35,190 nt of DNA from a virus, in IMG/VR virus record IMGVR_UViG_3300037346_000526, positions 1-35,190 of that record. One strand, written 5' to 3'. Made by a program: the position numbers and the translations under genes. Shown here piece after piece: positions 1 to 35,190 of this stretch. Each line of letters opens with the position of its first letter. Position 1 is the first letter of the stretch. A model generated the notes under the pieces. It saw only the letters and a list, made by a program, of their open reading frames with translations, was not told the origin of the DNA and did no database searches.

Positions 1-425
1 GTCCAACAGGTGCTGATTCGCAAGTTACCGGTCCAACCGGCCCGCAAGGTGTAACAGGTCCAACTGGCGCACAAGGACCTACAGGTCCGACTGGACCAAC
101 AGGACCGGCGTTCTTCCCGTTGACTGGAAATGTGTACACAGGTTCGCACACGCTGATTGCAAGTGACGCAGCCAAGTTGGTATCAATGCTTGTCGGAGGT
201 GCGCACTCACTAATAATTCCACCGGACATCGGGTATAACTTTGAACTTGGAACTCAGATTGTTGTAGCCCAGATGGGTATAGGACAGACAACGTTTAGCC
301 CAGGTGTTGGTGTAACCATTCTAAGTGAAGGAAGTAAGTACATTACCAAGTCACAGTACGCGACAGCCTCACTAATCAAGGTATCCGCTGACACTTGGTT
401 ACTATCCGGTAACCTCACGGTTTAG
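1..425 (+). CDS. Collagen-like tail fibre protein, C-terminal part (5' end outside window)
   Basis: The reading frame is open from position 3 to the TAG at 423-425, so the N terminus lies left of the window. About 35 residues of Gly-Pro-Thr/Gly-Pro-Gln collagen-like triplets are followed by a roughly 100-residue beta-rich C-terminal domain. That domain ends in WLLSGNLTV. It resembles the C terminus of the protein at 11758-13023 (ending [10 protein letters not shown]; shared Y-A/S-T-A-S-x-I-K pattern), so the two are paralogous fibre tips. Such GPT proteins form trimeric, collagen-like phage fibre shafts with a globular head that can contact the host surface. The next gene starts 2 nt after the stop, which suggests translational coupling. 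The fibre role is inferred from composition and neighbours; the receptor is unknown. Confidence 0.75.
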   Translation, partial: PTGADSQVTGPTGPQGVTGPTGAQGPTGPTGPTGPAFFPLTGNVYTGSHTLIASDAAKLVSMLVGGAHSLIIPPDIGYNFELGTQIVVAQMGIGQTTFSPGVGVTILSEGSKYITKSQYATASLIKVSADTWLLSGNLTV

Positions 426-427
426 CC

Positions 428-1330
428 ATGCTGATTGCACAGCACGGTATCTTCAACTCACAGGCATACCCATTTGTCCCTGTGTCGTGGACACAGATTC
501 CTACCTCGTCATTTGGTGAAACAAACATCTACAGCGTGACATTTGGCAACCTTCTTTACCTTGCGGCAGGTAACGCTGGAAAGCTAGCCACCGCGCCTGA
601 CGGTATTACCTGGACACAGAGAACATCGTCATTTGGAACAAGCCCGATATACGCTACAACCTTTGGTGCTGGTCTCTACACGGCAGGAGGGAGCATTGGG
701 AAGCTTGCGACATCAAGTAATGGCGTCACCTGGACTCAGCGCTCCTCGGCCTTTGGCTCGAGTGTTATCCTAGGTCTCCACTACGCTCCTTCGATTGGTG
801 CCTTTATTGCTGTTGGTGGAGATGGTAAGCTTGGCACGTCAATTGACGGGGTAAACTGGACGCTAAGAACATCTTCGTTTGGCACATCGTTTATCCGTGG
901 AATCACCTCAGTCTCCGGAACTCTTGTAGCAGTTGGAGACGAGGGTAAACTAGCCACCTCAACAAACGGTATTACATGGACGCAAAGAACCTCGTCCTTT
1001 GAGACAACAAGAATCCAAGGCGTCGTACCCGCTGGAGATAAGGTTATAGCTTTTGGAGCAGCTGGAAAGCTGGCAACATCGTCAAATGGCATCACCTGGG
1101 CACAGATATCATCATCGTTTGGAAGCAGCACAATCAATGCTGTCTCATTCGGAGGAGACGGCGTCTATGCCGCCGCAGGTGCCGATGGAAAAATTGCTAC
1201 GTCATTCGACGGGCTAAGCTGGGTACAAAGAACCTCGTCATTTGGCTCTTCAAGTGTAAACGGCATTCACATGGGGGCATCGCGTTCTGTAGCAGTTGGA
1301 AACAACGGCAAGATAGCCATATCTATCTAG
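428..1330 (+). CDS. Seven-repeat beta-propeller tail/receptor-binding protein
   Basis: The 300-aa protein is almost entirely seven copies of a unit of about 40 residues. Each opens with W-(T/V/A)-Q-x-x-S-S-F-G and ends with GKLATS-x-(N/D)-G-(I/V). The repeats begin near residues 20, 61, 101, 144, 183, 222 and 262. The pattern resembles BNR/Ycf48-like and Kelch-type blades, and seven copies suit a closed seven-bladed propeller. No signal peptide or membrane segment is visible. It sits between collagen-like fibre genes, so a virion-surface, glycan- or receptor-binding role is the likely inference. There is no strong Shine-Dalgarno sequence before the ATG, which lies 2 nt after the previous stop, so coupled translation is likely. 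An enzymatic propeller such as a sialidase is less likely because the short repeats leave no room for catalytic insertions. Confidence 0.7.
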   Translation: MLIAQHGIFNSQAYPFVPVSWTQIPTSSFGETNIYSVTFGNLLYLAAGNAGKLATAPDGITWTQRTSSFGTSPIYATTFGAGLYTAGGSIGKLATSSNGVTWTQRSSAFGSSVILGLHYAPSIGAFIAVGGDGKLGTSIDGVNWTLRTSSFGTSFIRGITSVSGTLVAVGDEGKLATSTNGITWTQRTSSFETTRIQGVVPAGDKVIAFGAAGKLATSSNGITWAQISSSFGSSTINAVSFGGDGVYAAAGADGKIATSFDGLSWVQRTSSFGSSSVNGIHMGASRSVAVGNNGKIAISI

Positions 1331-1344
1331 TAAGGAGAAAATAA

Positions 1345-1509
1345 ATGTATACCTTCGACATAACTAGCAACCCGGCAATGTGCGAAATCCTGAAAGACGG
1401 AGTCGTCATTGACCGCAGTGGCCCATGGGAGTCCGTGGTCGCCGCGGAGGACTGGGCAATGCAGTTTACGGAAAAATGCAACGCCGGATACACTCCATTC
1501 ACGGAGTAA
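1345..1509 (+). CDS. Small hypothetical protein (54 aa)
   Basis: A short ORF starts at an ATG preceded by a strong Shine-Dalgarno sequence (AAGGAGA, 7 nt upstream) and ends with TAA at 1507-1509. The product begins MYTFDITSNP and contains the segment DRSGPWES, followed by an AAEDWA helix start. It is acidic, soluble and has two cysteines (C13, C45). Small proteins with a 'GPWES...AE.WA' segment occur in phage tail regions as far as I recall, but no function is known to me. The good ribosome site and the exact fit between two structural genes support a real gene. Confidence 0.6.
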   Translation: MYTFDITSNPAMCEILKDGVVIDRSGPWESVVAAEDWAMQFTEKCNAGYTPFTE

Positions 1510-1520
1510 CCTTACCCAAA

Positions 1521-1540
1521 TAGAGATACAATAATATAGG
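1521..1540 (+). promoter_or_regulatory. Possible phage promoter/regulatory element upstream of collagen-like gene
   Basis: TAGAGA (1521-1526), a 7-nt spacer and ATATAGG (1534-1540) lie in the 61-nt gap before the gene starting at 1571. The same two blocks with an 8-nt spacer occur at 13667-13687 before the glycosyltransferase gene. A TACAAT -10-like hexamer is included, but no convincing -35 was found. The recurrence in two of the few real gaps on this strand is the main support. Confidence 0.3.
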
Positions 1541-1570
1541 TAAACCCCTGCAAAATGAACGGAGATAGTA

Positions 1571-2221
1571 GTGGCTGCGATTGACTTTCCCAATAGCCCT
1601 GCTTTAGATGAAGAGTTCGCAGCGGGCGGTCATACCTGGTTTTGGGATGGAACAAAGTGGGAAGTACTTCGTACCGCACCTATCGGCCCTACGGGTGCAC
1701 AAGGTGACCTTGGACCTACCGGACCAACAGGACCCACGGGTGCACAAGGTATCCAGGGTGATTTTGGTCCAACAGGTGCGGTATCCACTGAGCCTGGACC
1801 GCAAGGGCCGACAGGTCCACAAGGTATCCAAGGTGTTACAGGACCACAAGGTGTCACTGGACCTTTAGGACCAACCGGCGCGGTTGGACCACAAGGTGCA
1901 GACTCTCTTGTTACTGGTCCAACGGGTCCAACTGGTCCACTTGGAAACACCGGGCCAATAGGTGCCGCGTCACAGGTAACTGGTCCAACTGGTCCGACTG
2001 GACCAACTGGTCCAATCGGGAAGTTCGTGGCATCGGCAACACAGCCAAATATCGAGGATTCCGTAAACGGAGATACCTGGTTCGATATCAATAATGGATT
2101 GACATATGTATTCTTTGAAGGTGTGTTTGTTCAGGCAGCTGGAGGTTCAACTGGCTCTACAGGTCCGTCAGGGCCGAGAGGCTCTTACGCAACCTCCGCT
2201 TCTTGGTGGTTAGGGGTATAA
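1571..2221 (+). CDS. Collagen-like (GPT-repeat) fibre protein
   Basis: This 216-aa protein starts at GTG 1571, behind CGGAGA. Residues 1-35 form a small cap with a G-x-T-W-x-W-D-G-T-K-W pattern, which is frequent in phage tail proteins. Residues about 37-150 are Gly-X-Y triplets, mostly GPT and GPQ with a few interruptions. A C-terminal domain (about 155-216) contains [10 protein letters not shown], a second copy of the 'W-x-D' type motif, and ends WWLGV. It should trimerise as a collagen-like shaft. The Thr-rich third triplet position could be an acceptor for O-glycosylation, given the glycosyltransferase at 13697. The encoding DNA is repetitive and is prone to recombination and assembly collapse. 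Confidence 0.75.
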
Positions 2222-2222
2222 C

Positions 2223-2291
2223 GTGTATAGAATAGAAGCAGTACGAGAGAGACTTGAGACATTATTTTCAAAAGTGAAAGGTGATATCTAA
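2223..2291 (+). CDS. Possible 22-aa mini-ORF between fibre genes
   Basis: GTG at 2223 opens a 22-codon frame (MYRIEAVRERLETLFSKVKG and two more residues) ending with TAA at 2289-2291, directly abutting the ATG at 2292. It fills the gap exactly, has AGGGG about 7 nt upstream, and encodes an amphipathic charged helix. It could be a translational coupling leader for the long fibre gene. Chance cannot be excluded at this length. Confidence 0.3.
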   Translation: MYRIEAVRERLETLFSKVKGDI

Positions 2292-4841
2292 ATGCCAGGA
2301 TTTATTGGAGGTAGCTCCGGTGGTTCAGGAGGAACTGGTGGACAAATCACTTTTCCTAAGGAGTTCATTGACCCGGTAACAAAGCTGCGCGTATCACAGC
2401 CCGAAAACCTGATTGATACCGACTTTGAATACGGCCTACAGCCCACCAAATGGGAGACTGTTGAGCTAATCAACAACACGCCCTCGTTCTTTTCCAAGTC
2501 GGGTGATACCACAATCCCGGGAATCATCTCTATCACGACCAACGCTGGCACCCGTGAGATTACCGTTAGAACAGGCCTTGAGCACCAGCTCGCGGTTGGT
2601 ATCCCTATCAACGTTACTGGAACTAAATCGGTCACCGCTGACGGCTCCTACATCATCAACTCGATTCCAAACGCAAGTACATTCACGTATCTGTGCAAGG
2701 ACAACCAAACAGGCAATAACTCCATTGAGGACCTGTACACGTCTATCATCACCGGTGAGTTCTTTCAAGGCTCGCAGTTGCGTATCTCTGACGGTGACGG
2801 TATCATTACAGACGGCGAGGCTGTCTCCACTCTTACCGTTACAACTGAGTCCACTCACGGCTTTGGTGTCAATACGCCGTTCTACTTCCTAAATCTAAAC
2901 TCTACAATCTCTCAAGAGTTCCAAGCGTCAAACACGGCCGCCAAGTCATTTGACTCCTCCAACTCAGCAACCGCGCAGACATTTGACGGCTCCAATGAGC
3001 TAACGCGGGTTCAAATTGACTATTCTAACAGCGCGGTTATTGGTGGAACAACAAGTCCCATAATCACCGCAGACACTGCCGCAGACACCATAACCGTGAC
3101 GCACAGTGCAGAAACGTTTGTTGGAAGCCCTCTCGGCACTCCTCTATACTACAACGTGACCACTTCTTCCGGTTATTTTGCAACAAACCCCCGCGGAGTT
3201 GTTTTTCTAAAAACAACAGACCAGCTTGCGTTAGGCACTTCGGTATTTCAAGTAAGCTTGACCCCAGACGGAGAGACAGTTGATATTCAAGCTGCTATGG
3301 CAGGAACTTTCCAGCTTGCAAACCAGGCAAGAATATTTGCAGGTAATAACGTAAATCCAGCCACGCAAACACTTATTGATATCGTGAATGAAGACCCGCT
3401 CACGTTTGACGGTGCAAATGACCAATCAACATCTGGACTTCTTACGGGCTCCGCGACCGTAACGTCTTACAGTGGAGGAGGGCTCGTCAATGTTGTCACT
3501 GACTCCGGGCTAGCCGATATCAACTTCTACTCAGGCGCTATGGTTTTTTATACTACTTCCGGAGCCGCAGCTACTGGTCTTGCCAATAACACCACGTACT
3601 TTATTGACACCTTCTTTCAACAAGGGACAAGTAACACATATAGCTTCACTCTTAGAACGCTTGCGGCCCCTGCCGGTACTGCTGTTACACCGTCTGGTGG
3701 AACTGGAACACAGCAGTTTGAAAGCATCGGCGTCTCTATTGACAGAGACATCTTCAACATTCGTAACCATGGATACACCGTAGGTGACCTTCTAAGATAC
3801 GACCCTCCCGCCGCTGGGACTGCGTTTTCTGCTGCGTCAGCCGAGGAGCAGAAAAACTACTACTATGTTGAGACAGTCTATGACGCTAACAACTTTGATA
3901 TTACTGCTGAGATTGGCGCTGACGGAAGCAGCCCTGCCCGTGCGGCCAGTAGCGCATTGGCAATTCTTCAGGTCAACCCAAGTGCAGATGATGGTTCCTA
4001 CTGGATAAAGCCAGACGACTACACGGGTGACCCGTTCCTTGTCCACTGTGATATGACAATAGAAGGCGGCGGCTGGATGCTTGCTCTTAGACTGGACACA
4101 AACAACTTTGGAGCAGCCAGCCGTACTCCGTTTGCTTCAGGAGCAACATTTGTTGGTAACTGGGGCGGATGGGGCTTCACCACGGCTGCACAGGTAAACG
4201 GAGCATTCGTGAACAATGCGACAAACTATGCGCTTGATAACGGGACCGATGCGTTTAGCCCTGTCTATATTGCATGCCCGTTCAACGATGTGATGGTTAT
4301 TGCAAACCGCGACAAAGCACGTCGGCTTGGTTGGCGCCATAATACTCAAATTGCAAATATGCGTAGCGTAATTATGACAACAAACACTACTTTAGGTAAC
4401 TCGCAGCTGTTTGCCACCTTCGGCGGTCGTGCAGGTTATTGGCCGCCAACCCTCGACAAGCGCTCAGACACACAAGGCACTAACGACCGCGGATTCAACC
4501 TTTACGGATTCAAAATCGGGTCAGACCGCCACGGAAACACGTTTGGTAGAGGCATGGCTGGCGGATGGCCAACTGGTCAAACTGGCTCTGGTGGAAATAC
4601 GTATGACGGCCAATGGGGCGGTTGGTATAACGCTCAAATCGGTTGGGCCGCAACAAACCAGTCTACTAGTGAAATCACTGGACAAATTGGTGGAGGAATT
4701 AGTGGAATGTGCGCCGCTGGTTCGTATCACCGCTTCAGTCACCACGTATGGGGCTGGGGCTCAAGTAGAAGCCAGGCCACCTGGGATGCAGACCGTTCAG
4801 GCGCGTACTATGGCCACGCAGTCTATGTGCGAGAACTTTAG
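2292..4841 (+). CDS. Fibrinogen-like domain tail fibre/adhesin
   Basis: This is an 849-aa virion protein. The N terminus is glycine-rich (GGSSGGSGGTGG). Residues about 80-550 contain beta-repeat modules with 'NHGYTVGDLLRY' and 'YYYVETVYDANNFDI' segments, of the same type as those repeated in the next gene. From about residue 558 to the end is a fibrinogen C-terminal-like domain: DGSYWI, then DPFLVHCDM and GGGWMLALR, which is the hallmark Asp-Gly-x-Tyr ... Cys-Asp-Met ... Gly-Gly-Trp pattern. The end is rich in Gly, Trp and Tyr. Fibrinogen-related domains bind glycans or acetyl groups in animals and are found in phage fibre tips, so receptor binding is the likely role. A GAAAGG ribosome site precedes the ATG, and the next gene follows after 21 nt. 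Confidence 0.75.
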   Translation: MPGFIGGSSGGSGGTGGQITFPKEFIDPVTKLRVSQPENLIDTDFEYGLQPTKWETVELINNTPSFFSKSGDTTIPGIISITTNAGTREITVRTGLEHQLAVGIPINVTGTKSVTADGSYIINSIPNASTFTYLCKDNQTGNNSIEDLYTSIITGEFFQGSQLRISDGDGIITDGEAVSTLTVTTESTHGFGVNTPFYFLNLNSTISQEFQASNTAAKSFDSSNSATAQTFDGSNELTRVQIDYSNSAVIGGTTSPIITADTAADTITVTHSAETFVGSPLGTPLYYNVTTSSGYFATNPRGVVFLKTTDQLALGTSVFQVSLTPDGETVDIQAAMAGTFQLANQARIFAGNNVNPATQTLIDIVNEDPLTFDGANDQSTSGLLTGSATVTSYSGGGLVNVVTDSGLADINFYSGAMVFYTTSGAAATGLANNTTYFIDTFFQQGTSNTYSFTLRTLAAPAGTAVTPSGGTGTQQFESIGVSIDRDIFNIRNHGYTVGDLLRYDPPAAGTAFSAASAEEQKNYYYVETVYDANNFDITAEIGADGSSPARAASSALAILQVNPSADDGSYWIKPDDYTGDPFLVHCDMTIEGGGWMLALRLDTNNFGAASRTPFASGATFVGNWGGWGFTTAAQVNGAFVNNATNYALDNGTDAFSPVYIACPFNDVMVIANRDKARRLGWRHNTQIANMRSVIMTTNTTLGNSQLFATFGGRAGYWPPTLDKRSDTQGTNDRGFNLYGFKIGSDRHGNTFGRGMAGGWPTGQTGSGGNTYDGQWGGWYNAQIGWAATNQSTSEITGQIGGGISGMCAAGSYHRFSHHVWGWGSSRSQATWDADRSGAYYGHAVYVREL

Positions 4842-4862
4842 AAAAGAGAGTGAGCTAATAAC

Positions 4863-7800
4863 ATGGCAATCAACGTAACTGGTGCTGGAAGCACAGGTGC
4901 TCACACCTTTAGACGTACCAACGTCAACCTAGATGAAGACGGTATCTACTACAAGGGCACAGCGGGAGTAGCCGCCGAAAACATTCCTGTATCACTGTCT
5001 GATGGAACAGGGTTTATCTACTCTGAAGGAGTCGGGCAGCTAACTAATATAGCAGACGATGCACTCGTGTTTGCTAGGCCAGACGGTATAAATTATGTTA
5101 GATTTAGTGAAACATCGGATGGCGACCCGATAGACATAACAGACCAAGTTGTCGGTTCTGTTAGCTTCAATAGCCCTGTTGTATACGAGAATAAGCTAAA
5201 CATTGATTCATCAACTCCGTCAAACCAGGCAGTAAAATACTACACCGCAGGGGACGTGCTAACTGGGCTAACAAACGGAGGAACATACTTCATAAAGAAC
5301 ATCTCTGTTTCAGCTTTTGCTGGTACACAGGCTTTATACACGTTTACTTCTCACGCCTTTACAACCTGTGGGCTTACAGGTCGACAAGGACCAACGCAAG
5401 CTCAAATGCGTGCCTCCTACACCACAGCATGGGACGAGGCGTACTTATCACAAGGTGACTTCCAGGGTTATCAAGACTGGACAGTGCCTGTTTCTGGTGT
5501 CTATGAGATTACGGCAAGTGGAGCGTCTGGGTACGATGGCTCGGGCTCAGGTGGAATTGGCCGTGGCGCTCGCTTGCGCGGCCGAGTAAATCTAACTAAG
5601 GGTGAGGTTATCACCATCGCGGTTGGCCAAGTCGGGTCTGCACCTGCGGCTGGAACAACCTGGGGAGGCTCAGGCGGAGCCAGTTGGATTGTTCGTAAGC
5701 AAGGAAATGAGCCGCTTTTTGTGGCTGGTGGAGGTTCAGCTGAGTCTAATAGCTCTGCGGGACGAGATGGTGTACTAACAGAAAATGGTGGATTTTCACA
5801 GACAGGCGCACCTGGTGGTACAGACGGTAACGGTGGCTCTGCGGCTGGTGGTCGTTCTGCTGGTGGTGGTGGTTTTCTTTCGCGAGGCGGAGATACAAAT
5901 AATGAAGAAGGTGGCGGCTCATTCCGTGACGGACTTGAGCAGGTAGACAACAACCGTACAGGCGGAGACGGCGGATTTGGTGGAGCTGGTTCTTCTGACG
6001 GCAACACTGCGGGACAGTCCGGCGGAGCTGGAGGCTACTCCGGGGGTGCTGGCGCTCGTACATCAACAGGAAGCCGCTCCGGTGGCGGTGGCGGTAGCTA
6101 CATAACACCAACAGCATCACTTGTTGCCACTTCTGATGGAAGCTATAACACTCTTTCAACCTTCAATGGTGTCGCTATAACCAACCTAGCGGTATATAAC
6201 ACAGGAGAAGGCGCTGTAGGCGTTACGCTGATTTCATCCTTTACGACAGGTAACAGTGTCCACCCGACTGCACTTGACGCGGCTAATAATACAAATATAA
6301 TAGCCGTTGAATCAGGTGGCAGTTCTTATCACGCATTTGTTCCCATTACTATAGATTTTGGCACCGACCAAATCCATAGTTCAACGGCTCACAACCTAAC
6401 AAGCGGTGAAGCGATAAACTACAACTTTACGGGCACACCTCCTCTCGGTCTGTCAAATGGAACAATCTACTACGTAAACTTGGTAAATGCATATTCGTTT
6501 AGACTAAGCACTGCGCCCGCGCCAAGCTTTACAACAATAAATCTAACTACACCTTCTTCCATAGGGTCTGCAGATTCCTTGCGTAAGGTTATTGTCAACG
6601 TTGACCAAGATACAATTACAATCAACAACCACGGATTCCTTGTCGACCAGCCTATCCAGTATTCAGCGGGAGAAGGCGGAGTTGCAATATCTCCACTTCA
6701 AGATAATGTTACGTACTACATCGCGCAGGTGGTTGATGCAAACAGATTCCGTCTAAAGACATCGCTTGACGCTCCTAGCTTTATAAATCTTACTGCACCT
6801 GGTGCAGGGACTGACCATAGCTTTATCTTTATCACAGTCAACCCTTTGGAAGACACACTGTATATACCTAACCACGGATTTGTATCCGGTCAGGCAGTCA
6901 AGTACGACGCGAATGGTGGAACAGTAATTCCTGGTCTAACAGATGACGCTACGTACTACATCATAAAGGTTGACGATAGTCTTATTCGTCTTGCGACAAA
7001 CAAGGCACTAACCAACATCGTAAATATCACTGGAGCGGGCACCGGAACACAGTCCTTGCTCATCACCTCTCTTGACTTTGCCAATGACACCATTACGCTA
7101 CCACAACACGGGTTCCTGCAGGGTGAGCTTATCGAGTATGACTCACGCGGCCAAACGGTCATCACAGGTCTAACAACCGCGACACCGTACTATGTAATCT
7201 TTATCGACGGCGATAACATCAAACTCGCGACAACACCAGAGAACGCAGATGACGGCGTTGCGGTTGACCTTGAAGAGTCGCCCGAAGGAATCGGCAGGCA
7301 TTCACTACAGTCCCTGAGCAAGACACCTGATGGTATCTATGACATCCAAACAACTCCGTCTGCAACAACGTTTACTGTCGTGGCACGGGGTAATGTTCCA
7401 GAGCTTCTCAAGACGTTCAACCCTCGCTCAAGTATTGACCTTACACTGAACTCGTTCTTCTTGCCGTCACATGGTCTACTTACAGGCACAAAGGTCGTGT
7501 ATTCTCAAGGTGCTGCGGCAACGGATATTGGCGGCCTCGTAAATAACTCGGACTACTTTGTTGTATCAATCAACAGGGACTACCTGCGACTTGCAACCTC
7601 AGCTGAAAACGCTGCCGCAGGTACTACCCTAGACATTGACGGCCATGGCACAGGTATCGCGCATACGTTCACGACCGCACAAATCAACGGTGCTGTCACG
7701 GGTGGTGGTTCTGTATCGGTTGCGGCTGGTTCAATTCTGGTAAATGGTTCAGGTACGTCCTTCTCGAAGGTGCTAAAGGTTGGCGACCGCTTCCGGTTAT

Positions 7801-10670
7801 TCCCGCCTAACGAAGAGAACTCAATTACCTTTGCCGCAGCCGATGTGAACACAACAACTAACCGTGTTATCAAGGCACACACCTTTGAGACCGGTGACGT
7901 TGTGAAGTTCTCAACAGGCGGCGGAGTTGCACCAAGCCCATTTGTCAACGAGTACTACTACTTCGTTCACGATATCTCTGATACAGAAATTACACTGCAT
8001 AACTCTGAGGCGGATGCGATTGCAAACACGGGTGCGCTTGACTTTACAACACAGGGAACAGGCACCGCGTTTACCCTAATAAACACAAACCCGACCTCAC
8101 CAATTATTCGTCGTATTACGGCTGTTGGTTCGGATATTCAGATTACAGTAGACCGTCCTTACGCAAGTGCGTATACTGACGTCGGGTACTCTTACCCCAC
8201 GTTTATCTATGTTCGCCCACAAGGTTACGCACTGCACAGGGCGTTTGACGGTGGCGTTGAGATGTCAGTTGGTGCAGGGACATCGCTTGGTCAAATTATT
8301 CGCCAGACTCGTAAGTACTTCCGTTACCAGTCAGGTAAAGGTTTACAGACATCAGCTGGTATCAACTTCAAGCCCTCGATTGACCTCGAGAGCATGGAGA
8401 GATTCTCTGACACGCAGATTACATGTGTGACACGTCGCCCGCACGGTCTGGTCTCCGGGTTGTTCGTTGTTATCAGCTCGGCCGAGGACTCCTTTGGAGT
8501 TAGCAGCCAAGTCTATAACGGTACCTTCCAGGTAACCGTCGTCGACCTGACAACGTTCCGAGTCAATGCAGCGGTCACTGTCCCGTCCGGTGACGAGGCA
8601 AAAGCATACGGGTTCCCGCAGTTCTTTGTTCGTGAATGGAGCAATGGCGCAATCCGCTCTGGAATGTTTGACTTCCAAAACGGTATGTTCTACGAGTATG
8701 ACGGCCAGGAAATCTACGCGGTACGTCGTTCATCAACGCAGCAGATGGCAGGAACAGTTGCCGCTCTTCAAGGCTCAGAGCTCGTGTTTGGTACAGGGAC
8801 AAAGTTCACCGCGCAGATTGATGTTGGAGACTACGTTGTTCTGCGTGGTCAGTCATACCGTGTAACGCAGATTGACTCTGACACACGGTTGAGTGTCCGT
8901 CCTGAGTATAAGGGAGCGTCTGGCACCGAGAAAGAGTTCAACCCAACCGAGGTTGTCACCACCGCGACAGACACATTCCAAATTATTGGTCATGGATTTA
9001 GCAACCTGCTGCCGGTTGAGTACAACTCAATTGACGGTGCACCAATTGGTGGTCTAATCAACGGTAGAACATACTACGTTGACTTGGTTGATAATAATAA
9101 CTTCAAGCTTACAGCGTCTCCTGACTCTGAAAGCAACGTAAACCTGTCAAGCTTTGGAACGACCACGGTTCACTCGTTCGTACCCGCAAAGTCTGGTATT
9201 ATTGTCACTAAGACGGTTGATACAAAGATTCCACAGGCACAATGGTCGATTGACCCTTGCGATGGAACAGGTGTTACAGGATACAACCTCGACCTTTCCC
9301 GTATTCAAATGGTCTATATTGACTACTCATGGTACGGTGCTGGTAAGATTCGCTTCGGATTCAAGACAAGCGATGGACAGGTTCAATACGTACACGAGTT
9401 TGTTCACAACAACAACCTGTATGAATCCTACTTCCGTTCTGGTAACCTTCCCGCAAGGTACGAGGTTGTTACATTTGAGAACCCGACCTACATCCCGTTC
9501 CTGTTCCACTGGGGCACCTCGGTGATGATGGATGGTCGATTCGATGATGATAACGCGTACCTGTTTACCGCGGCATCACAGACATTGAACACCCAAGGCA
9601 CAACCGCGAAGTCCTTCGCGTCAGGTGGTATCAACCTTACGACTGACCTGTTTACGGTTCAGACACACGGTTTCCGCACGGGTAACGTCGTTCAGTTCGA
9701 GTCCATTGCGACAAATGGTCTACGTGGTCTTGATACTCAGAACCCTGCCACGCAGGACATTGGTAACCAGACATACCTCAACCTGACAAACTCCGCGCGG
9801 TACAAGGTATTCGTGAATTCGCCTAACCTGATTCACCTTACCCCTGAGAACGCGACAATCACCCTAGGCGCAACTGTTTCGCGTTCAACTGGTACCGTCA
9901 CGGTTGTAACTGCTGCCAACCACGACATCCCCGCTACCGGAGACAACAACGTCGGTGTGTACGGACTGTATAACTCAAGCGGTGCTGTGATTGCGAATAT
10001 CCCTGAGTTCTACGTTGGGCCCGTCACGGTTACAGACGCGACAACGTTTACGTTCCCTGCAGCAGGCAGCTTCACAGTCGCATCAACCCCGACACCAAGT
10101 GCGGCAATCGCTGAGGTGCTAAACTTTACAACCCAAGGTAACGTGCAGTACACGTACTTCCTGTACCCAGACGGGTCACTGAACAACACCTCAGGGCCGA
10201 ACTACCAGCCATTGATTTCGCTACGTTTGAGCCCATCGGTTAGCTCTGGTTTGACCGGGCGACTTGGTGACCGTGACGTGCTAAACAGAATGCAGCTGCG
10301 TCTAAAGGAAATTGGTATTTCCACGACACAGCTTGTAGACGTGAAGTTGCTCATCAACCCTCGCTTGAACAACCTAAACTTCCAGGGCGTGGATACTCCG
10401 TCTCTTACACAGATTGTAGAGCACACCTCGCAGGACACCGTCTCCGGTGGAATCCAGGTTTACAACTTCAAGGCTTCAGGTGGAACAAGCGGCGGCGAGC
10501 TGACAACCAACGCGGACATCTCAACATTGTTTGAGTTGTCAAACTCTATCCTCGGTGGTGACAGCATCTACCCTGATGGTCCAGATATCATTACGATTGC
10601 GGTTTCACGTTTGACAGGTGATGACACATTGACATCTGCCAAGATAACATGGACAGAAGCTCAGGCTTAG
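4863..10670 (+). CDS. Giant multi-repeat tail protein/adhesin with glycine-rich lectin-like domain
   Basis: At 1935 aa this is the largest gene in the window. After an N-terminal beta region comes a glycine-rich domain (about residues 200-460, with GGGGF, GGAGGYSGGAG and GGGGGSYI). It resembles the Gly-rich regions of ALK-type and phage adhesin proteins. Residues about 500-1000 and 1380-1600 carry roughly ten modules of about 75 residues with the pattern (N/T/S)HGF-x2-G-x3-(K/E/Q)Y ... GL-x4-TYY-x6-D ... (K/R)LAT. The section around residues 1470-1560 (LDLSRIQMVYIDYSWYGAG, then VHEFVHNNN and WGTSVMMDGRF) is like a conserved region I recall from structural proteins of T4-like cyanophages. Likely a baseplate- or fibre-associated adhesin. 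No signal peptide, transmembrane segment or catalytic motif was recognised. Confidence 0.75.
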   Translation: MAINVTGAGSTGAHTFRRTNVNLDEDGIYYKGTAGVAAENIPVSLSDGTGFIYSEGVGQLTNIADDALVFARPDGINYVRFSETSDGDPIDITDQVVGSVSFNSPVVYENKLNIDSSTPSNQAVKYYTAGDVLTGLTNGGTYFIKNISVSAFAGTQALYTFTSHAFTTCGLTGRQGPTQAQMRASYTTAWDEAYLSQGDFQGYQDWTVPVSGVYEITASGASGYDGSGSGGIGRGARLRGRVNLTKGEVITIAVGQVGSAPAAGTTWGGSGGASWIVRKQGNEPLFVAGGGSAESNSSAGRDGVLTENGGFSQTGAPGGTDGNGGSAAGGRSAGGGGFLSRGGDTNNEEGGGSFRDGLEQVDNNRTGGDGGFGGAGSSDGNTAGQSGGAGGYSGGAGARTSTGSRSGGGGGSYITPTASLVATSDGSYNTLSTFNGVAITNLAVYNTGEGAVGVTLISSFTTGNSVHPTALDAANNTNIIAVESGGSSYHAFVPITIDFGTDQIHSSTAHNLTSGEAINYNFTGTPPLGLSNGTIYYVNLVNAYSFRLSTAPAPSFTTINLTTPSSIGSADSLRKVIVNVDQDTITINNHGFLVDQPIQYSAGEGGVAISPLQDNVTYYIAQVVDANRFRLKTSLDAPSFINLTAPGAGTDHSFIFITVNPLEDTLYIPNHGFVSGQAVKYDANGGTVIPGLTDDATYYIIKVDDSLIRLATNKALTNIVNITGAGTGTQSLLITSLDFANDTITLPQHGFLQGELIEYDSRGQTVITGLTTATPYYVIFIDGDNIKLATTPENADDGVAVDLEESPEGIGRHSLQSLSKTPDGIYDIQTTPSATTFTVVARGNVPELLKTFNPRSSIDLTLNSFFLPSHGLLTGTKVVYSQGAAATDIGGLVNNSDYFVVSINRDYLRLATSAENAAAGTTLDIDGHGTGIAHTFTTAQINGAVTGGGSVSVAAGSILVNGSGTSFSKVLKVGDRFRLFPPNEENSITFAAADVNTTTNRVIKAHTFETGDVVKFSTGGGVAPSPFVNEYYYFVHDISDTEITLHNSEADAIANTGALDFTTQGTGTAFTLINTNPTSPIIRRITAVGSDIQITVDRPYASAYTDVGYSYPTFIYVRPQGYALHRAFDGGVEMSVGAGTSLGQIIRQTRKYFRYQSGKGLQTSAGINFKPSIDLESMERFSDTQITCVTRRPHGLVSGLFVVISSAEDSFGVSSQVYNGTFQVTVVDLTTFRVNAAVTVPSGDEAKAYGFPQFFVREWSNGAIRSGMFDFQNGMFYEYDGQEIYAVRRSSTQQMAGTVAALQGSELVFGTGTKFTAQIDVGDYVVLRGQSYRVTQIDSDTRLSVRPEYKGASGTEKEFNPTEVVTTATDTFQIIGHGFSNLLPVEYNSIDGAPIGGLINGRTYYVDLVDNNNFKLTASPDSESNVNLSSFGTTTVHSFVPAKSGIIVTKTVDTKIPQAQWSIDPCDGTGVTGYNLDLSRIQMVYIDYSWYGAGKIRFGFKTSDGQVQYVHEFVHNNNLYESYFRSGNLPARYEVVTFENPTYIPFLFHWGTSVMMDGRFDDDNAYLFTAASQTLNTQGTTAKSFASGGINLTTDLFTVQTHGFRTGNVVQFESIATNGLRGLDTQNPATQDIGNQTYLNLTNSARYKVFVNSPNLIHLTPENATITLGATVSRSTGTVTVVTAANHDIPATGDNNVGVYGLYNSSGAVIANIPEFYVGPVTVTDATTFTFPAAGSFTVASTPTPSAAIAEVLNFTTQGNVQYTYFLYPDGSLNNTSGPNYQPLISLRLSPSVSSGLTGRLGDRDVLNRMQLRLKEIGISTTQLVDVKLLINPRLNNLNFQGVDTPSLTQIVEHTSQDTVSGGIQVYNFKASGGTSGGELTTNADISTLFELSNSILGGDSIYPDGPDIITIAVSRLTGDDTLTSAKITWTEAQA

Positions 10671-10679
10671 GAGACCAAG

Positions 10680-11747
10680 GTGCCGATTACACGAGTAGGG
10701 GTTTCTAACCCAGCTGCAATTACTGACACGTCACTAGCCATCTTCTCTACGGCACATCTTGTCTCAGTCATTGTGGCCAATAGAGCAGCAACGGCAACAC
10801 CATTGACAAAGGTAACTATCTGGGTAGTTCCATCTGGCGCGATTCAGGAAAGCCAATACGCCTATATCGCAAATAATATAGAGGTCCCTCTTGGAAGCTC
10901 CTTTGAGACTTTTAGGTTTGCTGTAAATGCTGGTGACAGTCTTTTTGTAAGAAGCTCCGTGAGCACGACCTCGTTTTCGTGTAACGCTATTCAGCAGGAA
11001 GATTCTGCGCTTGGCGAGAATATCGCGCAGACTTTCACTAACAAGGTAATCCGTGGCACGGACAACACGTTGTATCTTGATAGAGGTACGACAGCTGCTC
11101 GTCGAACTGGTGTTATTTCTGGCTATACACGATTCAACACCGAGTTTGACCGTCTTGAGTTCCTAACATCTACTGGAGATTGGGAATTTGTAGGTGCTGG
11201 TGATGGTGAGGCTGGTCCGACAGGACCGACAGGACCGACAGGACCAACTGGCCCGAGCGATGGACCTACAGGTCCGACAGGACCCACTGGTGCTGAAGGA
11301 CCTACTGGCCCAATTGGTGAAACTGGCGCAGCTGGTGAGGCTGGTCCGACAGGACCACAAGGTTCCTCGATAGGCACGATTGCGACCTTAGATGTGTCAA
11401 ACAATGGAGCAAGCGCTTATCAATTCAATAGCCATTACTCTGGTGATAACCCAACGGTATACGCCTTTGGCGGAGCAACCCTTGCCTTTGACCTTACTAA
11501 TGTTTCAGTATCGCACCCTTTCCAAATTCAAGAAGACAGCGGCGCCGGATTTGCTAATATCACAACAGGCATTATTCATGTTGCTGATAACGGCACCGTT
11601 ACCACTGGTGCTGGTGCCCAAGGGCAAACAAGCGGAATAGTATACTGGCAAGTGCCAAGCACCAATACGTCAACATGGAGATACATCTGCTCCGTGCACG
11701 CGGCAATGGTGGGTACCTTGACTATCAAACTGATGAGCGCACTGTAG
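10680..11747 (+). CDS. Collagen-like fibre with C-terminal cupredoxin-like domain
   Basis: This is a 355-aa protein from GTG 10680; AGGAG overlapping the previous stop acts as ribosome site. Residues 1-110 form a beta domain homologous to the start of the next gene (both begin MP-(I/V)-x-R-(V/L)-G and share SFETFRF). Residues about 178-230 are GPT collagen triplets. Residues about 235-355 resemble a plastocyanin/cupredoxin fold: an SHPFQI strand with His279, then Y-I-C337-S-V-H340-A-A-M343-V-G, matching the Cys-x2-His-x3-Met copper-ligand loop. Cupredoxin-like domains occur in virion proteins of aquatic phages as far as I recall. Whether copper binds is unknown. There is no signal peptide, which suits a virion protein rather than an exported electron carrier. 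Confidence 0.7.
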
Positions 11748-11757
11748 GAGTGAGAAC

Positions 11758-13023
11758 ATGCCAGTAAAAAGACTAGGTGCTGTATCACCTTTAGCTGATA
11801 CCTTGACAACATTAGCCACATCAGATGTTGCAGCCGTCGCGTCAGTTATTGCCGTAAACAGGGGTATCGTCGATGTAAACGTCACAATTTATGTGGAGCC
11901 AGTAGGCACGCCTGGAGCTCCTGATACATACGCGTATATCGTTCAGGACCTTCTTATGACAGCAGGCCAGTCATTCGAGACCTTTAGATTTTCAGTAGAA
12001 GTTGGCGATAAGATATTTGTCCAGGCAAACACTGCCTTGGCCGCCTTCTCTGCAACGGCACTTTACGAAAATGAAGGACGAACTAACGTCTCATACCAGT
12101 CCGTTGAGCCAGGTTTTCCTCAGCTCGGCGATATCTGGGTAGATAGTGACGATGAAGTTGTACGAGTGTTTACTGGTTCTGCTTTTGCGTCTATAGCGAC
12201 AACAGCTCCCGTTGGTCCAACTGGCCCGACTGGACCGCAAGGAATTACCGGACCAACAGGCGCAACCGGTGCTGAAGGAAGCGGAGTGTCTGTGTTAGGC
12301 AGCTATGCTGACCTTAGCGCACTTCAAACTGCTGTTCCAATAGGTACAATTGGCGACGCGTACATTATCGTCAACGACCTGTATATATGGGATGAGATAA
12401 ACTCAGAGTGGTTAGATGCAGGACCCTTCATTGGTCCAACAGGTCCAACCGGCCCAACGGGTCCAACGGGCGCTGATTCTTTTGTCACTGGTCCAACTGG
12501 CCCAACAGGTGAAACAGGCCCAGAAGGTGGACCAACTGGCCCAACGGGTCCAACTGGTCCGACTGGACCGCTTGGAACCACAGGTCCGACAGGTTCACAA
12601 GGGGCAGCATCAATTATTCCTGGTCCAACAGGACCAACGGGAGCTATAGGTGCAACGGGTCCATCTGTAACTGGTCCAACAGGACCAACAGGGTCACAAG
12701 GCACCTGGAGCACCGCACAGGTAATTGCTGTAGAGTCTACAAGCGCTACACTAGCCTCGGCTGATGCTGGTTACTTGATTAGGTGTACAAGCGCGAGTTC
12801 AATGCAGCTTACAATTCCAACGGATGCCACTGACGAGTTTGTGATTGGTCAAAGAATCGACGTCGTGCAATACGGTGCGGGCCAGGTGACAATAGCTGGA
12901 GACATAGGTGTTACACTAAACTCTACACCAACAAATAGGCTACGTGCACAATACTCAACGGCATCTGTGATAAAGATTGCAGCCAATGAGTGGCTGCTTG
13001 TCGGAGACTTGGCGCTGGTATAA
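11758..13023 (+). CDS. Collagen-like tail fibre protein, paralogue of both neighbours
   Basis: The 421-aa protein is mosaic. Residues 1-110 match the N-terminal domain of the upstream gene, probably a virion-attachment module. [12 protein letters not shown]...FTG segment follows, then short GPT triplets, a domain of about 45 residues ([15 protein letters not shown]...LYIWD) common in tail proteins, and a long GPT/GET collagen stretch (about residues 225-318). The C-terminal domain of about 100 residues resembles that of the partial gene at the left edge. It therefore shares its head with one fibre and its tip with another, a sign of domain shuffling by recombination. TAGGAG precedes the ATG. 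Confidence 0.75.
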
Positions 13024-13024
13024 C

Positions 13025-13645
13025 ATGCCATTATCAGCTGGAATTGTTGGTGGTCCCGGTAAACTAAAGGACCCAAGCCAACCTTGGCTACTTGGGTACA
13101 GAACAAACCTAGTAGCTAACCCAACCTTTGAGGTTGATACCGCTAGTTGGACTGGCGGTGCTGGCGGGGTCATCTCACGAACAACGTCAGAGGCATTTAT
13201 TGGTAGCGCGAGTCTTCAAGTAGATAACTCGTCTGCATCATTTACGGAATCCGCGTTGTTCCCTCTTGTTCTTGGTGAAGGCGACTATATAGCTAGCGCC
13301 TACGTCAAGCTAGCAGCTGGCAATGCACCGGCAAACTATTTCCTGCGCTACCTACAGTACGAGGACCTTGGCCAGACATCAGTTAGCTCTGGAAACTTTG
13401 GAACTCAGGCTCTTTCTGTGTCAGGTGACTGGGTGCGTCTTTCTGGTACATTTACAAAGACCGGTATTGCCAACTACGCAGTTATCCGTGTAGTCACCAA
13501 CTCTACAACCAACACTGACGTTTTTTACGTGGATGCCGTCATGGTCGAAAAAGGCACCACCTTAGGCTCCTATTATGACGGCAGTTCTAATGGATTTTGG
13601 TCGGGAACTTCGCATAACAGTATTAGTGGTGCCACACCGTACTAG
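13025..13645 (+). CDS. Putative carbohydrate-binding (jelly-roll) tail protein
   Basis: I start this 206-aa protein at ATG 13025, 1 nt after the preceding stop. An in-frame start at 12977 would overlap the upstream gene by 47 nt. The sequence has the layout of CBM4/9-type beta-sandwich modules: N-(L/P)-x-N-P-x-FE at residues about 35-45 (TNLVANPTFEVDTASW), GSASLQVDNSS, a G-D-W-V-R-L-S-G-T-F strand, and a final VDAVMVEKG strand followed by YYDGSSNGFW. That arrangement (N-P-(T/N)-F-E start, D-x-V-x-(V/L)-E-x-G end) is frequent in phage tail and minor structural proteins that bind glycans. Translation is probably coupled to the upstream fibre gene. Confidence 0.65.
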   Translation: MPLSAGIVGGPGKLKDPSQPWLLGYRTNLVANPTFEVDTASWTGGAGGVISRTTSEAFIGSASLQVDNSSASFTESALFPLVLGEGDYIASAYVKLAAGNAPANYFLRYLQYEDLGQTSVSSGNFGTQALSVSGDWVRLSGTFTKTGIANYAVIRVVTNSTTNTDVFYVDAVMVEKGTTLGSYYDGSSNGFWSGTSHNSISGATPY

Positions 13646-13666
13646 AGCAACACTTTGATGTATAAT

Positions 13667-13687
13667 TAGAGACGAATACGATATAGG
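13667..13687 (+). promoter_or_regulatory. Possible promoter/regulatory element upstream of GT2-halogenase pair
   Basis: TAGAGA (13667-13672) and ATATAGG (13681-13687) repeat the two blocks seen at 1521-1540. A TATAAT hexamer lies just upstream at 13661-13666, but no good -35 was seen. The element sits in the 51-nt gap before the glycosyltransferase and could start a transcript for the glycosyltransferase and halogenase. Confidence 0.35.
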
Positions 13688-13696
13688 GAGAGACAC

Positions 13697-14761
13697 ATGA
13701 GGGTAGCAATATACACAATCGCACTCAATGAGGAACAATTTGTCGAGGCTTGGTATGAATCAGCCAAGGAGGCAGACTACCTTCTTATCGCGGACACTGG
13801 CTCAACTGACAACACCGTCAAGTGGGCAAAGAAGCGTGGAATCAACGTCATCACTGTGAACATCAAGCCGTGGCGATTTGACATGGCACGCAACGCATCG
13901 CTAGCTGCAATCCCGGCCGACATTGACTACTGCATCGCGTTAGACATGGACGAGGTAATCCTCCCAGGCTGGCGTAAAGGGCTCGAGGACGCCCATAGAG
14001 AGGTTTGGACACGACCTCGATACGAATACACCTGGTCATGGAAAGAGGATGGTACCCCAGGTCTAATTTATGGCGGGGACAAGATTCACAAACGTTTTGG
14101 TTACCGATGGAAGCACCCGGTTCATGAGGTGCTAACAACATACGGTGACAATGCTGAAACTCAGGGTTGGACTGACATCAAGATTCACCACCACCCGGAT
14201 AGCAGCAAGCCACGTTCACAGTACCTCCCACTGCTCAAGTTCGCGGTAGAGGAAGACCTTAGCGATGACCGCAACGCGTTCTATTACGCGCGTGAACTTT
14301 ACTTCTATAGCAAAAACGCTGAGGCTGCAATTGAGTTCAAGCGCCACCTTAGTCTTCCACGTGCTGTCTGGCCACCGGAGCGTGCGGCGTCAATGCGGTA
14401 CCTTGCGAAGATTGAGACTGATAAGACAGAGTACTGGTCACTGCGCGCAGTTGAGGAGTCGCCCGGACGTCGTGAGCCGTTTGTTGACCTTTCACTTTTC
14501 TATTACAGAAACAAGGACTGGGACAAGTGCTATGCCGCAGCTAGCTCAGCTCTTGCAATAAAGGAGAAGCCGCTAGAGTATCTCTGTGAGGAAGAGGCTT
14601 GGGGTCACACCCCACACGACATGCTGGCTATTTCAGCTTATCATCTAGGTTGCAACGCCGAGGCAGTAGAGCAAGGAAAAATTGCAATTAGCATAGCTCC
14701 TGTAGAAGAGAAACAGCGCTTAGAGACTAATCTTACTTTCTATAAGGCAGCTCTAAAGTGA
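13697..14761 (+). CDS. Family 2 glycosyltransferase with C-terminal helical (TPR-like) region
   Basis: This is a 354-aa cytoplasmic enzyme without membrane segments. The GT-A nucleotide-sugar fold is shown by the N-terminal strand MRVAIYTIALNEE, DTGSTDNT (33-40), the FDMARNASLA element typical of SPBc2-like and TPR-linked GT2 proteins, and the metal-binding ALDMDE (81-86). The C-terminal half (about 190-354) is helical with TPR-like periodicity. GGGAGAG before the ATG is a good ribosome site. Its stop overlaps the halogenase start by 4 nt (GTGA), so the two are co-translated. It may modify virion proteins, for instance Thr in the GPT repeats of the upstream fibres, or a host surface glycan. 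The donor and acceptor are unknown. Confidence 0.8.
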   Translation: MRVAIYTIALNEEQFVEAWYESAKEADYLLIADTGSTDNTVKWAKKRGINVITVNIKPWRFDMARNASLAAIPADIDYCIALDMDEVILPGWRKGLEDAHREVWTRPRYEYTWSWKEDGTPGLIYGGDKIHKRFGYRWKHPVHEVLTTYGDNAETQGWTDIKIHHHPDSSKPRSQYLPLLKFAVEEDLSDDRNAFYYARELYFYSKNAEAAIEFKRHLSLPRAVWPPERAASMRYLAKIETDKTEYWSLRAVEESPGRREPFVDLSLFYYRNKDWDKCYAAASSALAIKEKPLEYLCEEEAWGHTPHDMLAISAYHLGCNAEAVEQGKIAISIAPVEEKQRLETNLTFYKAALK

Positions 14762-16185
14762 ACATAGTTGTTTGCGGTGGTGGAACAGCTGGCTGGCTTG
14801 CTGCTTACATAATTTCAAAAGTGCAGCCTGGACTACACAAGATAACAGTTATCGAGTCTTCTGTAATCGGGATAATTGGGGCAGGCGAAGGTTCTACAGG
14901 AATACTTTACGACTTGCTTGCAGGAAGCTACTTCGATACTGGAATAGACTTGAATGACTTTACGATTAGAACTGACGCGACTAGAAAGATGGGAATCCGC
15001 CACGCTAATTGGACAGGAGATAGCACGAGCTACTTTGCGCCTCTTGATGGAAGCCCCACGTCTAAAAATTCTCCAGACTCTCTTTTCCATCACGTCATGG
15101 CAACGTACGGAAAAGAAAAGATGCATCTAGCATCTCCAATAGGACAGGCTTTTGATGAACATGCAATGCTAGAGTATGGTGGTGCCTTTCACTTTGATGG
15201 TCATAAAGTCGGTGTGTTTTTTAGAGAGCAGTGCGAGAAAGATGGAACTAGATGTATTGATGCCAAGATAGAGGAAGTTTTGCTAAACGAGCAAGGAGAA
15301 ATTGCATCAGTTCTTTTAGACTCAAAAGAGACAATTACTGGAGACTTTTTTATAGATTGCACCGGATTTGCCAAAGTTCTTATGAGCAAGTTAGACGTAG
15401 GTTGGAAGTCGTATGAAAAGTATCTTCCGGTAAATAGGGCAATGCCGTTCATTATGGACTACGATGAGAAAAGAGAGCTCGAGCCTGTCACCACCGCAAC
15501 AGCACTGAGCACCGGTTGGGTTTGGGACATACCACTGGCAACAAGAATTGGCGCAGGTTACGTGTACAATAGCAGTCTAATAAGCGACGATGATGCAAAG
15601 AAAGAAGTAGAGGGCTTTGTTGGTAGAGAGATAGAACCAATAAAGATTATCAACTTTACTTCTGGTAGAAGCGAAGAATTGTGGGTAAAGAACTGTCTTG
15701 CCCTTGGTCTTTCCGCTGCGTTTAGTGAGCCTCTTGAGGCAACGTCTATTCACTCTACAATAATGCAGTTACTTATATTTACTGGAGACTTTTTATCGCC
15801 ATCCTTTGAAAATACCAACACAGAAAACAATAGAGTACTTTATAATAGAAAGCTTACGGGTATGTACGATGATTTCTGTGACTTTCTAAATGTCCACTAC
15901 AAAGGCGGAAGAACAGACAGCGAGTTTTGGAAGTACATGGGCTCTGAAGAAAGCTCTACTGAATTTGTTATAGAGACGCTTGAAAAGTGTAAAACAAGAC
16001 CCCCAAGTCTTCTCCACTACTCTGACCTCATAGGCGCTTTTTCTCAAGGATGGTCTTGGGTTCTTGCAGGACTCAACATAATAGACAGAGACATGTCTAA
16101 GAAAGAACTAGAGATGTTTTCGCTAACCAATAAAGCGTCTAGTTATTATTCTGAGTTCAAGTCTCAGCTTACTCGGAGATATTGA
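14758..16185 (+). CDS. Flavin-dependent (tryptophan-type) halogenase
   Basis: This 475-aa protein matches FADH2-dependent halogenases (PrnA/RebH family). The FAD-binding GGGTAGW is at 7-13 and GAGEGSTG at 41-48, the latter matching GVGEATVP in PrnA. K77 (in TRKMGIRHANW) aligns with the catalytic lysine that forms the haloamine or guides HOX. The diagnostic W-x-W-x-I-P motif is W254-V-W256-D-I-P259, and EPLEATSIH (324-332) covers the second flavin/halide segment. All key residues appear intact. Halogenases in marine phages are known, e.g. the cyanophage enzyme VirX1, reported to iodinate diverse substrates. Substrate and halide here are unknown. No flavin reductase is visible in the window, so a host reductase would be needed. 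The GTG start overlaps the glycosyltransferase stop; the 3' end overlaps the convergent gene by 17 nt. Confidence 0.88.
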   Translation: MNIVVCGGGTAGWLAAYIISKVQPGLHKITVIESSVIGIIGAGEGSTGILYDLLAGSYFDTGIDLNDFTIRTDATRKMGIRHANWTGDSTSYFAPLDGSPTSKNSPDSLFHHVMATYGKEKMHLASPIGQAFDEHAMLEYGGAFHFDGHKVGVFFREQCEKDGTRCIDAKIEEVLLNEQGEIASVLLDSKETITGDFFIDCTGFAKVLMSKLDVGWKSYEKYLPVNRAMPFIMDYDEKRELEPVTTATALSTGWVWDIPLATRIGAGYVYNSSLISDDDAKKEVEGFVGREIEPIKIINFTSGRSEELWVKNCLALGLSAAFSEPLEATSIHSTIMQLLIFTGDFLSPSFENTNTENNRVLYNRKLTGMYDDFCDFLNVHYKGGRTDSEFWKYMGSEESSTEFVIETLEKCKTRPPSLLHYSDLIGAFSQGWSWVLAGLNIIDRDMSKKELEMFSLTNKASSYYSEFKSQLTRRY

Positions 16186-16387
16186 TTACAAAAGTAGCGT
16201 CTGCCCAATAGGCGTGAGTCTCTGCTGACGCTTTTTCAACGTGCACCTTTAGTTCAAGCTTCTTATACACTTCTTCAAATTCTTCAGCAGTTATTTCTAA
16301 AAACTGTTGAATCTGTATCTTTATATCTTCCATAATTTCTTTGTAGGTACTTCCCTTACTGGCTACCCTACATTCTATATTTTTCAT
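16169..16387 (-). CDS. Small alpha/beta protein, paralogue of the 21090-21281 product
   Basis: This is a 72-aa protein with a predicted beta-alpha-beta-beta layout: an N-terminal strand, a long acidic helix region (YKEIMEDIKIQIQQFLEI), then strands LELKVHVEKA and ADATFVINIS. The 63-aa product at 21090-21281 has the same layout (HKDIVKKTEELI, then VDAEIHAE and EAKVYVRL). GGAGAA precedes the ATG. It overlaps the 3' end of the halogenase on the other strand. Function unknown; small size and paralogy suggest a host-takeover or regulatory accessory protein. Confidence 0.6.
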   Translation of the reverse strand: MKNIECRVASKGSTYKEIMEDIKIQIQQFLEITAEEFEEVYKKLELKVHVEKASAETHAYWADATFVINISE

Positions 16388-16444
16388 TTATTCTCCAATG
16401 TTTGTAGTTATTTGTCTATCTCTAAACTGCTACTTTTGCTATCT

Positions 16445-16750
16445 TTACTCTATAACAAAATGACGTGCTATTGCTACTAAGGCAAGAAGAATCCAAAGTA
16501 TATTGAACCAAATCAAGGTAGGTAAAGTCTTTGCGGTACTTGACCATACTAGCGCGGTGCTTGAAACTAATGCGGCTATGTACAGCCACCAAACCTGCAC
16601 CTCAAACAAAAGACCGGGGATGATAATTACTGCCTTTACAATAAACGCAATAAACTCTACTAAGTTAGGTTTTGTCCAATAGTCACTATGCCCCATGGAT
16701 TTTAGAGCAACAACCCACTCTGGCAGTCTGCTACTTGGTTTTTCTTGCAT
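16445..16750 (-). CDS. Small integral membrane protein; holin candidate
   Basis: This is a 101-aa protein with an N-terminal soluble part of about 28 residues, followed by three predicted hydrophobic helices: around 29-48 (LVEFIAFIVKAVIIIPGLLF), 52-70 (VWWLYIAALVSSTALVW) and 76-97 (PTLIWFNILWILLALVAIA). It is small, with several membrane spans, and lies 1 kb downstream of an M23 peptidase on the same strand, so a holin is possible. No lysis motif proves it, and the C terminus lacks the usual strongly basic tail. Its start lies 20 nt inside the WhiB gene, indicating coupled translation. Alternatives are a superinfection-exclusion or other membrane accessory protein. Confidence 0.55.
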   Translation of the reverse strand: MQEKPSSRLPEWVVALKSMGHSDYWTKPNLVEFIAFIVKAVIIIPGLLFEVQVWWLYIAALVSSTALVWSSTAKTLPTLIWFNILWILLALVAIARHFVIE

Positions 16751-17258
16751 TTTTCTTAGCCTGTTGCTCTTTCTTACGTTGCCTGTTGCGCTCAGCGCGA
16801 GCTATGCGTTCATTCCTGTCCGTGTGATAGGCATCAACAGCATTGGCGCTAGTTCTTGAGCGCCAGGTAAACTCACAGGCAGTACAACGAACCATCCGCA
16901 TCGTGGACCAGCGTCCACCACCAGGAACAGGCGCAACAAAGGTTTCAAGCTTGTGCGGACGAGCCGTGCAATAAGGACATTGCGGGTAACGTTGGCGACG
17001 AGACTCCTGGCCATTCCACGACACGCTTAGCGTGCGCCTAATCTCGCCCTCGTCCTTGCCACCCCAGATTCCCCAGATTTGGCGGTTCTCCAAAGCCCAC
17101 TTGAGACAGTCCTTGCGGACAGGGCATTCAAAGCAGAGGTTCTTTGCCTGGTACTTTTCGTCAGGCTGCGTAGAAAAGAAGAAGTCGCTTAGATGGGCAT
17201 TCTCTTTTTTAGCACAGACTGCTTCTTTTTGCCAACTTAGGTCTGTGTTCTTACTCAA
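16731..17258 (-). CDS. whiB: WhiB-family regulator with C-terminal zinc ribbon
   Basis: This is a 175-aa protein. Residues 1-75 are a WhiB domain: C15, then C42-x2-C45-x5-C51, the four [4Fe-4S] ligands, followed by G-I-W-G-G (63-67), the turn that contacts sigma factor region 4. WhiB proteins bind the primary sigma factor and reprogramme transcription in Actinobacteria; phage WhiB proteins (e.g. TM4 WhiBTM4) inhibit host WhiB functions. The rest is unusual: C94-x2-C97 and C125-x2-C128 look like a zinc ribbon, and the last 30 residues are a Lys/Arg-rich tail, together suggesting direct DNA binding. It overlaps the upstream gene by 8 nt and the membrane protein gene by 20 nt. This gene is the best evidence for an actinobacterial host. 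Confidence 0.85.
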   Translation of the reverse strand: MSKNTDLSWQKEAVCAKKENAHLSDFFFSTQPDEKYQAKNLCFECPVRKDCLKWALENRQIWGIWGGKDEGEIRRTLSVSWNGQESRRQRYPQCPYCTARPHKLETFVAPVPGGGRWSTMRMVRCTACEFTWRSRTSANAVDAYHTDRNERIARAERNRQRKKEQQAKKNARKTK

Positions 17259-17595
17259 CTAAAACCTCAACCCACGTCACAGCGGTGAGGTTATCTACCG
17301 AATCACCGTGGAGTGTTTCTCCAACCTCGTCGCAGACATAGTACTCACGTGAACCGTCAACCTCGCCAACGTATCCTTGAGAGATAGTTGCTCCCTCAAT
17401 CGCGCCGTACCCTTGACCTAAAGTAACCGCGGAGCCATCACGCTGTAGCGCAGACGCAAGCGCGCGGCGCACAACGTCATGTTCGACATCAACGTGGTCG
17501 TCGGTATAAAAAATTATGGTGTTATCCCGGGAGGATTCGTATCCTTCACCGGTCCATTCACGCCAAAGGCATTCGCCTATCCTAGAGTCTCGCAC
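17251..17595 (-). CDS. Hypothetical acidic protein, probably leaderless, first gene of the whiB unit
   Basis: I do not recognise this 114-aa protein. It is acidic and beta-rich with many Gly, Val and Asp residues (GQGYGAIEGATISQGYVGEV, then DGSREYYVCDEVGE) and has two cysteines. The GTG start at 17595 lies exactly 7 nt downstream of a TACAAT -10 box, so translation would begin at or next to the transcription start. Leaderless mRNAs are common in actinobacteria. Its stop lies inside the WhiB start region, so it is co-translated with the regulator. Confidence 0.5.
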   Translation of the reverse strand: MRDSRIGECLWREWTGEGYESSRDNTIIFYTDDHVDVEHDVVRRALASALQRDGSAVTLGQGYGAIEGATISQGYVGEVDGSREYYVCDEVGETLHGDSVDNLTAVTWVEVLVE

Positions 17596-17601
17596 ATATC
17601 C

Positions 17602-17631
17602 ATTGTATCTTGAGTTAGACTCAAAAGTGAA
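17602..17631 (-). promoter_or_regulatory. Promoter with operator-like palindrome for the 17251-17595/whiB unit
   Basis: On the minus strand TTCACT (17626-17631) and TACAAT (17602-17607) are separated by 18 nt, a sigma-70-like layout. The spacer contains a perfect palindrome, TTGAGT-cta-ACTCAA (17610-17624). A dimeric regulator bound there would block RNA polymerase. The remaining intergenic sequence up to 17761 holds no gene and no convincing terminator. Confidence 0.45.
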
Positions 17632-17761
17632 CCCTAGCCCTGGTATTTCCTATTTTTGGCCCGTATAAACACCCTAGTACCAGTGTGAAAGTGTCTCTAC
17701 GGGCGTCTGAGAGCCTCGCTTTTTGCCCTATTTGCCCTAATCTTATAGGTATGCGCTAGTA

Positions 17762-18571
17762 CTACTCATATCCTACGATTTCTGTCTCCTGGCTAAGTAT
17801 CTCACCGGAGTACGTGTATTTAGCTGCGTCCTTCTGGTCAAAGGTAAGTATCTGGTGTGTTCCAAGCAAGGGGAACGGGTCTACGTGCTTACCATTGATG
17901 ATAAGTTCAAAGTGCAGGTGTGAACCAGTCGATACTCCGGTATTCCCGACGCGCCCAATCTCTTCACCGGTTCTTACAACGGAGCCGATGATGAACTCAT
18001 CAGGAATAGAGTTATCCTTCATGTGAGCATAGACGGTCTCCCACTCTTCAAGCTCGCCCTCGTTGTTTGTGACAAGGTGCTCAATAACCATGTAGTTCCC
18101 GTAGCCTCCGGTCCTGCCTATGTCAACAATTAGGCCGTCCGTAACAGCATAGACAGGAGTATTGTCACCTGGAACAAAGTCAACACCTTTATGGTCAGCG
18201 CTGCAGTCATCACAAGGTGGTGTTCGCCAACCATAGTCACTGCTAACATCTGGAGTGTCCACTGGCCAGGTTGTATTTGAGACCTTCATGTGGTTTACAA
18301 CCCTAATTATTGGAACTTTTGGCTCCTGGTTCTTTTCCTGAGGTCCAAGTCCACTGTCACCTACCGGTAACAGGACTCGCTCAAAGGCAGTTAGGTATTT
18401 ACCGTTTGTTGCGACATATTGCTCAGATGGACCTCCGCGCCCAAGTGTTACGTCATAGTATGCTGTTGAGTGTATTTCAGCTATCTCTGGAGGAGTAGCC
18501 TCCTGAAATACCATTGGTCCAAATAAGTAAATGCCGGTTAGTACTAATGCTGGTGTTCTTTGGTGCGTCAT
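17762..18571 (-). CDS. M23-family metallopeptidase (endolysin or cell-wall hydrolase)
   Basis: This is a 269-aa protein whose C-terminal half is an M23 (lysostaphin/LytM-type) domain. Zinc ligands are H127 and D131 in HKGVD and H220 of the HxH motif HLH (218-220); H183 in YAHM is the further catalytic histidine. These enzymes cut peptide cross-links of peptidoglycan. Residues 8-23 (ALVLTGIYLFGPMVFQ) are hydrophobic and could be a signal or signal-arrest segment, pointing to Sec export. C120 and C123 next to the active site (PPCDDC) may form a disulfide. Residues 24-100 match no domain I know. The ribosome site AGGAGG overlaps the stop of the upstream gene. Lysis is the most likely role; a virion-associated hydrolase is possible but would not need the signal segment. 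Confidence 0.8.
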   Translation of the reverse strand: MTHQRTPALVLTGIYLFGPMVFQEATPPEIAEIHSTAYYDVTLGRGGPSEQYVATNGKYLTAFERVLLPVGDSGLGPQEKNQEPKVPIIRVVNHMKVSNTTWPVDTPDVSSDYGWRTPPCDDCSADHKGVDFVPGDNTPVYAVTDGLIVDIGRTGGYGNYMVIEHLVTNNEGELEEWETVYAHMKDNSIPDEFIIGSVVRTGEEIGRVGNTGVSTGSHLHFELIINGKHVDPFPLLGTHQILTFDQKDAAKYTYSGEILSQETEIVGYE

Positions 18572-18582
18572 ATGCGCGCCTC

Positions 18583-19116
18583 CTAGGAATCATTGAATGT
18601 ACCGAGATATAGATTACTTTCTGAGTCGGGCCACAGGTACTGATAGTGTGGCGGGCGGGTTCCTGTATCTTCAGGCCATTTGAACTGGGAGTACCAGCTG
18701 TAGTCTTTTCGCAGCAACGCAATGCGGTGGGTTTTGGCGACTAGCTCAAACTTATCGCGGTCTGCTATCCAGCCGGGCACTGTCATTGTGTCTTGAATAC
18801 GGCCAAGCTCGAGCGCACGGTCGTATGTTCCGTAAATCTTTGGTAGCATGCTGGACTTGTAGCCGCGTTTTTTCCACTCGAAATAAGTGGCAGCAAGGTA
18901 CGATACAAGAAGCTTTTCGTGACCACGCCACATGTGCGCTACCGGGTGATTGACCCAGCCCTTAGGTTTGCGGTGCTCGCCTGCTGGATTTAGTTCTGTC
19001 AATGCTAGTAGAACCTGCCAGCCCTCAAGTGTTTGCTTGTGAAGCCGCTTGCTATCGAGCTCGCGTGCTATTCTTTCGAACGAGTCTGTTTGCGGTATAA
19101 ATGTTTGCATTTTCAA
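18583..19116 (-). CDS. Pyrimidine dimer glycosylase-like / MSMEG_6728-family protein
   Basis: The 177-aa protein begins MKMQTFIPQTDSFE and continues with L-D-x-K-R-L-x-K-Q, then GWVNHPVAHMWRGHE. These match the conserved pattern (MQTFLP... LD.KRLGKQ ... NHP...MWRGYE) of a family often annotated MSMEG_6728-like and related to T4 endonuclease V-type pyrimidine dimer glycosylases. The second half (about 90-177) is less conserved, ending in a charged, aromatic region. If the relation holds it would remove UV photoproducts, useful to a phage in sunlit water. The assignment rests on recalled motifs and the catalytic residue was not identified. The start could be M1 or M3. It has its own promoter-like sequence upstream (19141-19175). 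Confidence 0.55.
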   Translation of the reverse strand: MKMQTFIPQTDSFERIARELDSKRLHKQTLEGWQVLLALTELNPAGEHRKPKGWVNHPVAHMWRGHEKLLVSYLAATYFEWKKRGYKSSMLPKIYGTYDRALELGRIQDTMTVPGWIADRDKFELVAKTHRIALLRKDYSWYSQFKWPEDTGTRPPHYQYLWPDSESNLYLGTFNDS

Positions 19117-19140
19117 TACGTCCTTACGTCATTTTTTGTT

Positions 19141-19175
19141 GTTATGATTATAACAGGTAACGGTTATTTGTTACC
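19141..19175 (-). promoter_or_regulatory. Extended -10 promoter with nested inverted repeats
   Basis: The minus strand carries TG-T-TATAAT (19147-19155), an extended -10. It is flanked by two inverted repeats: GTTAT-N4-ATAAC (19141-19154), which spans the -10, and GGTAAC-N8-GTTACC (19156-19175), which covers the spacer and a weak GTAACA -35. The element overlaps the stop of the upstream 88-aa gene and lies 31 nt from the start of the glycosylase-like gene. The two palindromes look like operator sites. Confidence 0.45.
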
Positions 19176-19441
19176 TATTGAAAAGGCGTTATCTCTAACG
19201 GGTCAACATTGTGCTGAATCTCGTCTTCAAACTTCTCAACATAGATGCCTACGACTGTCATGTTTCCGCACGTACAGCAGATATTTACCGAGCCAACCTC
19301 CGGGTTCATCGGTAAGGCTATACCTGTTAGTCGAGCGATAAGCTTACCGTCATCACTAACACTGTCAGGTTCCCACTTGCTGTTTTCCTCAATCCAGCAA
19401 ACCTCACATTGTGGATAGATACTTTTTATCTTCTCAACCAC
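19175..19441 (-). CDS. Hypothetical small cysteine-rich protein
   Basis: I do not recognise this 88-aa protein. It has CEVC near residues 12-15 and CCTC near residues 55-58, a possible treble-clef or zinc-ribbon site, with beta strands between (KLIARLTGIAL) and an acidic C terminus. The GTG start lies 8 nt inside the methyltransferase gene, so the two are co-translated. It could be a small zinc-binding partner, but nothing links it to a function. Confidence 0.5.
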   Translation of the reverse strand: MVEKIKSIYPQCEVCWIEENSKWEPDSVSDDGKLIARLTGIALPMNPEVGSVNICCTCGNMTVVGIYVEKFEDEIQHNVDPLEITPFQ

Positions 19442-20702
19442 TTGGCACCACCGTTTCTATTTTATCGGTGTACCATGTTCGTTTTGCGTAATGCCTGGAG
19501 AAGCTCTTATCAGTCTCTATAAGATACTCGCGGTCGCCGATTAGTTCTCCTTGCGGACCGTTGGGTTTCCCGTCCAGAGCGGCTCCTATGGCTTCTCCAA
19601 GCCATCTAGCAGCTTGTACTGGAACAGCCTTTCCCCAAACGGCGGGCAGGTTGGAATAATCGCGAGCGCCTTCAATGTTCCAGTCGTCTGGAAGCCCTTG
19701 GATTCTCGCTGCTTCCCGGTGCGTTATCAACCTCGGTTGCGTTGGGTGAATCACACCCTCAAGCGCGGAGCCTGTTAGTACATTGCACCAGTGGTCTTCC
19801 TTCCAGCGATATGGCTGAGAGAACCCTAGCTTGAAGTTGCGTCTTATATAGCGTGGTGCAACTGCTAGCCACTTCTGCGGAAACTTACCGTCGTTCATTT
19901 CAACTGCCTTTTTGACAGCCTGGTCCATTGGCCCGTTTCCTGGCCAGTTCTTATTTCCAATTATGGAAAAAAGTTCGTGGATTCGTTGAACGTGAATTGT
20001 CTCTCGTCCCATGTGACCGTCAACGGTGCCATCCTGTGAGCGCAGGTGCTTTACAAAGTCTGAGTGCTTACCATTGTATTTCTGGTATCCCCACGTCTCT
20101 GGCAGCTCAGCAAGGTCACCAATGATGTCCATAATTCTTGGCATCTTCTGGGGTGGAAGAACTTGCGCGCCAAATGGCATGCCTTCTTCTACAGCCACCC
20201 AGAAGTAACGTGGTCGATATGAAAAACCACCAAGCTGCAGGTTGTTTTGCCTAATGTGGTATAGGTCATATCTCTTACCGGATAGCTCCTCAACCATGTC
20301 GCGGTACTTGACCATTACCTCGCGACCACTTGTGTAAGCCTGTTGCACGCACTCGAACGCAATAACCTTGGGCTTTACCCTTGCGGCATAACGCATAAAC
20401 GCACGGGTGTGCTCGTGGGCTTTAGCGTCTGGGCCACGGTTTGCTGGGCCAGACCACACCGACCACCCCGAACATGGTGGGCATCCAGCAACGACATCAA
20501 CATCGTGGGTTGGCCACTCGTCTGAGTCGTCTGAAAAGAACGTTCCCCACTTGGTTCCAAGATGTTTACGGTTTACCTCAGCAAGAGCGTTTCCAAAGTT
20601 TAGCGTGCCAGTTCGAAGCTGCATCTCCATGCCAGACTGAACAAAGCCCAGACTCATAAAGCCTGCAAGCCCATTGCAATCTATAAATGTATGTCCTGAC
20701 AC
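19434..20702 (-). CDS. DNA (cytosine-5-)methyltransferase
   Basis: The 422-aa protein shows C5-methyltransferase motifs in the usual order. Motif I is FIDCNGLAGF (6-15), binding S-adenosylmethionine. Motif IV is GCPPCS with catalytic C77. Motif VI is F-E117-C-V in place of the common E-N-V, and motif VIII is YRPRYFW (162-168). Motifs IX-X lie in RLITHREAARIQGLPDDW. It transfers methyl to C5 of cytosine in a specific DNA sequence, as phages do to evade restriction; no cognate endonuclease is nearby, so it is an orphan. The GTG start has AAGGAG upstream. It sits in a genome region that also predicts hydroxymethylated cytosine, which needs explaining (see findings). Confidence 0.88.
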   Translation of the reverse strand: MSGHTFIDCNGLAGFMSLGFVQSGMEMQLRTGTLNFGNALAEVNRKHLGTKWGTFFSDDSDEWPTHDVDVVAGCPPCSGWSVWSGPANRGPDAKAHEHTRAFMRYAARVKPKVIAFECVQQAYTSGREVMVKYRDMVEELSGKRYDLYHIRQNNLQLGGFSYRPRYFWVAVEEGMPFGAQVLPPQKMPRIMDIIGDLAELPETWGYQKYNGKHSDFVKHLRSQDGTVDGHMGRETIHVQRIHELFSIIGNKNWPGNGPMDQAVKKAVEMNDGKFPQKWLAVAPRYIRRNFKLGFSQPYRWKEDHWCNVLTGSALEGVIHPTQPRLITHREAARIQGLPDDWNIEGARDYSNLPAVWGKAVPVQAARWLGEAIGAALDGKPNGPQGELIGDREYLIETDKSFSRHYAKRTWYTDKIETVVPSG

Positions 20703-20716
20703 GACGCTCCTTATAA

Positions 20717-20735
20717 AGTCCCTGTAAGGACTATA
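20717..20735 (-). promoter_or_regulatory. Operator-like inverted repeat before the methyltransferase
   Basis: AGTCC-N6-GGACT (20717-20732) overlaps a TATAGT -10-like hexamer on the minus strand (20730-20735), 15-33 nt upstream of the methyltransferase GTG. No good -35 was found. It could be an operator, possibly for autoregulation, or a short RNA hairpin at the 5' end of the mRNA. Confidence 0.3.
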
Positions 20736-20769
20736 TCCCGGTTGGAGCGATTAGAGCGTGACGGGGATG

Positions 20770-21090
20770 CTAGTTTTTAGAACTATTTTCCGCTAAACTT
20801 AGGGCTTCTCCAACCTCGTATCCGCATCCGGCGTATCCTGCAACGTCAATCCAGGTGTCTGCCTGGAACCCAGACTTAGACGCGTATCGTGCAACCTTGA
20901 CGCCTACCATACACATGGCAACGTCTTCACTGGTTACGTCTATGCCTAAGATAACTGACCACACCTTTGCGATACGGTCAAAGTTCTCTTGAGGTCCGCC
21001 GTACTGAGCATCTCTGTCTCCAGAAATAAGAGACGCCGCCTTTCGAAGTGCCTCGACTCTTGGTGCCTGTGTTGTATTTTCTTCAGTCAT
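20770..21090 (-). CDS. DUF6378-like phage protein
   Basis: The 106-aa protein has the conserved core of a small family common in actinophages: ISGDRDAQYGGPQENF, then IAKVWSVILG, and DTWIDVAGYAGCG. The 'GDR..QYG.P..NF..IA..W' pattern and the later 'D...D.AGYA' acidic helix are also seen in MazG-like all-alpha NTP pyrophosphohydrolases, so a nucleotide-related fold is possible. The biochemical role has not been shown as far as I know. It shares one base with the next gene's stop. Confidence 0.65.
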   Translation of the reverse strand: MTEENTTQAPRVEALRKAASLISGDRDAQYGGPQENFDRIAKVWSVILGIDVTSEDVAMCMVGVKVARYASKSGFQADTWIDVAGYAGCGYEVGEALSLAENSSKN

Positions 21091-21281
21091 TATCGCAACC
21101 TAACATAGACTTTTGCCTCATATACATCTCCGTTTTGTTCAGCGTGTATTTCAGCGTCAACCTTTTTCATGGCTTCTTCGTGGTCGTCTATTCCCGTGTA
21201 CTTAGAAATAAGTTCCTCGGTCTTTTTGACGATGTCCTTATGGTTGTGGCCTGTTACCTGAAACTCAACTGACGTTCTCAT
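21090..21281 (-). CDS. Small alpha/beta protein, paralogue of the 16169-16387 product
   Basis: This is a 63-aa protein: strand (TSVEFQVTG), helix (HKDIVKKTEELISKY), then two strands (VDAEIHAEQ and YEAKVYVRL). The fold order and helix start (Y/H-K-(E/D)-I) match the 72-aa product at 16169-16387, implying duplication. It begins 4 nt inside the end of the upstream gene. Unknown function. Confidence 0.6.
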   Translation of the reverse strand: MRTSVEFQVTGHNHKDIVKKTEELISKYTGIDDHEEAMKKVDAEIHAEQNGDVYEAKVYVRLR

Positions 21282-21697
21282 CTTACTCTCTTTTCAAGCA
21301 TGTATGGCGAATAGTGTGCGCCGTCAAGGAAAGGTTTCTTGTTATCTGTAGAACGAACAATTATGTCTCCGTAACGAACACCAACTACCTTACCTTTTCG
21401 CCCATTGTGTACTGGCGCAAGTTCTCCAGCGAATGCGTCAGGCTTTACGCGAACCTCTTCACCCATTGCTATAAACCCCGGCTGAGCTGGTAACCAAATT
21501 TCATCTGGCTTGTCGGGAACGATACTTATTGTCAATGCAACCTTGCTAAAAACCTGCACGGCCTCAGCAGCTTGCTTCTCAGTTAGTTCTAGTTTTGACC
21601 ATGCGTCAAGAAGTTTTAGTACGGCCTTTCCAGTGGCAACCTTTATCTTAGCTTCTTGAAACTGTTCGCGTACCCATTCTTCATTTACATCTGGCAT
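21278..21697 (-). CDS. Hypothetical protein with KOW/SH3-like C-terminal part
   Basis: The first about 55 residues of this 139-aa protein are helical and charged. The C-terminal part has MGEEVRVKPDAF, then HNGRKGKVVGVRYGDIIVR, which resembles a KOW or SH3-like small beta-barrel that binds RNA or protein. AGAGGAAC precedes the ATG. Neighbours are nucleotide-metabolism and unknown genes. The function is unrecognised; the KOW resemblance is a pattern-level guess. Confidence 0.5.
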   Translation of the reverse strand: MPDVNEEWVREQFQEAKIKVATGKAVLKLLDAWSKLELTEKQAAEAVQVFSKVALTISIVPDKPDEIWLPAQPGFIAMGEEVRVKPDAFAGELAPVHNGRKGKVVGVRYGDIIVRSTDNKKPFLDGAHYSPYMLEKRVR

Positions 21698-21714
21698 TTC
21701 TTGTTCCTCTCTTA

Positions 21715-22182
21715 TCAGTCTTCTGGCTCACACTTGGCACAAACACCTGGGCGTCGTCCAGGGCCAACATCATCAATAGCACGGGTACAAAGAACACACT
21801 TGACACCAAGGTCTTTTACCTTGTAGCCCTTGATTTGCCGTTGACGGTTCTTTTCCATTTTTTCAGTGTAATACGTGTTTAGCTCTTCATCGGTGCCACC
21901 TGCAGCAACAATGATGTTTGCAACAAAGTGTAACACGTCAACAGCTTCCTTTATAACTTCCTCGCGGTCTGCGTATGGCTCGTCATGCTGCCAAGGCTTC
22001 CACGATATTGCCTGCCGCATTTCTGCAAGCTCATCGTCAATAGCTAACATGTTCCAGCGCATGTACTCAACGAGGTTGTTGATTTTTTCCGGGGCATCAC
22101 CTGTCATTGCACTGTAGTCAATTTTGTAGCCTTCAACCTGTAGCTCACGTGTTTGCTTCAGCCAGTCACCGAATAGCGTCAT
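21715..22182 (-). CDS. All-alpha NTP pyrophosphatase (dUTPase/dCTPase-like) with C-terminal zinc finger
   Basis: This is a 155-aa protein. The metal-binding signature of all-alpha NTP pyrophosphatases is present as E51-x2-E54 and E79-x2-D82 (KEAVDVLHFVANI), with a WKPW segment typical of dimeric dUTPases. The family hydrolyses dUTP, dCTP or other NTPs to the monophosphate. In T4 a member of this broad class (gp56) destroys dCTP so that hydroxymethylcytosine replaces cytosine. A C-terminal C129-x2-C132...C148-x2-C151 zinc finger is an uncommon addition. The 4-nt ATGA overlap with the glycosyltransferase-like gene upstream ties it to that pair. Whether the substrate is dUTP or dCTP cannot be read from the sequence. 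Confidence 0.7.
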   Translation of the reverse strand: MTLFGDWLKQTRELQVEGYKIDYSAMTGDAPEKINNLVEYMRWNMLAIDDELAEMRQAISWKPWQHDEPYADREEVIKEAVDVLHFVANIIVAAGGTDEELNTYYTEKMEKNRQRQIKGYKVKDLGVKCVLCTRAIDDVGPGRRPGVCAKCEPED

Positions 22183-23201
22183 TTCTTCTCCTTAGTTAGT
22201 TCGCGAAGAGCAAGTAACTCTTCGATAATTTTTGTTGCTTCTTGCTTATCGGGAATTGCCTGCATGTAGGTAGAGGTTTGCTCCCAGGACAGACTTGTTC
22301 GTTCCTTTTGAGACATTGCCTCTATAGCTGAGCCAAGTACTGACCAAGGCTCACCTAGAACGCCACTCTCGCGCCACTCAGTCGCGATAGGGGTGCCTGA
22401 ATTCATTGACTGCATATATCTGTAAGACCACCACAATCCTTCCCTATCTGGTGCTATAAGCGCACCGATAGAGTGGGACAGCGTTGTTTCAATATCGTCG
22501 TCAGATAGAAACCTTGTGCTTTTCATCGGGATAACCGGATAGACCAAGGTCTTTGCTTTTTTAGCAACCCACGCTGATTTTGGATTGTCGATTGCCCAAC
22601 GAGAAACTCTGTCTACATCCTTGGGAGGATTTTGTGCTAATAGATGTGAGTCTAGGTTTACACCTTCAAGTGAGTGTCTAGCACCTTCTGGCATCTGTGC
22701 CGCTAACTTGTCTAAACTAGTCCATGGCAATGCTGGGTAAAGCGTGGTTGGCCATTTGCTTGCGGCTAAAAGGTCAACTGCGTTTAGCAGGCTGTGCAAC
22801 TTTACTGCCGCGTCCTTGTATCCGCGACGGAACGAGTAGAACGACTTGATAAGGCTCTTTGGATTTGACTGTATCGAGCGTAAGCTGGTTGCAATCTGTA
22901 CCGGGCGTGGCGCGTCAATATACAACGTAAGAGCATCACTACCCCACAGCATATTTATCGCGTGCAAGGCACCATAGGCATTGTTTGCGCTTAGGCTTGT
23001 TATTGGTGATATTCCAACAAGCACAGAGTCAAAGCTGTCTACGTATTCCTGTGACCATCTCATGTTTGGCGGCTCTATTGTGACGCTGTGCCCTGCCTCA
23101 GTGAGAACCTTGCTAAGAACTCCGGCAAATGATAAAGCTCTCTGGTTCCCATTGGAAGATGTCTGTGGTGCTGACATTCCGGTAATCAATATCTTTTTCA
23201 T
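22179..23201 (-). CDS. Glycosyltransferase-like protein 2 (GT-B/beta-GT-like), tandem paralogue
   Basis: The 340-aa protein begins MKKILITGMSAPQ and reads like a GT-B N-terminal Rossmann domain: a first strand, a helix (SFAGVLSKVLTEAGHSV), then a strand SFDSVLVGISPITSL. A segment around 250-285 (IGALIAPDREGLWWSYRYMQ, then SGTPIATEW) matches, in position and pattern, the nucleotide-sugar-binding part of GT-B enzymes, where a chain of small residues precedes a 'G-x-(P/I)-(I/L)-(A/V)-T' strand. It shares this layout with the 403-aa protein immediately upstream (4-nt overlap), indicating duplication. Together with the hydroxymethylase-like gene it may glycosylate modified bases in phage DNA. No motif proves the donor; a wall- or protein-directed transferase remains possible. 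Confidence 0.55.
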   Translation of the reverse strand: MKKILITGMSAPQTSSNGNQRALSFAGVLSKVLTEAGHSVTIEPPNMRWSQEYVDSFDSVLVGISPITSLSANNAYGALHAINMLWGSDALTLYIDAPRPVQIATSLRSIQSNPKSLIKSFYSFRRGYKDAAVKLHSLLNAVDLLAASKWPTTLYPALPWTSLDKLAAQMPEGARHSLEGVNLDSHLLAQNPPKDVDRVSRWAIDNPKSAWVAKKAKTLVYPVIPMKSTRFLSDDDIETTLSHSIGALIAPDREGLWWSYRYMQSMNSGTPIATEWRESGVLGEPWSVLGSAIEAMSQKERTSLSWEQTSTYMQAIPDKQEATKIIEELLALRELTKEKK

Positions 23202-24409
23202 ACGACAACACCATCTGCGTTTAGCTTGGTACCTTTATCCTCTCGCATGGCACGTTGAATGATTCTCTCAACGTGGTCAGAGAACTGATTGTATGTTCCG
23301 ATGTATGGACGCAAGACTTGCCTTTGAGCTTCTACAGTGCCAGCAAGCTCGGCATCGCTCATCTTTTCAACGTCCTTTATTGTCAGCTTATACGCGTCAC
23401 CAAGTGGGTCACCCTCGCCCTTATCAGTCACTAGGATAGAGCCAACGTGCGCTGCGTAGAGAAACCTTGAGCGCCACCAGCCTGAACCAGCGTGAGGATA
23501 CGGTGGAGAAAGAATGCCCCAGCGAGTATTGTAAAACTCAAGGACATCTTGCTCTGTATCAAGACGGTGTCCTCCAAGTGTACGAACTAGCTTGCGACTG
23601 CCTACAAATTCGACGGGCCACTCTGGACCCTTCTTCATTAGCCAACCATCGTGTGGCATCAGTGCGCCTAGAACCCACGCACGTTCCTTCTCCTGAGCAG
23701 GGGCAGGTGTTACCGCATTGACGATATCGAAGGTCACACTGGTTGGGTCTAGGGCTTCTATGGCACCCACAACTGAAGGCATACGCTTACGCACGATTGA
23801 CCTATCGCCAAACCCGTACATTGGACATACAGGAACCATGCCTGCTGTCCATCGAGCATCCAGCATGTCCGCTGCTGCCTGCCATAGACGTTTCTCCCAA
23901 GGCTTTACTGATTCGTCACTGTCCATCATGTAGTAACGCTCAATATAGCATTTCCGTGCCGCCTCTGGGTCACGTGCCTCGATTCTAGCCACGGCTTCCT
24001 CGATACTTGCACGGCTAAAGTGTGTGGCGCTCTCGTCTCCACGATATTCTGTTCCGACAAGAAGGTGCTTGTAAAGCATCTCTGGCTTTTTTACCATTGC
24101 CTTTGCACCATTGAAAACTGTGTTGAACTGCCAGTCGTCAAAAAATCCAACTGAAGGCAGCCCTGAGGATAAGGCGTAAAGTGCACCCATGGCACCTTGT
24201 CGCCCGTTTAGCGAGTTTAGCGGAGCTAGGTTTATCCATGCCGCGTCATATGAGGAAAGGTCCTCGCCGGGATTGACCTTGCGCCAATCGACCTCGTGAC
24301 CATTGTCGCGTAGAGCCTTTGCAATAAGCGCAGGCACGTCAATCTTCTGTATCGTGCGTCTTTCAGTGTTTATCTGTAAGGCTGTAAAGCCTGTCATCAA
24401 GATTTTCAT
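23198..24409 (-). CDS. Glycosyltransferase-like protein 1 (GT-B/beta-GT-like)
   Basis: The 403-aa protein starts MKILMTGFTALQ. As in T4 DNA beta-glucosyltransferase, a short first strand is followed by a helix ending in NGHEVDW and a strand in the SYDAAWINLAPLNS segment. A helix and a strand SGLPSVGFFDDW then follow. Residues about 310-350 (WGILSPPYPHAGSGWWRSRF, then VGSILVTDKGEG) correspond to the C-terminal sugar-nucleotide domain. The Glu of T4 beta-GT at the donor site is not obviously conserved, so the substrate may differ. Strong AAGGAGA ribosome site, just after a 20-bp hairpin. It heads the unit GT1-GT2-pyrophosphatase. Modification of DNA bases is inferred from context. Confidence 0.55.
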   Translation of the reverse strand: MKILMTGFTALQINTERRTIQKIDVPALIAKALRDNGHEVDWRKVNPGEDLSSYDAAWINLAPLNSLNGRQGAMGALYALSSGLPSVGFFDDWQFNTVFNGAKAMVKKPEMLYKHLLVGTEYRGDESATHFSRASIEEAVARIEARDPEAARKCYIERYYMMDSDESVKPWEKRLWQAAADMLDARWTAGMVPVCPMYGFGDRSIVRKRMPSVVGAIEALDPTSVTFDIVNAVTPAPAQEKERAWVLGALMPHDGWLMKKGPEWPVEFVGSRKLVRTLGGHRLDTEQDVLEFYNTRWGILSPPYPHAGSGWWRSRFLYAAHVGSILVTDKGEGDPLGDAYKLTIKDVEKMSDAELAGTVEAQRQVLRPYIGTYNQFSDHVERIIQRAMREDKGTKLNADGVVV

Positions 24410-24423
24410 TATTCTCCTTAGGT

Positions 24424-24469
24424 TCCGGCATCATCGCCTGTGGCGTGTTCCACAGACGATGATACCAGA
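24424..24469 (-). promoter_or_regulatory. 20-bp RNA hairpin between ssb-like gene and glycosyltransferase pair
   Basis: Transcribed from the minus strand, this segment folds into an uninterrupted 20-bp stem (three G-U pairs) with a 6-nt AACACG loop. It pairs fully only as minus-strand RNA; on the plus strand several pairs become C-A mismatches. It is not followed by a U-tract but by the AAGGAGA ribosome site of the downstream gene, so it is not a classical intrinsic terminator. It may be an RNase III processing site, an mRNA-stabilising structure or an attenuator that separates expression of the replication genes from the modification genes. Confidence 0.6.
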
Positions 24470-24480
24470 CAACCCTGTGT

Positions 24481-25029
24481 TTAGAACGGTGCAGCAGGTG
24501 GTGCCGGAGCAACCGCGGCTTCCGTTGCAGCAGCAGGCGCTGGTGCTGGTGCAGGCGCGGGTGCGGCGGCGGGTGCTGGTGCAGGCGCGGGTGCAGCTGC
24601 AGCAGGGGCAGGAGATGTTGACGCAGTAGTGACATAGTACATCTTGATTTCATTCTTTTTCTGGCCCTGCCAGGTGCGACTTCCAATCTGGCCACGGAAT
24701 GAACGGCTCTGTAGAGCAGCCTCAATCTGTGCGTTGCTTGGGCTGGACGAGAAAAACTCGCGGTTCAGTCCAAGTGCGGCCATCTTACGGAAGAACATTC
24801 CCAATGCAGCTGGGCTGTCTGGCGTCACAACAAGGTTGTCCCAAACGAGACGGTTGTTGTGCGCACCACCCTGAACCTGTGCCTTGACTGCGAACATTGT
24901 TTTACCAGACTGCGCAACTTTTGCGGTTGCCTCTACTACCTTTAGCTCGTAGTCGCCATCTGGCAGTGGCTCATATGAACCAGTTTCTCCGGCGTCCTTT
25001 ACCAAGTCGCCCCAGTTGAGTGAACTCAT
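24481..25029 (-). CDS. SSB-like phage ssDNA-binding protein with Ala/Pro-rich tail
   Basis: This is a 182-aa protein. Residues 1-130 look like the OB-fold-type phage ssDNA-binding proteins found next to Sak4 and Cas4-like genes: LPDGDYELKVVEATAKV, SGKTMFAVKAQV, then a GTW-type strand (GSRTWQGQKKNEIKMYYV). From about residue 135 the chain is a low-complexity Ala/Pro linker of about 45 residues ending in A-A-P-F, which recalls the terminal Pro-Phe of bacterial SSB tips that bind partner proteins, though without the usual acidic residues. AAGGAGA lies upstream of the ATG. It probably coats ssDNA during replication and recombination. The Ala/Pro stretch is GC-rich and repetitive, prone to length variation. 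Confidence 0.7.
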   Translation of the reverse strand: MSSLNWGDLVKDAGETGSYEPLPDGDYELKVVEATAKVAQSGKTMFAVKAQVQGGAHNNRLVWDNLVVTPDSPAALGMFFRKMAALGLNREFFSSSPSNAQIEAALQSRSFRGQIGSRTWQGQKKNEIKMYYVTTASTSPAPAAAAPAPAPAPAAAPAPAPAPAPAAATEAAVAPAPPAAPF

Positions 25030-25069
25030 CTGTTGTTTCTCCTTATTTGTTATGCGCTAACCGATTTGG

Positions 25070-25843
25070 TTAGGACGCTGCTTTCTTACTTTTGGTGGCT
25101 TCAGCTTTTTCGCCAAATACCATATCTAACATTCTCTCAATACCGAGGTCCCGCTGCTCGACAACTTTGCCGAGACGCCCTTGAACTCGTTCTCCAGCTT
25201 CGTATTCGTCAGTGCGTTCAACATACATACGTCGTACCTTGAAAGGTGCTTGCAACGGGTCTGGATTTGGTTCGGTCTCAACGGTTATTGCTCCCAGGAC
25301 ATCGTAGAAATACGGTGCCTGGATTGCGAGCTGTCCCTGCAGGTAAGGACGCGCACGTCCATCCTGCCCAGGTCGTGCCATTGCTGTAAGTACTACAGCC
25401 TCAAGCGGTTGAGTTGGGTGCATTGTTAGGTCACGCAGGTCACGCAGTAGCGCACCCATGTGACGAAGCAACTCGCCCCATTGTTGCATCTTCATCTGTT
25501 CCGTGCCAGCGATGGAATCCATACACTTGACCTGGAGCTCTGAGATGGAATCGATAATCAAGGACTTGAACTGGTGTTGACCAGTTTGCAGCCATTGAAA
25601 CGTCTTTATTACGACGTCATATTGACGCACATTTACGACTACCGTGTCCCATGTTCCATCTGCGACAGGAGGCTCCTCCCGCAGAGGGTCCCAATACTTG
25701 ACAGTGATAGGCAGGAACCTGTGTCCACCTTCAACGTCGAGCATGAGACGAGGATACGGGGCAGTGACGGCAAAGGTAGATTTACCTACCTTTGATTCGC
25801 CATACACCATAATCGTAAGCGACCTCTGTACTTCATTTGACAT
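25070..25843 (-). CDS. RecA-like P-loop ATPase (Sak4-like recombinase)
   Basis: The 257-aa protein has Walker A G15-E-S-K-V-G-K21-S22 at its N terminus and a Walker B strand KSLIIDS at about 92-98. A helix (LLRHMGALLRDLRDL) and an AVVLTAMARP sensor-like strand follow. This is the AAA_24/Sak4 layout of phage ssDNA-annealing ATPases, which are shortened RecA/Rad51 folds that work with the phage SSB. Its placement between an SSB-like gene and a Cas4-like nuclease fits a recombination-dependent replication module. The C terminus is Lys/Ala-rich. It follows the nuclease gene after 3 nt. Confidence 0.78.
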   Translation of the reverse strand: MSNEVQRSLTIMVYGESKVGKSTFAVTAPYPRLMLDVEGGHRFLPITVKYWDPLREEPPVADGTWDTVVVNVRQYDVVIKTFQWLQTGQHQFKSLIIDSISELQVKCMDSIAGTEQMKMQQWGELLRHMGALLRDLRDLTMHPTQPLEAVVLTAMARPGQDGRARPYLQGQLAIQAPYFYDVLGAITVETEPNPDPLQAPFKVRRMYVERTDEYEAGERVQGRLGKVVEQRDLGIERMLDMVFGEKAEATKSKKAAS

Positions 25844-25846
25844 ACG

Positions 25847-26788
25847 TCACTCACTTCCCTTCTTCTCTTCTGTATTTCCGTAGTAACCATATGGGTCGGC
25901 TGACACATATGCATCTTCGATTGCCGATTCGACAGCGCTACCGTCGTCGAATAGTGGGCAAACGGAGAAGAATTGGCATTTCCATTTACAGTCCCGGCTA
26001 GGACGTGGATATACCGTAAGCTGATGATTGGCACCTTCATCAAGTGCCTCGCGCACCCTTAGAAGGTCGCCGATTGTTCCGTGGATACGCTGCCAGAAGT
26101 TGCGTAAGGCAAACACGTTGTGGCGAACTTCCATTTGCTCATAGAAAGGCGGGCGTGCATTTGCTGAACGCTTCACCTTCTTTAGCATTGTGAATATACC
26201 ACCCTCGGAACGTTCGCCTTCTTTGTTCTGCGCGGTTTCCAGCATCATGTATGTAAGAATCTGCTCGTTCATGTGAGCCAGTTGTGTAAAGTCAGTGAAA
26301 GAACCACCAACAGTCTTGAAGTCGCGGAACATACGCACGCCATCAGCCTTGCGACGAACACGCATATCAATCTTGCCTTGGAGCTCAACCTTGCCATCGA
26401 ACAACGGCATTGAGATAATTTCCTCGGTGCTAATCATCTCGAGCTCGGCGTCTATGCCGTTTTCCTCAACCCAGTCAAGGTAACCCTCAAGCATGATGCG
26501 GCCAAGTTCAGCCTCGCTGTCTAGGTCAGACGTATCACGCATTGAATCAATCAAAGCCTGACGGTCTTTTTCAACCCAAGAGCTGTGTGCCTCAAGAAGA
26601 GGTGTGCCTTTTGAGTAGTAGTCGTCAAGTGCCGCGTGAACGCGTGAACCAAGTGCCAGGGCACCTGTTTTGTTTTCAGTCCTTGGCCGAAGTCGACGGT
26701 AGTAGCTTAGCCACCACTTTCTTCTACAGTCCTTGAACGTCTGTATCTCTGAGTTAGAAATACGTAATGGTCCATCTAGTTTTGTCAT
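25847..26788 (-). CDS. Cas4/RecB-like PD-(D/E)XK nuclease with Fe-S cluster
   Basis: This is a 313-aa protein. Active-site residues are H51 (GSRVHAALDDYY), D141 (GKIDMRV) and the D156-F-K158 core (RDFKT), as in RecB-family nucleases. C21 (KDCRRKWW), together with C267, C271 and C277 near the C terminus (DCKWKCQFFSVC), forms the split four-cysteine set that holds a [4Fe-4S] cluster in Cas4 and AddB. Such enzymes resect DNA 5'-3' or 3'-5' for recombination. No CRISPR array or other cas gene is present, so this is a replication-module exonuclease. A 4-nt overlap joins it to the helicase gene. Confidence 0.82.
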   Translation of the reverse strand: MTKLDGPLRISNSEIQTFKDCRRKWWLSYYRRLRPRTENKTGALALGSRVHAALDDYYSKGTPLLEAHSSWVEKDRQALIDSMRDTSDLDSEAELGRIMLEGYLDWVEENGIDAELEMISTEEIISMPLFDGKVELQGKIDMRVRRKADGVRMFRDFKTVGGSFTDFTQLAHMNEQILTYMMLETAQNKEGERSEGGIFTMLKKVKRSANARPPFYEQMEVRHNVFALRNFWQRIHGTIGDLLRVREALDEGANHQLTVYPRPSRDCKWKCQFFSVCPLFDDGSAVESAIEDAYVSADPYGYYGNTEEKKGSE

Positions 26789-28590
26789 AATTTACCTGCC
26801 TTGTCGTCCTTTAGTAGTGAAAGCAACTGGTCCTTGTCTCTAACAATTTCCTCGAAGTTATCTGCCTTTGTTTCAAGTACCTGAAGTACTCGTTCCTCAA
26901 TCGTGCCTTCAGTGACGTAATCCGTCACAATGATTGAGTCGTGAATCTCTGACCCAATACGGTGAACACGGTCAAGTGCTTGTTTATGGTCCACGAGCGA
27001 CCAAGGTCGCTGTAGCATCACAAGTCGTCGCGCTGCTGTAAGTGTAATACCAACACCACCAGCTTGCGCAGTGAAAAGAATCCACTTAGTCTTGCCTGAT
27101 TGAAAATCGTCGACAGCCTGTTGGCGTTCGTCTTCGTCCTGGGCGCCTGTAATCAAACCATGAGCAATCTTAGCCTTAGTAAGCGCCTCAGAAAAAATCT
27201 CGATGAGCTGCCGCGAAACAGCACAAACTGCAACGCTGTCTTCACCGAAGTCTCCGTTTTTGATGTCGTCCATAAGCGCATCGACCTTACAGGACGGGGC
27301 AACTAGCTTTGCCTTTGTTTCACCTGTTTCTTCGTTGACACTCATCTCAGCGTATGAACTTGCAAACTGCAATAGGCGTGTTGTCTGCGTGAGTGGGCTT
27401 GGCGCTGTTATTGCCTCGCCGTTCTCAAGCTCAGCAATCATTAGTTCACGCATTTGCTTATAAGCCTTTGCCTGCTTTGTAGACATCTCAACGTCCCGGC
27501 GTTCAAACATCATGTCAGGCAGCCAAGGCAGAACTACCTTCTTCAACATGCGTCGCATACGAGGTTGAATGGTTGCATCAAACTCTGCCTGCATGTGCGG
27601 CTTGACACCAAGCACAACCATGCCGCCAAATGCGTTCATCATTGTGTTTACCATGCGGTCAATCCAGCGGGTCTTGCTTGGCCATTCCTCAGGGCTTAGC
27701 CAGTGAAGGATTGCCCAAAGGTCAAGAACGTTGTTTGCGATAGGCGTACCTGTTAGCGCCATACGAATATCAGCATTACCAGTGGCAGCCCATAGCGCGC
27801 GTGACTGTTTTGACTTAGGCTCCTTTGACCTGTGAATCTCATCTGCAACGACTGCCTTGAAGTCAATCGTGTTTAGCTCACGGATGTGGACCTCGCAGCG
27901 ATTCTCTGAAACCTTCTCGTCATGTCCACCGCATTGTGTGCATCGCGCAAGCGCTACAGAACCGTATGGTGCAAGCCTTGAGTGCGAGCGTAGAGATTCC
28001 CAGTTGATAATCAATACGCCTGACGGGTCCTCAAACAACTTACGCCTTTGAGCTGCCGAACCCTTGACCACGGTTGTTGGTACCTCCGGCCACCAGCGTG
28101 CAAACTCACGTGCCCAGTTCTTTTTCAACGTGTTCGGGCAAACGATAAGCGCAGGGAATACTTCCTCGCCACTTTCATGCAATTTTTTCAGCGCGCGGAT
28201 TGCCTGTGCTGTTTTACCTAGCCCCGGTTCGTCAGCAAGCAAGGCGCGTCGTGCAGTTGTAAGAAATTCTACGCCAGCTCTCTGGTGGGGAAATAGGTCC
28301 TCATTAGAGGGGTCCTCGAGGCTCTCTAGCGACCTAAGCGTATTTGCCGGGGTAATACGTGTGGCTAATTCATTGGCAGCCCAGTTGCCTAACTTAGGAC
28401 CGATAACAAGCGATTCCTTGAAGGTTGCGCGTAGCGCAAGACATGTTGCCCACGAGGTAGGCACGCGCCATTGTTGCGACTTAGAGTCCCACTTGGCACC
28501 AGGCAAGCTTTTGCAAAGCTCCTTGTAGCGCCATTCTGCATCAATAATGATTGATTTGCCCGAATCATCGAGCTCTACACCGGCATACAC
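26785..28590 (-). CDS. SNF2-family DNA helicase/translocase (HARP-like N terminus, zinc-knuckle insertion)
   Basis: This is a 601-aa protein with SF2/SNF2 motifs. Motif I is DEPGLGKT (120-127), motif II DEIH (250-253) and motif III LTGTP (279-283). Motifs V-VI follow near 515-550 (AGGVGITLTAA, then QALDRVHRIGS). Residues 1-55 (AEWRYKELCKSLPGAKW, then WRVP) look like a HARP-type domain as in SMARCAL1, which anneals or remodels forked DNA. Between motifs Ia and II is a C217-x2-C220...C232-x2-H235 insertion, a probable zinc knuckle. It likely unwinds or remodels replication forks and D-loops. GTG start with AGAGGA 9 nt upstream. It has its own promoter at 28606-28629. Confidence 0.85.
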   Translation of the reverse strand: MYAGVELDDSGKSIIIDAEWRYKELCKSLPGAKWDSKSQQWRVPTSWATCLALRATFKESLVIGPKLGNWAANELATRITPANTLRSLESLEDPSNEDLFPHQRAGVEFLTTARRALLADEPGLGKTAQAIRALKKLHESGEEVFPALIVCPNTLKKNWAREFARWWPEVPTTVVKGSAAQRRKLFEDPSGVLIINWESLRSHSRLAPYGSVALARCTQCGGHDEKVSENRCEVHIRELNTIDFKAVVADEIHRSKEPKSKQSRALWAATGNADIRMALTGTPIANNVLDLWAILHWLSPEEWPSKTRWIDRMVNTMMNAFGGMVVLGVKPHMQAEFDATIQPRMRRMLKKVVLPWLPDMMFERRDVEMSTKQAKAYKQMRELMIAELENGEAITAPSPLTQTTRLLQFASSYAEMSVNEETGETKAKLVAPSCKVDALMDDIKNGDFGEDSVAVCAVSRQLIEIFSEALTKAKIAHGLITGAQDEDERQQAVDDFQSGKTKWILFTAQAGGVGITLTAARRLVMLQRPWSLVDHKQALDRVHRIGSEIHDSIIVTDYVTEGTIEERVLQVLETKADNFEEIVRDKDQLLSLLKDDKAGKL

Positions 28591-28605
28591 CAGATTTTGT
28601 CCTCT

Positions 28606-28629
28606 CGTCGTTATGTATTCATACTATCA
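28606..28629 (-). promoter_or_regulatory. Phage promoter, extended -10 with AACGAC start region (copy 1)
   Basis: The minus strand carries TTGATAGTATG, an extended -10 (TG-A-TAGTAT; 28621-28629), followed 8-9 nt later by ATAACGAC. The same arrangement occurs at 33491-33514 and 34022-34044. It lies 16-39 nt upstream of the helicase GTG in a gap of 85 nt that is strongly AT-rich and otherwise empty. No clear -35 was seen, which is normal for extended -10 promoters. Confidence 0.6.
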
Positions 28630-28675
28630 AGTTTTTACAAAAATGTTTTACTTTTTTTGCTTAGTATCTATATTA

Positions 28676-29128
28676 TCATGTAAGTAGTCTTCTAGGGACC
28701 CAGCCGGACTTTACAAGACGCAGAAGCCCATGACGCACTGCATCTAAAGCATGGCCCTCACCTCCACGGTGCCAGTACTCAAGCTTCTTTAGCTTGTCAT
28801 TGGCAAACATGGCTTTTGCATCGGCAGGTGACTGGAAGTATATATCATCGGTGTTTCGTCCAGCGTCAAGCATGCACTGCTTGAGGATACCAATCTGCTC
28901 TAAGCTAAACGGAGCCTGTGAGTTTTTTACTGTCTGAGCGTTTATCGTAAATCTTTCGCAGACAATCTCAGCGTCCGGGTACTCCACTAGAACCTTGCGT
29001 ATCGGTGCAGCGTATTCATCTTGTTGGAACTCACCCGACCACAACATCTCAGGCTCTTCACCTTGCTCATACGAAAAGCACGCCATCCCCGTCGCCTTAC
29101 CAGGGTCTACCGAAAGAATTATTCTCAT
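28676..29128 (-). CDS. RuvC-like Holliday junction resolvase
   Basis: This is a 150-aa protein starting at ATG 29128, which overlaps the polymerase stop as TAATG; a longer frame with a start at 29146 would run 19 nt into the polymerase gene. The RNase H-fold nuclease core is visible: D8 in SVDPGKATG, E58 in IVCERFTI, and H126-x2-D129 in GHALDAVRHGL. These are the acidic catalytic positions of RuvC-type resolvases. It should cleave branched DNA made during replication and recombination, before packaging. Translation is coupled to the polymerase. Confidence 0.82.
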   Translation of the reverse strand: MRIILSVDPGKATGMACFSYEQGEEPEMLWSGEFQQDEYAAPIRKVLVEYPDAEIVCERFTINAQTVKNSQAPFSLEQIGILKQCMLDAGRNTDDIYFQSPADAKAMFANDKLKKLEYWHRGGEGHALDAVRHGLLRLVKSGWVPRRLLT

Positions 29129-30954
29129 TAGTACTTGTCTCCCCAAGTTTCCATAGGACCATCAATGCCAGACGTCAATGGAACTGCCCAACCTTCTGTC
29201 GTTGTCATACATTCCTTCACTATTCTTGAAATCTCCTGTGCGTCATTGCGTGGGGCATTTAGAACAATCTCATCGTGCACGGGAACAATAAGAAGGTCTG
29301 TTAGGTCAGCCTGGTCAAGCTTCACAAGATTAGACTTGAACACCTCGGCTGCTCCACCTTGAATAAGATAGTTGACCAATGTATACACCCTATCCTCGTC
29401 ACAAGGAATACGGCGTCCAGTCCACGTGTACACGTACCCTTGACCCTCTGCCCTTAGACGACGCATACCAGCGTCCTCAATCTGTTTTTGGAAGTATGCC
29501 ATTCCCGGGTAGTTCGTGTCAAAGGAATCAGACACTGACTGCATCTGTTTTTTTGCAACACCGGCAGTAAGCGCCTGTTTCGCGACGCCTGCACCGTATA
29601 GACGACCATAAACAACACCCTTGATAAGATTACGACGCTTATCTGACTTTTGCATAGTTGGGTCCTGGTAAACCTGACGACCAATCTCAGTGAAAGGGTC
29701 AGAGCCAATCTTGTCAGCATTATTGAACAGCTCAATTAGATTGGTGTCGCCGGACAGCGACGCAAACATGCGGAACTCAACCTGGTCAAGGTCGGACGTG
29801 ATAATCACGTGGTCCTTATCCTTAGGGATAAACGCACGACGTACCACATCATCACCCTTAGGCAGGGTTTGAAGGGCAGGAGCGGTAATGGACATACGAC
29901 TTGTGCGTGCACCCAATGTCTTTACCGACGGGTGAACTAGACCATCAACGTTATCCTCAATAAAGTTCTTGAAGTATGTATTGGCAAGCTTGTCTGCCTT
30001 ACGTTGTTTCAAAACCGTGGCGGCAAGGTTCTTTACCTCTTCGTTATTGCCGTCAATGGTAAGCATCTTGAGCTGGTCCTTGCTTGCGGACTTTTGTCCC
30101 GACGGGGTATACTCATATATCTCTGCGCCAAGTTTCTCAAGCAACCTTACAAGTTGAATGTTGCTTGTGATTGACACGCCATCATATTGAGTCTTTGCCC
30201 AGGCTTTTACTTGCTCCGTGTATGCAGTTAGCTCGTCAAACTTACGCTTTGAATACTCTAGGTCGATACGTGCACCGTTGAGTTCCATGCGTGTGACAAT
30301 TTTACGTGTTGCCATTTCAAGTTCGTATGGTCTATGGTACGCGCCTTCAGGACCGCACTGGTCATAGAACTTCTCCCAAAGACGCGTCGTTAGGACAGTA
30401 TCAAGTGCGCCATACGACCAATATGGTTCAAAGTTTATGGGAACAGTTCCCCATGTCCAGCCGTTCTTAGAAAACTCTTGGTCAAGTGTGTCCTGTAATG
30501 CAACTGACCTGCCATCGACATGTAGCGCTGCAAGACGTTTTAGTGCACCGGAACCGAGTGGGTCAATGATGTGCGCCATAATCATTGTGTCATGAGCTCG
30601 CTCCCAGGGAATGTTCCAGCGGGAATGAACGGCAAACCAGCGAGCCTCGAAGGCTATGTTGTGACAGATTATCTGTCCGTCAAACTTGTCCATAGCCTGG
30701 TAAAAAACACCAGACCATTCGTTCCATGGTATTGACCAGCCTTGCATGCCATCACCAACCTGCACGAGACGAAGCTGGCCGTGCCAGGGAGAAAACGCGT
30801 CGGTGCGCTTCCCCCCTGGCAACTCACCTGTTTCTGTGTCAATGGAGATAGCATTGAGCGGTCGTCGTTGCCCTAACCAAGATAGAAACTCTTCGGCCTT
30901 CTCAACGCTATCAACGAGGTGAAGCTGCACGTCCTGCATATTATTGGTTGTCAT
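29128..30954 (-). CDS. polA: DNA polymerase I (family A) with 3'-5' exonuclease
   Basis: At 608 aa it lacks the 5'-nuclease domain, as phage replicative family A enzymes do. Exonuclease motif I is D39-T-E41; motif A is D388-L-D-Q-V-E-F-R; motif B is R441-x3-K445-x3-Y449-G; motif C is H560-D-E562. Residue Y449 occupies the place of Phe762 of E. coli Pol I (Tyr526 of T7), the O-helix residue that affects ddNTP discrimination and that metagenomic studies have linked to phage lifestyle, Tyr being typical of lytic phages. It is the main replicative polymerase. It overlaps the deaminase gene by 14 nt at its start. Confidence 0.93.
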   Translation of the reverse strand: MTTNNMQDVQLHLVDSVEKAEEFLSWLGQRRPLNAISIDTETGELPGGKRTDAFSPWHGQLRLVQVGDGMQGWSIPWNEWSGVFYQAMDKFDGQIICHNIAFEARWFAVHSRWNIPWERAHDTMIMAHIIDPLGSGALKRLAALHVDGRSVALQDTLDQEFSKNGWTWGTVPINFEPYWSYGALDTVLTTRLWEKFYDQCGPEGAYHRPYELEMATRKIVTRMELNGARIDLEYSKRKFDELTAYTEQVKAWAKTQYDGVSITSNIQLVRLLEKLGAEIYEYTPSGQKSASKDQLKMLTIDGNNEEVKNLAATVLKQRKADKLANTYFKNFIEDNVDGLVHPSVKTLGARTSRMSITAPALQTLPKGDDVVRRAFIPKDKDHVIITSDLDQVEFRMFASLSGDTNLIELFNNADKIGSDPFTEIGRQVYQDPTMQKSDKRRNLIKGVVYGRLYGAGVAKQALTAGVAKKQMQSVSDSFDTNYPGMAYFQKQIEDAGMRRLRAEGQGYVYTWTGRRIPCDEDRVYTLVNYLIQGGAAEVFKSNLVKLDQADLTDLLIVPVHDEIVLNAPRNDAQEISRIVKECMTTTEGWAVPLTSGIDGPMETWGDKY

Positions 30955-31429
30955 GTGCTTCGCCTCCTACGGTAGTGACATCTACCATGCACCTGCGTAG
31001 ATATTCTATTACAAGCTCTGGCTTTCTGTGCACGTCTATTTCTCTTATTTTCATCACTACTTTATTTATCCCTGAGTTTGAGACTAGCTTTGCACACTGC
31101 ATGCAGCACGCACCAGTGACATAGATTGTCCCACCCTCGACCTGTGACCTGTCAACATACAGAAGCGCATTAGCTTCAGCATGAATCGAGGGACAGGAGT
31201 CGTATGTGTTATCTAAAGGTGTTTTTCCTTGCGCACGTTCACACCACTCAACACAGTCTGTCTGATGTGGCCAGTTAGCAGAAGGGCCGTTGTATCCTGT
31301 TGCGCAAATGCGTTGGTTCTTAGAGACAACAACAGCACCAACCTGAGCGCGCGTGCAGCGCGAGCGTTTAGCTATAATTTCTGCGATATCCATCCAGGTC
31401 GTATCCCATGACGGACGGGTGGTTTGCAT
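30941..31429 (-). CDS. dCMP deaminase (ComEB-like)
   Basis: This is a 162-aa protein of the zinc-dependent deaminase fold: H83-A-E85 (IHAEANAL) with the proton-shuttle glutamate, and C109-x2-C112 as the other zinc ligands. The usual Pro before the first cysteine is replaced by C108. An N-terminal GAVVVSKNQRICATGYNG and a T-D-C-x3-C segment match phage dCMP deaminases. The enzyme makes dUMP from dCMP, the route to dTMP, and would compete with the hydroxymethylase-like protein for dCMP. It sits two genes downstream of that protein in the same unit. Confidence 0.88.
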   Translation of the reverse strand: MQTTRPSWDTTWMDIAEIIAKRSRCTRAQVGAVVVSKNQRICATGYNGPSANWPHQTDCVEWCERAQGKTPLDNTYDSCPSIHAEANALLYVDRSQVEGGTIYVTGACCMQCAKLVSNSGINKVVMKIREIDVHRKPELVIEYLRRCMVDVTTVGGEAHDNQ

Positions 31430-31431
31430 AT

Positions 31432-31587
31432 CTAGTCTCCGTCCTCTTGCTCGTCCATACCTTCTGCCATACCGTGCGTAATCATCATTCCAATGAGGTG
31501 TATCGCGTCCTTGCGTGTAAAGCCCGCTCCCTTGAGTTCAGTAAACATCTCGTGAAGTTGAACACAGGTCGCTCTTAGTGGACTCAT
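31432..31587 (-). CDS. Small hypothetical phage protein
   Basis: I start this protein (51 aa) at ATG 31587, just after the TS-homologue stop. A longer frame with a TTG start at 31638 overlaps that gene by 38 nt. The sequence SPLRATCVQLHEMFTELKGA followed by GFTRKDAIHLIG is a helix-turn-helix-like pair of helices, with an acidic tail (DEQEDGD). Small proteins of this type (LR....HEMF.EL..AGF) are common in actinophages. Unknown function. The ribosome site (GGATGAG) is weak, so translation is probably coupled. Confidence 0.55.
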   Translation of the reverse strand: MSPLRATCVQLHEMFTELKGAGFTRKDAIHLIGMMITHGMAEGMDEQEDGD

Positions 31588-31600
31588 CTCATCCGTTGAG

Positions 31601-32476
31601 TTACTTCTTTTCCACATCAGCCTTATCCTTTTTGTCAATGTTGTTCTTGACTGCCTTTTTCATGGAGTCTGCATACCACTTCTCGCTGTCAGTGAGACGG
31701 TCATACATGTTGTCGTTTACAACGGACTGCATTGGCAGGAACGCAGACGACTTTACCTCGTTCCAGGTCCTGCCAGTGAACACTGGAATCTCGACTTTTT
31801 TGTCCGTGTGCTTCAGCTTATCAGCGGACGTGTAGTGCTCTTCGTAGATGTGTAGTGAACCAACGTGATGAGCGTACTTGCCAGGCTCAATGCCAAGCAC
31901 GGAAGCCATTGCAATTTGTACTCTGGTGAACTGGAAGAAGTCGTAGGCAGCACCAAGCCAAACATCGTTTGAGCGCATGTACACGCTCATGTTCAGCTTA
32001 TTGTCGCGAATTCTAAACTGGTGTAACACGGTGCAAGGGTAGTCGCGCTTTTGCGGCTGCAGGTCATACTGCGGGTTCCAGATGGTTACAACTGCCTGCC
32101 GCGAATCTGGGTCTGACTTTAGCCTGTCAATAACGACGTCGTACTGCCCGTTTGTGCGTGGGCCATAGGCGCCATGAAACACGCCATTGTCCTCAGCGTA
32201 GTTTGCGAACTGCGGGCCTACCGCAATTACAAGGTCAGGGAAGCTTGTGCCAGAGACAAGCTGGCAAGCCTCAACGGCGCCAATTCCTGGTACCGTTCCA
32301 CGATTTACATTGAGAGGCAGCGTGTTATACACGTCGTCAATGCGAATAATCGCATCCTCAATCTCACGGGTCTTCATCCCACGTGGTGCAGTTTCCTTGC
32401 CGTGCTCGAGCACGTGCTTTACGAGGTCAACGTATCCGTTGACACCATCAGGTATGTTGATTATCGCAGTATCCAT
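31601..32476 (-). CDS. Thymidylate synthase-fold protein, predicted dCMP hydroxymethylase
   Basis: The 291-aa protein is homologous to thymidylate synthase: R126 in DSRQAVV, WNP (133-135), catalytic C148 in YPCTVLHQF, RSND (168-171), and the H-x-Y signature SLHIYEEH. Two residues set it apart. The His after the catalytic Cys in thymidylate synthase (E. coli PCH) is Thr149, as in T4 dCMP hydroxymethylase (CT). The Asn that reads uracil (E. coli N177) is D179 (GAAYDFFQF), and Asp there selects cytosine. The Cys-to-Asp spacing of 31 residues equals that in both relatives. I therefore predict 5-hydroxymethyl-dCMP synthesis from dCMP and methylene-tetrahydrofolate. A dCMP methylase is the main alternative; plain thymidylate synthase is less likely. 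It overlaps the kinase gene by 16 nt. Confidence 0.8.
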   Translation of the reverse strand: MDTAIINIPDGVNGYVDLVKHVLEHGKETAPRGMKTREIEDAIIRIDDVYNTLPLNVNRGTVPGIGAVEACQLVSGTSFPDLVIAVGPQFANYAEDNGVFHGAYGPRTNGQYDVVIDRLKSDPDSRQAVVTIWNPQYDLQPQKRDYPCTVLHQFRIRDNKLNMSVYMRSNDVWLGAAYDFFQFTRVQIAMASVLGIEPGKYAHHVGSLHIYEEHYTSADKLKHTDKKVEIPVFTGRTWNEVKSSAFLPMQSVVNDNMYDRLTDSEKWYADSMKKAVKNNIDKKDKADVEKK

Positions 32477-33477
32477 TGTTCTTCTTTCTTGTCAATTCCG
32501 TCAGCAACCCTTTTGATTGCCTGTCCGTACTCTTCCTTGGTTCTATTGAAGAACCTGCGCACGTATTGCGGGTGAGGCAAGACGGTGTAGTAGCGCTCAT
32601 CAACGGGAAGCTTAGATAGTGTCTTCTCGGCCAAACGACCTAAGACAGCGATACTTGGAAAGCCTAGTGTCTGCCACAGCGCGTTGAAGGAGTTTTTATT
32701 GTCTCCGTCATTTATGTTGATGATTCCGACGTCCTGCCAAAGTTCTTCTGGAAGAGAAGTAAGTAAATACTCCGCGCAGTTGCCATCAACTGGCATAAAA
32801 GGAAGCTTAGTCTCTTCGCCGTAACGTTTTACAATGTTTCGCTCATCGCCTACAAGTAAGACGCGTGGGTTAGGGCTTCCAATGTAGTAAGGAAACAGCT
32901 CAAGCTTACGGGCGTTATCCTCGACTGCAATTGCGTTGTCTATGATTATAGACGCTAAGGCATCTACTTCCTGTAGGCTTTCAGCCTTTGGGCTGTACAC
33001 TCCAGTAAGGACTGAGTACTTCGCGGCAACATGATATTGGTCTAGTATTTCGGCTAGGTCGTCGACCTTTACGAACTCATCTCCGCGTGCCTCTAGACGC
33101 GCTTGAATGACCTCTAGAGGTTGATAAAGCCAATGTTGGGCAACACCACGGGACTGTAAAAATAGCTCAACCCAGCGCCATCCAGCCTGGCCTAGCAGCC
33201 CGTATCCATCCTTGTTTGTTTCAGGGCGATACTTAGGTGCGTAGGTAACCTCGCCCCAGTGCCATCTGTCAGATAGGGCAATAAACCGAAACCAGTTTTG
33301 TTTCTCAATTGAGGTTACGTAATCCTTTAGTACCCAGCGGCGCGTTGGCTCCTCGGGCTTGCCCTTGTGAAACCGGGCAATTTGGTCAATGCCATAACGA
33401 GAAACAAGTTCCTCATTGATTGCCTCAATGAGTGTTGACTTGCCTGAGGCGTCTGTGCCTTCAATCACGATAAACAT
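32461..33477 (-). CDS. Nucleotide kinase (dTMP kinase-like) fused to UDG-like domain
   Basis: This is a 338-aa protein. The N-terminal 190 residues are a P-loop kinase: G7-T-D-A-S-G-K13-S-T, D70-R71 (LSDRWHW) and a lid-like RGDE (131-134), as in thymidylate and phage deoxynucleotide kinases. Residues about 200-320 look like the uracil-DNA glycosylase superfamily: PRVLLVGDERN, LPFMPVDGNCAEYLL, SIAVLGRLAE and HPQYVRRF (302-309), but without a clear catalytic Asp. The fusion is unusual. The kinase half would phosphorylate a (possibly modified) dNMP, matching the TS homologue it overlaps. The second half may only bind bases or DNA. It has its own extended -10 promoter. Confidence 0.7.
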   Translation of the reverse strand: MFIVIEGTDASGKSTLIEAINEELVSRYGIDQIARFHKGKPEEPTRRWVLKDYVTSIEKQNWFRFIALSDRWHWGEVTYAPKYRPETNKDGYGLLGQAGWRWVELFLQSRGVAQHWLYQPLEVIQARLEARGDEFVKVDDLAEILDQYHVAAKYSVLTGVYSPKAESLQEVDALASIIIDNAIAVEDNARKLELFPYYIGSPNPRVLLVGDERNIVKRYGEETKLPFMPVDGNCAEYLLTSLPEELWQDVGIININDGDNKNSFNALWQTLGFPSIAVLGRLAEKTLSKLPVDERYYTVLPHPQYVRRFFNRTKEEYGQAIKRVADGIDKKEEQWILR

Positions 33478-33490
33478 GCTGCGTCCTTTT

Positions 33491-33514
33491 GTCGTTTGGT
33501 TACTTATTATATCA
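33491..33514 (-). promoter_or_regulatory. Phage promoter, extended -10 with AACGAC start region (copy 2)
   Basis: The minus strand has TGATATAAT (33506-33514), a perfect extended -10 (TG-A-TATAAT), followed by AAACGAC about 9 nt later. It lies just after the stop of the 156-aa gene and 14 nt or more before the kinase ATG. It can start the transcript kinase-hydroxymethylase-deaminase-polymerase. It is the best -10 of the three copies. Confidence 0.65.
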
Positions 33515-33529
33515 GGAGGGTGCGACTTT

Positions 33530-34000
33530 TTACGATATAAACTCTATCCGGTAAACCTTTTCGATACCACTGTCCTTATCAGACGCTTCGTCTAGTAGCC
33601 TCTCAGCGACCCTGGTGAGGTACCGAGCACCACCTTGGTCGTACTTATATAACGCCTCAAGTACTGCGTCTGGCTCCTCGCTAACCTGCGCCCAGTATCT
33701 GTCTTTCTCGGGGAACACAATAGGCGCATCAAGTGTCGGGTTACATGTCTCACAAGGCTGTGCATCTTCATCAGCGCCACTACTTGCAATCTCTGTTAGT
33801 CCATAACGTTTTACCAGTGGGCAGGCTGCGCCATGGTAAACTAGTGAAACGCCTATACGAGAAAGAATATATGAACCATTCTCGGTCTTGTATAGTTCAA
33901 ACTCTATCCAACGATACGAGCCGTATCTCCAGGAAGAAGACTCAGCAAGTAGAGTACCGTTGAACTGTAGTGTTCGAGTACCATCTCGTACCTCAAGCAT
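33530..34000 (-). CDS. Conserved hypothetical actinophage protein
   Basis: The 156-aa protein has an N-terminal beta domain (TRTLQFNGTLLAESSS, then RWIEFELYKTENGSYILSRIG) and a CETC zinc-knuckle-like pair near residue 85. A final helical part follows with RYWAQV, DAVLEALYKYD and ARYLTRVAERLL. I recall this pattern (an EDGSY strand, then YWAQ, then a YD...RYLT-RVA ending) in many actinophage proteins of unknown role. No catalytic motif was found. It has its own promoter upstream. Confidence 0.6.
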   Translation of the reverse strand: MLEVRDGTRTLQFNGTLLAESSSWRYGSYRWIEFELYKTENGSYILSRIGVSLVYHGAACPLVKRYGLTEIASSGADEDAQPCETCNPTLDAPIVFPEKDRYWAQVSEEPDAVLEALYKYDQGGARYLTRVAERLLDEASDKDSGIEKVYRIEFIS

Positions 34001-34021
34001 GTTTTATCTTTCTTGTCGTAG

Positions 34022-34044
34022 CGTCGTTATGGTTCATAATATCA
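34022..34044 (-). promoter_or_regulatory. Phage promoter, extended -10 with AACGAC start region (copy 3)
   Basis: The minus strand has TGATATTAT (34036-34044), an extended -10, followed by CATAACGACG (34022-34031). It is nearly identical to copy 1 over more than 20 nt. It lies 22-44 nt upstream of the 156-aa gene in a 62-nt gap. Confidence 0.6.
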
Positions 34045-34062
34045 AATCCTTTTCTATAAACA

Positions 34063-34404
34063 CTAGTAAAGTAGCGTTCCTGTCCAATCAATATCATTGT
34101 CAAACTTTCTATGGTAGTCATTTACCATCATTCCAATGAATGCAAATTGTATCTGTTGCGCCCTAGTAAACTCTGTCTGCTCGTCCATCCAGGTAGATAG
34201 CTGCGAGAAGAAAATCTTGAGCTGGTCAAAGTACGCCTCGATTACTTGAGGATACGCCGCGGTTACTTCCTTATGGTCTGGGTACCCTCGTGCAACCTCG
34301 TCTCCGTCTAGCCAGATTACACGAGCAATCATTGGAATCTTTTTGTCAGGGTGCTCGATTGGTTCAAGAGCAACCCATTCCACCTCGTAAGTCGTTTCTG
34401 CCAT
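34063..34404 (-). CDS. Hypothetical protein (113 aa)
   Basis: I do not recognise this protein. It begins with beta strands (TYEVEWVALEPI, MIARVIWLDGDEV) followed by helices with aromatic residues (QVIEAYFDQLKIFFSQLSTW) and a last helix pair (QQIQFAFIGMMV). It is acidic and soluble and starts 1 nt overlapping the fibre gene stop, so it is translated with it. It may be a fibre-assembly chaperone by position, but that is only context. Confidence 0.45.
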   Translation of the reverse strand: MAETTYEVEWVALEPIEHPDKKIPMIARVIWLDGDEVARGYPDHKEVTAAYPQVIEAYFDQLKIFFSQLSTWMDEQTEFTRAQQIQFAFIGMMVNDYHRKFDNDIDWTGTLLY

Positions 34405-35190
34405 TATAGCACCTTTCTTTCTAGTATCTCTACCCGCAGGGCGAGTTCTTGAACTGACTTGATTAGCGGAGAGATAAACTGATAGTAGTCAACCTTACGG
34501 ATAGGGGTCTTGTCATCACTATCATTACCAGTATATTTTTCTCCGTCACGATAGACAAGACCGTACTTTTGGACGCCTCGTGCGCTAAAAACCTCCTCAA
34601 CCTCCTGGGCAATAAGACCATATTGCACATTCGATTGACCATCGGTTTTCCAGGTAAACGATACCGGGCGCAGCTTGTTGATAAAGTCAAGACCCAGCGG
34701 GGTTGGGTTTACGGCTGTCTTTAGACGACCGTCTGAAGGAGGACCGGGCAAACCGCGAGGACCTGGAGGACCTGGAGGACCGGGCAAACCGCGAGGACCT
34801 GTTGGGCCAGAGCCAATAGCTTGTGTCGCAAGTGTACCGTCGCCGCGGGCAACAACCATGCGAGTACTTGAGCCTGCAAGGTCAGACACAGTAACAGTTG
34901 TTGTAAAACGCACAGAGCCGGCTAGAACGGTGTTTCCCGGAGTAATACCAATGCCGCGGTTACCGTCGATGAACATAGAGTCACGGCCGTTACCGGCATA
35001 GAAATACGGATAGCCTGTACCAGACGTACCGGATAACATGAGCCCGGAACCACCTACGCCTATAGGTCCAATCGTGCCAACCTGTCCACCGTTGAAGAAA
35101 CTTATCTGGTTACCGTTTGACAACTCAACACGAGTGTTGGTTGACGATGTTCGAACAGTTCTACCAGTAAGTGTACCAGCCGTGATGTTT
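34404..35190 (-). CDS. Collagen-like tail fibre with C-terminal S74 chaperone domain (5' end outside window)
   Basis: The frame stays open to the right edge with no stop, so the N terminus is missing; a TTG at 35123 is probably not the start. Visible parts are a beta region (GNGRDSMFIDGNRGIGI), a short collagen stretch of GPP/GPR/GLP triplets, and a C-terminal peptidase S74 intramolecular chaperone. The latter begins S-D-G-R-L-K and continues PLGLDFINKLRPVSFTWK, then YGLIAQEVEEVF, ending in a helical coil (QELALRVEILERKVL). S74 domains help fibres trimerise and cut themselves off at the Ser-Asp site, with the Ser-Lys pair as catalyst. It lies on the strand opposite to the other fibres, next to the replication genes. 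Confidence 0.82.
   Translation of the reverse strand, partial: NITAGTLTGRTVRTSSTNTRVELSNGNQISFFNGGQVGTIGPIGVGGSGLMLSGTSGTGYPYFYAGNGRDSMFIDGNRGIGITPGNTVLAGSVRFTTTVTVSDLAGSSTRMVVARGDGTLATQAIGSGPTGPRGLPGPPGPPGPRGLPGPPSDGRLKTAVNPTPLGLDFINKLRPVSFTWKTDGQSNVQYGLIAQEVEEVFSARGVQKYGLVYRDGEKYTGNDSDDKTPIRKVDYYQFISPLIKSVQELALRVEILERKVL

Follow-up and report, generated by a model that had tools for sequence, protein, structure and literature searches.

A predicted dCMP hydroxymethylase and two predicted GT-B glycosyltransferases suggest a T4-like route to modified cytosine in a probable freshwater actinophage

The stretch of DNA analyzed here, a 35-kb fragment (IMG/VR record IMGVR_UViG_3300037346_000526, positions 1 to 35,190; hereafter the window, meaning the whole fragment), encodes a protein of the thymidylate synthase (TS) superfamily, and the question it raises is whether this protein supplies thymidylate or a modified cytosine nucleotide. 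We consider it likely that the phage follows a T4-like route, in which it would make 5-hydroxymethyl-dCMP, incorporate hydroxymethylcytosine (hmC), and then have the hmC glycosylated in DNA by two GT-B enzymes. This reading is built on homology, active-site residues, predicted folds, and synteny; from these we infer the chemistry, the replacement of cytosine, and the identity of the sugar. Since the window holds a likely cytosine-hydroxymethylating enzyme and two likely sugar-adding enzymes, the phage probably hides its DNA from bacterial defences in much the same manner as coliphage T4.

The ORF in question (Table 1) matches PF00303 (E=3e-29, above the curated cut-off) and the PHROG thymidylate synthase family (E=1e-46), and its best PDB match is the CMP hydroxymethylase MilA (E=2e-24). 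An earlier note on this DNA had placed C148, T149, and D179 in the ORF and read them as dCMP hydroxymethylase residues. Counted directly in the translation, the residues and the coordinates are right. The Cys-to-Asp spacing of 31 is the same in E. coli ThyA (C146-N177) and T4 gp42 (C148-D179), and, as the note had it, the spacing is gapless, with zero gaps in the aligned Cys-Asp columns against either protein.

Table 1. Coordinates of the predicted hydroxymethylase gene and its neighbours in the window
Feature	Coordinates	Strand	Basis
Deoxynucleoside monophosphate kinase candidate	32461..33477	-	phrog_761 'thymidylate kinase', P-loop GTDASGKS
dCMP hydroxymethylase candidate, TS superfamily, 291 aa	31601..32476	-	PF00303, PHROG, PDB match, aligned residues; start at 32476, stop at 31601
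dCMP deaminase	30941..31429	-	PF00383, HAE motif present
Family A DNA polymerase (PolA)	29128..30954	-	PHROG and Pfam matches
Small protein, phrog_1981 (a family of unknown function)	28676..29146	-	Position of DSL-LC01 RuvC-like resolvase
SNF2-type helicase	26785..28590	-	PHROG and Pfam matches
PD-(D/E)XK nuclease	25847..26788	-	PHROG and Pfam matches
RecA/Sak4-like recombinase	25070..25843	-	Pfam and PHROG matches
DUF669 / single-strand DNA-binding-like protein	24481..25029	-	Pfam and PHROG matches
Putative GT-B DNA glycosyltransferase 1 (P0002, GT-P2), 403 aa	23198..24409	-	Fold match, conserved motifs
Putative GT-B DNA glycosyltransferase 2 (P0003, GT-P3), 340 aa	22179..23201	-	Fold match, paralogue of P0002
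All-alpha dUTPase/dCTPase-family protein	21715..22182	-	PF08761 (dUTPase_2), E=2e-11
C5-cytosine DNA methyltransferase	19434..20702	-	PF00145, catalytic Cys77 in PPC

The window protein was aligned with T4 gp42, E. coli ThyA, SPO1 gp29, MilA, phage relatives, RB69 ORF048c, and Rgz1 gp33, which gave its active-site residues as E69, Y104, R126, D145, C148, T149, S169, N170, D171, D179, H209, and Y211. C148, T149, and D179 are as in T4 gp42, and E69, Y104, D171, H209, and Y211 are kept; both the folate-activating residue (E69, in the role of Glu60) and the pterin-contacting one (D171, which touches the folate pterin in T4 gp42, PMC6400193) are thus present. D145 is found in T4 gp42, MilA, and SPO1 gp29 and is Leu in thymidylate synthases. 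The T4 gp42 mutants D145N, D179N, and C148S lose most or all activity (PMC6400193), and the MetaGPA study singled out TS positions 147 and 177 as the two with the strongest association with modified-cytosine contigs (PMC8670742). These MetaGPA contigs resemble the window in having a TS changed at 147/177 that co-occurs with dCMP deaminase and pyrophosphohydrolase domains, but the decoration demonstrated there was carbamoylation, and no carbamoyltransferase was seen in the window.

The window protein belongs to a family in which this pattern is fixed. We found 80 homologous IMG/VR loci with 65-82% identity to it, and C148, T149, D179, and 11 other active-site columns (14 in total) are invariant in 80/80 of them; D179 as drift in one sequence is thereby ruled out. 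The pattern is also present in DSL-LC01 and in four genera of Gordonia phages. A 5-hydroxymethyl-dUMP enzyme was likewise rejected, because SPO1 gp29, a dUMP hydroxymethylase, keeps Asn at the Asp179 position. As for an ordinary thymidylate synthase supplying dTMP together with the adjacent kinase and dCMP deaminase, this is the name given in the DSL-LC01 and Gordonia phage annotations, and a second thymidylate synthase is missing from most of these genomes: DSL-LC01 and each of the nine long relatives carry a single PF00303 gene, always D-type, and a search of these same genomes for ThyX found none. We nevertheless regard this explanation as hardly credible, since the TS residues H147, N177, L143, and W83 are kept by no relative (T149, D179, D145, and Y93 in the window) and the window protein falls far short of the NCBIfam TS equivalog cut-offs.

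Another possibility is that the enzyme methylates dCMP to 5-methyl-dCMP, like the dCMP methylase of phage XP12, an alternative that the earlier note had left standing. D179 alone would fit this, as PMC8670742 cites Asp at TS position 177 as leading to dCMP methylation. However, the TS residues that govern solvent access, Trp83 and Leu143 (PMC6400193), correspond to Tyr93 and Asp145 in the window protein, so that the active-site Trp and the solvent-shielding pair are absent; D145 is moreover the residue seen in T4 gp42, MilA, and the SPO1 dUMP hydroxymethylase, and glycosyltransferases such as those downstream require a hydroxyl acceptor. We therefore think a methylase very unlikely.

MilA, the Streptomyces CMP hydroxymethylase, has equivalents of D145, C148-T149, N170, D171, and D179, and like the window protein (Gly102) it carries Gly for T4 Ser94, a departure from T4 gp42 that counts against the T4-like reading. 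It differs in serving antibiotic synthesis and in the residues for ribo selectivity, Ala176 and Lys133, where the window protein has the deoxy-specific S169 and R126. Changing the MilA Ala and Lys to Ser and Arg switches its substrate to dCMP (PMC5175136), and S169 and R126 therefore predict a preference for dCMP over CMP in the window protein.

Another rival is a 5-hydroxy-dCMP synthase of the RB69/Mosigvirus type, with sugars attached directly to 5-hydroxycytosine. According to one report, Mosigvirus phages such as RB69 use a TS-superfamily enzyme to make 5-hydroxy-dCMP, and from it glycosylated 5-hydroxycytosine (PMC13390438). This analysis assigns that activity to RB69 ORF048c because it is the sole TS-family gene of RB69 besides td. 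The RB69 gp42-like protein has C148-T149-D179 as well, so that the C-T...D signature is insufficient alone for a hydroxymethylase: the residues noted earlier are there, but they are not specific. The arabinosylation-type cluster of Morganella phage Rgz1 also includes a P0002 homologue adjoining an arabinose-5-phosphate isomerase, with a TS-like neighbour (gp33) of the RB69 type. In contrast, RB69 ORF048c and Rgz1 gp33 have E145, Q170, N171, and F218 where the window protein has D145, N170, D171 (the pterin contact of T4 gp42), and Y211, like T4 gp42 and MilA, and neither an arabinose-5-phosphate isomerase nor an NTP-transferase is present in the window. A 5-hydroxy product is accordingly unlikely here. 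At the subtype-distinguishing positions taken together (D145, N170, D171, Y211, S169, and R126, without the Trp), the sequence matches the dCMP hydroxymethylase pattern, as against that of TS, CMP hydroxymethylase, or the RB69 type; with the gene neighbourhood, these residues support the original reading of a dCMP hydroxymethylase in a modified-cytosine phage. For annotation, C-T...D is the mark of an enzyme acting on cytosine, and whether its product is hydroxymethylated or hydroxylated appears to be reflected in residues 145/170/171/218.

The gene neighbourhood recurs among the relatives in the order kinase, hydroxymethylase, dCMP deaminase, PolA, SNF2 helicase, RecA, GT-P2, [UGM], GT-P3, dUTPase_2, DUF6378, and C5-methyltransferase, where UGM is an optional UDP-galactopyranose mutase. 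The kinase candidate shares 16 nt with the start of the hydroxymethylase gene and is syntenic in 79/80 relatives. PF08761 is the Pfam family that also takes in the T4 gp56 dCTPase, and overlaps of 4 nt join P0002 to P0003 and P0003 to the gp56-family gene. Where GT-P2 loci extend 9 kb or more upstream, the hydroxymethylase is present in 17/17 and 9/10 of them. Conversely, GT-P2 is present in at least 35 of the 50 hydroxymethylase loci with 7.9 kb downstream, a lower bound because 14 of the 15 remaining loci stop at RecA, short of where GT-P2 usually lies; the other (L073) has a GT-P3 match.

Some smaller features of the block were also observed. Over its C-terminal ~150 aa, the kinase candidate resembles the uracil-DNA glycosylase superfamily very weakly (E=0.18, under the cut-off), and the motif 'TVLPHPQYVRRF' lies in its C-terminal half, making a kinase-UDG-like fusion possible. 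An additional CxxC...CxxC at the C-terminus gives the gp56-family protein a zinc-ribbon-like tail. A DUF6378 protein of ~100 aa (20770-21090, minus strand) is conserved in the block, and the PHROGs name 'phosphofructokinase' for it is doubtful.

On the T4-like reading, Cys148 would attack C6 of dCMP as in T4 gp42, Asp179 would recognise and protonate the cytosine ring, and Glu69 would activate methylene-tetrahydrofolate; water, not hydride, would then quench the exocyclic methylene to give 5-hydroxymethyl-dCMP. The adjacent kinase would phosphorylate this product toward the triphosphate, dCTP/dUTP would be depleted by the gp56-family protein, and hmC would enter DNA through the phage PolA. There P0002 and P0003, translationally coupled to the gp56-family gene, would glycosylate it, with a sugar that in some relatives would probably be a furanose supplied via UGM. 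Because two T4-BGT-like glycosyltransferases lie downstream of the hydroxymethylase, hmC is probably an intermediate.

The case for P0002 and P0003 as glycosyltransferases comes from predicted structure. Pfam and NCBIfam searches returned no match for either, PDB sequence searches with single sequences and with profiles returned no credible match, and only P0002 matched a PHROG, a family of unknown function. The two families are paralogous (hhalign probability 100, E=1e-39). AlphaFold2 models (pLDDT 92.5 for P0003 and 80.6 for P0002) match GT-B glycosyltransferases, with Foldseek E-values of 1e-4 for P0003 and 3e-6 for P0002, and both proteins are predicted to be GT-B enzymes. In VIA comparisons, T4 BGT ranks first for the P0003 model (Z=19.1, rmsd 3.5 over 297 residues; SenB 17.0) and for that of P0002 (Z=17.4, rmsd 4.0 over 303 residues), where SenB is tied at Z 16.7 and the BGT lead lies within 1 Z unit. 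P0003 D96 aligns with the catalytic D100 of T4 BGT and is invariant in 44 sequences; P0002 has a conserved D91-D92 and GxGWWRxR, with D91/D92 corresponding to BGT D100 by position rather than by alignment. At the sequence level, the P0002 family reached an hhalign probability of 2% against single-sequence T4 BGT and had no match to RB69 ORF003c, an arabinosyltransferase candidate.

Relatives of P0002 and P0003 occur in Gordonia phages and DSL-LC01, and those of P0002 additionally in T4-like Aeromonas, Erwinia, Providencia, and Morganella phages. IMG/VR searches with the Forza glycosyltransferase and with single-sequence P0003 returned no relatives, but an alignment query did. UGM adjoins GT-P2 in DSL-LC01, several IMG/VR contigs, FBB1, and phiAS4, and in some relatives it sits between GT-P2 and GT-P3; the T4-like phages phiAS4 and FBB1 combine a T4-type gp42, UGM, and a P0002 homologue. 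Because UGM adjoins GT-P2, the gene order hints at a furanose donor in the UGM-bearing lineages. P0002 relatives also occur in two phages without a D-type TS. The cyanophage-like C48C1 (Kyanoviridae) has zero PF00303 genes. In Vibrio 6E35.1a, a short partial P0002 match lies beside queC, and the only PF00303 gene is TS-type. The P0002 family is thus not strictly tied to the hydroxymethylase.

GT-B folds are common to many enzymes, and the pair could instead glycosylate other targets, such as host cell-wall or surface polymers, leaving unglycosylated hmC in the DNA. The DSL-LC01 authors took its UGM as a cell-wall function (PMC10611076), and the P0002-like genes of phages without a D-type TS would agree with such a role. 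Nevertheless, both genes lie within the replication/nucleotide block, where 4-nt overlaps tie them together and to the gp56-family gene, T4 BGT heads the VIA matches for both, and P0002-family genes are again accompanied by UGM in T4-like phages having a T4-type gp42. We give this alternative a small but not negligible chance, and glycosylation of the DNA itself remains the preferred reading.

The C5-methyltransferase accompanies the block in almost all relatives, with Cys77 (motif IV) and Glu117 invariant and motif VI being ECV or ESV, not ENV. A conserved enzyme of this kind, its catalytic Cys intact, is difficult to account for if all cytosines already carry a C5 modification; replacement of cytosine may be partial, or the enzyme may have another substrate.

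The host of the virus is probably to be found among freshwater actinobacteria. The nearest named phage is DSL-LC01 (66%), whose own host is a prediction (PMC10611076), followed by the Gordonia phages Sixama, GMA2, Forza, and Phendrix, in which the same gene set is mostly labelled 'thymidylate synthase' or 'hypothetical protein'. In the tree, the window protein clusters with DSL-LC01 and five long IMG/VR contigs (support 98/97), the Gordonia phages join next (99/98), and T4 gp42 stands apart; the deeper forks are weakly supported, with long branches meeting there. WhiB genes, reported to be exclusive to Actinobacteria (PMC8612146), are present in 2-3 copies in five long relatives and in DSL-LC01 and are found in 4/4 Gordonia phages, which supports an actinobacterial host for this clade. 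Four more distant long contigs keep the kinase-hydroxymethylase-deaminase-PolA block without WhiB. A search of cellular genomes (genome_contigs) for a hydroxymethylase homologue found none.

Set against the T4 hmC pathway (gp1, gp42, gp56, dCMP deaminase, and alpha/beta-glucosyltransferases), the window shares the catalytic residues, the gp56 Pfam family, the dCMP deaminase, a dNMP kinase candidate, and two GT-B proteins whose best fold match is T4 BGT. It differs in the low sequence identity of its protein to T4 gp42, which lies on a separate tree branch, and in glycosyltransferases with no clear sequence relation to T4 BGT in the comparison made (hhalign probability 2% for the P0002 family). 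Unlike T4, phages of the window type nearly always have the C5-methyltransferase, optionally have UGM, probably have actinobacterial hosts, and lack a thymidylate synthase of their own. The Gordonia phages and DSL-LC01 are closer, with the kinase, D-type TS, deaminase, and polymerase genes, GT-P2/GT-P3 homologues, a gp56-family protein, and a methyltransferase. DSL-LC01 differs in having UGM, and the Gordonia phages in their tRNA arrays and in a third gene, glycosyltransferase-annotated or unnamed, between or beside the two glycosyltransferases.

The earlier note had expected such a pathway to be unusual in an actinophage, but the D-type TS recurs in cultivated Gordonia phages and in 80 or more environmental contigs. 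In the open-access journal papers searched, we found no report of hydroxymethylcytosine or a dCMP hydroxymethylase in actinophages or Gordonia phages, and we therefore take the predicted T4-type pathway in actinophages to be new. The GMA2 paper raises methylases and glycosyltransferases as possible DNA protection and does not mention a hydroxymethylase (PMC4524720). If the reading is true, a large freshwater actinophage group and several cultivated Gordonia phages would protect their DNA by a T4-like route hidden under the annotations 'thymidylate synthase' and 'hypothetical protein', with a new pair of DNA-modifying glycosyltransferase families. Such viruses would be predicted to resist many restriction enzymes and some CRISPR systems, and their nanopore and enzymatic sequencing would be biased. 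The cultivated Gordonia phages with the same gene set make the reading immediately testable. More speculatively, and with rather more doubt than confidence on our part, the freshwater actinophages and Gordonia phages might carry an undescribed hypermodified base, namely hmC to which a new paired BGT-like transferase family would attach one or two sugars, the sugar being a furanose (galactofuranose/arabinofuranose) in UGM lineages and a dedicated C5-methyltransferase acting in the same pathway.

Elsewhere in the window, a family 2 glycosyltransferase precedes a tryptophan halogenase (PF04820, E=3e-85) at 13697-16185 on the plus strand; this pair adjoins collagen-repeat proteins on the opposite strand, and the same set is present in DSL-LC01. 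A 1935-aa protein (4863-10670, plus strand) beside collagen-repeat genes is probably tail or fibre related, and the counterpart region of DSL-LC01 is labelled 'ALK tyrosine kinase receptor', an unlikely name. At the fragment end, the product of 34404-35123 (minus strand) has a Peptidase_S74 (endosialidase chaperone) domain and is probably a tail-fibre C-terminus.
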